Assembly: GCA_033816765.1 (NCBI GenBank)
Contig: CM066291.1
Coordinates: 3,782,001 to 3,846,000 of the forward strand
Length of the DNA stretch: 64,000 bases
DNA from: Nothopassalora personata
Taxonomy: Eukaryota > Ascomycota > Dothideomycetes > Mycosphaerellales > Mycosphaerellaceae
Direction: 5' to 3'
Positions 1-64,000 of the stretch are shown piece by piece. Position 1 is the stretch's first letter, and each line of letters opens with the position of its first letter. The notes under the pieces were generated by a model. It did not search any database and was not told where the DNA came from. It worked only from the letters and a program-made list of their open reading frames with translations. A program made the position numbers and the translations under genes.

Positions 1-68
1 CAACGACTTCCCTCTCAGATGAGATAACCATTGCAATACTCCCATAACACACCTCCACCGCTGCCACG

Positions 69-2447
69 ATGGGCAGCCGCTACCGCTCCCTCAGCGGCGC
101 GCTCATCGACCCAGAGAAACAACGCAACAGCAACGACTACGATTCGGACGAAGCGCCCTCCCTCATTTCCTCCCGCAACACTTCCTCCTCGCACATGCCC
201 ATGCTGGGCCAACACCCCTCAAAACCTTCCTTCGCCTACCACCTCCCGCGGCGGCGTTTCTCCCGCTACTTCACGCTCACAATCGCCACAATTCTGGTCG
301 TCTTCATCTACTATTTGTACCACTCTGCATTCACGAGTCGCGCAGAAGTCCAGCTGGGTCTGAAGAAGCCACCTCCGCCTCCGCCAGCGTGGGAGAGTTT
401 TCCTTTCTTGAGGAGGTATCATGGTGGAATCAGGACGCTGGTCGATCGCGCTGTGAATAAGGCGGAGTACCCTGCGGATGAGGATGTGGAGGTGCAGAGG
501 TTGAAGGATGAGGCGTTGAGGCTGAAGGAGAGTATGGATGCTGAGACACGGAGGGAGAAGGGTTTTCAGAAGAGGGAGGAGAGGACGTGGCAGGATAGGG
601 CGGTGAGGTTCGATCCGTATGTGAAGGAGGGGAAGGAGTTTGAGCCGGCCGTTAAGTGCTACCTGGACAATCAGACCAAGATGGAAGTGCCGCAGTTGTT
701 GAGCTATACAGGTGTCACGGAAGGGTTTCCAGAGCCTGTGATGGGGAGTTATGATTTGCTGGGTTTGAGGAATGATGTATGCTTTGAAAGATATGGAAGA
801 CTTGCACCGTATGGCTTTGGGTACAGCAAGAGGTATGGCGGGAGTGGTGCTGGTATGGAGGGTGAGAAGGAGGGAGCTGAGAAGGTCTGGGGAGACGAGC
901 TGGAGATTGACTATACCAAAGTCAGGTGGGCAGATGTGCAAGAGCAGTGTCAGCAAGCAAATGCGCATCGTTTCAAGCCAAAGCCGAAGAAGCACAGGAA
1001 CCACTTCTACTCTGCGATGCCGAACGGCGGTCCGGCGGAGCAGAAAGAGTTGCAGGACGAGGTAATCAAGACCGTGTCGAACAGTGGCAAGCAGCTACTC
1101 AATCGCACGGCAGTGGTGATCCGGACGTGGTGGGACTTCCAGTACGATGATGAAGACATGTTCTACCTGCGAGCGTTGATGAACGAGCTTTCATTGCAGT
1201 CTGGAGCTGAATACGATGTGCACTTTTTGATCCATGTCAAAGATGACAATATGCAAATCTGGTCCGACGACGAGACCTATCAACGTGTTCTGGACAATGC
1301 TTTACCCGAAGAGTTCCGCGGCATGGGCACCCTCTGGTCGGAACGGCAGATGGGCTTGATCTACGGTGGCGTGCACGAATCGATGTACAGAGACCTACCG
1401 GTTCATGGCGCGTATCGTAGCACTTACATGCCAGTGCAGTACTTCGCCCATATGCACCCCGAATACGACTTCTTTTGGCACTGGGAGATGGACATTCGAT
1501 ATACCGGCCACTTCTACCACCTCTTTCAGCAAGTCTGCCAGTGGGCGAAGCAGCAGCCGCGTAAGGGTCTGTGGGAGCGTAATGGTCGGTTCTATGTACC
1601 TTCGGAACATGGCAGCTGGGAAGACTTCCGGCAGATGGTTCGCGTCCAGACTGAGCATGGCACAGCGAGCAAGTCGAGCGTGTACAACAAACTCGCTGCC
1701 GATGCAGGAACCGCCAATCCTATGGACGAGGCGTCCCGCCAGCCCGAGACACCGATATGGGGTCCTCTTCGTCCCAGTGGTGAAGGCGATGAAACAGACC
1801 TTCCCGACAACGACCCAGTCCCACCCACGACTTACGATAAAGATACATACGCTTGGGGCGTTGGCGAAGAAGCAGACTTCATCACTTTCAACCCTCTGTT
1901 CGACCCTCACACAACAAACTGGATCTTAGCTGAAGACGTCACGGGCTACAACACCACAGACAACAACTACCCTCCTCGTCGCGCCGCAATCATCACGGCA
2001 AGCCGTCTCAGCCGGAGACTGCTAGAAACAATGCACCGCGAAACCGCCCTGATGCGCCACACCATGTTCTCAGAAATGTGGCCAGGATCCTGCGCTCTCC
2101 ACCACGGCTACAAAGCTGTCTACGCGCCTCATCCTGTCTACGTCGATCGTGCTTGGCCCACATCATACTTAGCCGCAATCTTCAATAATGGTCGCAATGG
2201 CGCTGCAGGTGGTTCGAGGACTTCTGTCTTCAGCGATGAAAGGCAACATAACTTCCTCGGCACGACCTGGTACTACCATGCTGGATTCGCACCGAATTTG
2301 TGGAGGAGGTGGCTGGGGTATCGGGTCGATAATGATGGCGGCGAGGAGTTTGAAGTTAGTGGAGAAGGGAGAATGTGTCTTCCTGCGATGTTATTGCATC
2401 CGGTCAAACAAGTTAATTTGGTGAGGGAGCATAAAGAGGGGGAGTAA
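69..2447 (+). CDS. DUF3405 family type II membrane protein
   Basis: Single-exon gene of 792 residues. After a Ser/Asp-rich cytosolic N-terminus there is one hydrophobic segment at about residues 68-84, preceded by an arginine cluster (PRRRFSR), which gives a type II (N-in) topology and suggests a Golgi or secretory-membrane protein. A proline run (PPPPPP) follows the membrane segment. The C-terminal two thirds match what I know of the fungal DUF3405 family: the region around RTWWDFQYDDEDMFYLRAL, the block FFWHWEMDIRYTGHFYHL and the late HHGYKAVYAPHPVY region. The family looks glycosyltransferase-like, but I know of no proven reaction. The start is the first in-frame ATG in acceptable context. 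Length is normal for the family and there is no sign of damage. The family call is from memory of motifs. Confidence 0.85.
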   Translation: MGSRYRSLSGALIDPEKQRNSNDYDSDEAPSLISSRNTSSSHMPMLGQHPSKPSFAYHLPRRRFSRYFTLTIATILVVFIYYLYHSAFTSRAEVQLGLKKPPPPPPAWESFPFLRRYHGGIRTLVDRAVNKAEYPADEDVEVQRLKDEALRLKESMDAETRREKGFQKREERTWQDRAVRFDPYVKEGKEFEPAVKCYLDNQTKMEVPQLLSYTGVTEGFPEPVMGSYDLLGLRNDVCFERYGRLAPYGFGYSKRYGGSGAGMEGEKEGAEKVWGDELEIDYTKVRWADVQEQCQQANAHRFKPKPKKHRNHFYSAMPNGGPAEQKELQDEVIKTVSNSGKQLLNRTAVVIRTWWDFQYDDEDMFYLRALMNELSLQSGAEYDVHFLIHVKDDNMQIWSDDETYQRVLDNALPEEFRGMGTLWSERQMGLIYGGVHESMYRDLPVHGAYRSTYMPVQYFAHMHPEYDFFWHWEMDIRYTGHFYHLFQQVCQWAKQQPRKGLWERNGRFYVPSEHGSWEDFRQMVRVQTEHGTASKSSVYNKLAADAGTANPMDEASRQPETPIWGPLRPSGEGDETDLPDNDPVPPTTYDKDTYAWGVGEEADFITFNPLFDPHTTNWILAEDVTGYNTTDNNYPPRRAAIITASRLSRRLLETMHRETALMRHTMFSEMWPGSCALHHGYKAVYAPHPVYVDRAWPTSYLAAIFNNGRNGAAGGSRTSVFSDERQHNFLGTTWYYHAGFAPNLWRRWLGYRVDNDGGEEFEVSGEGRMCLPAMLLHPVKQVNLVREHKEGE

Positions 2448-2728
2448 AGATAGTTTGGTCTGTTGGATTTGCTGTTGGTTCAGCGTGGTGTTTGGATGTT
2501 TGGATATTGTTGTAGCCTGTTCATCTTGGTGACATGGTGTAGCAGGAGCACGTATAGTGTACAGTACAATACAGTCGTGAGCCTTCAGCCTCCCTTCCTT
2601 GGAAAGACACCGTACGCGGGAAGCACCCACCACCTTTCGAGACCAAATGCCTCCGGCTCTGGCTCACCTGACTCATCTCCCCCGCCACGCCACCGAACTC
2701 TCCCTCACAACCTCATCAGCTTCTGTAT
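2448..2728. other. 3' flank of the DUF3405 gene, no gene seen
   Basis: T/G-rich sequence follows the stop codon and probably contains the 3' UTR. I see no coding signal on either strand. Confidence 0.5.
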
Positions 2729-3165
2729 CTACTTCTCCTCCTTATCAATCAGAGCCTTGGTCCCTTGCACCCACGCTTCCGCCCTCACCCTGTGCAGGAA
2801 ACATTTCGCCCTCATCACTCGACCCTTCTCCGTCTCCGTAGCACAAGGAAGGCTGGCCGGCCGCCTCGTACTCAATTTGCGCCACATCTCTCGCCCGCCT
2901 CCAGTCTCGTGGAAGTGCTCTCGAGACAGCCGCTGTATACGGCGAGTGCTTCGTGGCGGATCAAGACGCTGACTGACAAGAGTGATGGGCGTTCGTAGGG
3001 TATTTCCACTGGATCGGTGCCGCGAGTGTAGTTGCGGGAGAGGAGGACTTGTGCGTAGATTCTTAGGCGGAGCTCTGGTGGGATGTTGAGGAGGTGGCAC
3101 TTGGCGGTGGCGGTTGGTGTGGTCGGTGGCGTAGTGGTGGTAGAGTTGGTGGTGGTGGTGGCCAT
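2729..3165 (-). pseudogene. Broken 2EXR/F-box-like protein gene
   Basis: The minus-strand frame starting at 3165 opens with a Thr-rich tail and then LLNIPPELRLRIYAQVLL, the hallmark of the 2EXR/F-box-like small proteins that are abundant in Pezizomycotina. It continues through PSLLSVSVLIRHEALAVY, where the family has a resembling block (VSRQIRxEAL), and then stops at 2872. The sister frame (to 2729) carries a plausible continuation starting near EHFHETGGGREMWRKL. The simplest reading is a one-base frameshift around 2915-2945. A very short intron is not excluded, but I see no GT-AG pair that joins the two frames well. Function of the family is unknown; some members are F-box-like. Confidence 0.5.
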
Positions 3166-3527
3166 TATGGATGTGGTGGTACTGATGTTGACGGTTGTGA
3201 CTGTGGGTGTTGGACCTGTTGGTTGCGAAGTTGGTGGTAAAGTTTTTCGGTGATGTTGAGTCGCTTGGTGGTTGTGCTATGGAGCTTGCTTGGTTGTCAT
3301 GTGCTGAAAGCTAGAGGACGCAGAATCCACGCCCACTTACCCGAACGCTTGCAGCCACGTCTTCTCCTTAGGCGAGTAGCGCGTTAATGGGCGCGATCCT
3401 GCAAGAGATCTGCACGATCGGGAAGTTGGCGCGCACTGAGCACTTACATCTCTCATAAGACCTCGAACGACGGTTTTCCTCGGAAGAATTGACCTTAGCT
3501 CTTGGCAGCCATGTGCACATATCCCAC
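3166..3527. other. Gap between two 2EXR-like relics, no gene seen
   Basis: Short overlapping open frames on the minus strand (3337-3531 and 3368-3616) have no recognisable domain. The second is a shadow of the neighbouring 2EXR-like pseudogene in another frame. Confidence 0.4.
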
Positions 3528-4001
3528 TCAAGGTGCTGTGCAGTATTGGATTTGTTTGATCCAGTCCTCTTCTTCTTGGCCGAGGCGATCCAGCTTACGA
3601 CTGAAAATAGCCGCATATGACACTAGCGCCCATGGTCCATGTTTGACCATAAAGCTCTCTCGAGTCTGAACAAACGAGTCTTCCTGCTCGGCAGAGATGA
3701 AGATTCTGCGCCAGACTTTTTTCGTGCATGGGCCTTAGACAATGCCCACCTTAGGCCGTGACGGTAGGATGCGGCACTCTCGACCTGAATGAAACGTCAA
3801 CTGTCGACGAGACCAGGGCGGACGAATCCAGTCGTCGAAGAGCACTCGAGCGACGTAATCGTAGATGATCAGGCGGATCTCCAGCGGGATGTTGAGTAGG
3901 TGAGGCCTTTTGCCCTTTTGCTTGAATCTGCCACGACCAAGACAGAAGATGGCCGCCACCGCCGAGAATACGCGGTTCATAATGCCCGAGCTGGAATTCA
4001 A
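3528..4001 (-). pseudogene. 2EXR/F-box-like gene with one in-frame stop
   Basis: The minus-strand frame begins at 4001 and carries LLNIPLEIRLIIYDYVARVL, the same leucine-rich start motif as the relic at 2729-3165. A TAA at 3735-3737 stops it after 88 codons. The same frame then stays open for a further 68 codons (VWRRIFISAEQEDSFVQ..., ending at the TGA at 3528-3530), and this continuation looks like real protein. A single nonsense codon in an otherwise continuous frame of about 157 codons is the simplest explanation; C-to-T at a CAA codon would produce it. The two neighbouring relics share the start motif and probably derive from a tandem duplication. An intron that removes the stop cannot be excluded. 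Confidence 0.5.
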
Positions 4002-4139
4002 TCTGTTTACATTGGTAGAAAATCTTGAACGGAGATCTGCTTGATTGAGTATGCTTTCAGTATGTTATGTAAACAAAGGGAGAAACCCGGAAATTCATAG
4101 AACCGGGACGCTACCTGACGAGTCACATGCTGAAGACCG
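4002..4139. other. Short intergenic stretch
   Basis: AT-richer sequence upstream of the minus-strand gene that starts at 4001. It probably contains its promoter. No motif is assigned. Confidence 0.3.
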
Positions 4140-5191
4140 CTAAAGGTCCTCGTACCTCTCCATACGCTCCAGATTAATCACTGTCACGTGGGCGGCTGCG
4201 GCCTCTTGACTTTGCCTCTGGTGTTGGAGGAATGCCTCCCATGCTGGTAGTGTCAAGTGCTGATGCGGTCTTCCTTGCCTTCTTGATTGAGAAACAGGCA
4301 TTGGAGAATGATACGTGTCGCCTGAAGATACCTGAGTCGTCAGTCGGATCTCCCTCACCATCTTGTGTTGCATCAAACTCACCATGTAGATTCTTACCCC
4401 TGTTCCGACTGCTGCTCTGGTTGCAAGGAGCCCACGCTCACGTGATTTGCACTTCATTACTTTGATTTGAAAGGAAGCCGAGGCGCTTACCGCTGAGCTC
4501 GTTCGCCATCACACCCGAGCCGGTCGAATTGATCGCTGAGCTAGAGATCTGGGCGACTACATGTAAAATTGCACGCCACAGAGGGACTGGCGCTCACCCA
4601 GAGCTCGGGGGCTTCACCCAGGTGAAGACTTTGGGAGCACGGGGGTCTTCCAGCTTCCGCATCACGATTCTCCTGACAGCTGCCAAATCAGACAGTACCC
4701 GACAGTGTCTCATCCGTACAGGGAGTCCAATCAGGTCCGCATGAACAATGTTGGGCAGTAAGAGATGAATGTTGTTGACGAAGCGAGGTCATCAGCGTTC
4801 ACAGTGTGCCCTTTCGTGCGAGGCTCGGCCGATTGGACAGAGGCATTGGCGTGAAGCTTCTTCCTGCTTCTCTCATCAATCGACTCTCCCCTTCCCAATT
4901 CTCATCGCCGTATTCAGTCCAGCAGCGGACGGTCTCGATAGTATGCCAGGAGACACGTGAAGTCTTGATGCGGATGCCCGGCCTCATCACCATGGCGAGC
5001 GGGTGCTCAGACCGGTTCTCGACCACCACCGGGAGAGGACTGTTGTCCATGCGCAGCCTCATCATTCGAAGTCCCCGTGCGTATTCATCTCGTGGAGTTT
5101 GGTGTCTTCCAAGCTTATCTGTGTTATGGTAGGGGTGACTCTCGCCAATGCAAGGTGCAGCTGCCGCCGGTGGGTCTTTGTTGAGTCTCAT
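4140..5191 (-). CDS. Putative multi-exon gene of unknown function
   Basis: I do not recognise this gene. Three minus-strand pieces look protein-like: 5191-4799 (SWHTIETVRCWTEYGDENW region), an open frame about 4790-4593 (RFVNNIHLLLPNIVHADLI to FTWVKPPSSG), and 4457-4140 (LPAWEAFLQHQRQSQEAAAA to ERYEDL). The second piece ends at a good donor (GTGAGC, around 4592). A short candidate exon at about 4493-4537 sits between an AG and another good donor (GTAAGC), which supports a spliced gene. The first two pieces are in different frames with no obvious intron between them near 4800, so either an intron is unusual or there is a frameshift. Exon borders are not settled and the coordinates are the outer limits only. 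Confidence 0.35.
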
Positions 5192-5349
5192 AGCGTCAGC
5201 ATGATGTTACAAACACATCAAAAACAGCCGCGTATGCAGGAAGAATATCGCCATATTCACTGGTGTGACCAATCCCGCTTGAGCACATTTCAACATCTTC
5301 CCTCACCGGCCGAGAGAAGTCCTATTATCCCGTTCGACGCCCGTCAGCG

Positions 5350-6084
5350 ATGCATACTACATTCCAAGACTCATGGCAGCAACTCCTCCAGCACGCTTCT
5401 CCCGCCTCAATTGAGCTATCTGGCCTGCTATGCATTCATGTCCTGGGGTTCTGGCTGCCATCAGCAGTCCTTCTCGGCCTGGATTTCGTGAACATGCCAG
5501 AGACTTTAAGGCACAAAATACAAACGCCGGCTAGACAACCATCGCGCAGGCAGATCTTCCATTGCATCACCACCGTGCTTAGCAACCAGGTTATGGGCAT
5601 GTCCGTCAAAGTCGCTGAACTCTGCTTACTGCAACTGCTCGGCAAGCAATCATTATATCGCTACGACGTTGCTCTACCAGCATCGTATGAACTATGCCGA
5701 GATATAGCCGGCCGTGTCATAATTTGCGAGATCCTGTTCTACTACTCACATCGGCTACTGCACAGTCGTCACTTCTATCGGCGCATCCACAAACGACACC
5801 ACGAATTTGCTGCACCAATAGCCATAGTCGCACAGTACTGCCATCCGGTGGATCATTTGCTGTCACACCTCATTCCATTCTGGCTACCACCTTATCTTCT
5901 CAACTGCCATATCTTTACATGCCTGGTCTTCTGGACCGCAGGAGTTATGGAGACGATCATCGCTCACAGCGGATACGACTTCTTCGCTAAGCTATCGAGA
6001 GCGCACGACAAGCATCATGAGAAGTTCAACATCAACTTCGGCACTCTTGGCTTTCTAGACTGGCTTCACGGCACTTCGGGTTGA
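5350..6084 (+). CDS. Fatty acid hydroxylase superfamily membrane enzyme
   Basis: A 244-residue protein of the FA_hydroxylase (sterol desaturase) superfamily, di-iron membrane oxygenases that act on sterols, fatty acids or sphingolipids in the ER. The histidine boxes are clear: HRLLH at 134-138, HKRHH at 147-151, a lone His at 206 (AHSGYD) and HDKHH at 219-223. These are the expected iron ligands. Hydrophobic stretches at about 23-46, 75-98, 115-133 and 170-205 fit four membrane spans. The C-terminus ([10 protein letters not shown]) matches the usual family ending, so the gene looks complete although it is shorter than ERG25-type enzymes. The substrate cannot be told from sequence. The start is the first ATG of the frame that leaves a complete first span. 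Confidence 0.85.
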
Positions 6085-7009
6085 GCTGAGTTATCAATGC
6101 TCACATCTCAGTCGGAGGGTGACTTCGCATGGAACAATGCTTTCCGTGTGCTATACCAGGTGAAGTGCACGATAGCCACCGAGCCATTCATGTCCATATG
6201 TCGATCACTCTGGTTGTTTGCAATTCTTCCCGTTGGGCCGGAGCATCACCGAGAGCAGACTGCCCGAAATAGCTTCTACGATGCAGACCCACCCCGAGTC
6301 AAATCCTCTTACCGATTGTATCTCATTACTGAAGGCGCCGATCATTCCCTTGGCAAACGGAGACCAGCCGATATTGGACGGCGTGACGCCGGAGCATGTA
6401 AGCGATGAATTATCAAGTTCGCCTACGCATGCCAAGCCTTGTGGTTTCAACTATATCAGAGCGTCACACGGACCAGCCATGGAGGACTACACCGACAAGC
6501 ATGCCTTGGTTTTGGTAGTTGGTATGATGCAGCGGCCATGCGAGGCGCTCAGCAAGACACAAGAATGCAGCTGATTGCCAGATCCACTCGTGGGCCACAT
6601 CCTTGCCACCGTTCGAAGTCTTTGCATGGAAGTGTGCGGCCATAGTTCGCAGCTAGTGAGCTATACTATCAACACCAGACCTCAATGTGGGCTACCCTTC
6701 GTGGAGATAGGTTGATCGCGTTTCATGAAGGACCTCGCCTTGTCGCATCGTCAAGTCTTGGAACGCCGTGTGCGCTGCTGGAAGCAAGTTCATTGATGGA
6801 GATACTCGTCGACCACTGTACAACTGCTTGGCTGCGCAGAAAATTTATTCTGTGCTACCATTTCCGTCGCAGAAGCAGTGACCTCGAGGTGCACGCAATG
6901 AAAGGGCCGACATAAAAGACGAACCATCTCCTGGAGGAAGAGCAAGACAAACTCTCACAATCACCAGCAGCAACAACAAGATTGAGCCATCAACAGACCA
7001 AACAACATC
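6085..7009. other. Intergenic region upstream of the pectate lyase, no confident gene
   Basis: Several frames of about 80-118 codons overlap here on both strands (for example 6218-6574 plus and 6205-6450 minus). None shows a recognisable domain, so I treat them as chance. The last 150 bases are the likely promoter and CA/CAG-rich leader of the pectate lyase gene. Confidence 0.4.
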
Positions 7010-7795
7010 ATGAAGACCACCACCTTCCTCGCCTTCGTAGGCCTCGCAGCAGCCCAGACCCTCAACATCCCATCCCGCTCGGGCAGCGTCGTCTCTCTCT
7101 CCTCTCCCATGACCATTAATGGCAGCCGCGACTTTGGCAACGCTGAGTACGACCGTGGCCGTTCCTGCGACTCCGATGACGACACAGGCAGCGACAGTGC
7201 CGTCTTCATCCTCGAGAGCGGAGCTACCCTTTCGAACGTCATCATCGGACCCAACCAGCTTGAGGGTGTCCACTGCAAGGGCGCTTGCACCTTGAGGAAT
7301 GTGTGGTTCCGCGATGTGTGCGAGGGTATGCATCTTCCATCTCCACTCCTACCGATCGTCCAGTACTAACACTTCGCCACAACAGATGCCATCTCCGCGC
7401 TCGGCAACGGCGACGTGCTCATCGAAGGTGGCGGCGCAAACGGCGCCAAAGACAAAATCGTCCAGCACAACGGCCGCGGCACCGTCACCATCAGCGGCGG
7501 CACCTACACCAACGCTGGCAAACTCTACCGCAGCTGTGGCGACTGCACCAGCAACGGCGGTCCACGCAACGTCGTGGTTGAGAATGTCCGCGTCAATGGG
7601 ATGACCTCTGACCTTGTGGGTATCAACTCCAACTATGGGGATGTCGCGACTATTTCGGGCTCGTGTGGTGTGTCGAAGAAGGTCTGTCAGGAGTACAAGG
7701 GTGTCACGAAGGGAAATGGGGAGAGTTCGAAGGGTGATACTACGGCGAATTGTAAGGGTGCGCAGGGAACCTTGAGCACGTTGCCGAGCTGTTAG
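7010..7795 (+). CDS. Secreted pectate lyase, polysaccharide lyase family 3
   Basis: Two exons, 7010-7325 and 7386-7795, give 241 residues. The 60-base intron has GTATGC at its donor, a canonical TACTAAC branch site at 7364-7370 and an ACAG acceptor; splicing joins GAG-G to AT-GCC in frame ([14 protein letters not shown]). A signal peptide covers about residues 1-16 ([16 protein letters not shown]). The mature part shows the family 3 pattern of short parallel beta-helix turns: [45 protein letters not shown] and a Cys-rich middle ([18 protein letters not shown]), plus a Cys-ended C-terminus. Members cleave pectate by calcium-dependent beta-elimination outside the cell, which fits a plant-degrading or plant-pathogenic fungus. 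The gene looks intact. Confidence 0.92.
7326..7385 (+). other. Spliceosomal intron of the pectate lyase gene
   Basis: GT at 7326-7327, branch site TACTAAC at 7364-7370 and AG at 7384-7385. Removing these 60 bases joins two halves of one conserved protein in phase 1. Confidence 0.92.
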
Positions 7796-8363
7796 AGGGT
7801 AGGCGAGAAGGGGGAAGGGGAAAGGGACAGTGAGGATGGGATGACAGGATGGGAGAGTTGTTGGGGTGTTGTGAGTTTTCATATAGTGCTGGTATGTCTT
7901 GGACTGCTCCGGGTGGAAAGTATCAGATGCCCTGCCGATCGCTCCCTCACGCAGGCATCCCCGTTCTCTGCTCCAGCCTTTGTCATCGTGCAAGTTTCCC
8001 TTGCTCGGTCTGTTGGTACAGAACCCCTGATTCGACCTCGGATATGGACTGTCACGAATTTGTGTGGTGTAGCTGTATGCAGTGCAACCAGTTACGCCAC
8101 CGCAACAAAACTCAAACGTCCCGTGCCTGCCTCAGGTTTAAGGGCGAACAAAGAAAGGTTGATGGGCGAACAAAGAAAGGGCGCAATCCACCAAAGCCCA
8201 TGAAGAGCCGTAAGGATTCAACACTTGTGTATTCAAGGACATGTTGCTACATTTCACATCCAATCGCCCCTTCCCGTTTTCCAATCCCATCCACCACGCC
8301 AAGACGCCATGCCCTAACCACATCGGGGTATCACAACATACAACATCTACCTTCCATCTCCTG
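7796..8363. other. Convergent 3' intergenic region
   Basis: This is the space between the pectate lyase (plus) and the aconitase (minus), which are transcribed toward each other. Open frames here (7841-8203, 7849-8427) have no recognisable domain. It probably holds both 3' UTRs. Confidence 0.5.
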
Positions 8364-10814
8364 CTATTTCCTCGCCTTCTGCGCCAACAAATTCAGCGCC
8401 GAACCCGCGAGAATGAACGCCCTCTGATCCTTCGACATGGTATGCTTGACCGGAATGCGATGCGTCTCACCACTATCCTTCTTCTTCACAACCAATGTGA
8501 TCTCCCCCTCACCACCTTGGAGCACATCATACAGACCTTCCGTGCTCACCTCATCACATCCAGAAATCTTGTCATAGTCTGCCTCGTTCGCGAATGTGAG
8601 AGGAACCATACCCTGTTTCTTCAGGTTCGTCTCGTGGATTCGCGCGAAAGACTTTGTGAGAATGATGCGGCCGCCGAGGTAGCGGGGTTGGAGTGCTGCG
8701 TGTTCGCGAGCGGAGCCTTCGCCGTAGTTGTGTTCGGCTACGACGATCCATTGTTGGTTTTGAGACTTCCATCGTGAGGCGAGTTCGGGGATTGTGTAGT
8801 TCTTGCCATCGACGTCGGCGGTGGAGTTCACCTCGCCGGTCTCGGCGTTGACGGCGCCGATGAGAGTGTTTTCGCTGATGTTCGGAAGGTGACCCTTATA
8901 CTTGAGCCAAGGACCAGCGGCCGAGATGGTGTCCGTCGTGCATTGACCCTTGACCTTGACCAAGACCTTCAAGCCGGACAGCTCACCTCGTGGGAATGGC
9001 TCGAAAGGTTCGAGGAGGGCTAGACGATCCGATTCGGGGTCGACAGCGATGGTGACCTCTGGGTTTGGTACGGGTGCAGTTGGTTGGAATCGTGGGTTGC
9101 CGGCGGCGAAGCCTTTGCTTGGGAGGTCGATGCCAGTAGGTGGCTGGAAGCGGAACTCAGAGCCATCTGCAGTCTTGATGCTGTCTGTCATCGGATTGAA
9201 ATCGGTGCGACCAGAGTACGACATTGCGGTTACAAGCTCGGGAGATGCCAAGAAGTTGAGTGTGCCACGGTTACCGTCGTTTCGGCCAGGAAAGTTGCGG
9301 TTGTATGAGGTGAAGATAGCATTCGTTTCACCCTTCTTGACTCCGTCGGTCCTTGACCACATGCCAATGCATGGTCCACAGGCGTTGGCGAGGACAAGCC
9401 CACCGGCTTGCTCGAAAGTGTTGAGAGTGCCGTCGCGTTCTACAGTCGCACGGATTTGCTCGCTTCCTGGTGTGATGAAGAAGTCCGCCCTTGGCTTGAG
9501 ACCTGCCGCATTTGCTTGCTGCACTAGAGATTCTGCGCGAGTCATGTCCTGGTAAGAGCTGTTCGTGCAGCTGCCGATAAGTCCAGCTCCGAAAGTGGTA
9601 GGCCATTGGTTCTTCTCGACAGCATCTTTGAAGCCTGACAGAGGGAACGAAAGATCCGGTGTGTGAGGTCCGTTGATGTGTGGTTCAAGCTCAGAAAGGT
9701 TGATGGTTACAATATCGTCGTACTCGCACTCAGCATCAGCTGCGAGCAAGTTGTGAGGTCCCGGCGACGAAGCAATGGCATTGGCTTGCTCAGCGATCGA
9801 GCTACGATGTGTGGACTGCAAGTATGGACCATGCGACGAAGGAGTGTATGGGAAGATGGAGGTTGTCGCACCAATCTCTGCTCCCATGTTGCAAATCGTT
9901 GCCATACCAGTACAGCTTAGACTCTCCACACCAGGTCCAAAGTATTCTGTGATGTATCCGGTTCCACCTCGTACTGTCAACTTGCCAGCCAATGCCAGAA
10001 TGACATCCTTCGGCGACGCCCACCCACTCAACTTGCCCTCAAGTCTCACACCTCTTATCTTCGGCGCCTTTAGCTCCCACGGTGCATCCACAAGCGCGTC
10101 CACAGCATCAGCCCCACCGACACCGATTGCAATGGCACCCAGGCCACCCGCATTCGGCGTATGACTGTCCGTACCGAGCATCATCAACCCTGGCGCAGAG
10201 TAGTTCTCCAACACAGTTTGATGAATAATACCCGCCCCAGGAGGCCAAAACTCAATACCATACTTCTTTCCCGCGCTCTCAAGGAAGTCGTAAACTTCCT
10301 TGTTCCCCTTTATACTGTTCGGCAAATCCGTATCCGCACCCTTCTCTCCCACAATCATATGATCGCAATGAATGCTCGCAGGCACAGCAGTCGTCGGCAT
10401 TCCACAGCTCATGAACTGCAAGATTGCCATCTGGGCACTGGCATCCTGCATCGCCACACGATCAGGCTTGAGCTTGAGAGTTGCCTTGCCACGGATGTCG
10501 GCGCCATTGTCGGTGCCTTCAAAGAGAGACTCTTCCGCATTGTCTAGATGGGAGAAGAGGATCTTCTCCGCTAGTGTGAGTTTCCGCGAAGGGAGAAGTC
10601 GGCGAACTTCGTGTAGGCGTTTGAGGAGTTTGGAATAAGGTGGTGTGCGGGCGGCGACAGTGCTGGATGCTGGGGTGGCAGAGGCGTCGGCGGGAGTTGC
10701 GAGGCCGCGTTGTTGGAGATATACTTGGCGGAGGGAGCCCGGGAGGTTCAAGAATGACCGTCCGTTAGGTGCAGCAGCAGCTGCTCTCCTTGCTGTCAGC
10801 ATCTTGGGAGTCAA
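8364..10814 (-). CDS. ACO2: Mitochondrial aconitase family protein, Aco2 type
   Basis: An intronless 816-residue aconitase. The N-terminus is Arg/Ala-rich with few acidic residues (MTPKMLTARRAAAAA...), as expected for a mitochondrial presequence, followed by PYSKLLKRLHEVRRLLP. Catalytic features are all present: SIHCDH at 148-152, GTDSHTPN at 214-221, the 4Fe-4S cysteines C416 (GSCTNSS), C479 and C482 (ACGPCIGM), RNFPGRNDGN at 506-515, and the swivel-domain GEGSAREHAAL. The long tail compared with Aco1, and the start motif, point to the Aco2 type, which in yeast supports citrate to isocitrate conversion and homocitrate dehydration in lysine synthesis. It is divergently arranged with SFM1; a mariner element now separates the two. 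A second ATG lies four codons in. The symbol rests on family resemblance only. Confidence 0.87.
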   Translation of the reverse strand: MTPKMLTARRAAAAAPNGRSFLNLPGSLRQVYLQQRGLATPADASATPASSTVAARTPPYSKLLKRLHEVRRLLPSRKLTLAEKILFSHLDNAEESLFEGTDNGADIRGKATLKLKPDRVAMQDASAQMAILQFMSCGMPTTAVPASIHCDHMIVGEKGADTDLPNSIKGNKEVYDFLESAGKKYGIEFWPPGAGIIHQTVLENYSAPGLMMLGTDSHTPNAGGLGAIAIGVGGADAVDALVDAPWELKAPKIRGVRLEGKLSGWASPKDVILALAGKLTVRGGTGYITEYFGPGVESLSCTGMATICNMGAEIGATTSIFPYTPSSHGPYLQSTHRSSIAEQANAIASSPGPHNLLAADAECEYDDIVTINLSELEPHINGPHTPDLSFPLSGFKDAVEKNQWPTTFGAGLIGSCTNSSYQDMTRAESLVQQANAAGLKPRADFFITPGSEQIRATVERDGTLNTFEQAGGLVLANACGPCIGMWSRTDGVKKGETNAIFTSYNRNFPGRNDGNRGTLNFLASPELVTAMSYSGRTDFNPMTDSIKTADGSEFRFQPPTGIDLPSKGFAAGNPRFQPTAPVPNPEVTIAVDPESDRLALLEPFEPFPRGELSGLKVLVKVKGQCTTDTISAAGPWLKYKGHLPNISENTLIGAVNAETGEVNSTADVDGKNYTIPELASRWKSQNQQWIVVAEHNYGEGSAREHAALQPRYLGGRIILTKSFARIHETNLKKQGMVPLTFANEADYDKISGCDEVSTEGLYDVLQGGEGEITLVVKKKDSGETHRIPVKHTMSKDQRAFILAGSALNLLAQKARK

Positions 10815-10935
10815 TGGCTACTAAGGAGGAAAGTGTCTCCTGCTTTAACCTGTGAAGAAAGACAGGGAATGATGGAGCGACCTCGGCATGTGTTTTCTTG
10901 CTTACCACCACCCCTGTCAGGGCACGCATTTATTA
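10815..10935. promoter_or_regulatory. Left half of the ACO2-SFM1 divergent intergenic region
   Basis: This is the 120-base stretch between the ACO2 start codon and the mariner insertion. It must hold the 5' UTR and proximal promoter of ACO2. I assign no specific factor site. Confidence 0.4.
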
Positions 10936-10936
10936 C

Positions 10937-10962
10937 GCTATGCAATATTCCGCGCCATGCTG
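10937..10962 (+). repeat. Left terminal inverted repeat of the mariner element
   Basis: Twenty-six bases are identical to the reverse complement of 12266-12291. Confidence 0.92.
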
Positions 10963-11109
10963 GGCCGCATAGCCGCGGTATCACCGTCCTGCCAAGCCCC
11001 ATAGTATCTTGCTGTAGAACCCGGGAATCCAGTACTTTATCATCGCTATATCGTCGTGTCGTCGTTATATCGTTACTGTCGCCAGTCCCAGGTGTTGTTG
11101 GCGTTATCT

Positions 11110-12228
11110 ATGCCTGCTAGGTTGCCGCAATGGCAGCAGAACGAGATCCAACGACTATTCGCAGATACTGCGCACAGTAACCAATATATTGCAGAGCTTA
11201 TGAATATCGCTAGACGCAGTATCGACAAGCACCGTAACAACTACCTCCTCTTCGGTCATATCTACCTCGATAAAACGCTCAATGGTGGTGCCGGTCGCCC
11301 TCGCTCGCTCTTGCCGATCTTCGAGGAACGCATATTCGAATACCTCGCGGACAAGCCGACTGCGTATCAGGATGAAATAGCGTGGTATCTATACGACGAG
11401 TTCGGAGTGGTTGTGAGCCAGAGTACTATCTCGCGTTGTCTCAAGCGGCATAAGTGGTCGAAGAAGGTCGCGTGTCGCCTGGCGAAGGAGCGCAATAAGG
11501 AGGTACGCGATTGGTTTGAGCGTGAGCAGGAGATGATGCCGATGAGTCGTGTCTGCTGTGTGGATGAGAGCGCTTCGAATGAACGTACCGGTTGGCGCAA
11601 GACTGGTTGGACACCTATAGGCGCACCTTGTTTTGAAGAAGGCTCTTGTAAAAGAGAGGTGCGGTGGTCAGTACTGCCAGCTATAACGCAGGCTGGATAT
11701 CTACCGGGGACGCTCGTGTTCCAAGGCAGTATCACTGCTGAGATATTCGAAGCGTGGCTCGAGCACACGGTGTTGCCGCAGTTGGAGAGAGGCTCTTTTC
11801 TGGTGATGGATAATGCGTCGATTCACCGCAGTGAGACGGTCGCACGGCTCTGCGCAGAGGCTGGTGTGTACCTGCAATATCTCCCACCATATTCGCCAGA
11901 CTTCAATCCGATCGAGCTGTCATTCGGGGTGCTGAAGGCGTGGATCGGCCTTTCCGCGACTTCGAGGGCTTCGATCGAGATTGCGACTGCGACTGCTCAA
12001 GAGCTTGGAGTGTGTTATCATAAGGCTTTGGACGAGGTGGCTGTCGAACGCGTTTGGCTGGTCTCGAAGATGGCCCAGCAGTGCTGCTACGACGCTTGGA
12101 GCCTGCCGCCATGTGAGGCAAACAACACCTGGGACTGGCGACGACGAGGTTATATCAACGACACGATAATATTCATGAGATTGGGACAGAATATCGCTAT
12201 TCCCAGGTTCTACGCGTGTTTACTATGA
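11110..12228 (+). CDS. Tc1/mariner superfamily transposase (DD34E)
   Basis: A transposase of 372 residues if translation starts at the ATG at 11110; an in-frame ATG at 11056 would add 18 residues that look like leader sequence. The N-terminal part holds helix-turn-helix DNA-binding segments (IAELMNIARRSIDKHR, then the GRPRS hinge, then SQSTISRCLKRHKWS). The DDE catalytic core is complete: Asp in CCVDES (residue 152), Asp in FLVMDNASIH (234) and Glu in PDFNPIELSF (269), with exactly 34 residues between the last two, hence DD34E. PPYSPDFNPIE is the usual family signature. The enzyme binds the inverted repeats and cuts and pastes the element into TA sites. Confidence 0.93.
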   Translation: MPARLPQWQQNEIQRLFADTAHSNQYIAELMNIARRSIDKHRNNYLLFGHIYLDKTLNGGAGRPRSLLPIFEERIFEYLADKPTAYQDEIAWYLYDEFGVVVSQSTISRCLKRHKWSKKVACRLAKERNKEVRDWFEREQEMMPMSRVCCVDESASNERTGWRKTGWTPIGAPCFEEGSCKREVRWSVLPAITQAGYLPGTLVFQGSITAEIFEAWLEHTVLPQLERGSFLVMDNASIHRSETVARLCAEAGVYLQYLPPYSPDFNPIELSFGVLKAWIGLSATSRASIEIATATAQELGVCYHKALDEVAVERVWLVSKMAQQCCYDAWSLPPCEANNTWDWRRRGYINDTIIFMRLGQNIAIPRFYACLL

Positions 12229-12265
12229 GGAACGCGGGACGGCTAATCCACGGACCCACCCCCGG

Positions 12266-12291
12266 CAGCATGGCGCGGAATATTGCATAGC
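12266..12291 (-). repeat. Right terminal inverted repeat of the mariner element
   Basis: Perfect inverted copy of 10937-10962. A TA follows two bases outside at 12293-12294. Confidence 0.92.
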
Positions 12292-12292
12292 A

Positions 12293-12480
12293 TAGTAGGG
12301 CTGGAATGCCGAATCCCGAAGTTTTGTCACCCAAATTCGCGAAATGTCGCTGTTTAATGGCATCAAACAACCTCAAAGAATTGCTATACCAACATCGACA
12401 AGCAGAGGCTGACCTGACCCTCAAGGAGAGTTTCACAACAATCTGAGCGACTTGAGGGTTATCTCATAAATCTCGCAGAC
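12293..12480. promoter_or_regulatory. SFM1 proximal promoter and 5' UTR
   Basis: This short stretch lies between the transposon and the SFM1 start codon. The transposon has moved it about 1.36 kb away from the ACO2 side. Confidence 0.4.
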
Positions 12481-13261
12481 ATGTCGACGACAGGCCAGAA
12501 GCGAAAACACACTTTCATAGTGGAGCATCTCGACCCAGAACTTGAGGATTGGCAAGCATTGGAGTACAACTGCATTTATGAAGAGTCAAAGGCGGCTGGT
12601 TCCGAATTCTTGCTGTCTGGACTATCATCTGACTTCGGCTCGAACGAGAAGCTCAACGTGCCGGAGACAAGTAAAACACAGCGCTCTGTTGAGGCCATCT
12701 ATGCAACCCCTGAGGCGAGGCAGAGAGTATGTCTGCTTGATCCGAAAGCTGAGAAGGACATGAGTCCCGAGGATGGCGAGCTGTTCGACGCATTTCTGTT
12801 CGGTGGAATTTTAGGTACGTTGTGCTCCGTCCTGGGACAGACACCGTGTTGTGTTGAGGCTCGTGGGGATCCGGGACTGCTAATTGTTGCGATTCGCATT
12901 GCAACATCTTGCTAACATCAGACCAGGTGACGACCCACCCCGTGATCGCACAGCAGACTTGCGCAAACTCGGGTTCCCAGGACGCAGACTTGGACCAGAG
13001 CAGATGACGACAGACACTGCTGTGCGGACGACTCGCATAGTGGTGCAAGAAGGCAAGAAGCTGGACGAAATCGAGTACGTCGATCGACCAGACTTTGACG
13101 TCCCATCTCAGCCTAAAGCAGACGGCAAATCTGGACCATCAGAGACCGTCAGCATGCCTTTCAAGTACGTCATGGGCGCCGATGGAAAACCGATCCTGCC
13201 GAAGGGAATGCTGGATTTGCTTGCCAGTGATGCGGACAAAGATATTTTGGACCTGCTGTAG
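12481..13261 (+). CDS. SFM1: SPOUT-class protein arginine methyltransferase Sfm1
   Basis: Two exons, 12481-12814 and 12927-13261, encode 222 residues. The 112-base intron has GTACGT at its donor, a GCTAAC branch site near 12911 and a CCAG acceptor, and splits the GGILG/DDPPRDRT motif in phase 1. The match to yeast Sfm1 is strong and collinear: IVEHLDPELEDWQALEY near the start, RVCLLDPKA, SPEDGELFDAFLFGGILGD, the LGPEQMTTDTAVRTTRIV block and PILPKGMLDLL at the end. Sfm1 uses S-adenosylmethionine and the knotted SPOUT fold to methylate one arginine of ribosomal protein uS3 (Rps3) in the cytosol. Length is normal for the family, with no sign of damage. Confidence 0.93.
12815..12926 (+). other. 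Spliceosomal intron of SFM1
   Basis: GT at 12815-12816, branch site CTAAC at 12912-12916 and AG at 12925-12926. The join restores the conserved Gly-Asp of the family. Confidence 0.92.
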
Positions 13262-13676
13262 TCGCATGGAAAGGGACGTTGCACAATACTACTGAATAAG
13301 CTTTGTGGAAGCATCTCTACAGCCTTATGCATCAATCTCGGTCGCCGACTGCACCACCAACGATTTGCACGACCGACTGCCTGCAGTTGCGGGGACATCG
13401 TCTTTGACGTCAATTAAACCTCACGTCATCCTGTAAGCAGGCTATGAAGAGGCAGGAGGTTGCGACTACTGAGTGTGGTCGTGCCACGTTATCACAGCAA
13501 GCATACCAATGCAGTCAATCCTACGAGGCATTGGAACGGTTCGGACGAGATAAGCTTTCTGCAGATTCAAGACATCGCACTTGCTGCATTTGGAGCATGC
13601 AAAAAGATACCGCGTCGAGGCTACTGATGTGTTGCAGCAGTTGTGGGGCCAATATTCAAGTCGACAAAGGTAGCAC
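13262..13676. other. Intergenic region, no confident gene
   Basis: An open frame at 13444-13803 (plus) is Cys-rich in places (MCCSSCGANIQ), but I recognise no family in it and it overlaps the carboxypeptidase relic in another frame. Confidence 0.35.
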
Positions 13677-14240
13677 TTGGAAATGCAAAGCCTTACCCAA
13701 CTCGAGTCAGGGGTCCAACCACCCGCCTTCTTTAAGTCGGCCTCCCCCGAAAACAAAACCTGCGCCCTCTGTCAATCGCTTCACCACGCAGCCTTCAGCA
13801 TGAATCCCTTGCTTCAACGTCTATGCCGTCAACGAAGGCTGCCCTCTCCTCTGCGACGTCCTAGGCCACAGAACACAGTTCGACTACATCGATGCCTGCG
13901 CAGAGGTGTATCCGCACCGGAAGGATGTGAAGAAAGCGATGCATGCCCCTGACATTCAGTGGTATCTAGATCAAAATCACGTACCAGTCTTTACAGCGAA
14001 GGGAGGCAGTGGAGGACCACAGATGATCAGCGATATGAGCTCCGCCGACTCTATCCAGCATGTCCTGCCGAAAAGTCGTTGAAGCGTCGAACCGTGTCCT
14101 TATCTCCAATGGGGATCTGGACATGATCATCCTCACCGAGGGAACAGAGTCAGCCGAGGGCGGCGGTGAGGCATTTGCAGTGGCTTTTGGGCAGGATTGG
14201 GGAGTTGTGATGTGGATCATAGAGAGGCGAGAGTCGGAGC
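13677..14240 (+). pseudogene. Degenerate serine carboxypeptidase (S10) fragment
   Basis: Only the C-terminal part of a fungal S10 carboxypeptidase is visible, spread over two reading-frame changes. Frame 13677 gives KTCALCQSLHHAAFSMNP. After a one-base shift near 13808 it continues CFNVYAVNEGCPLLCDVLG and then VYPHRKDVKKAMHAP, the blocks that in living enzymes follow the Cys-rich insert and precede the catalytic Asp. A second one-base shift in an A-run near 14075 leads to KVVEASNRVLISNGDLDMIIL, where the Asp of GDLD corresponds to the catalytic Asp. The nucleophile region (GESYAG) and the final His block are not found. Such enzymes are vacuolar or secreted peptidases. The relic is certainly not functional. 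Confidence 0.7.
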
Positions 14241-16581
14241 TGGTAGTCGCGGTATCATTTCCTGATGCTGCCCTTGTTTCCTTCCCTCCCAAGTTGACCT
14301 GCCGGTGCCTGTCATTGCGTCCCTGATTAATATACATCAGTCACAAGATTCCACCACCTTTCAACAAGCAGCAGTCTCCCGATGGCAAGGCGCTACTCAT
14401 TGAGGAAACGCAGTCAAGCATATCTGCAAGATTGCGTTGCATTCAAAGATATAGTCCGTCCTTGGGAGCCACTGAATGCCGCTGGTAATTACTTAGGCAA
14501 TGCCAATTGTTGTGCCACATTGGACGCGCACGATCCGTCCTCTCACCTCCTCGCACCGCCCAACCTCATCAATACAGGAGCCATCACTATTTTCCTCCTC
14601 GAGCGTTCGCTCCTCCTCCTCCTCCCTGCGGCAGAAGATCCGTGAATCTTTCCACCGCATCAGAATGCGATGACCAGGACAGAGCCGCAAATACAGGTGA
14701 CCGTGGTGCGGCAGGACGGATCACGAGAGTATGTAGTGCGGTAAGGCTACGACTGTGGCCCTAGAATCACTTTGCCAAAACGCTTTCACCAAGGTACATG
14801 CTACGGGACGGTCGAGATCTCGATGATAGGGCAAACCTGCCTTATGCACCTGGCGGGTGCGCTTCCCCTTTAGCCTTGCCATGGCTTCACCTCCCCCACC
14901 GATAATTGCTCGAAGTGAGCCGTCTTGCGCTTGGGGTCAGAGAGAAGGTGTTGTGGATGCTCTTGATCAGGTGCGATTGGCAAGTCATCCCGAAAGATTC
15001 CCGCGTCGTAGGTCTCAGCCAGTAGGTACTTCGCGTGCGCGGGAGTGTGCACGTTGCTCTCTTGCTCTGGAAACGGTGCGGCAAAGGTGCCTACAGTAGC
15101 AGTACTTTCTCCCTTTTCTGTGCACCTTGCTGAGGCCTTACTCAATGGCCGCGGGACTCGCGATGCGGTGGCAGAGTGCGTAAGCGGCGGGTGAAGGTGG
15201 TTGTGGTGGCATGAGGGCCCACTCGATGGAAGCTGCTATCTCGTCTGCGCATCTCCGTGGACCGACAGACCCACATTGGCGGAAATACTCGTGCCGCTGT
15301 GCTGAGAGCAGTGGAGGAGCGCAGATGCGGTGGTCAGACGTGGTTGTGGTGGCAGCATGGCATACTAGATTGTTCGTCGAGCTTATTTAGCGAGGGGAGC
15401 GACACACGAGCATACCGCCAGGACCCGTCTATTGTTGCGCCGTATGATTCTCGTCAAGCTGAGTAGCCATAATGCCGGTGTACTGGTATGGTAGCGAAGC
15501 GAAGGCGTCGGAGGGTGGTATACTCGACAAGGAGACAGAAAAGTCAGTACTGCCTCTGCGGCACGCCATATTGACCGTGACGTGTAAATCTGGACAGAAT
15601 GAAAAGTGCAGAATAAAAGGGCGGCAGCGAAGAAACTGCATGGTGGTGGAAGGTGCCTGTACACGATGCATTATGGCCACCAGAAAATGAAGAAAGCTCG
15701 AACGTTCGTATATCCTACCTCAGGCAGCCGCAGGCAAATCGAACCTCGGCAAGCCATGCAAAGGGATATATAGATTTGAAATTTGTGCACCTCTAACAAA
15801 GAAGCAACAGAGATTACCTACGTGGCGTGAGCTGTTGTAACGTACTCCTGCGGGTTAACTTCTAGTGGAATCTCATCCGAGAGGCTTAAGTGGTCCGTGG
15901 TGAATTGTCTGCCCGGGGGACAGTCGTGTTACAATTAGGCCTCTTTCTTCCCACATAGCACACCGCGGTCTTCTTTTTGCATTCCAAAGGTCCCGGGTTC
16001 GAGTGTCGGCGAAGTGGTTTTCATGATTCATGAATGATGAACCCCTTTTTTCCAGCTTTTCGCTCCGCTTGCTGGACGCAACTCCTAGCCTGGAGACGTC
16101 TGTCTCTGCAATAATCACGGATGATGGGCTTCTCCTGGACTCAAGAAAGATCGTGTTGATATCGGCTCAGCGTCCCTAGCCGTATCACATCTGTTTCCAA
16201 GTCCGTGGCCTTGATATGCTTGAAAGGTGGTGATTCGTGGGTCTCCAGGCGCGCAATTTCACGAATATTCGTTCTGCCGCCTTCGTTCTGCCGCCGAACA
16301 CGTTATCGGCCTCGGCTTGGATACCGTTTGCCCGAACCTGGTTGCGTATGGAAGCGATGTGCCGTGCACAATAACGCCCCTCAGGTGTAGCGCGTTTTTA
16401 CAGAGAACGAAATCACACCCCGATGCGCCACACACCACGCAGGACTACAGCTCGATAGCGAATGCTCTGCTGAATAGAGGCCCATCGGCCGCAGCAAGGA
16501 AATCTACTTGCAGCCACGAATCGGTGGCACTCTGTCCATAGATGGCATTCACGAGGAGCGCCTTCGAGCTATCAAGCTCCC
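14241..16581. other. Gene-poor host DNA
   Basis: I see no confident gene. Possible coding scraps are 14382-14645 (plus, 87 codons, begins MARRYSLRKRSQAYLQD) and 14870-15145 (minus, 91 codons, contains KYLLAETYDAGIFRDDLP); the second looks protein-like but has no partner exon that I can define. Composition is still host-like, with no RIP signature. Confidence 0.4.
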
Positions 16582-17135
16582 TCACTCTCTTTCTTCTGCA
16601 TGAAGAGCATCTCTCGCAATGGGAGCCTCGTTGTTTGGAGCCGGCATCCCACTCTTGTGATGCTCTGCTTCCATGTGCTCTCGCAGCGACGGAGCATGAT
16701 GCTGTTCTACACCCACCATACGTTCGCACGCGGACATGGTAACATTCACTGATCTGACATATGCGGCCAGTCTCGGTTCTTGTTGGCGATCCGTGTCCCT
16801 AGTGAGAGTCATACTTCTTGCGGTCTGAATACAAGTCTCTTTTTCCCGTGCAATGGGAGCTGCCAAGTACCGCGCGGCTGCATCTTGGGACATAACATGG
16901 TCAGATGTTCTCCGTCGCTGGCGCCACAGCCACTGAGCACCGAAAAGCGATGTAGTGCGTTCGACAGAGCTACCAATGGTCCACTTCTTGCCTTCGATTG
17001 CCGTAGTATCTTCCGTCCTCTCGTGGCTCCGTCTCTTGCGTTCTCGCTGTTGCTGATCTCGTTCAGTCCTCCGTCACTCATGGGCACGAGAGTATTGTAT
17101 CCAGCGATGCGTTCGGCTTCGAGTACGTCGGTCAA
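16582..17135 (-). CDS. Possible broken or spliced gene, unknown function
   Basis: I do not recognise this. Two minus-strand frames overlap and both look protein-like: 17135-16809 (MTDVLEAERIAGYNTLVPMS...) and 16893-16582 (MSQDAAARYLAAPIAREKE...). They differ by one base of frame, so either one gene has a frameshift or a short intron around 16850-16890, or one of the frames is chance. There are no motifs or membrane segments. This is the last possible host gene before the retrotransposon block, about 290 bases from its edge. Confidence 0.22.
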
Positions 17136-17424
17136 GCTTTAGAAAGGAGATATCCAGCGTCAGGCTAATGACATGTGTTCGTGTTGTTCGCGTAGCGCAT
17201 GCCCGCCATGGTTGGGAAAGACCAAAAGCCAGTCATTGCGATTACTCATGTCCCATTCCGCTATGTCTACGAGTGGCTCAAGTGAGATGAATTAGGGCCA
17301 CTGGCACGGCATGGGTAGTATTGACAACCAACACTGTCCATGAGGCAGTAAGGAACGTCCGGTTAGAGTCGCAGCTGCCAAGACCTCGGGCAATTCATGT
17401 TGTGAATCAGGTGACCAAGGTCTA
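17136..17424. other. Host DNA at the edge of the retrotransposon block
   Basis: No gene is seen. Composition is normal up to about 17424 and becomes TA-enriched after it. Confidence 0.4.
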
Positions 17425-17573
17425 TGTTAGTCAGGACTTAGCACACACACACTATATCACACTGTTTTCTGTAGCCAGATAGTCTTACACCTTGTGGCAA
17501 TTCATAAGGGTTACTAATCCACCCTATCGTTTCAATCTAGAAGCTTATACTCGTTAAATACCTAAATATAATA
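17425..17573 (+). repeat. Probable 5' LTR of copia-3
   Basis: It begins TGTTAG and ends just before a primer-binding-site sequence shared with copia-1 and copia-2. Only one copy is in the window, so the left edge is inferred. It also marks the change from host to RIP-mutated composition. Confidence 0.45.
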
Positions 17574-17589
17574 GGTTATAAGCCCGAGT
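17574..17589 (+). promoter_or_regulatory. Primer binding site of copia-3
   Basis: GGTTATAAGCCCGAGT differs by one RIP-type change from the copia-2 site GGTTATGAGCCCGAGT. Both are complementary to the anticodon region of initiator tRNA-Met. Confidence 0.6.
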
Positions 17590-17744
17590 GCTCCTCTACC
17601 TATCCAATTTAAAACCTAAATCGTTATCGAAGCTCTATTAAGGATTAGCTTGCCTTACTAGTAGACTCGACCCTACATTTGTTTTACGGACAACTACCTA
17701 ATCGATTTAAGAACTACTATAGGAGATCGGTACTAAGCACTAAT

Positions 17745-17950
17745 TGTTACGATCTAAGCGTGCACCGGCGCTGCAGCCCAATCAAACCTAAGGCAGCAGC
17801 CGCTAAGAATCAGGTGACATTAATTAGTCACCTATAGCCTTTTTATAAGCAGCCCCTTCAATTCTAGCTTAGACATATGTAATCTACTATCTACTTTTAA
17901 GACACCTTTATAAGCCCATTTTATGACTTCTAACCACTTGTAACGTGATA
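17745..17950 (+). repeat. 5' LTR of copia-1
   Basis: Starts TGTTACGATC and ends CGTGATA (the final CA is RIP-changed to TA). Pairs with 24734-24941. Confidence 0.92.
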
Positions 17951-17967
17951 GTTATAAGCCCGATAGG
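17951..17967 (+). promoter_or_regulatory. Primer binding site of copia-1 (half-tRNA-iMet type)
   Basis: GTTATAAGCCCGATAGG lies directly after the 5' LTR. Reversing one RIP change (TA back to TG), it is complementary to the anticodon-stem-loop of initiator tRNA-Met (GGGCTCATAACCC), the priming mode established for Drosophila copia. Confidence 0.7.
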
Positions 17968-17999
17968 CGCTTACTAACGTTCGCTGCACAAAACGAAGC

Positions 18000-20900
18000 C
18001 CTAGAGTAGATTTTGCATCGTCATTAAAAACTAGTAGGATCTATTATTATCCCATTAATAACCATTACATAGTAGTACAGTAACCCTAGTAGACCTATAG
18101 GAACTTTCATTAGGCCTATTAACACCGTTATAGCGACTACCGAGACACCCGGTAGTACCGGTACTTTGCCGCACGCTACTATCGTTCTTAAGAGTCATAA
18201 CTAATAGGACAAGTTTAACCGTTAGTTAGAGCTCTACGCTAAGTCTCTAAACATCTAGAAGTATATAGATCCGAACGACACTACTGCCGAGCCAATAGAG
18301 CCGGTGTTCTTAACGTTCGAACAGATCTAATTAGTATACACTGCTAAAGACGCTACGGCGGTAGACAAAGAGCTTATTAAGCTCCGTTAGTCGGACGCTA
18401 AGCGTAGGCAGCGGATGTATAACATCTTTACCGTAGCAAGGTCTAAACTAGTTACCTACCTAATCCGTACTACTACGGAGCTAGGCTAAGAGCTTATATA
18501 TAGGAAACGCACTCTTAGAGGCAAGTACTAGGCTCTAAAGACATAGTATAGACTAGACGACATACTACGTAAGCGACAACTTATACTAGAGCTAAATAGG
18601 CTTTAGAAGAGCTAAGCCCGAAGGATTGACGACTAGTGCTTAGACTAGCTAGTGTTATAGACTAAGATGCTGGATTGTAACTACGCTAAGTACGGAGACC
18701 TAGCACGACACTTCTTACTCGTAATATAGTAGAAGTAAGCTCCTACCTATAGAGCATTACTGTATAACGAGTAGAAGCGTAATAAGCTCTCTCTTAGTAA
18801 ACTTACTAAGCGATACCTCGAATAGATACGCGATACTACCCCAGTTACTAATAGCGGTCGATTAGTCTTTATAACCTTCGTAGGCGAGCTATTAGCCAAA
18901 CACGATCCTCTAGAAGTCCTACCGACCCTAGTACCTATAGTAGGCATAGGGGGTGGGAATAACAATAACACGCGTAGCCGTAGCCGCGGCGACAAGAGTC
19001 GTGACCGTAGTAACGGTATAAACAAAGGAAAGAATAGTAATAATAACGATAGGCTAAGCGGCTACTAGAACATTACCGGCGAGCCTAAGGAGAGTTGTTA
19101 TAAGAACCTCTATTTATGCGATGTAGTTAACCCTAAGAAGCGTCTATTAAAGGATCAGCGCTCTAAGCAGTAGAAGAAGTGCTAGAAGCACTTTATTAAT
19201 TACTACTTAGGCGATAATAGTAAACGCTTACTAGGCGTATTAAACCGCAATAGGCGCACGGATAAGGAACGAGATAAGGCAATTGCTAAGGGTAAGGTAG
19301 CACCGTACGGCTTCACTAGTCTTACTGTCCTTTCGAGCTCGATAAGCTAATTAAGCTTTAACTTTAGGGATTGCTAGGTATACGACAACTGCTCGGACAC
19401 CTATGTCATTAATTACTATAACTAGTAGGGCGTAGAATTCATTATAGAGCGCCTAACCACCTTATTAATCTAAGCCGGAACTACGACATTCCCTATTGCC
19501 GCATTAGGCAAGGTTCGTATAAAGATAGAGGGGATACTATTCACCCTATTAGATGTAGCCTATTGCCTAGGCTTTTATGTAAACGTTATCTCCTACTCAC
19601 GTATAGAGACGGCTAGACTTTAGTAGTACGGACGCACTAATTTAGTCTATTATAATAATAAGAAATTAATGGACCTATACCGCCCTACTAGTACAATCCC
19701 CTTCTTTAAGGTGGTTACACTACCTTAGTTAGAGATAGTCTATAAATGGCTATCGAGCAATAATAGGAGCATCCTGCTAAAGATTACTAAGAAGTAGCGT
19801 ATAGCGCACTTTATTAGTACAATTAGTAAGGGTAATACTATCTAAACACCGCCTGTTTAGGACTCTAACGGCGACCGTACCGTTATAGTAGTAATGAATA
19901 GCATAGGGGGTACTAAAGGTGTAGTAACGTCTAGTAGGACCCCCATTAAACACCGTAAGCTCTTAGGCCGCTAGTAGCACTAAATCTTCGGCTATATTGG
20001 CGCTAAACGCATTAACTAGCTTCCGTTTAGAGTTGAGGGGGTGGTTATCAACCCTAATGTACCTAAAGTACCCCTTACTACACATTATAGAGCATGTAGC
20101 CTAGCTAAGGCACATAAAGTGTTTAATAGGACTAAGCTAATTAGGGCAATGACTCCCTATAGGCACGTAGCCATAGATTTAGCTAAGTTTACACTAGTAT
20201 ACAATAGTAATCGTTACCTAGTTCATTTCTACGATTTAGATACCTACGGGTACTTTCAATTCACTATTAAGAATAGGGACTAACTATTAGTATTAGCTTG
20301 CTTTAATAGCCTACTTAGCTTTATTAATTTTATTAAGCGTAGGTTTGTTTACTTCTATAGCGATAATAAAGTAGCCATTAGTACAGCCTTCCGCTTAACC
20401 ATTAACAACAATTAAATTGAGTAGCATAACACTACTAACTACGCGTCTAACTAGGACCTAGTAGAACGAGCGGGCGGCGTTATTATTACGATGTCTCGCA
20501 CAATCCGCATTTATACTCGCCTACCTAAAAAGCTCTAGAATAAATACATAGTAGCTGCCGTCTACATTCTCTAGCGGTTACTAATCCAATTAAAAGGCTA
20601 GAAGACTCCCTTCGAATTAGCAATAGGCAGGGTACTAAATGTAGGCTATATAGTAGTGTACGGCTGCCTAGCCTACGTGTACATTTATAGCACTACTTAA
20701 CTAGGTAAGACTAAGAAGCTTAAAGAACGAGCACTTATCGGATACCTTGTAGGCTACGACTCTACTAACATCTACAGGGTGTGAGACCTATCGAAAGATA
20801 GGGTTATACGGGTAAAGGACGTCCTCTTTAATAAGACTACGTTCTACGACCTATTAATTCTTACTGCTAGTTACTTAACCCCTATTAAGAACATCGTAAT

Positions 20901-23390
20901 AGTAGAACCGGCTAAAGAGCCTAAACAGTACTACGACCTATATGTAGCTTACTATAAGTAGGACACAGCACAGGCCGAGGGGGTGGAAGAATAGGCTTAA
21001 TAGTAGCCGCTCTATTAAAACCCTCGTTAACACGCCTATTAACAATTACTGCTTAGGCATAAACTATACTAGCTATAACACCGAGCGCTAGCAACATTTA
21101 ACTAACCTAAAGGTAATAGCAGTTTCTAGCCACTTAATTAGCCGTTATTAAATAACGCTATAACCCCTATACTTTCACGAGACTAGGTCAAATCCGGGGT
21201 CGAACTAGCAACTAATAAGAGCATAGAGAACTCTAACTATAACAATAGCTATTAAAACAACGCGGTTAATAGTGACGCATCTTAATAGTATATTAACGAC
21301 TTTAAGTAGCAATTAATAGATGCACTTATAGAGGAAGACCGTAAGGAGATTATAGTAGACATAGATGCTTCGAATATAGATACTTCGACGACTCTAGACG
21401 TCGCTACCGCTCCTCCTTTAGCAATCCCCTTCGAAGAACTTAGTTAAATAGATGAGTTTTCCCCTAATTCTAACTACACCCTTACCGACACTAGGAAGAG
21501 GCTCCAAACCGCCTACTTCTACTATGCTCTACATAATATTATAGTCGCTAACGTTGTTATTAGCTAGATAGCGGGCATCCGCCCGAGACCTCGTTACCTA
21601 GGACGTAAGTACTACGATGTCGTACGAATACGCCGATCCTCCCCTACACGCACTATTAACACTATTACGTCGATGTACCGCGATGACCTTCCGCCCGAAC
21701 CTCTAAACTACCGTGCCGCTATAAAGCACCGCTTCGCCTAATAATAGCGTGAAGCTATAGCTAAGGAGTTTACTAAGGCAATCTCTACTAGCACATTTAA
21801 ATGGGCAACTTAGTAAGAGAAGGATTATAATACTTAGTAAGAAGAGGAGGGACTTTAGCTACTACTACCGCTAAAGTAGGTGTACAAGTATAAGCTAGAT
21901 AAGCATAGCATACTAAAGAGCTTTAAGGCTTGGCTATACGTAAGAGGCGATCTATAGGGCATACACTTAGATACATACGCCGCTACACTACTAGTAAGTA
22001 TGTTCCGCCTCTACTATGCTTTAGCCGCGAGCTTCGACCTAGAAGCTAAATAGTTTAATGTTGTAAATGCCTTTCTAAATTTGGACCTACCGTATACTAT
22101 ATACCTATAACTACCTCCTAGAATCGAACGCAATAGTTATGCTCTTAAACTAGTTAAGGCCCTCTACGGACTTAAGGAATCCCCTCTCCTTTAGTATAAC
22201 TGTCTTACTGCAACGCTTGCCTCCCTAGGCCTAGTTCCCCTATTAGACTCTAAATGCATCTACTATAACGATAAGGTTATGTTCTTCTTCTACGTAGACG
22301 ACCTAGTTATACTCTACTATCGTAAGAATAAGGCCTATGCTACATACATTAAGCACCGGCTTCTTAACGTATACGAGATGCACGAGCTCGGAGACCTAAC
22401 CTAGTTCTTAGGGATTAAGGTAATACGAGACCGGTAAAAGAGACTACTATAGCTCTTATAAGAGGACTATATTAAGAAGCTCGCCGCTAAGTTTAGTATA
22501 TCTACTAGCGCACGTAAGATAATAGTACTAGTAGATTAACACCTCGACTAGACAGTACCTAAGGGCTATGTTATAGATGCTATAAAGATCCTTACGTACT
22601 AATAGCGTATTAGGTCTCTAAACTTCGTAGTAATACATATACGCCTAGACATCGCCTTCTCCTTATTAATGCTCTCGTAGTACCTAACTAAGCTAACGGA
22701 TACGTATCTAAAGCTTACGGATTAGTGCCTACGCTACCTCCTAGAGACTAAGAACCTCTACCTTATGTATAGCGCTAGTAAGTACATTACTAGCCTACAT
22801 AGTTAACCTAAACATCTCGGTAAGAACTATAAGTTCTTCGGCGTATTAGATGCCTCCTACGGCATAAACGTCGATAGGACTAGCTCTAGCGGATGGATCT
22901 TTATGCTGTTCGGCGGACTAGTCGACTATAAAGCATCTAAGTAGATTACTATTACTAAGTCCTTAACCGAAGCCGAACTCCTTAGCCTATTATAAGCGGC
23001 ATTAGAGCTAATCTAGTAGGAACGTATCTTCGCCGAGATCTATCTCGAGTTTAACTAGTACACATACCTATACTATAACAACACCTAGACTATTCGACTT
23101 GTTAACTAGTAAGGGTAAAAGCTTAATACTAAGCTACGCTATATTAACATCTATTACTATTAGCTCCGCTAGAGAGACTAACGAGGAGATATCGAGATTC
23201 GGTATCTTAATACTAACGACATGCCTATAGATAGGCTTACTAAGCTACTACTACTATAAAAGTACAAGCACTTCGTAAAGCTACTTAATATAGCTAAGGA
23301 AGGCGTAGATCTACGCTCCTTAGCGCCTACTATAGATACTAATACTAGCCGCATTACCTTAGGGGGTAATAATAACGCTTAAGATACGTA
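18000..23390 (+). pseudogene. Copia-1 gag-pol remnant
   Basis: This is a former single polyprotein read through dozens of TAG/TAA stops. Recognisable parts are a protease-like DNCSDTYV near 19390; the pre-integrase zinc region (THYRACSLAKAHK near 20080) followed by an integrase start with DLAKF (a stop-free piece at 20041-20283); and the RT with FDLEAK..FNVVNAFLN near 22035 and the active site FFYVDDLVIL (Tyr-Val-Asp-Asp codons at 22291-22302). RNase H follows with SLTEAEL near 22965. The product would have been a cytoplasmic virus-like-particle polyprotein. It cannot be expressed now. Confidence 0.85.
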
Positions 23391-24733
23391 GGCCTACTAC
23401 ACTAGTGGCTCTTCTCGACAGTTACTAGTACTAGGCTTTAACTATAGGACTCCTCTTCTCGGCGCATTATAGTATGTACGACATAGTGATTAGCCACTAC
23501 TAAGCGCTACTTCTATTATGCCTCTCCTTCCGCATTCGGATAGATGCGACTTCCCTTTTATCCTTTTTATGCTAAAATAGGAAGGAAACAGTAGTAGGAC
23601 TGTATAAAAACACCTCTTTAGTTCTAAACCCTTCCTCTTTCTTTAACTAACATAGACCGGTAGAGGCTATATAGTATGTTCGGCACTACTGTCTCCTCTA
23701 CCGGCTCCGCACTACCGCCTAGCGCCGCTAGCGCCGCTACCGCTAGAGTAAGCGTCTACTATTCACCGGCGCTACCCTAGTACTATTATTACTAGGTGTT
23801 TCTCGGACTCCCATTGGCCTATAGTAAAAGGACCGGAAACACCCCTATTACTAGTAGCGGTGCAGCGCATAAGTACCTATAACGGCGTAGCTAATTATAG
23901 GCGCCAAAACACCATTAACCTCGCTACTGGTAGCATTACTATCACCACCTCCGTTACTATATTATAACGATCGTTATAACATTATCGATGCCTCCATTAT
24001 CGTCCTTACCTTACTTAGAGATAACATCTCCACCCGTAGCACCTGTAGCACTACCGTCGATAGGATAATCCTTGCCCTAAGTAGAAAGATAAGGCCTTTA
24101 TAAGCTATAAAGACCTTTTATTAGGCAAAAGAGTTCCCACTAGGACGTAGCTAAATAGTAATCTCTACCTAAGGTAGGAAGCGGAGTTCTCTAAGACCTT
24201 AACCGAAGTCATATATACGTAGTTATTAGATAGTAGTAAGGCACCCTAATTGCCGAAGTAACAGCGTACTATAACACCTAGGATTTTAATTAAGAATAAT
24301 GGAGCGGACATTGAAGCGGACGATAGGCTAAGCAATAAATTCAGTAGATATAATAACCCCTAGGACTCGAACCTACAACCTTATATATCCGTTAAAATGT
24401 AGGGAGATAGTACGCCTTACCGTTCAGTACTATAAGAACAGCTTAGCTACCCTACCGGACAAGATTCATATCGTTTAGAACCTATTATATAGGTTAACTA
24501 TAGTGTAAGGGACTTAGTAAGATTGTAAATAGGGATGTAAGGCTAGGATAATAGCCTTACCTAAAACGCTAACTTAGCGCCCTACTATATAGCTTACAAT
24601 AGAGCTCTAACAAGTACGTAGTAACGAAGCCTAACGTTATAAGGTAGGTAGGTGGGGTAATAGGTAATAGATAGGGTGCACGCGATTACATGCGATTAGC
24701 TTATTCACCTATAAGCCGCACGAGCTAAGGGGG
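23391..24733. other. Copia-1 3' non-coding part
   Basis: This is 1.3 kb of RIP-mutated DNA between the end of RNase H and the 3' LTR, unusually long for a copia element. I find no open frame. It contains a tRNA-like segment at 24350-24440 on the minus strand. Confidence 0.4.
24350..24440 (-). other. tRNA-like relic with intact A and B boxes
   Basis: On the minus strand 24432-24413 reads TAGTACTGAACGGTAAGGCG, close to an A box, and 24373-24363 reads GGTTCGAGTCC, a perfect B-box/T-loop match. The spacing between them (about 40 bases) is right for a tRNA. The D-arm can pair (GTAC with GTAC) and the T-arm mostly pairs. The anticodon arm is poor and I cannot form an acceptor stem, so this is a decayed tRNA gene or a tRNA-derived SINE, not a working tRNA. 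Confidence 0.35.
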
Positions 24734-24941
24734 TGTATTACGATCTAAGCGTGTACCGGCGCTATAGCCTAATTAAACCTAAGGTAGCAGCCGCTAAGAA
24801 TTAGGTGACATTGATTAGTTACCTGTAGCCTTTTCATAAGCAGCCCCTTCAATTCTAGCTTAGACACATGTAATCTACTATCTACTTTTAAGACACCTTT
24901 ATAAGCCCATTTTATAACTTCTAACCACTTGTAACGTGATA
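24734..24941 (+). repeat. 3' LTR of copia-1
   Basis: Starts TGTATTACGATC, two bases longer at the start than the 5' copy. Followed by the CTAAT duplication. Confidence 0.92.
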
Positions 24942-26924
24942 CTAATACCGTAGTATAGCATCTAAAAGAGCTAGACTAGGTATAGAGTTTAGAAACAACA
25001 CCTCTAGTAACCTAGTAAGATCCGCTAAGGACAACTAGGTACTTAGGAAAGGCGTGTAGTTCTAGGCATAGAAATCTATACTAATTAGCGCACTGCTAGA
25101 GAAGGATCTAGTTAGATACGTAATCTATAATCTAGACTAGGTTAACCTAAAGTACGCTCTAAATAGGGCAGCTTATAATCAACCCTAAGATGTAACTAAG
25201 AATGTCTAAGATAAGACTACCTAGAATAAAGCCCCTTAGGACATTACTAGTAGTATAGGATATAAAGCTACCTATAAGCGATAGAAGAAAGAGGACATAT
25301 AAGCATATAGCATTATTATAGCTAGATTAGATTCTACCCTAAGGCTAAACTTTAGAGATGTAGACAAGTTAGCTAAGGAATTATATAATTTAATTAAGGT
25401 AATATATAAGCTAGTTATTACAATTAATCTATATAACACTCTAAAGGCAGTTAGGTACATTAAACTAGATGCTGCAAGACCTAATATATTAAAGTATTAT
25501 AAAGACTTTTAAGCATAGGTAAATAATAATAAGACTACTATAGAGCAATTTATTAGATCTTCCCTAGTTAATAATAAGTTAAGGCTTAAATCCTTTTTTT
25601 GTCCTCCTAGATAGCATCTATAGATTGTACTTTGTTAAAGGTCTAAACTATGTCGAATAGCTTAGGACATAGAGACACAATAATTCCCTAGAATTAACTA
25701 CCGTAGAGAGAATGTTTATAACTCTTAGGAAGGAGTAAGTACCTACTTCCTACAAGCCTAGCAATGGCTTTATTAGAGCATTCTTAAGTAAGAATGATAA
25801 TAAGCAGTGCATATAGTGCTTATATAAGTACACTAACGCGAATTGCTATAAGTAGCATCTAGAGAAGAATCCTAGGAATAGGTCTAAGAAGGGTAAAGAC
25901 ACCCTAAAGGATAGGGTAAAGAAGGTAAAGGGCAGTAAATCCCCTAGGAAGAGGATTGCTATAGCAATTAATAATTAGTTAGACTTATTATCTAATTAGG
26001 AGCATAGCTCTAATAGTAATAGGGACTAGAGATAACTATATAGGAGGTCTAGAGCAGCTATTACAGTTATATAACTAGTGTATATAGGAAGGACAGTAGC
26101 TACCGTATTAAACCTAATATTAATAGACAAAGTCTATAATATAGGTATATCCTTCTATATCTATAATAATCTTGTAGACCTTTAGAATGTTAGGCTAAGA
26201 CTAAGGCCTATATACTTCTTATAGGCCGTTAGGTAAGGATCTCTTATAACTAAAGGAGAATTAGAGTAGGTTATAAAGAACTATCTTAGTTAAGAGACTA
26301 CCCTCCTCCTTCGTAATATACTTTACTTACTAGAGTTAGATGCAACACTAATCTCTATAGAACTCCTATATAAGAAACATAGAGTTTACCTAGACAGACT
26401 ATCTAAAATGCTATTCTAGAAGGATAAGCCGGTAGGCTTAGTTAAGATAATGAAAAATGTTATTATCTTTAGGAACCTTAGGGTAAAGAGGGGTTCTAGG
26501 AAGGATAAAGATAGATTAGTACTAAAAGGACTTACTACTCTTATATTTACTAAGCTAAGAACTAACACAGTTAGATGGTATTAAAGGCTTAGGCATATTA
26601 GTAGCATATTACTCAATACTATAAAAGAAGTAGTTAAGGGCCTAGAAGATATTAATACTATAGAGTTAGGGCACTATAAGACTTGTAAGCTTATAAGATT
26701 ATAAAGAGTTGTTTTAAGAATCCCTAGGAGACCTATACTAGAGGCATTAGATAAAATCTATACTAACCTAGTTAGTCTAATTACTCTACTCTCTTATAAT
26801 AGTTACGTATATTGCCTTATACTTACGTGTGCTAAAACTAGGATAAGATAGTACTTACTACTTCTAAAGAAAAGTAATGCTCTAATAGCTATTAAGACTT
26901 AGCTTACTATAAGGGCCGTAGGAC

Positions 26925-27105
26925 TATAAGGGGATATCGTAATATATAGCACGCCTACGATCTTCTAATCGTAGATGAACTAAAGCTTGCTTCCTTCTAT
27001 AGACGCTATACGCGTCTCCTAGTGTATGTATACGCGTCACGTGCGGTATGCTAAGCCGGGTATAGCCGCATTATATGTAAGGGTTAGCTATAGGCTACCC
27101 TTATA
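26925..27105 (-). repeat. 3' LTR of chromovirus E
   Basis: Reverse complement of the A-family LTR (27505-27701), RIP-diverged. It begins TATAAGGGGAT where the unmutated inverted end would be TGTTAAGGGG. Confidence 0.75.
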
Positions 27106-27504
27106 ACTGCCTCCCCTTCTAGGCCGAGCTACCCTTAGCTCGCGGCTTTAGGAGATTTCTATATAAGTAATCTATCTACTTCTCGTAGATTCCGTTACTA
27201 TACGACCCGCCTACGGGTCTCGTACGTATCGTTATCGTAGTGTAGGTAGGTGTAAAGTTATAGTTACCGGGTTAACTAACTCGAGGGTTTAAGAAGCGCA
27301 CCCTCTCCCTCCTTTTCCTTCTTTTTTCCTTATACTACGTTCTCGTAGCGTACTACACCCGTACTGTTATTATCTCGTTCTAGGGCTAGTCTTAAAAGAG
27401 AGATAAGTTAAGTTACGTGGCGGTATTATTCTTTAGAGAGGCTAAAGCAAGCTAAGCGAAGATAAATGATAGGAATAAGAGTTGTATTCCAATTAGTGAG
27501 ATAG

Positions 27505-27701
27505 TGTAAGGGGCAGCCCAGTAGCTAACCCCTACATGTAGCCTTACATGTGACATACGGTCGCGACCGGCTGCTAAGCCGCACGTGACACGCATAAGTA
27601 CACCTTGCGACGCGCGATGCGTCTTGAACAAAAGGCAAGAATTAGTTCATCTACGACTGGCAGGTCGTAGGCGTGCTATACATTACGACATCCCCTTAAC
27701 A
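27505..27701 (+). repeat. 5' LTR of chromovirus A
   Basis: 197 bases, same length as the partner at 33901-34097. Preceded by GATAG. Confidence 0.93.
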
Positions 27702-27829
27702 GTTCTAATTCTTCTCTTCGTTACAATCTATACACGCTATAGAGTCCGAACGCGACGACAGCAGCGCTACGCCTACGGCTCCCCTAAGCCCTAGGGCCTA
27801 GCAATAAGCGAGGCGTACAGCCTTAGTCG

Positions 27830-30800
27830 TAAGGAGGGATGCCCTTCGGGTAGAGGTTAAGGAGAAGGAGATATAGAGGGAGATTGAACAGTTAGAGATC
27901 TTACGGGACGTAAGCGTACCGCCGGCGGACCCTTAGGGCGAATCCGGCGGAGAACTATCCCCTACTCCCCCTCCCCCTCCTCTATCTGTAGTAACTAACG
28001 ATGATATCGTAGCTCGAGGCGCGGTCGCATCGCATACGACACGTTTACGTCTTAAAGAACCTACGCCTTTTAGAGGGGACTCGATTAAGAAAGCACGGGT
28101 ATTCCTAAGGGAGCTCTCTCTTATCTTTACCCTCTTAGGCGGCACGTATGCGACGAACGAGTTAAAGGTCCTATATAGGGTTATATACCTAAGCGGAGAG
28201 GCAAGTGAGCGATAGCACGCTAACTATAGCGTCCTTAACCTTAAAGGGTATATATACTAGGACTTTAAGGAGTTCTATCGAGACACATGCGGTAATCCTA
28301 TAAACCGCGTGCTTAACGTAATGTTAGAGTATAAGGCGGTGAAACAGAAGGACAACTAGATAGTACGTCAGTTTGCGACTAAGCTAGATGTTATGGAGGA
28401 TTAGTTAGGGGACTATACGGAGGCGCAACGCGTGCAACATATACTCGCTAAGCTTACGCCTAGCCTACGGTCCGTAATCGTTAAGTTTTATAACATCCTA
28501 ATAACTAGAGAGGAACTAGTAATCCTAGCTTCGCGTATTAAAAGCACGGAGCGTGGTAGCGGAGGGCACGACCGCGGGTAGCATGGTCGCCGTAGGCGAG
28601 AGACTAAGGGCGACTAAGGGCGAAGCGATCGTAGCTCGAAGTAGTAGAAGCATAGTTAGGCGTCGCGCGACCCGGGTACGAGTCACTAGCGGGACGCCGG
28701 CGGATCGTCTATAACCTTCGATAGGACTAAAGCGGAGTACTATAGATGCTATAAGAAGGGTTATATTAAGACGGATTGCCCGAATAGGCACCTGTGGAAG
28801 GACCGTAGCGCGTAAGCGGTTCGTAGGGTAGACGCTACGAAGGCTCTAACTAAGAAGGGCAGCGACTAGGGAAAAGGTAGAGGACTAGAAGTAGGTCGCT
28901 CCTAAGTCCGAGTTTTCCTAAAGTCGACCCCTTAAGGCGAGTAGATGCGTGTCTAGCGCGTCACTTACGAGGCGTAGTCGAGACTCGTAAGGGCTTTCGC
29001 GAGGCCACGTTTCTCCTAGATAACTGTACGGATCTTAGCCTAGTGTCGTACGAGTATGTACTCCGACATTAAATGTAACCCATTAATGGGGCAAGGCTAC
29101 CGAAGTTAGAGTCGTATACGCATAACCTAGGGTATTGCTACGGCGCCTTTACGGTTCGGCTGCGACTCGCTAATGACGCGGGAGTAGAGCGCGTGAGTGA
29201 CGCCATCTACTACGCGGTGCCTATAGGTAGGCCATTAGTAATTTTAGGTAGACCCTAGCGGCATCGTAATCGGATAGTAAAGGCCGATAAAGATGACTAG
29301 TAGTACTACGGTGTAGAGACGCCTACGGTTTAGCAGCGTAACGCACGCGAGTTCCTTAAGGATCTCGAGAGCTTAAAGCAGGTTTATGCGATAAGTGTTC
29401 GGGCTATTACTATAGCAGTACCTAAAGGAGAGGGCCCCTCGTAGCCTAAAGAATTTGTAGACTTCCGAGATGTATACGTACCTAATGAGTAGGCGAAGCG
29501 TAAGATGCCCGATGGGGTTAAGTATACGATTGATCTCGTTAAAGGAAAGAAACCCCCTTTCAAGCCGCTGTACCACTAGTCCTTAACTAAGTTAGAGGCC
29601 TTAAAGGAGTACCTTACGCAACCAATAGAGAAGGGGTGGATTAGGCGGTCCGTAAGCGAGGCGGGTGCGCCTATCCTGTTCGTACTAAAGAAGAATGGCA
29701 CTCTTAGGCTCTGTGTTAATTATAGAGGCCTAAATGAGATTACAGTAAAGAACCGATACCCCCTACCCCTAATTAGCGAGACGCTAGATAGGCTATTAGG
29801 TTCTAGGTTCTTCACTACAATCGATTTAAAGGACGCCTACTATCGTATCCCTATTAAGCGAGGCGATGAGTAGAAGACTGCGTTTCGTACGCGATACGGA
29901 CACTACGAGTACCTAGTAATGCCGTTCGGGTTAACTAACGTACCGGCAACCTTTTAAGGGTATATTAACAAGGCGCTAACCGGCTTAGTTAATAACATTT
30001 ACGTAGTCTACCTAGATGATATCCTCATCTATAGCGAGACGCGTGAGGCACACGTACGAGCCGTACGCGCGGTGCTAGAGAGGCTACGAAAGTTTACCCT
30101 ATTCGCAAACCCTAAGAAGTGTCACTTCTTCTAGGAGAGTGTAGAGTTCCTTAGGTTTATCGTGAGCGCCGTAGGCGTGTCGATGGATAGGAGTAGGGTA
30201 GCCGCTATCGAGGAATGGCCTATACCTACGACCTTTTATAAGGTCTAGTCCTTCCTTAGGTTTTGCAACTTCTACCGGCGTTTTATAGAAGGATACTTAA
30301 GGGTCTACAAGCCCCTAACGGACCTACTAAAGGGATCTAAGGACGGTAAGAAGCACGGCCCTCTTACGTGGACCTTAAGCGAAGAGTAGGCGTTTCGACA
30401 GCTTAAGGCCGGATTCTTAGGTGCACTAATACTTAGGCACTTCGATCCTACGCTACGCACGCGAGTCGAGACGGATGCCTTAGGTTTCGCGATCGTAGGT
30501 ATTATATCCCAATTGTTTAGTACTAAGTGGCATCCTATCGCGTTCTATTTACGTAAGATAATACTAGCTAAGTGCAACTACGAGACGCACGATTAGGAGC
30601 TACTTATAGTAGTTAAGGCTCTTAAGCATTAGAGGCTATACTTAGAGGGCGCTACGCATACGGTGCGAGTGCTAGTCGACTACGCTAACCTATAGGGCTT
30701 CATAATAGTAAAGCAGCTAAATAGGCGGTAAGCTCGATAGGCTACGTTCCTATAGTCTTTTAATTTTATAGTAGAGTATCGGCCGGGTAAGACTAACCTA

Positions 30801-32527
30801 GCCGACGCGCCTTCGAGACGTAGTAACTACGTAGCTATAACGTAACAAACTTCGAACTTACTACCTACCTTATAAAGTAAGCTATCTTTCTAGAAGGAGT
30901 CTCTAGAAGGGACAAGCGAGCCGACGGTAAAGCGCGTGCTTACTACCTACGAGGCGATATAGGGCGACATAGGCGCGGCGATAGTAGTGCGGAGAGGCAA
31001 CCTTCCCTATTAAGATAAGCTGTCTTTACTAGTAGTAGTATGCGCTACAGTAATATAGGGTTAAGCTTACAGCTCGACGGGTAAGTTAATCCTACTCTTA
31101 ATAAAGATCGCGTAGTAGTAAGACAACTAGTGTATTGCATGCTTAGCGTAGGCGCTAAGCGCGAGGGACGCTAAGGGATAGTATATGAAGGATGACCTTA
31201 TGTACTACGGAGACGCGATCGTAGTACCTAGGGATCACGCAATTAGGTCGCATCTAATTCGCATGCACTACGACGACGTCCTCGCGGGTTACTTTAGAAG
31301 GACTAAGGATAAAGAGCTGTTGCGACGTAATTATTAGTAGGACTCACTTAGTACGGACGTGAAACAATACGTCTAAGCCTATAGAACCTGCTAGGGTTCG
31401 AAGGCGAGGCGCTATCGACCCTACGGCGAGCTATAACCGCTTCCTAGACCGGAGCGACCGTAGTAGGAAATTACTATGGATTTTATTACGGACCTACCTC
31501 TAAGCACGCGAGCCGGTTACGTGTATAATACGATCCTAGTAATAGTCGATCGCTACTTAAAAATGAGCTTATACATCCCGACGACGAAGACTTATATAGC
31601 CGTAGAGCTTACGAGGCTCCTACGAGACGAAGTCGTGCGACACTATAGTGTCCCGTTAGGTATAGTAATCGACCGAGGTCCGGTCTTCACTAGTTAGTTT
31701 TAGAGTGACTTCTACTTCGAGGCGCGTATAAAGCGTAAGCTATCTACGGCCTTTCACCCTTAGACTAACGGCTAAACTAAGAGGGTAAACTAAACCCTCG
31801 AACAATACCTTCGTTATTACTATAGTAACAATTAAACTGAGTAGGCTGAGTGGCTTGTAGTTGCTAAATTCGTAGCTAATAACAGCATCCACCTAACACT
31901 ACGGATAAGTCCGTTCGAAATAGCGTACGGTTAGCGACCTAAGATTGCCCCTACACTAACTAGATCTTGAGACGAGACCTAGGGGGGGAAGTACTAGCAG
32001 CGGTAATAGCTACGAGTCGTATGCGAAAACTACGCGCTACACTCGAGGAGCGATAGAAGGCTATAGTAGAAAGCTAGGCTCGCTACTACAATAAGACCTA
32101 CTAAGCTAAGACCTACCGCGTAGGTGACTTAGTCCTATTGTTAACGAAGAACCTTAAGTTAGTAGTGCTAAAGAAGAAGATAGGTCCGAAGTTTATCGGC
32201 CCATACCGCATTACGGACGCTATCGGTTCGTAGGCGTACCGCCTAGCGCTACTAGCCGACTTAAGGCTCTATAACGTCTTCTATGTCTCTCTCCTCGAGC
32301 CGTATATCGGTAGCGATGAGGATGGACCCGTACCCCCTCTAGCTAATAAGGACGGAGAGTATGAGGTAGAGGCAGTACTAGATAGGCGTAAGCGTAAGGG
32401 TAAGCTACAGTATCTAGTCTAGTGGAAGGACTAGCTAGAGGAGTACAATAGCTAGGAACCGGCGGAGGGCCTCGCGAATGCGGATCGCATAGTAGCCGAC
32501 TATAAGGCGTTAAGGAGAAGTAAATGA
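27830..32527 (+). pseudogene. Chromovirus A gag-pol remnant
   Basis: The gag core lies around 28050-28560 (KARVFLRELSLIFTLLGG), with a nucleocapsid zinc-knuckle remnant near 28740 (YRCYKKGYIKTDCP) and a protease-like LLDNCTDLSLVSYEY near 29020. RT has the active site VYLDDILIYS (30005-30034). RNase H follows, then an integrase core in a stop-free piece at 31476-31697 (MDFITDLPLSTRAG, IVDRYLKMSLYIPTTKT). A chromodomain ends it (RRKRKGKLQYLV, EYNS, EPAEGLANADRIVADYKA at about 32380-32510). Stops are almost all TAG/TAA at Gln/Trp sites. Inactive. Confidence 0.87.
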
Positions 32528-32661
32528 GACTAGTACTAGAGCACAAACAAAACTTTTCTTAACTATAAACAAAACAAAAGCTAAAGAGTAGCGCGCCTAC
32601 TAGGGGCTACGTAGAGTAGTAGCAGGCGAGGAGCCCGCGAGCAGCGTGTAAGGCGAGCGCC

Positions 32662-33599
32662 TCAGTTGTCGTTACGTAGTGACTTAGGTAAGAATGCCTA
32701 GTCGGCGGCGGTGGTGTCGATGTTCTACGCCTATAGGAACTAGGACTACGGTTAGTAGGGTACACGTAGGCGAGGAACATGCGACTTACGGCGCGGCCGA
32801 GTTCGAATAGCCTATTAAGGGCGCGGTTCTACTCCTACTAGAGCGCGAGGGCTTCAGCGGCGGGGGCGGCGGCAGTGGTAGCGGCGGCGGCGGAGGCACG
32901 CATACGGGTCTCCCCGGCACGCTTATGCTTATAGGCATTAAACTGCCTAATAGCCTATAGGAAGGGTCAGCCGAAGCATAGGGGACGCACTAGAGCCCTC
33001 CCCCGCGAGTAGCAGTCGACTCGCACGAGCGAAGTAGCGACTTACCTCCTTAATGTCGTTGCCTAGCTAGGCACATAGGTGGATCTGCTCCACTAGCTCC
33101 TACTACTAGAGGTCTGTAGGCGCCTAGCCCATTATAGCCGTAAGGAAGTCGCGCTAGGACCGCGCGGCGCGTAGGCGGCTTACTAGCGAGGCGATGGCGT
33201 AGCTAGTGTTAGGCACGTAGCTATGTTTACTACGCCTATAGCGGCTACACTTCTTTAGGAGCTCGCCGGTAGTAACACTATCATAGTTATCGGCCTCGTC
33301 TAGTAAGTGGTTAGTTTACAAATCGTAGGCGACACGCGTAGAGACTTACCCCTAACGAAGTACGGGAGGTACCGTATACACATGTTAATTCTCTACGAGA
33401 GCTTAGTGGCTAGCGAGGGCGTTAGTAGCTACGAGGGTAATACTAGTCGCTTACAACCACTAGGCGTTCTAGGTGCGTCGCGTACTAGAGCCGCCTAGCG
33501 GCGCTCGTCTTCTACGGCGCTAGTAGTACTATCGCTACTAGTACTACTAGAGGAGGCGGAGCGGCTAGAGAATGGCGGCGAGGAGGGTACGGTAGACAT
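32662..33599 (-). pseudogene. Antisense spliced gene inside chromovirus A (RIP-stopped)
   Basis: Unknown family. On the minus strand four exons can be defined: 33599-33350, 33299-33046, 32942-32790 and 32739-32662. The introns are 50, 103 and 50 bases, with GTAAGT donors, CTAAC or CTGAC branch sites and AG acceptors. The joined length is 735 bases, exactly 245 codons ending in TGA, interrupted only by TAG stops of the RIP type. The product starts with a Ser-rich stretch (MSTVPSSPPFSSRSASSSS); a helical charged middle contains TTGELLKKCSRYRR and an Ala-rich region follows. Start codon, exon 2 length, splice sites and phases are all shared with the copy in chromovirus E (41799-42670). It lies antisense to pol, between the chromodomain and the 3' LTR. 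Confidence 0.72.
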
Positions 33600-33900
33600 A
33601 ATAATAATAATAATGCTAGCGAGGCGCTTACGATAATAGTACGGTACGGGTGCGTGGTGGTAGTGTAGCGAAGGTAATAAGCTAGGGAGCGTGCTAAGAA
33701 AGGGCTAGGTTAGGCTAGAGTTTTATGCCCCTAACTAGCTACGTCGGCATAGCAACTAAGCCTTACTTACCTACACCTATATAACGACACGTACGCAACC
33801 CAAATGTAGGCCGCATAGCAACTATAGTTCTAGAAGTACATAGGAGCCTCTACGTAGTAACTAGCGAGCTAAGGACAGCTCGCACGGGAGGGGAGGCAAT

Positions 33901-34097
33901 TGTAAGGGGCAGCCTAGTAGCTAACCCCTACATGTAGCCTTACATATAACATGCGGTCGCGACCGGCTACTAAGCCGCACGTAACACGCATGAGTACACC
34001 TTGCGACGCGCGATGCGTCTTAAACAAAAGGCAAGAATTAGTTTATCTACGACTAGTAGGTCGTGGGCGTGCTATATATTACGACATCCCCTTAATA
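33901..34097 (+). repeat. 3' LTR of chromovirus A
   Basis: 197 bases, ends TTAATA where the 5' copy has TTAACA (RIP). Followed by GATAG. Confidence 0.93.
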
Positions 34098-34715
34098 GAT
34101 AGTAACATAAGTTAAACGCATTAGAACCATAAGGGTTTCTAGCGTTCCTAAATATAAAGGAGATTCGCGGCGTAGAGCCTATAGCTTAGTATGATTACCT
34201 TAATTAGTCCTACTAAGTATACTAATTACACTAATTAGTCCGTGAAGTGATTGGTGTCACGTGCGTCTAGATAATTAGTATTACGTGTTTCTAAGTAATT
34301 AGTGTTTCGTGTATCTAGTCGGGGCTACCGTTTGGACCGAACCGTAATACTATCCCCCTTCTAGCCTAGCTTAGTCCCTTAAGCTTACTTATAACGAACG
34401 GTATCCTCTATGTATTTGCGTATAGCTTCTTCCCTTTACGATGCCTATCTACTAACGCCCTTCTAGCACTATCCGTCGCCGCCGTCTCTACGAGTTCGTT
34501 AAATCCGCGGGAGAAGTTATAGTTAAGAAATGCTTAACGTGTGAAAAGCATAGTCGCGTGTGCAAGGTGCATATTCGTTCCGGGAAGTGTAGTAAGTGTC
34601 TTCGTCGCGGCTAAAGGTGCGATATAAGAGTAAATTAGTCGGAGTTTAAGAGGTTAGTAGAGGAGAAGGCTCGTCTTCGTTAGAAAATCTAGGAGTCTCG
34701 GTCCGCTTAGGAGGA

Positions 34716-35494
34716 TTGATTGATTGATTGATTATTCCATTAACGTGCTATTTGAGTCAAAGACTATGCAACACGGGTCTCGAGAACGAGACCAAAATTT
34801 GAGAGATTTGAGAGAAGGAGAAAAGCCCCGTCGTACCCCGGACGTAAAAACTCCTTAAAAGATGCGAGCAACGCTCGCTATTCGAACCGTAAATCGAATA
34901 TATTGCGGCGTAGTACGCGCGTACCCGGTAGTCGTGTCTTGTCGAGAATTGCGGTTTGTCGCCTTGCCCCGGGCGAGACAAGTTTTGCGCCCGTGTCTCG
35001 TTCTTGTTTTTAAAAAGCCAAGCCGGCCGTACCCGTACGCACCGAGCAAAATCCCAAGAAACACCCGTTGCCTCTGTTTCAATCCAGTCGCGTTCTCCGG
35101 TCTCGAGTGTAGCTCCTCGGTCGCAGTGGCCTCGCTGTCGTCCCCCCCTCGGCCTCTCTTGGTTCCAGCCGTGCAGTATACGTGGTTTGCGCCCCTAAAC
35201 GCCTCTCTTGGTTCCAGCCGGCAGTTTACGTGGTTTGCCGGGACGACAGGTAGACAGCGCCTTCGTTGTTCGAGCGACGTGTACGCTATGTACGTCGCTT
35301 TCCCTTCTCGCAGTTCCGGAGTTCTTGTTTGTAGATTTTGAGCGTATCTCGTTCGTTCGGTTCGTCCGACCTGTCTTTTCTTGTTTCGAGTCGAGTAGGC
35401 TTGTATTTTTCGAGAGAGAGAGTCTTAGTTTCTCTTCGTCGTAACGAAGATACTTACGTCGTCCGCCGCGTGAAGGCGCTCTCTATAGGACGAC
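34716..35494 (-). mobile_element. 779-base non-LTR insertion (SINE or truncated LINE), not RIP-mutated
   Basis: It is flanked by a perfect 14-base duplication (TCCGCTTAGGAGGA at 34702-34715 and 35495-35508), typical of target-primed reverse transcription. On the minus strand its 3' end is a tail of about five AATC units. The interior has host-like composition with none of the TA enrichment of the surrounding element, so it arrived after RIP. It contains a 49-base tandem duplication (35152-35241). I see no Pol III A box and no recognisable protein; the frame 35082-34855 (75 codons, minus) is unexplained. It splits the zinc-cluster gene of chromovirus B. Confidence 0.8.
35152..35241. repeat. 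49-base tandem duplication
   Basis: Two adjacent units begin GCCTCTCTTGGTTCCAGCC (35152 and 35201) and share a TTTACGTGGTTTG-like core with a few differences. Confidence 0.7.
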
Positions 35495-35829
35495 TCCGCT
35501 TAGGAGGAGGCAATGCGGGTTTATAAGAAGGCTCTCGAGGATCTAAAGATTGCTCGCGCGCGCGACGAGCGCTTGCGTTAGTAGATAGATCTAGTGGATC
35601 GTCGTACCAAGGAGGCGATTTCCGTTAAGGAAAGGGAGATCGAGGAGTAGGAGATAGAAGAGGCTTCTTTACTTCCTTCGGATATCCCTTATAAGGGTCT
35701 AGCTCTTAACTTGTCACTAGGTACATAGGGTACTATTAAGGGTCTCGGTAACGAGTTCTAGGAGGTACCCGAACTACTCCCTACTAGTTAACTTGTAGGT
35801 CTTTGTTTTTCTTATAATATTCTCGGATC

Positions 35830-38800
35830 TTTTGTTAACAGTTTTGTAGGTTCTTTTCTAGTTCCTAGGTATTTTCTGATTCGTCGTATCCTTTCTATTT
35901 AACAAGGTATCGCTAACCTTTCTTGTCTAGGATTCTTTCGACTTCGAATTCGTTTTCTGCTTCCGGTTCGAAATGGAAGCTCTCCTAGCAGGGTGTTTCG
36001 GCGTCTACGGGTTCCAACTTAGAGATATAGAAGACTAGGTGGATTCTTGCGTCTAGTGGTAGTCGTAGGCGGTAGTTAACTGGTCCTATGACTTTATCGA
36101 TAAAAAATGGTCCGACCTTAACGTAATCTAGTTTCTTAGTCTGTCTTCTTATTCTTAAGTTTTTTATAAGGAGATAGACCTTATCACCCTCTTTTAGCAG
36201 AGGTGCTATTTTTCTCGTGTCCAACCGTTGTTAAGACAGTTTATGTTATGCATCTTCGATCGCCTTGCGTGTTTCTTTATGCACTTCCTTAAGAGTATCC
36301 GTCGTTACGATTGCTCTTTCGGCTTATAGGTAGGATCTAGGTGTTCTAAATAGGTTAGGATCTTTGCTAAAGTTCGCATAAAATAGTGTCGTTAAAGTTG
36401 TCTCTAATTTGTAGTTATTTAGTACAATCTGCGCTATTAGCAGTAATAAGACCTAGTTGTCTTATGCATAGTTAATGTAGTGTCGTAGGTATTGTTCTAG
36501 CGTTTAATTTATCCTTTCGGTTTATCCGTCTATTTCTGGATAATATACTATTAACAGCTTATGTTTGATTCCGATCGTTCCTATAAGCGTCTTCTAGTAA
36601 TTTAATATGAATAGCTTATCTCTATCCGTTATAAACGCTTAAGGGAATCCGTGGTATCGGATAAGTCTATCTAGTACGAGGTATCCGAGCTGCTCTACAT
36701 TATATGTCTCTAATGTAGGAATGAAGTGTGCGTATTTTGTAAGTCTATTAACCATAACTAGTATTATGTCGTATGGTTGTTTCGTAACTTGATCTCTTAA
36801 CGGTAGGAGTTTCGTAATAAAGTCTATTGTGACTTCGTCCCATGGTTTCGTCGGTAGTGTCCTAAACTGTAGGTAACCGTATTTTGCATGTCTCGTAGCC
36901 TTGTTTCGTTAGTAGTGTACGCATTGTTTAATGTAGCGTAACACCTTAAGTCTTATCTATAGAAAGGAGAAACTGCGCTATATTAGGTCCATAGTTTTTA
37001 AAGTTCTAGGGTGTCTATAAGTTAGTCCGTCGTGATGTTGTTAAATGCATTCTTCTTCTCGATCCTTAGGTACTTAGTATTTTCCTTGCGATATAGGGAA
37101 TTGTTCGTCCCTATCGCCTAGTATCCGTACGATGTTGTTGAATTCTCTTATGTTAGCACTAAGACTTCCGTCGGGGTTCGTCTTTAATATCTTATGTTGC
37201 ACTAGTTCTTTTTCTTCTATGTAGTCGCTTCTTCGGCTTAGCGCGTCGGCGCGGCTATTCTCTTGTCCTAGAGTATATTTAATTTCGAACTTATACTGTC
37301 CTAGCAGCTCCGACTAGCGGGCTTACCTTCGGGTAAGTTCTTTCGTCGTCGTAAAGTACGTAAGATTCTTGTAGTTAGAAAGAATCGTTAACTTCGGTAG
37401 GCCCTCGACATATACTCTCTAATGTTGCATAGTAGTAACAATAGCTAGGAGCTCTTTATTATAGATGTCGTAGTTCTGTTCCGCTATGGTCATTTTCCGG
37501 GAGTAATAGGCTACTAGGTGTCTCTACCCATCGTGTGTCTACGTTAGACACGCGCCTATTGCTATATTAGACGCATCGGTCTCGATGTAGACTTCCTTGC
37601 TACTATCGAATAATCGAAGCGTAGGGGCTAAAGCGTATTGTTCCTTAAGTTTCTTAAATGCTTTAATCTGTTCTTTTCCCTATTTCTAAGTAACGTCCTT
37701 TCTTATGAGCATCGTTATTAGTGCTACTGTCTTTAAGTAGTCCTTAATAAATTTCCGGTTGTAGTTCGCTAGTCTAAGGAATGATTGTACGTCCTTGACT
37801 GTTTTTGGTTCTAGCTATTCTCTAATTAACTATATCTTCGTAGGGTCGATCGTTATTCCTATAGTGCTGATAATAAAGCCTAGGAATTTAACTTCTTTCT
37901 TATAGAATTCGCATTTCTCGGGTGCCGTCTTAAATCCTAATTGCGTAAGTCGTTCGAAGACGTCCTAGACTTGTCTTATGTATTCCTATAGGGATCCTTT
38001 CGTGTAGACTAGTATGTCGTCTATGTAGGCAATAACGCATACGTCGAGTAGGTCTCTAAGTGTTTCGTTAACAAGGTCCTAGTAGGATGCGGGTACGTTA
38101 GTTAATCCTATTAGCATAACTAAGAATTCGTAGAGTCCGTATCTTATTCTAAAAGCGGTTTTCTATTCTTCTCCTTCTACTATCCGTATAGCGTAGAAGG
38201 CATCTCGTAGGTTAATCTTCGTATACTAGTCCGATCCGGTTAATCTGTCTTATGCTTCTTCGATGTTAGGTAGCGGGTATCGGTTTTTAATCGTAATCTC
38301 GTTTAACTTCCTATAGTCTTGTACGAGTCGTAACTTCCCGTTTGCTTTTAGAACGAATATGTATAGAGTTCCTACACTTAAGGTGGTTCTTCTTATCTAT
38401 CCTTTAGCTAGCTTCTCCTTTAGCTATTCTCGTAGGGTCTGTAGCTCTTTCTTAGACATTTAATATAGGGGTCCCTATAGAGGCTCTTTCCCTAGCTAAA
38501 TGTTGATCTTGTGATCCTATAGGCGGTACTTAGGTAAGGCGGTTTTGCCTCTCTCCTCTTTAAAGAGTCGCGACCACTTACGATACTCCTTAGAAATACT
38601 TAACTCTAAGATATTAGTATTCTTCGATAGTACGTTACTTCTATTACTTCTAGTAACTTCGTAACCCGGCGGCCCTACGCTAGTGTCTATCCCGGTCGAA
38701 GGTAGTTCTTCTATCCTTCTATTCGGCGTAAGCTATATCTCGTTTAGCTGTTTCCTTACCTTATCTACTAGTTAACGCTACTACTACGTAGGCTGAATGT

Positions 38801-41230
38801 CGACAACGCAATCGCATTCCCTAAATGTGAGTACTCCTCTTCTCTAGTCGATTACTAGATTGTGCTTTCTTAACTAAGACATACCTAATACTATGTTATA
38901 ACTAGCTATATTAGTAACATCTAAGGTAATATTCTCGTAGTGCTGTTAGATAGCTAGTAGCAATAGTATCGTCTCCTATTCTACGCTAGGTAACGATAAT
39001 CCGTTTACCGCGATTAACTCGTAACCCTATTTCTTCTTTAGGGTAGCTAACCCGTTTCTTCTTATGAAAGACTCGGAGATAAAGTTCCCCGCTACTCCTA
39101 AGTCGATTATAACACTAGTCTTGTGTCCGTTAACGATTGCTTATGTCTAGAAAACTATGTTTAATGTCGATGTATAAGCCTAAGTATTGCATAACTCCCT
39201 CCGGTCGCTTATTCCTAGGGAGCTAATCCTTTTCCCGAATGGTATGTAGTTCGCTGTGCTTCGTACCTAGAGGCTTCGGCTAGAACCTGTAGCCCGTTGC
39301 CCTGTGTCTACACTTATAGTCTATTACGTTCCTAGATCTTCTACGTTTCTAAGTAGAGTACGCGTGCGTGTTGCACTATGTTACGTAATTCATTTAATAT
39401 AAATGTTTCTAACGGTATAAGATATCCGGTTCCTATTACTCGGCTTCCTATCGGTAGTCGTTCTATAACGGTAGTTACTAGATTCTCGGTTGTTTCCATG
39501 AGTGGGTATCCCTAGGCTATGCCTCGTAGGGTGTCGAGTGTCTTGCTAAACTTAATAGAATATAGCTTCCTTCGTCTACCTATCTTAGGTAGGAATTCCT
39601 CGTGCCTTCTTTGTAGGTAGATAATCATGTCGTACAGTTTCTTAGGTGCATCTACCATAAAGGTAAGTTGTTCGTTATCGTCGTTAGTGTCGCTCTCTTC
39701 TCCTTCGGAGGAATCTTCTTCGCTTGATTCTTCCGGATCCTGTTCTTCCTCGATGGTATCTAGCCCGGTAGTTTCTTAACTTTCTTCCTATAGTTCTAGT
39801 AACTATAATCCGTTCTATCCTAGGTCCTAATTTTCTTTATCGCTTCTATCTTCGTTAAAGTAGGATTTATCAATATCTACTTCTCGGAGCGTAGCGTCTT
39901 ACCTATGCGTCGCTCCTAGGGTTCCTCGTAGTTACTAAGGCTAATACCCTGCGCCTAATTTCGCGGCGTAGTGGATTTAATACGAGTCTTGGTAATAGAA
40001 TCGCTAATGAAGGCTTCTATAACCATTTCGAGACTCGGATTCGGTCTCGTAGTCGACTCTTCGTGTTATTATGTTAAACTGTCGTAGTTGGTTCTTCGCA
40101 TTAAATGGAATGACTACTATTTACTGCCCATAGTATCCTCCTCGTCCTTCTAAGGGGTCTAGGAGAGGCGTCGTGCTTCTGTTACTAGCTCTCTCCTCTA
40201 CTCTCCGAGTATAGTCGGTATCTCCTCGAGATCTAACGCTACTCTTAGATTTACTAGTTCGGGGTTGCATTATATTGAACTGCTCGCGGCGCACTATGTT
40301 CTTACCGCGGCAATCCCGCGCTATGTAGTCTTCCTTGCTATAGGCATAGTATATGAGTTTTCCTTTTCCTTTAAAGGGCTTCTTTCCGTGGCCCCTACTC
40401 TTGTCGATCCTCCGTCCTCGTTAGGTAACGTCCAGTTCTATTGGCTGTGGTCTATAGTAGGGTTGGCTTTGTCGTAAGAATTCTCCCTTCGTAACGTATC
40501 CTCCTAAGGGTCTACGGTCCGGAGCGTATCCTGCTATTCCTCCTACTTTAGAGTCGTATTTCTTCTCCTAGTGTCGTTCCTAGAGCTAGTTATCGATGTT
40601 GATCGACGCTTTTATTAGCTCTTCGAGGTTAGTAATCTATCCTCCGTGTCTTATTAACTCGTCCTTAACGGAGTCCTTAAGTCTACGTCGGAATATAGTC
40701 ATTAACGCCGTCTAGTCCTATCTAGTGATTTGTCCGTATTCTTCGAATTTGGCGGCATACTCTAAAGCAGACGTCTTCTACTTTAGGTGTTGAATAATTT
40801 GTATAGCCTATTAGACTTCGTTCGAGGTTCTAAAGATTGATTTCATCTTTTCTTTAAAAAGGGTGTAGCTCCTAAACATTCTAGTGGGGTCTAATCGTCC
40901 TATACCTTTAAAGTATTCCTTAAGGTAAGGTTTGATCTAGTTCTACGCACTTCCGCGAAGGTACGTAATAGCGAAGATAGTTCTTTTATCGGCATCGACT
41001 AGGTTAAACATAAGGTACATATCTATCTAATTGATCCAGTCGTCGAACTTGGCCCTGTCTCCATAGAAGAGGTCTAGCTTAGTAGCCTTAACGTCGTTCT
41101 TCCTTAGAGTAGGCTCGTTATCGTTATTAGACTCATCGTCCTTCGTAGTGGTCTATTATGGTAGCGCACGGCGGATACTTCCTACTTCGCTAGGGGCGGG
41201 TGTTCCCCTACTAGCTGCTTGAGTAGCGCT
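35830..41230 (-). pseudogene. Chromovirus B gag-pol remnant
   Basis: Reading the minus strand through TAG/TAA stops: gag (near 41220-39400), protease (near 39100), RT with YIDDILVY (around 38000-38040), RNase H (around 37200-37650), integrase core, and the integrase tail in a stop-free piece at 36224-35985 (KEGDKVYLLIKNLR, then PVNYRLRLPLDARIH). It ends with a chromodomain near 35960-35830 (EFEVERILDKKG, YLVK, GYDESENT). A chromodomain after integrase defines chromoviruses and directs insertion to particular chromatin. Inactive. Confidence 0.85.
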
Positions 41231-41250
41231 CATCCTAAGGGCGTTTAAAG

Positions 41251-41636
41251 TGTTATTGTCTCGTTCTAGGGCTAGTCTTAAAAGAGAGATAAGTTAAGTC
41301 ACGTAGCGGTATTATTCTTTAGAGAGGCTAAAGCAAGCTGAGCGAAGATAAATGATAGGAATAAGAGTTGTATTCTAATCAGTGAGATAGTAACATAAGT
41401 TGAACGCATTAGAACTATAAGGGTTTCTAGCGTTCCTAAATACAAAGGAGATTCGCGGCGTAGAGCCTATAGCTTAGTATAATCACCTTGATCAGTCCTA
41501 CTAAGTATACTAATTACACTAATCAGTCCGTGAAGTGATTAGTGTCACGTGCGTCTAGATGATCAGTATTACGTGTTTCTAAGTGATTAGTGTTTCGTGT
41601 GTCTAGTCGGGGCTGCCGTTTAGACCGAACCGTAAC
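41251..41636 (-). repeat. 5' LTR of chromovirus B (uninterrupted copy)
   Basis: 386 bases with TG...CA ends and short inverted termini (TGTTA...TAACA). It aligns with 27365-27504 plus 34103-34349. Confidence 0.92.
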
Positions 41637-41641
41637 ACGTA

Positions 41642-41798
41642 CTACTAGCGATCTACTAGCTCCTCGCTAGCGACTACCTAGCGACCCGCTAGCACTACTA
41701 TAGCTTTAGAGGAAGCTATCTAAGACTAGCTCCGCTAGGAGGCCCTTATAGGGGGCCTATTAGTACTACTAATACTATTACTAGCACTACTAGTATAG
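41642..41798. other. Interior of chromovirus E upstream of its antisense gene
   Basis: RIP-mutated sequence equivalent to the promoter side of the antisense gene in element A. No open frame. Confidence 0.4.
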
Positions 41799-42670
41799 AT
41801 GTCTAGCGCGCTCGGCGTACTAGATACGCTAGCGAAGCGTAAGTTTAGCGTATTAGGGCCGTAGACCCCTAAGTCCTTACTAGCTAGGCGCCTAGGTACC
41901 GACATTAAGATATATATATACTATCTACTATACTTCGTAGCTAGTAAGTATTCGCTACGCTCTTCGCTTACGATACGCTTACTAATAGTATAGTAGACGA
42001 GTAGGATACGTGTAATAGTGTTACTACCGGCGAGTTACTTAAGAAGTGTAGGCGCTATAGAGACATTAGGCACCCCTACGTTAGTAACACTAGCGTCGCT
42101 ATCGCCTAGCTAGTAGCTCGCCTACGCGCCGCTCGCGCCTAGCGCGATGAGCTTATCTAGGGGCTTAGTAACCCTATTACTAAGTAAGAGTAGGATGCTC
42201 TAGACTAGTAGTACGAGCTCTACACCTAGCTAGGCGAGTAGATCCTAGAGGTAAGTACTACGCCTCGCTAGCGCTCCCTACGCTCGCCGTATGCGGCGTA
42301 CTGTCGCTCCCTATATAAATCGGCTAACCTCCTCCTAGGCTAAGAGGCAGTTCTCTACCTATAAGAATAAGCGTATAGGGGACACCCGCGTACGCTCCGC
42401 CGGCGCCTCTACTACTACTACCCCCTCCTCCGCCGCCGCTACCACGTCCGTAGTTCTATAGTAAGAGTAGAATAGGGCCCTTAATGGGCTCTTCGAGCTC
42501 GGCCGTACTATAAGTACTATACGTGTCGTATACGTGTCCTGTGCTAACCGTAGTTACAGTTCCTATAGGCTAGAAACATCGATACTACCGCGGCCGATAG
42601 GGCCTTCTTACTACTAGCCCTACGGGGCGAGTATAATAAGGAGGATAATAAGGAGAGTAATAACGAGTAA
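41799..42670 (+). pseudogene. Antisense spliced gene inside chromovirus E (RIP-stopped)
   Basis: This is the counterpart of 32662-33599 in element A. The exons are 41799-41943, 41997-42250, 42351-42509 and 42560-42670, 669 bases in all (223 codons, ending TAA). Exon 2 is 254 bases in both copies, intron phases are the same (1, 0, 0), and CTAAC or CTAAT branch sites are kept. The donor of intron 3 has become ATAAGT through a TG-to-TA change. Shared blocks include TTGELLKKC(R/S)RYR, the HPYVSNTSVAIA region, and exon 4 with NIDTTAAD. Internal stops are TAG or TAA. Function unknown. Confidence 0.7.
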
Positions 42671-42756
42671 TCGCGCGCTCCGCGCATATTAGCCGCCTAC
42701 TACGCGCCTATCTTCTATCTACGTAGCGCCGTAGTACGCCTATAAAAGTTTATTTT
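42671..42756. other. Short E remnant before copia-2
   Basis: RIP-mutated sequence ending in the ATTTT target of copia-2 (42752-42756). Confidence 0.4.
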
Positions 42757-43003
42757 TGTTAAGATGTAGCATCTTAAGGGGAGCTAACAGTTAGGTTATA
42801 ATCTAATAGCCTAAGGCATCTACGATGACTTAGCTTGTTGGAAGACACCTTCTCTCCCCTTTAGCTTAGATAGACATCTAACACAATTAATACATTAGTT
42901 CCTAATATATTGCTGCATGCCCTGTAGCTATTAGCCAGTTGAAGATTAATCTCTTACTCCACTCCGCTACTAACTACGTATCCTATTAGGTCTTAACTTA
43001 ACA
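42757..43003 (+). repeat. 5' LTR of copia-2
   Basis: 247 bases, TGTTAAG to CTTAACA. Pairs with 61706-61952. Confidence 0.93.
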
Positions 43004-43019
43004 GGTTATGAGCCCGAGT
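43004..43019 (+). promoter_or_regulatory. Primer binding site of copia-2 (half-tRNA-iMet type)
   Basis: GGTTATGAGCCCGAGT starts at the first base after the LTR and is complementary to the initiator tRNA-Met anticodon region. This copy is not RIP-changed and so is the clearest of the three in the window. Confidence 0.75.
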
Positions 43020-43079
43020 TTGTGTAGGAGTAAGAGTAACCTATATTAGTACAGGTTACTTGTATCCCTTGCTATTATA

Positions 43080-45745
43080 GTAGAAAACATCTAGGAAGCA
43101 GAAGTCTACCCTATCTATCCTATTAAGGAGCTTAGTTTAATACTAAGTAATAGGTAATCTAGAAAAGGACTCTATACGGCTTATTATAAGCCAATACCTT
43201 AAAGACACTCTATAGGCAGAACTGCATCGAGATACTATTAAGAAGGACTTCAAGTAAGTCATTTAGAACTCTACTAGGAGAGATAGACCTGTGTCCTAGC
43301 TCCGAGACTATACCGCTCTTTCTTTACCCTACTAAGTAGGCCTTAGTATCTATACCTACGAACCTTACTATTCTACACTAAAAGCCTTAGTAGGACCTAA
43401 GCCACGACTTTAAAGCATATACACCTTGTTTTATTATATTCAATTCATTATAGATTCACACTAAGAGAAAGGAGAAGAGAAGGGAACTAAAATCCCAATT
43501 CTTAGGAGAGACAATTAGAAGAGATAGTTTAACCTTTAGAGATATAAGATAGAGAGCTAGTTAGTATTCTTTACAATTAATGACCTATTAGAAGTGTTAT
43601 TTAACAACATTAAGGGTAAGAACCTAAAACTCTAGGAAGAGACTAAGATTAAAGAGATTCTTAATGTACTAATATAGACAAAACAAAATGCAGCTTGCTA
43701 CTTTAGTATCCTAAGTAGGATTATAGAAGAAGATGAATTTAAGCTTAAGGGCTCTTACGAATCTAGAAAAGCTACTAAGATATAGGTGCATCTCTAGAAC
43801 AAGTATAGCTAGGTGTTGCTAACCTATACACATAAGCTCACAAAACAGTTTGTGAACTTTGAGATAAGTGAAGAGTTTACTATTAGATCTATATAGGTAC
43901 ACCTAGTGTCTCTTAGAAGGAGGATTGCTAATGTTAACCTAGAGGGCTAGTACTATAGGAAAGCTAATGTAAGAATAACCTAGCTTTTAAGCTTACTACT
44001 ACCTAACTACTATATAGCTAGGGATACTATCATGGCTTAGCTAAAGATGGATTATAAAAGGACCTTAAAGATCCTTAAGGCTTAAGAGGCTAGATTGAAT
44101 CCCTCTAAGGCTAAGTATAGTATAGCAGCTACCTAGGTTAGGCCCTTAGGTTAGGTAAGATTACTTTCCTACCTTCTCTATAAGAAGGACTATCTTATTA
44201 AGGACTGCCCTAGTCTCTCTAGGGCAAAGAAGGTCCTTAGATCTCATTCCTAAGCACCATCCTCCTAGAATGTAACATATGTTAAGAAGAGAAGATCTCT
44301 ACTACTATCTTTAAGAAGAACACTAAGAGAGAAGTCCTCTATAGAGGAACTTAAGAAAATGGTGAAGAAACTCAGCTCTAACATGCTATTACTCTAGAAG
44401 AACTAGGCCTAGTCTCCTTCCTCTAAAACAAGGAAGACTAGGAAAGGTTTCTCTACCTAAGAGCTACCTAACTTATGCAACTTATCCTAGAAGACAATGT
44501 CTAATAATAATAAGTATAATAAAGTGGCTTACTTAACTGCAGAAGTCTAAGGCAAGTTCCCCTTATTAGAGTAGTTACTTAATTCTTGTGCTTTATCCTA
44601 TATAACTAACTAGAACTGCCTCTTTAGATCTATAACTCCCTTAACAAAGAAGAAATGGATCAAAGTAGGAGGTAGGCATTTGTTAGCTACTTATATTAGG
44701 ACTGTAGAGATAAGTAGGAGATCTAGTAGGAAAGTTGTTTTAGAAGATGTTCTACTTATACCTAAGCTAGGGGTAAACCTAGTTTCTTAGAACTAGTTTA
44801 GTAAGTAGTTTAGTGTCTAACCTCCTTCATTTTCTCTTATATCCCCCTCTAGCTAAACTGTTGTCTAGACAAGGCTTCTTAGGGGGGTTCCATTCATTAA
44901 TGAGATTTCTCCTCTACTATAAGAAAGGGCACATTACTTATTATGTGCACTACTAATGGAGAATGCCTTTGTAACTGCTAAATTAGAGACTAACCTAAAA
45001 CAGTAGGAGCTTTAGCATAGAAGATTTGCACACTTTAGGAAGAACTTACTCTAGAATCTTTATAAGGTAATAGACTTAAAAGAACCTATTCCTATTCCTA
45101 GGGATAGCTTCCATTAGTGTAGAGTGTGTTTAATAGTAAAGATGAAGAAGTACAAAGGTAAAGTTACTAAGAGAAGACCTAAAAGACTTGCCCTTATATC
45201 CATTAACATATGTAGTCTACTACTAACATTAAGGCTAGGGTTTAAATACTAGCTTAAGATTGTTAACAACTTCTCTAGAAAAAAGTAGACCTATCCTCTT
45301 AAGAAAAGAGAAGATGCTCTAGTTGCTCTCTAGAACTAGAAGATTAAGGTAGAGAGGAAATCATTAGTATAGTTAAAAGCAGTTAGGCTTAACAATATAA
45401 GGGAGCTTATTGCATTAGTTAAGCAGTAGGACAAGGATTTAGGAATTAGGCTAGAGCATACTAAGGCATATAACTCGCTCCAAAATGGACTAGTTAAAAG
45501 GTTAATACAAACCTTAGAAGACTCTATAAGGGCAATGCTTAAAGAGGCTAAGATGCTAATTGAATTCTAGCCTAAAGCACTAGAAGCCTAAACCTACATA
45601 AGGAATAAACTACTAAATAGTCTAGACTATAATAGGTTCAAGGTTTTACTAAATAAAGCCTTTAATAGTATTAAGCCAACTATTAACCATTTAAAGGTTT
45701 AGGGATGTAAAGCTATTATCTACATAGACACAAGATCCTAGCCTT
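43080..45745 (+). pseudogene. Copia-2 gag-protease-integrase remnant
   Basis: Read through RIP-type stops: gag (around 43500-44270) ending in a zinc-knuckle remnant (LLYKKDYLIKDCPSLS near 44180); a protease region near 44580 (LNSCALSYIT) with LIPKLGVNLVS near 44760; the pre-integrase start WHRRFAHFRKN near 45010 (the Trp codon is now TAG); and integrase to about 45740 (YNSLQNGLVKRLIQTLEDSIR). It ends where the LINE begins. Confidence 0.8.
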
Positions 45746-48700
45746 ATTCAATTTGGAGCAGTTTGAAGTTCTCTTCTCCTGTCTTTCTAGCCCCGGCTGC
45801 GGACGACTTCCCCTCCCGGTTTAGCGCTCCCGAAGCCGAACCTGCAACTCAATTCCAACGTTACTTCCTAAGGGAAGAGAAATGGACGAAGAACCGATCT
45901 TTAATCCCCTAGGGGACAAAGACCAACTCTCCGACCCTTCTACGCCAACCCAGCAATTTTCGAGCATCTTTCTTAACACGAATGAAGCGAACAAGATTAT
46001 GCAAAGAAAATTTATCCCCGTTGTCGGTGCAAAAAGGCCAAGCCCGTTTGTCGAGACCGTATCGGATACATCGCCGCTAAAGCGCTACGAAGCAGTACGA
46101 ACGTCCCAATCTAACGCCTTAGAGGCCGAATCCAAGCTTAACGAAGCCTACCAATTGGTAATCGACGCCGCCGCTCTAGCAAAGGGCGACCGAAAGAGGC
46201 AAGACAAGGTCCTCGAACTTGTAGGCCTCTTTAGGGCCTTCCGCGAAGACAAGGCACTCCCGACGGCAACAGCAAAGATTGAGAAGCAGGTGTACGCCCT
46301 AGAAGGGTCAGTCGCTAAGCTTACGAAGCTTATCGACAACAGGAACAACCCTACCGGGACCCAAAAGGGCCAAAACCCAACTTTCGCAAGTATCCTCTCC
46401 GGAGGCGACCCGGCCGTCCGGACCCAAACTACGACACTACGCCAAAACTCCACCCCTCCGACACTAACCTCCTCCCAACCGAGGGTAGGTCAAACTACTA
46501 CAAACGGAACCAAGACCGATAGTAGGAAGGCCTATAGAAAGAGGAACGGATGCCGGATCGTCTTCGGTATAGCAAACAATACTACCCCTCTCGACATAAT
46601 CGCTACTCGCGATACGGTGAACCGGGCGTTCTCGGTAGCTAACCTATACCCCGGACACTCAATTCTCCTTGGAACTCGCCTCTCGGAAAAAGGAAACCTC
46701 GTCCTAACACTACGGGACGAGAAAGCAAAGGAAATACTCGAAAAGAACCTTACTCTCCTTAGGACAATTGTCCCTGTCCTTCAAGTCCTCGAAGACAACT
46801 CTTGGCACAAAGTAGTTGTGCACGGAATCGACCCTATTGCCTTTAAAGAGGACGGACCGCAGAAGGTCGCCGCCGAGCTCGTAGCCTTTAACAAAGGCTT
46901 TAACCTCGCAAATACCCCTCTTTGGCTTACGAGCGAAGAAAAGCGCCTATCCCAAATGCAAGGTTCAATGCTACTCGCCTTTAAAACAAGCGAAGAAGCT
47001 ACTAAGGCTAGGAAAGATGGCCTTTGGATCGGCGCAAAGCACCTAAGGGTGCAAAGAGCGTTATCGAAAGAAGAGAGAGAAGAAAAACAGAAAGGAAAAC
47101 TAGCCTCCCCCGGATGTTAGTTACACCGTTACGTATCTTCCAAGCAAACCTAAACCGGAGCGCGGCAGCTACCGAGTCCCTACTCGAGCTAGCAATCCGC
47201 GAAAAGGCCGACATACTAGCAATCCAAGAGCCATGGCTTTTTATAGACGAAGAAAATAGTCTACGAAGATCTATAGCTCATCCGGCCTTTACAACTCTAC
47301 TACCGACTAGTACGTCGAGGATTCGCACCCTCTTCTATATTAGTAGACAAATCCAAGTCGAAATTACTCCGGTTCAAAACAGGGACCCGGATTTTCAAGT
47401 AATATCCGCAAAGGACAAGAAGGGGAATTCGATCCAAATTCTTAATGTCTACAACGAAAAAGATAGCGAGAATGTCTGGACGAACGAAAGAGCCCTATAC
47501 CAATTTACGCCGGCAACAAATACGGTGTTACTCGGCGACTTTAATATACGACACCCGTCGTGGGATCCATACGGAAAGGATAATAGCTTACGAGCTTTAA
47601 CCTTTATTAACTGGATTGAAGCAAACAACTTCTCTCTAAGAAATACCCCGAATATAGGAACCTTCTACCGAGTACACCTAAATAACCCGAGTGTCCTAGA
47701 CCTTACCTTTACAAAAGGTAGGTTATCTAACTCGGAGATAAACTGGCGTACGCTAGAGACCGGATCCGACCACCTAGCGATCTCTCTAGACATTAGAGGA
47801 AGTAATACTTCCTCTCTACCCCTACCCCCTCCTAGCGATAGACTACGCTTCGACACGTCTAAAGCAGATTGGAAAGGCTTTTCTCAAGTACTAAAGGATC
47901 GGAAAGTAGATCTAGAAGGTATAGAAGACCTAGACCTACTAGCGAGCACCTTCTCCGACATTATATCTACCGCGGCTAAACTATATATCCCTAAACTTAG
48001 GGTAGTAGCTAAGTCTAAACCGTGGTGGACGCCGGAACTTAAAGAACTTCGTAAACAAACATCTCGCGAACGTCGAAAATTAGCTAGCCCCCTAGCATCT
48101 ACTCTACGCACCGATAAAGAAGCGTACCTAGGCGCAAGGAATAAATACTTCCTAGCTATCAAAAACGCTAAGCGAGACCATTGGAACAAGTTCCTCCAAA
48201 AGACCGATCTTACGTCGGTCTATAAGGCCTTCTCCTATACAAAAGTAGGAGGGAACAGTCTAATCCCGACTATAAACGGACAGGACACATTTAAGGGAAA
48301 ATGCGAGGCCCTCCGGGGAACGCTATTCCCTTCTCCACCTCCGGATAACCCCCTAGACCCCTCCTGGGATAACTATCCTATAGGGGACTGGGACTGGGAC
48401 CGAATACAATTAGAAGAACTGCAATCGGCATGTAGTTCCTCGAAAGTAAAAGGTAAAACCCCAGGCCCGGATGGTATAACCCAAGCAATAATTCAACGCG
48501 CATTTCAAGCTATTCCAGACGCCTTTCTTAAGGTCTACGGCTCGCTATTAAACGAAGGGTACCACCCTAAGTGCTGGCGAGTAGCGATTGGATTTACTCT
48601 TGCAAAACCAGGGAAGCCCGACTACTCGATTCCTAAGGCATATAGGATAATAGCCCTCCTTAACTGTCTAGGGAAAGTAAGCGAGAGAATACTAGCGAAA

Positions 48701-49749
48701 AGACTCGGAGCTCTAGCCGATACCGGCCCGTTACTTCACGACTCGCAAATGGGCGGCAGAACTAAACGTTCGGCCGTAGACACAGCCCTCCTCCTAACCG
48801 ACTTTGTCGAAAGGAACCGAGTAAAAGGAAAGAAGACAAGCGTAGCCTTTCTAGACGTTAAAGGAGCCTTCGACCACGTAGCGAAGAACCGCCTCCTAAG
48901 AACACTAATTAAGCTACGACTCCCCTACTCGGTTATAAGGTGGGCTAAGTCCTTCCTCGAAGAACGGAGGATTCAACTATCCTTTAACGGACAAATAGAA
49001 GAGACCACGGACGTTGAGACAGGCGTACCGCAAGGTAGTCCAATCTCGCCGATTTTATTTCTTATCTATATAAGGGATCTTTTTACGGACATTAAAACCG
49101 TAACTCCCTTATCCTACATCGACGATATTGGACTCCTAGTTGCATCGACTAGCCTTAAGAAGAACGCAAAGACCCTCGAGAAAGAGGTTAAGCTCTTAAC
49201 GAAGAAAGGAGCCGAACAAGCGATAGAATTTGACCTCGCTAAAACCGAGCTCCTACACTTCGCAAAAGGCAAAGGACACGATAGTTCTATTACCCTACCA
49301 AGCGGGGAAGTTATTAAACCCGCGACAAAGGCCGTACGATGGCTAGGGATCTGGTTTGATACCTATCTTACCTTTAAAGAACATATTCAAATCCGAGCAA
49401 CTAAGGCACTTGCCTCCTTCTACAGGATGAACCGCCTAGCGAATATAGGGAATGGGTTAAGCACTCGCTCCCTACGCACACTATACCTTTCTTGCGTTAC
49501 TACCGTAGCCGACTACGGGGCGCCGGTTTGGTGGAAATCGAGGAGAGCTATTACCCCCCTAGAGGCTATACACGGAAAAGGCATTCGTAAAGTCCTAGGG
49601 GTCTTCCGTACTACTCCTACCGAGCCTGCCGAGAGAGAAGCAAACCTCCTTACCCCTCGAATTCGCCTAGAACGCCAGGTCCTCAAATATAGCTTAAGGC
49701 TAAAGAAGCTTCCCGAAGACAACCCGATTGCTAGGGCCCTAAGTAGTAA
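45746..49749 (+). mobile_element. Non-LTR retrotransposon (LINE), 3' end missing
   Basis: Composition switches at about 45740-45755 from RIP-mutated copia to CA/TG-containing DNA. Two overlapping long open frames follow, ORF1 and an endonuclease-RT ORF2. The right side stops at 49749, where the LTR of element C starts; no RNase H end, 3' UTR or tail is present. There are no internal stops. The order ORF1, APE endonuclease, RT places it in the broad Tad1/I-like LINE group of fungi. Confidence 0.85.
45882..47120 (+). CDS. LINE ORF1 (nucleic-acid-binding/gag-like protein)
   Basis: A 412-residue open frame upstream of the RT gene. The N-terminal 80 residues are Pro/Ser/Thr-rich. Residues around 75-155 are heptad-like and probably coiled-coil (EAESKLNEAYQLV...; KIEKQVYALEGSVAKLTKLI). 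A Thr/Gln-rich linker follows. A folded C-terminal region of about 170 residues (NGCRIVFGIANNTTPLD to LRVQRALSKEEREEK) resembles the RRM-like part of LINE ORF1 proteins. There is no CCHC knuckle, which such proteins often have. It would coat LINE RNA in a ribonucleoprotein. It overlaps the long ORF2 frame by 97 bases, and its TAG overlaps the junction ATGTTAG. Confidence 0.75.
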   Translation: MDEEPIFNPLGDKDQLSDPSTPTQQFSSIFLNTNEANKIMQRKFIPVVGAKRPSPFVETVSDTSPLKRYEAVRTSQSNALEAESKLNEAYQLVIDAAALAKGDRKRQDKVLELVGLFRAFREDKALPTATAKIEKQVYALEGSVAKLTKLIDNRNNPTGTQKGQNPTFASILSGGDPAVRTQTTTLRQNSTPPTLTSSQPRVGQTTTNGTKTDSRKAYRKRNGCRIVFGIANNTTPLDIIATRDTVNRAFSVANLYPGHSILLGTRLSEKGNLVLTLRDEKAKEILEKNLTLLRTIVPVLQVLEDNSWHKVVVHGIDPIAFKEDGPQKVAAELVAFNKGFNLANTPLWLTSEEKRLSQMQGSMLLAFKTSEEATKARKDGLWIGAKHLRVQRALSKEEREEKQKGKLASPGC

Positions 49750-49813
49750 TGTCTACCAACCACCCTATGTAGGCCTGTCCGAGTTGTGGTGGTATGGAGC
49801 GGTGCTTGCGTAA
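47024..49813 (+). CDS. LINE ORF2: APE endonuclease-reverse transcriptase, chimeric C-terminus
   Basis: The likely start is the ATG at 47114 (residue 31 of the open frame), inside ATGTTAG, where it overlaps the ORF1 stop. Residues about 35-250 are an AP-endonuclease-like domain (FQANLNRSAAATE; IQEPW; LLGDFNIRHPSWDP; GSDHLAISLD). The RT spans roughly 470-760: KTPGPDGITQAII, AYRIIALLNCLGKV, VAFLDVKGAFDHV, GVPQGSPISPILFLIYI and the active site YIDDIGLLV. The endonuclease would nick chromosomal DNA and the RT would copy LINE RNA there. From 49750 the frame runs into the LTR of element C, so the last 21 residues (after ARALSSN) and the stop are foreign. The natural C-terminus, probably with RNase H, is lost. 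Confidence 0.88.
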   Translation: MDRRKAPKGAKSVIERRERRKTERKTSLPRMLVTPLRIFQANLNRSAAATESLLELAIREKADILAIQEPWLFIDEENSLRRSIAHPAFTTLLPTSTSRIRTLFYISRQIQVEITPVQNRDPDFQVISAKDKKGNSIQILNVYNEKDSENVWTNERALYQFTPATNTVLLGDFNIRHPSWDPYGKDNSLRALTFINWIEANNFSLRNTPNIGTFYRVHLNNPSVLDLTFTKGRLSNSEINWRTLETGSDHLAISLDIRGSNTSSLPLPPPSDRLRFDTSKADWKGFSQVLKDRKVDLEGIEDLDLLASTFSDIISTAAKLYIPKLRVVAKSKPWWTPELKELRKQTSRERRKLASPLASTLRTDKEAYLGARNKYFLAIKNAKRDHWNKFLQKTDLTSVYKAFSYTKVGGNSLIPTINGQDTFKGKCEALRGTLFPSPPPDNPLDPSWDNYPIGDWDWDRIQLEELQSACSSSKVKGKTPGPDGITQAIIQRAFQAIPDAFLKVYGSLLNEGYHPKCWRVAIGFTLAKPGKPDYSIPKAYRIIALLNCLGKVSERILAKRLGALADTGPLLHDSQMGGRTKRSAVDTALLLTDFVERNRVKGKKTSVAFLDVKGAFDHVAKNRLLRTLIKLRLPYSVIRWAKSFLEERRIQLSFNGQIEETTDVETGVPQGSPISPILFLIYIRDLFTDIKTVTPLSYIDDIGLLVASTSLKKNAKTLEKEVKLLTKKGAEQAIEFDLAKTELLHFAKGKGHDSSITLPSGEVIKPATKAVRWLGIWFDTYLTFKEHIQIRATKALASFYRMNRLANIGNGLSTRSLRTLYLSCVTTVADYGAPVWWKSRRAITPLEAIHGKGIRKVLGVFRTTPTEPAEREANLLTPRIRLERQVLKYSLRLKKLPEDNPIARALSSNVYQPPYVGLSELWWYGAVLA

Positions 49814-50121
49814 GCAGGGGTATTTGCCGGTCCTGGGACCGGGAAATCAGGTCACGTGACGAGCAGCGCAGTAGCCAGATAAAACAAGAGGATTGGCGGA
49901 CCCTAAACCCCTATACCCTCTACTCGAGAGGTATGAATTGAATTGTTGCCTTGATGCTACGCTTACAATACTCAACTGCGCAATATATATCTCAATGGCC
50001 ATACCAGGTCCTGCTGGCTTGCCCAAATGTCCAATCAAACCTAAATGAAATTGGGCAAGTTGGACCCAAGGGACCCCTTCCCAAACCCAAACCCAAGGTC
50101 AACACAACCCATTAGTCGTCA
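49750..50121 (-). repeat. 3' LTR of element C
   Basis: 372 bases, two mismatches to 61034-61405. Sense (minus) ends are TGACGAC...GGTAGACA. Contains an imperfect copy of the 26-base palindrome at 49822-49847 and a CACGTG at 49853-49858. Confidence 0.95.
49822..49847. repeat. 26-base palindrome (copy 3, 3' LTR)
   Basis: ATTTGCCGG...CCGGGAAAT; imperfect, followed by GTCACGTGAC at 49851-49860. Confidence 0.9.
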
Positions 50122-50138
50122 ATATATCCTCCCCCATT
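50122..50138 (-). promoter_or_regulatory. Polypurine tract of element C
   Basis: On the minus strand AATGGGGGAGGATATAT runs into the 3' LTR. A purine run at this place primes plus-strand DNA synthesis in LTR elements and confirms the minus orientation. Confidence 0.6.
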
Positions 50139-50621
50139 ACGAACCTGTCCTCAGGTTCCAAAGCAGTAAGCCCGGGCCTACCATTCAGCTTGACATACAA
50201 GATGTCAGGCAATCCGTGATGGTGACGTCAATAATCCGCGACTCGCGCCCGTCGCACTGCGTTGACGTATGCCACGAGACTGGCGAGGGGTTGGGCAGCT
50301 ATGTCAGCATCAATCGAACAGGCCAGATGGTCGAACAATGTAAGCGCCATTCATGAGACAAGTGAGTGTCAGTACCAGTAACCTGATAAATCCAAAGACG
50401 AGTCCATCGCGTGGCCAGAAAGTGAGTCAAGGGAAGATAAGTGACCATAAGAAACAAGTAAGATCTAAGGACCAGAAGCACCCGTACCCGAAGCATCAAC
50501 CAGAATCAGAACCGGAAACATAACCAGAACCAGAACCAGAATCAGAACCAGAAACCCATAGGCTACAGCTGTAGCCGGAAATCAACCAGAAACCAGGAGC
50601 CCATAAACCCGCACCAACCAC
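50139..50621. other. 3' untranslated part of element C
   Basis: There is no gene. Around 50500-50600 the plus strand carries many AACCAGAA-like units (CCAGAACCAGAACCAGAATC), so the sense strand is a pyrimidine-rich TTCTGG repeat after the third gene. Confidence 0.5.
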
Positions 50622-51539
50622 TCAGTTCCACTCATTCTCACACAACTCCTTTGTCCAGACCCACTCGTTGTCGTGGCCAACACCAATCTCACTAGACGCG
50701 TCCCCAAGTGGCTGGTTGGTGAAGTTCCCATGGTAGTTGCGGAAGAAGCTCTCATCACGCCCTTCGCTTGTGAAGCACATCTGCTCGAGAGCAGTGACCA
50801 AGCTGAGCTGCTTGTCCATCAATTTCACAGCTCGGACGCGCCATTCATGCATCTTCTTGTGGAAGAGCTCCGAGTCTGGGCGGACCGCAGCATCAAGCCA
50901 CCTTCTAGCATCAAGGATGACTTCGTTGTCGTTCCAGGACTTCAAACCCGCTAGGGCATCGGACAGGGGGCTGATGCCACTGAGGTGTACGGCCGCAGGG
51001 AAAGGGTGGCCAGGTACTGGGCGTCGATACTCAAACCCTGCAGCGCTCTCACTTGGCGTCTTGAAGTCACGATGGAGGTCCATCACCTGGTGCATGCTCC
51101 AGCTTCTCTGGAGTTCAAGATAGTCATCGTCGCGGATCGCGATAAAGCAAGGGTCAATCTGACGCAGCGTCTTCTTGTGTGCGGCCTGCCTCATTGGAAC
51201 GCCTGCAGTGGTCACCCGCATTTGCCCAGCGCTTAGGTCCTCTCTGAACCAGCTGATGCTGTTCTTGCTCAGGTAATTCTGAACCCCAACCGAGAAGAAA
51301 CGCTTAAATCGGCCGTCTTCTATGCAGTCGTTGATCTGGCACCACTGGATGAACTCTGCAGCATTCCCTTGCTTATGAAAACCGTGTAAAAACTCCGGCC
51401 CACTGGTGCCCTCTGAGTCAAGAGAGTACAGCATGTTGAGCCGGTTGCTAGTCCAGTAGTTTTCAATTTCGAGGTTCAAGTCGACCCCAGCATGCTGCAC
51501 CATGGTGTTCGCATCACCCCCCCTGATGAGCCCTGTCAA
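50622..51539 (-). CDS. Element C third gene, downstream half (unknown function)
   Basis: I recognise no family. The frame is open from before 51539 to 50622 and lies in the +1 frame relative to the 670-residue frame that ends at 51514. Its conserved-looking start (FSALTGLIRGGDANTMVQHAGVDLN) continues the protein of that frame, so the two are probably one gene of about 965 residues interrupted by one extra base or read by +1 frameshifting. A run of seven C (plus strand 51517-51523; G7 in the message) lies exactly in the overlap. The sequence is hydrophilic, rich in Trp and charged residues, with no membrane segment or signal peptide, so an envelope-type role is unlikely. Confidence 0.6.
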   Translation of the reverse strand: MTGLIRGGDANTMVQHAGVDLNLEIENYWTSNRLNMLYSLDSEGTSGPEFLHGFHKQGNAAEFIQWCQINDCIEDGRFKRFFSVGVQNYLSKNSISWFREDLSAGQMRVTTAGVPMRQAAHKKTLRQIDPCFIAIRDDDYLELQRSWSMHQVMDLHRDFKTPSESAAGFEYRRPVPGHPFPAAVHLSGISPLSDALAGLKSWNDNEVILDARRWLDAAVRPDSELFHKKMHEWRVRAVKLMDKQLSLVTALEQMCFTSEGRDESFFRNYHGNFTNQPLGDASSEIGVGHDNEWVWTKELCENEWN

Positions 51540-53526
51540 AGCTGAAAATCGTAGGCCTGGGGAAGGAGATGAACCGAGTGCAGTGTTGAGGGTGCAGCGC
51601 CACTTGCAAGAGCCACAGCCCGGGGTCTTGTCGCATGATCTGTTGGCTCAGAGAATACCACATGTTCTGGCAGACGCCGCCGTTGCTGACCTTGTTCAAC
51701 TCTCGCAGGTGCCATCGGTACACGTCGAATTCTCGACTCATCATCTCTCTGACTGTTTTAACCCGCGGCGCTAGTTCAGCGTCATTGTACCAGTACAGCA
51801 TGTTGCCATTGATGTAGGTACCGGTGCTATCGAGATCGGCTTGGTCAGCTTCATCAATGCCAAATTTGTCGAGGATCTGATTGTAGTTGGCATGCGTGAC
51901 GATGCCACTCGTGGTGCCGGCTTTGCCTCGAACACGGAGGCAGCCAAGCGGGTTGACAGTCTTCTGACCACGCTTGTCAGGGCGAAACCACGACCCATTC
52001 TTCACCTTGATAGCTGAAAAACTCTTGCCTTCAAAGAGCCAGTCTTGGACCTTGAGCGCGCGCTCACACAGGGTATTGGTGGTGATACCGGGATTCGTGA
52101 CGAAGTGGAGGGCCTTGTGGCAGAAATCTCGGACATGCTGATCGCACATCACAGCGCTAACCTTGCCATCCCTCTCAAGAACCTGCGAGACCGCATATTC
52201 GAGCATCTCAAGGCCCGCCATCCGGTGCTCAGGTAGCCAGTCAATGCCATCCACATCAATCGAGTTCCTGAACTTGATGCCACAGTACCGCTCATTGCAG
52301 GTGCAGTTGGCGCGCTTGATCCGGAGGGCCTCGTCTTCCTGCAGGATCTGATCCTTGAAGACTGATACATCCCTGATCACAGCCGAAGGTGACATGGTGA
52401 GTATCGGATTGCCACCCTCAGTCAGGGCCGGAGTGGATCGTGGGGTGCCAACCGGTGTACCCAGCGGACTGCCTTCGCGTATGGGTGCGCCGTCCAGCGT
52501 TCGGTTAGGCGAGGATTGAGCAGGCGCAGTCATGCCCTCACCTATGCTCTCGCTCATGCGGAGCTGCTCAAGTCGACTCGACTTGCGACCGCCTCTCGAT
52601 GGGACTGCAGGCTGGGTAGAGGCTGGTGGAGTTGGCGTGGTAGTCTTTGCACGTCCTTTGCCTTTGCCACCCGGTGGTGGCTGAGTCTGTTGCTGGCCAG
52701 ATGGTCCAGGTTGACCTGTGCTGTCCTCTGGGGACGCGGACTTCTCAGTGATAGTACCCTCCATGAAGTATGGAAGGCCATCCTCATAGACGGCTAGGCG
52801 GTGTCTTCTGATGATCTCCCTGCTCTCAGCCGACTGCGGATCAATGCTGCGTGCTTCAGCCTCCCTGTCGCACCGGGTAAGATCACCAGGCTCCAGAATT
52901 CGCTTGCGATCTATGCCCTTGCGGCCGATCCTCATACGCCAGATCAATGCCCTCTGAATTCTGCCAACAGCCTTGCTGTAGTCTGGGTACTTGTTGATGA
53001 AGGCCGTGAACTGGCGGCGCCCACTGTCAGTGCTGCAAAGCTCGGAGATGACGCGTCGATCAAGAATCTTGTTGTCCATCTGCTGTGGCCAGTGGCGGGT
53101 AAGCGTGGCGCGAAGAGTCCTCTCTCGGTTACGAATCTCTGAACCGGTCTTGCGAATCTTGCCGACGATGGGAAACAAGACATCGAGCTTCCTGTTACCA
53201 AGGAATTCATCCTGGTAGGTCTTGCCCATGCCGCTCTCAACTTCCTCGAAAAACAGGTCAACCCAGACGGAGCAGTCTTCGAACACCTTCTCGAAGCCCT
53301 TGCAGAAGTCCTTCAACACCTCAACCCGCTTCTGAGGACTGAGCTCTCGGAACATGACATTAGCGGCGGACTTCGGCGTGTTCGTGTTGGCAAGGACATG
53401 CTTGACGTTGTCCGGCAAGCGAAGGGACTCGAACAAGGTCTGAGGTGGGCGGGTGAGCCCAGTAACAGTGCTAGTGAGCGCTGTGCTCGAGCCAGCCGGG
53501 CGTGACGATGGACCAGCTGAAGCCAT
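51514..53526 (-). CDS. Element C third gene, upstream half (unknown function)
   Basis: A 670-residue frame read in the same direction as gag and pol. Residues 1-30 are Ser/Pro-rich. About 30-250 is a helical, strongly charged region (LFESLRLPDNVKHVLANTN; GFEKVFEDCSVWVDLFFEE). About 265-390 is a low-complexity linker full of Pro, Gly and Ser with GGKGKGRAK and GGRKSSRLEQLRM basic patches. From about 400 a folded part holds CTCNERYC and later Cys/His residues (VMCDQHVRDFCHKALH), possibly a zinc site. I know no family with this architecture. It starts 602 bases after the pol stop, with a perfect 26-base palindrome 435 bases upstream of its ATG, so it may have its own promoter. A nucleic-acid-binding or regulatory role is a guess. 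Confidence 0.65.
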   Translation of the reverse strand: MASAGPSSRPAGSSTALTSTVTGLTRPPQTLFESLRLPDNVKHVLANTNTPKSAANVMFRELSPQKRVEVLKDFCKGFEKVFEDCSVWVDLFFEEVESGMGKTYQDEFLGNRKLDVLFPIVGKIRKTGSEIRNRERTLRATLTRHWPQQMDNKILDRRVISELCSTDSGRRQFTAFINKYPDYSKAVGRIQRALIWRMRIGRKGIDRKRILEPGDLTRCDREAEARSIDPQSAESREIIRRHRLAVYEDGLPYFMEGTITEKSASPEDSTGQPGPSGQQQTQPPPGGKGKGRAKTTTPTPPASTQPAVPSRGGRKSSRLEQLRMSESIGEGMTAPAQSSPNRTLDGAPIREGSPLGTPVGTPRSTPALTEGGNPILTMSPSAVIRDVSVFKDQILQEDEALRIKRANCTCNERYCGIKFRNSIDVDGIDWLPEHRMAGLEMLEYAVSQVLERDGKVSAVMCDQHVRDFCHKALHFVTNPGITTNTLCERALKVQDWLFEGKSFSAIKVKNGSWFRPDKRGQKTVNPLGCLRVRGKAGTTSGIVTHANYNQILDKFGIDEADQADLDSTGTYINGNMLYWYNDAELAPRVKTVREMMSREFDVYRWHLRELNKVSNGGVCQNMWYSLSQQIMRQDPGLWLLQVALHPQHCTRFISFPRPTIFSFDRAHQGG

Positions 53527-54127
53527 GATAACTAGGATTCACTATCAGTGAGATCGTAAGAGCTGGCTATCTCGTGGTGCCACTCTGGAGTGTTGGTAAG
53601 CTTTGAAAGCTTGGTATCGGGGTGGGCTTTGAAGGTCAAGGTCGTGAAGAGAGAGAGGCCAGAGAACCGTCTGATGTGTGGTGGTAGGTGGATGTGTTGG
53701 TGGTTCTGGTGATGGTGCTAGTGTTTGAAGAAAAAGAGAGGAAGTAGCAGGCAGAGAGCTGCGCTTAAGGATGCCTCTCAGCGTATGTCCCTGTGACCGT
53801 TGCAAGGCAGCAGCGCCGAGACCGGTCTCATAAGTGGCAAGAGCAGTGCCATTGAGATCACACTGAAGGTCCGATGGCCCTGCATGTGACCGAAAACCAG
53901 TGCTGGTGACCACCTAGGTGAGCATTCGGCAGGGGGCATGCCACGCTGTCACGTGATCCGATTTACCGGTCCCGGGACCGGTAAATGTGACTCTACTAAC
54001 TGAGGTCCAACCAAGGCAAGAACACCCCATGAAGTGAAGTCCAGATAACCGAATCGGCTTAACAAACTGAAGGGCATGCGCAACACATGCCTAAGGGAAG
54101 TGAACTCCGTACGCCATTGCCAACTGA
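53527..54127 (-). promoter_or_regulatory. Spacer between pol and the third gene of element C
   Basis: Six hundred bases without a convincing gene. It holds the perfect palindrome at 53961-53986 with a GTCACGTGA beside it (53948-53956), the same pairing as in the LTRs. A minus-strand frame at 53913-53545 (122 codons) ends just upstream of the third gene and could be leader sequence. Confidence 0.45.
53961..53986. repeat. Perfect 26-base palindrome (copy 1 of 4 in element C)
   Basis: ATTTACCGG...CCGGTAAAT, centred on CCCGGG, is identical to its reverse complement. Related copies are at 57779-57804 (one mismatch), 49822-49847 and 61106-61131. Confidence 0.95.
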
Positions 54128-57100
54128 TTAGTTCTCAGCCTCGATCCTGCTGAACTGTGAAATTTCGGCTGCAGAAAGGTCATGAGGCCTGACCCATAGC
54201 TTCTTGGATTCCGGTTCAGGATACGATCCCCTTTCGTCAATTCCTACAGGTAGCACGTCTTCGTCGGCGATGGGCTCGATCTCGTTCGAATCACTGCTGT
54301 CTTCGCTATCAGCGACTTCTCCCTCCCCCATTACGAGATCGATCCCATCATCCAGGCCTGGTACTCCTATGTTATCCGGGCGAAGCTCTGGAACTAGCTT
54401 AAGGTTTTCTCGTGCCTGAACTCCTTTCATTGGCGTGCCATCAAGTTCCTCAAGAATATAGGTACCAAACTTCCTGGAGACACTGGACACCCGATATGGA
54501 CCTTGCCATCGGTAACCGATCTTGCGTGAGAAGTCATCCTTATATGGCTTGTCGAACCTCATGACAAGGTCGCCCTTCTGGAAACCAGCAAAGTCAACAT
54601 TTCGGTGAGAATCGAAGTAGTCCTTGCTAAGTTCTCTTAGTCGCTTCCTTCGAGCATGCAGCTCTTCCAAACTAAGGTCTCGAGCCTGGAGTTGACGCGC
54701 ACGTATGGCAAGCAGGTCCTCAGTCGTTCTCACCGATCCCCATTGATAATTCGCCCACGTCGGGTACTCAACCTCAATTGGCAGAATCGTGCGATGGCCA
54801 TACAGGACCTGAGCCGGCGTCATTCCAGTAGTACGACAGGTCGTGGTCCTATCAGCCCATAACACAGCGGGTACCCATTGCTCCCATCCGCGGTATGTGT
54901 TCCTTGTAAGCTTTGCTAACGCTGCAAGAATCGGACGGTGCCCAACCTCGACCGGAGCATTAGACTGCGGATGGTACGGTGATATTCGGATCCTTCGAAC
55001 ACCAAGTCCTACGAGCAACCGCTCAACCTCAGCCGCATGAACCGTAGCGTTATCAAGCACAATTTCAGCACAGCAGCCGTGCCTACAGAAGACATCTTCG
55101 TATAGAAACTTGGCAACTGTCTTCGAGCTGGGAGGTGCCCTTGTCACTCTAGCCTCGATCCAGTTGCTGAGTGCTTCGCGCGCAACTAGGAGGTATCCAT
55201 TTTTGTGCACCTGGACGGGGTCCGAGTACCACTTCTCACCAATGACCTGAGGGCTCGATGAGTGAAGCTCACCAGCGCGCTGGTTGCCTTCGCGAAACCT
55301 ACAAGGAGCACAACTTCGAACCCACGCAGAGACATCGGCGAAGCACCCGTCCCAGTAATACCGATCGGAAATAAGGTTGTACACGACCTCAGCGCTGCGA
55401 TGACCGTGTCTTTCATGGCATTCTATGACGATCTCCTTCTGAGCCTCATCATCGTCAATCACAAGTTGCAACGGTGCTCCTCGGCGCTTCTGGAAGAACA
55501 GCAATTGGTCTCGGACAAAGAAGTTGACGCTCTTCTTCACCAGCCGCCGGTACTCAGCACGGGTAACACCATCGGGCCGGGTCCTGGTTTCTATAACCTG
55601 AGCAAGCTGCTGAGAGCCCTCAGAATATTGGTCCCCGAGATGTCGTGTTTTCTGGATTTCAACTGGATAGGTGTCGACCGGCTCCGGGTACCTGAACAGC
55701 TTATCATCAATCATCTGGTCGACTTCGTCTTCGTCAGCTTTCCTGGGTTCTTGAGGTGTAGAGGGCCTTCGAGACAGGGCATCTGGGCCAGTGTGTCTAG
55801 TCCCCGCAACGTGCTTTACCTCGAACGTGAACAACCTGATCCATGCGACCCACCGGGCCATTGCCGAGTTTGGCAGGTCCGAAGCCGGCCGGTTAAGCTG
55901 CCATACAAGTGTCTTGGCATCAACCTCAAGGACAAAATCAACGCCAGTGATATATCTCTGGATCTTCTTAAGCCCCTTAAGGACCCCAAGGCATTCCCGC
56001 TTCCCAGCATCATATCTGGATTCTGACGCGCTCCAGATTCCACTCTCATACCGCACCGGGTGACGCCGTCGGGTACTGTCCATTGATTCTTGAGAAACGA
56101 TACATCCCCATCCAGTGCCGCTAGCATCAACTGAGACAAAGATGGACCCAGCACCAGGTGAGTAGCAGAGGGTAACTAAGGCTGGAGCCTGCACAAGGTA
56201 CCTAGCAACCTCTTCTTTTGAGAACTGCTCATTTTCTGTCCAGGTGAACTCGGCGTCCTTCTTCAGCAGTTTGTACATTGGTCGAGCGATGATAACGAAC
56301 CAGGGAATCCATATCCGGAAGTACACACACAGCCCCACATAGGTGCGGACCTCCTTGATACAGGTAGGCGTAGGCCAATCCAGGATCTTGGCCACAACCT
56401 TTGGGTCAGGATAGCGACCATCCGGGCCAGTAACGTACCCAACAATCTTGAGCTTTTCGTATAACCATTGGGATTTGCCTCCAGCAACTACCGCACCAGC
56501 TCTTTCCAGGTCAGCAAGAACCAGATCCAGGGAAACGATGTGCTCAACGACCCATTTTCTCAACCCAGGCTCTAGTTCGGCATTCCCATAGTCCTCAGTT
56601 GGTCCCTTAATACCGATGTCATCGAGAAACGGCTTCGCTCGATGCGAGATATGATCAAGCAGAATCTTTGTTACCGCACGCACGAACTGAGCAACTGAAT
56701 TGGTAGCTCCTTGAGGCAGAGTCGTGTTGCGTACTAGGCCAAGAGGGGTCATGAAGGCTGTTAAGTCCCGGCAGGACTCATCCAAAGTAATCTGATCATA
56801 ACCTGAAAACAGGTCCACAAGTGAAGCGACTCGGCACCCGGCAAAATCCTCTGAGAAGCTATCCGTGTCCGGTGGAATGTTAGCATCGCGCATAGTAACC
56901 TCATTCAGGAGCACAGCTGAGTTGATCAACCGATATGGCACATCGCTTCCAGAGGCATCAACCTTCTTTGCGACCAGGAACCAGCTATTGGAATATGCCC
57001 CTTGTGAGTATTCTAGGATGTTATTCTTGATCCGGGCTCTAATCATGCGCTCAACAATTGCCCTAAGACTTGGGTGCAACCGGATAGGGCGTGCCTGCCA

Positions 57101-57949
57101 TGGCCTATGAGGGACCGTGTTAATCTTCTGAGGTGGCACGACGTCGTGCCTAATTTGCCTCATGTGACTGAAATCCCAAGCGAGGACTGCCTCCCGGTTG
57201 TAGAGCATCTCATCGAATAAGGCCCTTTCCATTGGCAATAGCTTGATGCCAACCTTGATTGAGGTAAGTCGTTCTGGAGTGATCCGGCTACCTCGCTCAA
57301 TACTTGAGAATTTCTTAGTCAAGTACTTCCCATCAAACGGACCTTGTCCTTCAGGCATCTTGGATTCCAGGTACAGTGCCCTGCGCTTCCATTCCATATC
57401 TCCCTCAACTCGTGATTCTGGGCGTTCGTGAACGCTCGCGTCCACTGGCTTTTTCTTGTCCGCCTTACGCTTGTACATCGTGAAGACCTGCGGCATCCTA
57501 ATGTTAGCTATATGTAGGCCTGCTTGTTGCTTCCGTGCCTGAGCATTCAATGCAGATTGTCTCAGGATCTCGGAGGGCCAGTCCCCTTGAACTGAATAAA
57601 CGTTAGCAATAGAATCTCCCTCAAACGCGCCTGTTCCAATTTCTGCAACTCGTTCCTTTGCTACAGCAGTCCTAAGCAATCCCAATAAGTGAGCTGAATG
57701 GTTGCTAGGCGTTAGAGCCTTGCCGGGTTCCTGCAGATGCGTCGTGTCGTGGTCGTATCCGTTTTCCTCACTATAGCTATTTACCGGTCCCGGGACCGGC
57801 AAATCAAAGTCCGAGGTTTCTCCGAGATAGTGCGAGAACCTCACTGATTTTGTCAAACCCGGCTTTAGCAAATCGGTGGGTTGAGCGCCGTAACTCAACC
57901 CACCATTCCATTTCCCGACGCTTTCAATAGTTCCTGAAGGGTTTTGCAC
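54128..57949 (-). CDS. Element C pol: reverse transcriptase, RNase H, integrase
   Basis: A 1273-codon frame, most likely reached from gag by a -1 shift at 57910-57916; the ATG at 57949 need not be used. The order is a linker of about 250 residues, then RT (RLINSAVLLNEVTMRDANIP; SLVDLFSGYDQI; TTLPQGATNSVAQF; active site FLDDIGIKGP at about residue 440), then RNase H (FVSVDASGTGWGCI; KRECLGVLKGLKKI; EVDAKTLVWQLN). Next comes the HHCC zinc finger of integrase (ECHERHGHRSAEVVYN ... CAPCRF, about 840-885) and the core with Asp in SDPVQ, Asp in VLDNATVH and Glu in NAPVEVGH. The tail (KGDLVMRFDKPYKDDF; WQGPYRVSSV) is the usual Ty3/gypsy integrase end and is followed by an acidic C-terminus without a chromodomain. 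No stops. Confidence 0.92.
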   Translation of the reverse strand: MQNPSGTIESVGKWNGGLSYGAQPTDLLKPGLTKSVRFSHYLGETSDFDLPVPGPVNSYSEENGYDHDTTHLQEPGKALTPSNHSAHLLGLLRTAVAKERVAEIGTGAFEGDSIANVYSVQGDWPSEILRQSALNAQARKQQAGLHIANIRMPQVFTMYKRKADKKKPVDASVHERPESRVEGDMEWKRRALYLESKMPEGQGPFDGKYLTKKFSSIERGSRITPERLTSIKVGIKLLPMERALFDEMLYNREAVLAWDFSHMRQIRHDVVPPQKINTVPHRPWQARPIRLHPSLRAIVERMIRARIKNNILEYSQGAYSNSWFLVAKKVDASGSDVPYRLINSAVLLNEVTMRDANIPPDTDSFSEDFAGCRVASLVDLFSGYDQITLDESCRDLTAFMTPLGLVRNTTLPQGATNSVAQFVRAVTKILLDHISHRAKPFLDDIGIKGPTEDYGNAELEPGLRKWVVEHIVSLDLVLADLERAGAVVAGGKSQWLYEKLKIVGYVTGPDGRYPDPKVVAKILDWPTPTCIKEVRTYVGLCVYFRIWIPWFVIIARPMYKLLKKDAEFTWTENEQFSKEEVARYLVQAPALVTLCYSPGAGSIFVSVDASGTGWGCIVSQESMDSTRRRHPVRYESGIWSASESRYDAGKRECLGVLKGLKKIQRYITGVDFVLEVDAKTLVWQLNRPASDLPNSAMARWVAWIRLFTFEVKHVAGTRHTGPDALSRRPSTPQEPRKADEDEVDQMIDDKLFRYPEPVDTYPVEIQKTRHLGDQYSEGSQQLAQVIETRTRPDGVTRAEYRRLVKKSVNFFVRDQLLFFQKRRGAPLQLVIDDDEAQKEIVIECHERHGHRSAEVVYNLISDRYYWDGCFADVSAWVRSCAPCRFREGNQRAGELHSSSPQVIGEKWYSDPVQVHKNGYLLVAREALSNWIEARVTRAPPSSKTVAKFLYEDVFCRHGCCAEIVLDNATVHAAEVERLLVGLGVRRIRISPYHPQSNAPVEVGHRPILAALAKLTRNTYRGWEQWVPAVLWADRTTTCRTTGMTPAQVLYGHRTILPIEVEYPTWANYQWGSVRTTEDLLAIRARQLQARDLSLEELHARRKRLRELSKDYFDSHRNVDFAGFQKGDLVMRFDKPYKDDFSRKIGYRWQGPYRVSSVSRKFGTYILEELDGTPMKGVQARENLKLVPELRPDNIGVPGLDDGIDLVMGEGEVADSEDSSDSNEIEPIADEDVLPVGIDERGSYPEPESKKLWVRPHDLSAAEISQFSRIEAEN
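57779..57804. repeat. 26-base palindrome (copy 2, within the pol frame)
   Basis: Differs at one base from the perfect copy (GGCAAAT for GGTAAAT at the right end). It is translated in pol as LPVPGPVN. Confidence 0.95.
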
Positions 57950-60807
57950 CTGTCCGAGCCAACTAGGGCAGTAAACATGACACTTTCACCTTTGCGGCTG
58001 GCAATAGTCCCCTCCCATGAACCATCATCGCAGTTACGGGCAGTGAGCCGCACCTTGCGGGCCCACGGACGTCCTAGGATTGTTGGCGAGTTTGGATCCG
58101 AGGAGATGAACATGTCCACTTGGCAGTGAACCCCAAATACCCAAACATCCAAATTGCCCACAACACCTTTGAACTGGGCCCGCCCTCCAGCACCTCGAAA
58201 GGCAAGCTGAGCACTCGACATTACTGGTAACCCAAACCTATGAGCGTTCCTCTGGCCGATGATATTCACCTCGGAACCCTCATCAATTAGGCACCTGATC
58301 TGGTTCTTGTTCGTCCCAAATTCCGCTACTACCCAAGGACTAGGGACCATAGCAAAGTTGTCAAGGACACTAGAGAGCCCGATCTTCTCAACATCCTCAT
58401 ATAGCTCAGCAGCAGGGACCGCACCCTTGGAGCAAAGCATGGTCGAATACACTCTGACATACTGGGCCTGACCATCTTCGCGGAAGACCTCCTCATTATA
58501 CTCAGGTTCATCTTCACAGGTGACCACTTGTCCAGTGCGAACCTCAGGGTCCTTTCCTGCAAGACGTCGCACTGTAGCGAGCTTCTCCTGAAGAGCGGGG
58601 GTGTTAGCAACGCGACCGAAGAGGGCAGCCTCGAACCAGCGACCATATCGAAACCAATCTTGGGCGTTCACACTGGGAAACGTTGTCTGGAGGATCTGAT
58701 CAATCCAGTAGATGATACCCTCTTCCTTTGTAACCGGGCCATCACCAGCCGAACCATACTGTCGGACGTAGTTGTCAATCCTCATAGTCTTGGCATTCTG
58801 CATACGCTTCCTTTGTGCGAAGGGGGCGTTCACGGGACCAACAGGCATATCCTTAGGCAGTCCTTTGTTAGCATCGTTCCCTGGTCTGTTCACTTGGGCA
58901 TCACTTCCCCTTCCTAGGGTTACCCCGGATCCAGCTGATGACTGAGTTTCGCTCATTTGAGCACTGACTTCGTCAATCATTTCAACCTCCTGCTGGTCAA
59001 TCTCAGCTTGCCGGATCTCCTGTTCCAATTGCAGGCGAACTTTCTCAGCAGCCTCAGCTCGGGCTCGCAGATCCTGGGCTGAGGACCGGGTCCTCGGGTA
59101 CGGATTCTTCAGAATACCTACGGGTGCCTTCCCTTTCACTTTGTCAGACTGCACAGGATAGGCAGATACCTCGTCAAGCTCGCCCAAGTCGGTTGCCTGC
59201 TCCGCTTCACTTTCTCCGAATGAGACCCAATATGTCCCAGCAGCCTTCTCCTTTTGGCCAGACCGCGCGTCCTGAGGGCCATACTCCATTAAATGCCTGA
59301 AGTTAGGAGGGGGCTTAGAATGATCAGGAGGCGTGACCTTAGTCACCCCAGCGTAGTCCCTACCCATCCATTGCTTACGCAGTGCGGGAATCTCATACTG
59401 GTTGTCAAACTCGATCGGTCCATAATGTTCTTCGAGCAGAGGGAGCATGCAGAGCAGTTTCGGTTTGCTGTAGTCCCTCCGAAAGTTGAACTTGGTGGGA
59501 CGTGGATCGCCTTCTTTCCCTAGATACCACCAGTTGTTCGGGGCGAGGTATACGTAGCCCCGGGATATTAAGGACCTCATCGCCCCACAATTGCTGGCCT
59601 GGTGCTTCGAACTGCCACAGTTGTAGCAACAACCATCCATCGCTTTGGACTGTTCGCGATTTTGCGATGGGGGACGCTGCATTGCGTAAACCTGCAGTTC
59701 AGTGTCTGGGTCGTGCCTCTCCGGTTGCATAGAGCGTTGATTCTCGCTCGGGTAGAAGGCACCCGCGTCCGCGACGCGACCGCGCTGGTATGCACGTATG
59801 CTCATTTCAGCTACCTTCTGGATTAGGTCATCATCAACAACAGTCCTGGAGGTGGCCTTCTTAAGCGTGTCAATCTCAGGCTTGAGGCGCGGCATTTGCT
59901 TCACGACTGAGCGGTGCAGCTGAGGCAAAGCAAGAGGGAAATCTGTATGCACAGCTTTCCATCCCTCCTCACCATCTGCGATGCTAGCAGCTTCATCGAG
60001 AATCCTCTGAAAGTCCCTGAACTTCTCAGGTTGCTTTGGGTGAAGCCCGCAAGCCTTGTAGACCGCTTTCGCGACTGCCTCTGGCAATCCCTGAAGGAGA
60101 AGGCGACTCCGGGAGCTGTTATCCAAATCCTCAGGTTCAATTAGGTCACTTGAGGATACAAATAGGCGGATGAATTCCTTCACATCTTGTTCTTCAGGCC
60201 TCTTGCCTTGCTGCGCCCTAACAATCTCCTCAAGATATTCCCGACTCCCCAACATCGAGTGGGCGTCAAACCTTGAGAACTCTGACAAGAACGCCCTCCT
60301 GAAACGTGCCTTGCCGGTGAGCCACCCAGGCAGCCTCATGACCACACGCCGGATAGTAATTTCGCAATTGCGCTCAAACCTGCCCCAGAAATCATCCTTC
60401 TTAATGGATGCCCGAGGCGGATACTGGTCCATTAGGTCGCCAAACCGCTCCCAGAACTCAGTAGCATTGGTGCCATCAAAGAACGGATTCTCAGCACCTC
60501 CTGGAGGTGGAAAGCGAGGGCCAGCGTTTTCCATTGCTACTGCCAATCGTCTAAAGAGGGCAGTCATAGCATCCATTCCAATTGTGCTGTTCATTCCTAC
60601 ACCCATACCCAATTCAGCGGCGCTGGTTCCGCTTCTCCCTTCTTTACTAGATTCAGGTGTTTCCCCTTCCTCCGATTCCTCCATCCCCTCATGAGGGACA
60701 GAATCCCTGTAGACCCCTTCCATTTTCGTGGGGTTCACAGGCTGTTCGTAGCCTCTGCCTATGTCGGCAAAGGTGCTAAGTTTTTCTGGTGATGCAGCCG
60801 TATCCAT
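57895..60807 (-). CDS. Element C gag with zinc knuckle and aspartic protease
   Basis: A 970-residue frame. The acidic N-terminus is followed by a capsid-like region at about 110-260 (NPFFDGTNATEFWERFGDLM to LLLQGLPEAVAKAVY). A CCHC knuckle CYNCGSSKHQASNC (C-X2-C-X4-H-X4-C) lies at about residue 390, a Gln/Glu-rich coiled-coil stretch at about 575-605 (RARAEAAEKVRLQLEQE), and a retropepsin-like domain at about 835-925, where CLIDEGSEVNIIG stands at the active Asp and ILGRPWARKV at the usual ILG motif. The protease has DEGS rather than the common D(S/T)G. Unlike many Ty3 elements the protease is in the gag frame. The product would form the particle and cut the polyprotein. Confidence 0.88.
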   Translation of the reverse strand: MDTAASPEKLSTFADIGRGYEQPVNPTKMEGVYRDSVPHEGMEESEEGETPESSKEGRSGTSAAELGMGVGMNSTIGMDAMTALFRRLAVAMENAGPRFPPPGGAENPFFDGTNATEFWERFGDLMDQYPPRASIKKDDFWGRFERNCEITIRRVVMRLPGWLTGKARFRRAFLSEFSRFDAHSMLGSREYLEEIVRAQQGKRPEEQDVKEFIRLFVSSSDLIEPEDLDNSSRSRLLLQGLPEAVAKAVYKACGLHPKQPEKFRDFQRILDEAASIADGEEGWKAVHTDFPLALPQLHRSVVKQMPRLKPEIDTLKKATSRTVVDDDLIQKVAEMSIRAYQRGRVADAGAFYPSENQRSMQPERHDPDTELQVYAMQRPPSQNREQSKAMDGCCYNCGSSKHQASNCGAMRSLISRGYVYLAPNNWWYLGKEGDPRPTKFNFRRDYSKPKLLCMLPLLEEHYGPIEFDNQYEIPALRKQWMGRDYAGVTKVTPPDHSKPPPNFRHLMEYGPQDARSGQKEKAAGTYWVSFGESEAEQATDLGELDEVSAYPVQSDKVKGKAPVGILKNPYPRTRSSAQDLRARAEAAEKVRLQLEQEIRQAEIDQQEVEMIDEVSAQMSETQSSAGSGVTLGRGSDAQVNRPGNDANKGLPKDMPVGPVNAPFAQRKRMQNAKTMRIDNYVRQYGSAGDGPVTKEEGIIYWIDQILQTTFPSVNAQDWFRYGRWFEAALFGRVANTPALQEKLATVRRLAGKDPEVRTGQVVTCEDEPEYNEEVFREDGQAQYVRVYSTMLCSKGAVPAAELYEDVEKIGLSSVLDNFAMVPSPWVVAEFGTNKNQIRCLIDEGSEVNIIGQRNAHRFGLPVMSSAQLAFRGAGGRAQFKGVVGNLDVWVFGVHCQVDMFISSDPNSPTILGRPWARKVRLTARNCDDGSWEGTIASRKGESVMFTALVGSDRCKTLQELLKASGNGMVG
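57910..57916 (-). promoter_or_regulatory. -1 ribosomal frameshift heptamer between gag and pol
   Basis: The sense (minus) strand reads G GGA AAT in the gag frame, exactly the X XXY YYZ pattern. Slipping back one base moves the ribosome into the pol frame, 13 bases before the gag stop at 57895-57897. The gag-to-pol offset in the sequence is -1. Confidence 0.8.
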
Positions 60808-61033
60808 TGTTGCGTGGTGCTTGCTTCAGAATGTGCTGATACTAGTTGTTGCTTGACAGGACCTTGTGACCGTGATTGTTGCTGAATACCTTGGACCTTG
60901 AATGTTTTTCGACCTTAGTCGACCTTGACCGTGAACCTTGGACCTTGAACCGTGATTTTGACCTTATAAACTGGATGCTGATACGCCACCGGGTGTACAC
61001 TTGATAACCCCCCCTCATTGACCACCAAAATAA
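60808..61033 (-). promoter_or_regulatory. 5' leader of element C with ACCTT/AAGGT repeats and PBS region
   Basis: Between the 5' LTR and gag. Next to the LTR the sense strand reads TTATTTTGGTGGTCAATGAG, where TGG starts the probable primer binding site; the tRNA is not identified. Within 60859-60965 ACCTT occurs eight times on the plus strand (AAGGT on the sense strand), mostly in ACCTTGRACC-like units. Confidence 0.5.
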
Positions 61034-61405
61034 TGTCTACCAACCACCCTATGTAGGCCTGTCCGAGTTGTGGTGGTATGGAGCGGTGCTTGCGTAAGCA
61101 GGGGTATTTGCCGGTCCTGGGACCGGGAAATCAGGTCACGTGACGAGCAGCGCAGTAGCCAGATAAAACAAGAGGATTGGCGGACCCTAAACCCCTATAC
61201 CCTCTACTCGAGAGGTATGAATTGAATTGTTGCCTTGATGCTACGCTTACAATACTCAACTGCGCAGTATATATCTCAATGGCCATACCAGGTCCTGCTG
61301 GCTTGCCCAAATGTCCAATCAAACCTAAATGAATTTGGGCAAGTTGGACCCAAGGGACCCCTTCCCAAACCCAAACCCAAGGTCAACACAACCCATTAGT
61401 CGTCA
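61034..61405 (-). repeat. 5' LTR of element C
   Basis: 372 bases, same ends as the partner. Carries the palindrome at 61106-61131. Confidence 0.95.
61106..61131. repeat. 26-base palindrome (copy 4, 5' LTR)
   Basis: Identical to the copy in the other LTR. Confidence 0.9.
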
Positions 61406-61705
61406 ATACTAGTCTAATTGAGAGGTAACAACTAAGCTGCCCTTACCCTAGTAAGGGATGCACATGTTTATAATAAGTTAAAGCACATTAACATTACCTA
61501 CAATACTATTAGGAAACTTTAGTAGAGAAGGCTTATTACTGTTAAGTACACCCTAACATCTAAGATAGTTATAGATAGGTTTATAAAGCTAAAGACTAGT
61601 CCACACTTCTAGAGGTTTGTAAGCTAGCTTAACCTGTTATAGAGGTCTAAATACTACTAATAGGAGAAGAGTAGACTGTAACCTCCTATATAAGATAAGT
61701 GGGAG
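61406..61705 (+). pseudogene. Copia-2 RNase H tail
   Basis: Reads through RIP-type stops as AALTLVRDAHVYNKLKHINI, then RRLITVKYTLTSKIVIDRFIK: the end of copia RNase H (KHIDI... and the late ...KMVADGxTKP-like block). The polypurine tract and 3' LTR follow. Confidence 0.8.
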
Positions 61706-61952
61706 TGTTAAGATGTAGCATCTTAAGGGGAGCTAACAGTTAGGTTATAATCTAATAGCCTAAGGCATCCACGATAACTTAGCTTGTCGGAAGACACCTT
61801 CTCTCCCCTTTAGCTTAGATAGACATCTAACACAATTAACACATTAGTTCCTAATATATTGCTGCATGCCCTATAGCTATTAGCTAGTTGAAGATTAATC
61901 TCTTACTCCACTCCGCTACTAACTACGTATCCTGTTAGGTCTTAACTTAACA
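61706..61952 (+). repeat. 3' LTR of copia-2
   Basis: 247 bases, followed by the ATTTT duplication. Confidence 0.93.
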
Positions 61953-62811
61953 ATTTTTAAAATAAATACTCTTCTCTTTACTCTTCTCTCTCCTTACCTC
62001 CCTCTCTAATGTTATTACTATCGGGGGTGTTTACTCGACTAAGTAAGCGAGCCTTTTAGTCCAATAGAAGATACTATAGGTTAGTGTCTTCTATACTAGT
62101 TATAGCTAAGTTTACTATCGGGGGTAGAGGTCCTTATATCTAGCTACCGAAGGGTTAAGGTCTAAATGCATAACCTATGCCCTTATTTTAGCGCCTTATA
62201 CTACCTTCGTAGGTACCTTATATTCGACTACTATACGCGTAGCCTTCGCGGATCCTTCCGCCGGCTTATACCGTCTTCGCTAACGCCTTATATTCGGCTA
62301 CTATACGCGTAGCATTCGCGAGTCCTTATACTAGCTCCTAGCTGTTATACTCTTCTAGCTAGCCCTTCTATCGTACTAGGTACTGCACTTTACCCTTATG
62401 CTTACGCTTTCCTAGTACTACCTCTACTTTATATTCCCCGTCCTTGTTAGCGAGGGCTATAGTACCTCCATCCTTCTCGCTACCCGCGTACGGCTCGAGG
62501 AGGGATACATAGAATACATTATGAATTCTTAAGTCGGCTAGTAGTACTAGGCGGTATGCCTACGAACCGATAGCGTTAATAATGCGGTACGGTCTAATAA
62601 ACTTCGGACCTATCTTCTTCTTCGGTAATACTAACCTTAGGTTCTTCGTAGATAATAAGACTATGTCGCCTACGCGATAGCTCTTAGCCTTATAAGTCTT
62701 ATTATAGTAGCGAGTCTAATCGGCTACTACGATTTCCTAATGCTTCGTAAGCGTAGCGCGCATCTCTCGTATACGGTTAACTGAGTCTACCGCTACTAGT
62801 ACCTTAGACAA
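61953..62811 (-). pseudogene. Chromovirus E pol C-terminus
   Basis: On the minus strand this aligns with element A at about 32080-32530: integrase tail (near 62630-62560) and chromodomain (near 62420-62200), RIP-mutated. The chromodomain end is locally duplicated: 62217 onward and 62288 onward both read CCTTATATTCG(A/G)CTACTATACGC. Confidence 0.7.
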
Positions 62812-64000
62812 TGTGAGTAGATTGATGTATTAAGAGAGATCTACGAAGTCGCGAGAAAGCAAGATAAGCTAAGAAAAGTGGGTGCCTCAGGTAGCTAGGG
62901 CCTTAGCATCTAAGAAGTGCTTAGGACAAGCATTAAGTCACCCCCATAACGAGGCTCTAGATGCTAGAACAGGTGCACACGCACTAAAGAAAGCATACGC
63001 TCGCTTACTAACACCATGCCATCCTCCTCGTCCAATTCCTATGTCCTTATGTCTAGTAATTGCCGCGTGGTGGTGGTGTAGGTGTAGCTACTACTAAAAT
63101 CGATAGGTGTTTCGCGCGTTCTCATTGGATAGCGCTAACACCGCAGTACAACGGTCATTGTCTACTAAGATAAGACGATTGGCGCACTCGATGGTGTCGT
63201 CCAATTAGAGCCCTAATAACTGCTATCAATTAGGCTCGGTATTGTTGTTAATTGCCGCCTTACAGTCAGCCATATTAAGCTACTGCACGAAGTCGGCGTG
63301 CTTGAACTGATCTAGTGCCTTCGTGAAGCCGTTAGTAACCTAGTCGTTGGTGCCTATCTACTTAACCGAGATCTTGCCCTTAGCATCAAGTTTAATAGCA
63401 TAGACCTATCTACCCTTTAGAACGCGTACGCCTAGTAGCAGTAAGGCCTTGTCCTTATAGACCTACGTCTCGTACTATTCGAGACTAGTGAATTCAGCTT
63501 CTTTAGCTGCGCGCCACTCGGCGTGTTGTAGTGTACCTATTGCGGCCTTATGACTCTTCGGTATAATGACAGTCGCTAGATCTAGCCAGTCGGTCGCTAC
63601 TATGAAAGCAGTTATAGTCGCATGTGGCATCTCTACAAGTTGCTTACGGGCTTGCTTACTAAGTAAATAATAAAATCCCCTACGCTACTTCCGGTTAGCT
63701 TTAAACTAATAGCCATTTAGAGGATCACGAACATCTACCGGTAGGCGTCGATTGCGCTAAGGCCGACTAGATGGCGTAGGTAGTACGGCAGATGTAGGCT
63801 TAGGAGGTGTTGTTAGCTACACCTCCGGAAACTCGTCTAGTACCTTATCTTAATAGATATCTACGACTTCCTATAACACGTCCTTATCGGATTGCTCGAG
63901 TAAAGTGTTAGTAGGCTTGTTAATGATAGTAATGTTCTTAGGAAGTGTAGCACCCCTATAATTACTACCCCTAGGAGTCGTAACTTCTACAGCTGCACGG
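62812..64000 (-). mobile_element. Copia-type relic with internal deletion, runs off the window
   Basis: The chromovirus E match ends near 62811 and TGTGAGTAG begins at 62812, a possible LTR edge. On the minus strand, 63640-63260 reads as the copia RT start (HAEWRAAKEAEFTSLE, LDAKGKI) followed after little space by the copia RNase H end (GFTKALDQFKHADFVQQL), so the RT core is missing. LTR limits and target duplication cannot be seen. RIP-mutated, perhaps less strongly at 62860-63080. Confidence 0.55.

Follow-up and report, generated by a model that had tools for sequence, protein, structure and literature searches.

A chromodomain Ty3/gypsy retrotransposon in the genome of Nothopassalora personata carries on the strand opposite to pol, in the interval that separates pol from the 3' LTR, what is probably (a likelihood of roughly 0.78) an accessory protein-coding gene of its family that would be interrupted by three spliceosomal introns. 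The gene was analyzed in a 64,000-nucleotide stretch of contig CM066291.1 (positions 3,782,001 to 3,846,000), which is referred to here as the window, and in related copies elsewhere in the same genome. At the level of sequence comparison, the results described below establish the existence of the gene, the open frame of its sister copies, an exon-intron structure common to a diverged family and selection on its codons.

Element A, which contains the gene, is a plus-strand Ty3/gypsy chromovirus with the target duplication GATAG on both sides. Its 5' LTR (27505..27701, +), which is preceded by GATAG and whose end was placed at the terminal CA, matches the LTR of an unmutated sister copy, L039, at 96%. 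This is followed by gag (27739..28903, +), which matches the gag frame that is open in L039 at 91%, and by pol (29073..32527, +; RT, RNase H, integrase and chromodomain), which matches the 1151-aa pol, also open in that copy, at 90.8%; both genes of element A are RIP-damaged. The 3' LTR (33901..34097, +) matches the L039 LTR at 92% and is followed by GATAG. L039 is a full natural element with gag and pol open, and its terminal repeats, identical over 199 bp, together with a GTCCC duplication indicate that its insertion was very recent. Analysis of the L039 pol against Pfam revealed RVT_1, RT_RNaseH, Integrase_H2C2, rve and Chromo domains, and these domains in a pol 90.8% identical to that of the window place element A among the chromodomain Ty3/gypsy elements. 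Element A is nested within an LTR of another element, element B (LTR halves at 27365-27505 and 34097-34347; partner LTR at 41251-41635). An inverted relic on the minus strand at 26927-27252 resembles the 3' end of element A, LTR included, at approximately 67-71% identity.

RIP was heavy in the region 32500-33900, where TAG is tenfold commoner than CAG and the TpA/ApT ratio is 3.35, compared with 0.6 in host sequence at the left end of the window. The unmutated left part of the window contains a 792-aa frame with a full DUF3405 match (69-2444, +). Two further retroelements were identified toward the right end of the window. The first, on the minus strand at 49747-61408, is a young 11.6-kb LTR element with 378-bp LTRs that are 99.5% identical; its frames of 970 and 1273 aa show matches to RT, RNase H and integrase and a weak one to protease, and two more frames in sense orientation (670 and 305 aa), neither with a Pfam match, lie between pol and the 3' LTR. 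The second is a LINE-type element (45882-49813, +) with endonuclease and RT matches and a 412-aa frame ahead of them; it was apparently cut short when the element at 49747 inserted.

The antisense gene of element A lies on the strand opposite to pol, between the chromodomain and the 3' LTR, and extends from an ATG at 33599 to a TGA that ends at 32662 (all parts on the minus strand). Exon 1 (33350..33599) contains the ATG and encodes a Ser-rich N-terminus and the first CxxC; exon 2 (33046..33299) encodes the remaining four motif cysteines and a helical-looking region; exon 3 (32790..32954) is supported by the spliced frame, the sister copies and the alignment with a second family; and exon 4 with the TGA stop (32662..32730) is supported by the spliced frame and the sister copies. 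Between them lie intron 1 (33300..33349, 50 nt; GTAAGT, CTAAC, TAG), intron 2 (32955..33045, 91 nt; GTAAGT, CTGAC, TAG) and intron 3 (32731..32789, 59 nt; GTAAGT, CTAAC, TAG). These results reproduced the original prediction with respect to the place, antisense orientation, four exons, coordinates and counts, including TAG as the only kind of stop (14 in-frame TAG, and zero internal TAA or TGA), and with respect to three introns that by their sequence are of spliceosomal type, with GTAAGT donors, CTAAC or CTGAC branch sites and AG acceptors. The predicted length of exactly 245 codons holds for the acceptors given here, but not for every acceptor that keeps the frame: five intron 3 acceptors (32746, 32740, 32731, 32725 and 32698) and a second intron 2 acceptor (32943) do so, and the alternatives for introns 2 and 3 give 230 to 250 codons. 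Taken alone, the open frame of this RIP-saturated copy is weak evidence, since several frames of the GC-rich stretch are open in an unmutated copy as well; frame openness by itself was for this reason dropped as proof and constraint was tested instead. The window copy of the gene is a RIP-killed relic.

Unmutated sister copies of the gene were identified by searching the genome with the translated exons and scoring the best 150 candidates. Exon 2 was stop-free in 27 of these best 150 matches, and 24 of the 27 covered the full exon. Eight unmutated copies were read across the gene; exon 1, and the whole spliced frame from ATG to stop, is open in six of them (L039 to L044), and the remaining two are truncated (L055) or without the exon 1/exon 2 junction (L056). 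The window gene differs from one of the open copies, L040 (G000:C13:713500-720400), at 106 positions. RIP-type changes (C-to-T at CpA or G-to-A at TpG) make up 98 of them; the rest comprise 5 transitions of these kinds outside those contexts and 3 transversions. Together with the open sisters, the predominance of RIP-type differences indicates that the frame is real and that its TAG stops are damage, which confirms the RIP origin proposed for them. Intact relatives lacking an open frame had been named in the original prediction as evidence that would count against it; within this genome, the unmutated relatives possess the open frame.

Among the six open copies, L040 is the sole copy with intron 3 and a full-length 3' part. 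The other five are without 167 nt, comprising 84 bases of exon 3, the entire intron 3 and 24 bases of exon 4 (108 coding bases). In these deletion copies the spliced frame remains in register and reaches the same stop codon; the unspliced frame would shift. The resulting fused exon was stop-free in 24 unmutated matches and present in 2 RIP-damaged ones among the best 150 scored, and since RIP-damaged copies carry it too, the short form is not brand new. With odds of one in three that a deletion stays in frame by luck, this in-frame deletion backs the spliced frame as support rather than proof.

The exon-intron structure is common to a second, diverged family, which is represented in the window by the RIP-damaged element C in the opposite orientation. 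Its antisense gene (41931..42609, +) has the same intron places and approximately 64% nucleotide identity to the unmutated A-type gene of L040, and its pol end (62283..62802, -), which is separated from the antisense gene by nested insertions, has 72% nucleotide identity to the L039 pol, with RIP differences counted in both values. In the wider C family, pol was found beside the antisense gene and on the opposite strand at five of the six loci examined (L046, L049, L050, L060 and L062; not L047). Direct repeats of 247 bp (42757-43003 and 61706-61952) that are 97% identical bracket the nested block that splits element C, and are possibly the LTRs of yet another element.

All three introns occur at matching places in the A and C families. 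In the aligned rows, the intron 1 donor is GTAAGT in 20 of 21 and its acceptor TAG in 21 of 21; the intron 2 donor is GTAAGT in 15 of 18 (the others being two ATAAGT and one GTAAGC) and its acceptor TAG in 18 of 18; and the intron 3 donor is GTRAGT (GTAAGT or GTGAGT) in 7 of 16 and ATAAGT in 9 of 16, with an AG acceptor (TAG or CAG) in all 16. A CTRAY branch-like motif is present in all aligned rows. The splice signals of the three introns thus persist over the A, A' and C rows, barring donor changes that are mostly RIP-type. Because ATAAGT is the RIP product of GTAAGT after T, the donor losses in RIP-damaged C copies were read as damage, and splicing is no longer possible at intron 3 or intron 2 in the copies that carry it. 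Both the splice signals and the frame have been kept over this divergence, as in a protein-coding gene with spliceosomal introns.

RIP makes C-to-T and G-to-A changes only, and coding the nucleotides as purines or pyrimidines therefore hides it. Purine/pyrimidine changes were placed on a tree of 20 copies and counted by codon position of the spliced frame, with exon 1 counted for its last 45 nt only, since A and C are unreliable in the alignment upstream of that point. The copies left out were the window copy of A (a RIP sibling of L040), L039 and L041-L044 (near-identical to L040), L058 (an A' copy close to L057), L047, L049 and L050 (further C copies), L054 (truncated), and L055 and L056 (rearranged); the rows of L051, L061, L064, L065 and L069 stop at their breakpoints, and those of L053 and L061 start close to where exon 1 ends. 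This analysis revealed changes at 67 of 176, 41 of 177 and 89 of 177 sites at codon positions 1, 2 and 3, respectively (chi-square P = 0.00015; permutation within exons P = 0.0004). The order 2<1<3 was observed in every exon, with 7, 3 and 10 changes at positions 1, 2 and 3 in the last 45 nt of exon 1, 37, 27 and 49 in exon 2, 17, 9 and 19 in exon 3, and 6, 2 and 11 in exon 4. A similar bias was found in the second family without the A rows (36, 17 and 48; P = 0.0007) and in 11 full-length C rows (22, 14 and 32; P = 0.028). RIP-dead copies should dilute this signal rather than create it, because they add unselected changes, and the bias tracks the spliced frame across introns whose lengths are no multiple of three. 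Purifying selection, which had been proposed as a check of the original prediction, was thereby demonstrated for the codons of the antisense gene in the spliced frame, as judged from the substitutions in these copies. The constraint is clear, if weaker than on pol, for which the control comparison of A with C gave 11, 6 and 22 changes of 173 sites each at positions 1, 2 and 3. Taken together, the unmutated open sisters, the splice signals in a diverged family and a codon bias that follows the spliced frame raise the gene above chance, and it is highly probable that it is a selected coding gene.

The natural A-type protein begins with a Ser-rich stretch, followed by the motif C-x2-C-x11-C-x11-C-x2-C-x6-C and a region that is helical-looking by eye. 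The six cysteine codons are RIP-compatible at positions 1 and 2 in 17 of 17 second-family copies, compared with 56 of 99 codons overall (P = 0.03). These six kept cysteines suggest a zinc-binding, perhaps regulatory, protein, and the A-type product is probably a cysteine-rich zinc binder. The Zn2Cys6 binuclear cluster (Pfam Zn_clus, PF00172) has the motif C-x2-C-x6-C-x5-12-C-x2-C-x6-8-C, and the second half of the A-type motif has the spacing of these fungal zinc clusters. Membership was rejected for the A-type protein, with a spacing of 2, 11, 11, 2 and 6, in which the second half fits and the first loop is too long, and no Pfam match to Zn_clus was obtained at E<=10; we therefore call the predicted motif zinc-cluster-like rather than a zinc-cluster member. 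Pfam and PDB searches gave no named relative of the A-type protein, and the Transposase 28 domain of Retand/TRP28 (PF04195) was absent from Pfam scans at E<=10. The sub-cutoff Pfam matches to Ribosomal_60s, Rpn3_C and Herpes_UL92 (all E above 0.04) were not used.

Other chromoviruses in this genome contain antisense genes at the same place and on the same strand relative to pol, which also encode a six-cysteine motif but differ from the A-type gene in having a single exon and no profile match to it. The gene of this B-type in element B adjoins the 3' LTR and is split by an insertion of approximately 0.79 kb flanked by CCGCTTAGGAGGA. Its first part (34441..34716, +; start placed by comparison with the relative L072) encodes C-x2-C-x6-C-x8-C-x2-C-x6-C and has unmutated relatives that are 83% identical; its second part, after the nested insertion (35500..35791, +), is continuous with the first in L072. 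In L051, an insert of this kind interrupts the A/C-type gene where exon 2 ends. Of the best 150 scored matches to the element B gene, 45 were stop-free, in several identity classes.

The surroundings were examined for four B-type relatives (L072, L073, L074 and L075), in each of which a single-exon antisense gene of 185-187 codons lies directly after a chromovirus pol. The frame is open in L072, L073 and L074 and has one interruption in L075; L074 and L075 are one family, 99% alike. Chromo was detected in the pols of L072 and L073, and the L074 pol is 97.5% identical to that of L072. The B-type product has the six-cysteine motif at its N-terminus, followed by a helical-looking region; the spacing given above fits the Zn2Cys6 pattern, with x7 as the last loop in L074 and L075, and there was no Zn_clus Pfam match at E<=1. 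Weak matches of B-type proteins were left unused, namely DUF6478 (E 0.0027, in the helical-looking region of L073), the best NCBIfam match (E 0.0089) and PDB matches including a Leu3 zinc-cluster chain at E 0.7 for L073. By a rough measure, the B-type antisense genes also appear to be under purifying selection: NG86 dN/dS was 0.26-0.28 for three antisense pairs, values that are rough since dS was saturated, above 1.8, and 0.10-0.15 for pol of the B-type chromoviruses. L072 and L074 are 97.5% identical in gag-pol over 3432 nt and only 37% identical in their antisense proteins, with the break near the pol end, and the antisense module thus appears to have been exchanged between lineages; L072 and L073 are 87% identical in pol amino acids and 53% in antisense proteins. 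Kinship of the A-type with the B-type was tried by hhalign and rejected (probability 0.7%, E 0.08 over 19 columns), in a comparison of one A-type sequence against four that leaves room for a distant relationship.

With respect to the origin of the gene, a host gene and its introns may have been captured in antisense orientation, at the level of DNA or unspliced RNA, and then kept. Such a capture, which is compatible with an accessory coding gene, would account for short introns with ordinary splice signals and agrees with the result that no sequence relation was detected with the intronless antisense genes that other chromoviruses carry here. However, no host homologue was found among the best 150 candidates from the same genome, which are filled by element copies, and we regard this origin as possible and somewhat unlikely.

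The rate of change of the introns bears on whether the product could be an RNA instead of a protein. The introns change slowly across the 20 copies (11/50, 26/91 and 15/59 for introns 1 to 3; 52/200 in all), at a rate close to that of second codon positions and below that of third positions. Within the C rows there were changes at 18 of 200 intron sites, compared with 17 and 48 of 177 at codon positions 2 and 3. In the pair formed by the window copy of C and L060, the 3' flank changed at 7 of 83 sites, like third positions; the 5' flank showed 0 of 56 changes in this pair and in the pair of the window copy with L051, and 17 of 56 in comparison with L053, whose upstream part fails to align. Slow introns are unpredicted by constraint on exons alone. 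Splice signals may explain part of this slowness, and regulatory sequence or an RNA role the rest. These features would suit a spliced antisense lncRNA with real splice sites that pairs with the sense RNA and either feeds silencing or masks it. There is a fungal precedent in Blumeria hordei, for which the cited report describes spliced antisense lncRNAs of Ty3 and Ty1 elements that encode no meaningful peptides (PMC10648671). The gene analyzed here shares with those transcripts antisense splice sites in a fungal LTR retrotransposon, but differs in its codon constraint: an lncRNA does not predict the codon-position bias seen in all four exons, nor that unmutated copies should have the frame open or that a deletion should take out an intron and leave the frame intact. 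An lncRNA in place of a protein is thus improbable; the two may also both be true at once.

A further possibility is that conservation acts on a frame of the sense strand, or on an element at the DNA or RNA level, and that the antisense frame simply reflects it. In its favor, L040 has some sense frames that are open when the exons are taken one at a time, and the introns and in part the flanks are conserved. It is nevertheless very improbable, because in all four exons the slowest sites are second positions of antisense codons, and no single sense frame stays in register across the three introns (50, 91 and 59 nt). Finally, a chance frame, in which a GC-rich stretch, the conversion of CAG to TAG by RIP, the rarity of other stops and freely chosen introns combine, might explain why in L040 exons 1 and 3 are stop-free in other antisense frames too and why several acceptors are usable, but is refuted in the main and the least credible explanation, given that exon 2 is open in one antisense frame out of three in that copy, that the codon bias has P = 0.00015, and that introns and splice signals are common to families of only about 64% identity.

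For the accessory coding gene that we favor, expression would depend on the host. Host RNA polymerase II would transcribe the gene from its own promoter between the ATG and the 3' LTR; a TATA-like CATAAAA is located approximately 125 nt upstream of the ATG, within the internal region and outside the LTR. The three introns would then be removed by the host spliceosome, and only antisense transcripts would be spliceable into the message. Since antisense introns stay in the genomic sense RNA, each new copy inherits them, and the corresponding reasoning of the original prediction is supported. The product would be a zinc-binding, probably nuclear and nucleic-acid-binding regulator of element transcription, integration or silencing; such a regulatory role is a tentative proposal, a little short of an even chance. 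By analogy, the Grande gene23, Retand TRP28 and HBZ proteins resemble the proposed regulator. For HBZ the likeness is by analogy only, in that it is also an antisense retroelement gene with a nuclear product; it belongs to an animal retrovirus, is of bZIP type and is spliced.

An antisense gene of fungal elements, brtn of Boty, was reportedly described by Zhao et al. in 2011. The original prediction named antisense ORFs at this place for some plant Ty3/gypsy lineages and knew of no described spliced one in fungal chromoviruses; insofar as this implies that nothing of the kind has been described there, it does not stand: brtn is cited as an antisense extra gene between pol and the 3' LTR of Boty-like elements of Botrytis cinerea and Sclerotinia sclerotiorum (PMC7264820, PMC8365987, PMC4227169). 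According to one of these reports, the elements that bear it are Ty3/gypsy with a gag-pol containing a CHROMO domain (PMC4227169), and a Monilinia transcript resembling BRTN has been named (PMC5987419). As far as these descriptions go, brtn and the gene analyzed here are alike in being antisense genes between pol and the 3' LTR of a fungal chromodomain Ty3/gypsy element, a comparison made by description only; they differ in the three introns found here, introns being unmentioned for brtn in the passages of the citing papers that concern it. In plants, the antisense genes between pol and the 3' LTR (aORF-3R) include those for the Retand TRP28 proteins and maize Grande gene23, the latter being transcribed from a promoter upstream of it and having a nuclear product according to the cited accounts (PMC11963269, PMC7264820). 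These share with the present gene their antisense place between pol and the 3' LTR, their occurrence in many copies or clusters and a suspected DNA binding. In contrast, Retand is not a chromovirus lineage, no TRP28 match was found here, and the cited accounts of the plant genes make no mention of introns where they describe them. HTLV-1 HBZ is cited in the same context as an antisense retroviral protein with a nuclear role (PMC11963269). Searches of open-licence papers turned up no fungal chromovirus with an antisense gene that both encodes a protein and has several introns. An antisense gene in a fungal chromovirus (brtn) and spliced antisense transcripts of fungal Ty3 elements (the Blumeria lncRNAs) are thus already known; as far as these searches go, the three conserved introns, the evidence for selection and the wider class of antisense genes in this genome are new.

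The usual view is that LTR retrotransposons need gag and pol only. A selected protein encoded antisense to these two, in a gene whose introns survive passage through the genomic RNA, would mean that these fungal elements carry a dedicated accessory gene. Because splicing marks the antisense message, its expression should be readable unambiguously from ordinary RNA-seq, and the purine/pyrimidine count makes selection on RIP-ruined genes measurable without restoring them. More speculatively, and with odds that we place at rather less than even, the A/C-type and B-type genes may belong to a class of exchangeable antisense cysteine-cluster regulator modules, in which the A/C module would be a multi-intron, strand-specific and splice-dependent regulator gene. 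If this is true, the presence of two unrelated families in one slot would imply that the antisense slot beside the 3' LTR is under recurrent selection.
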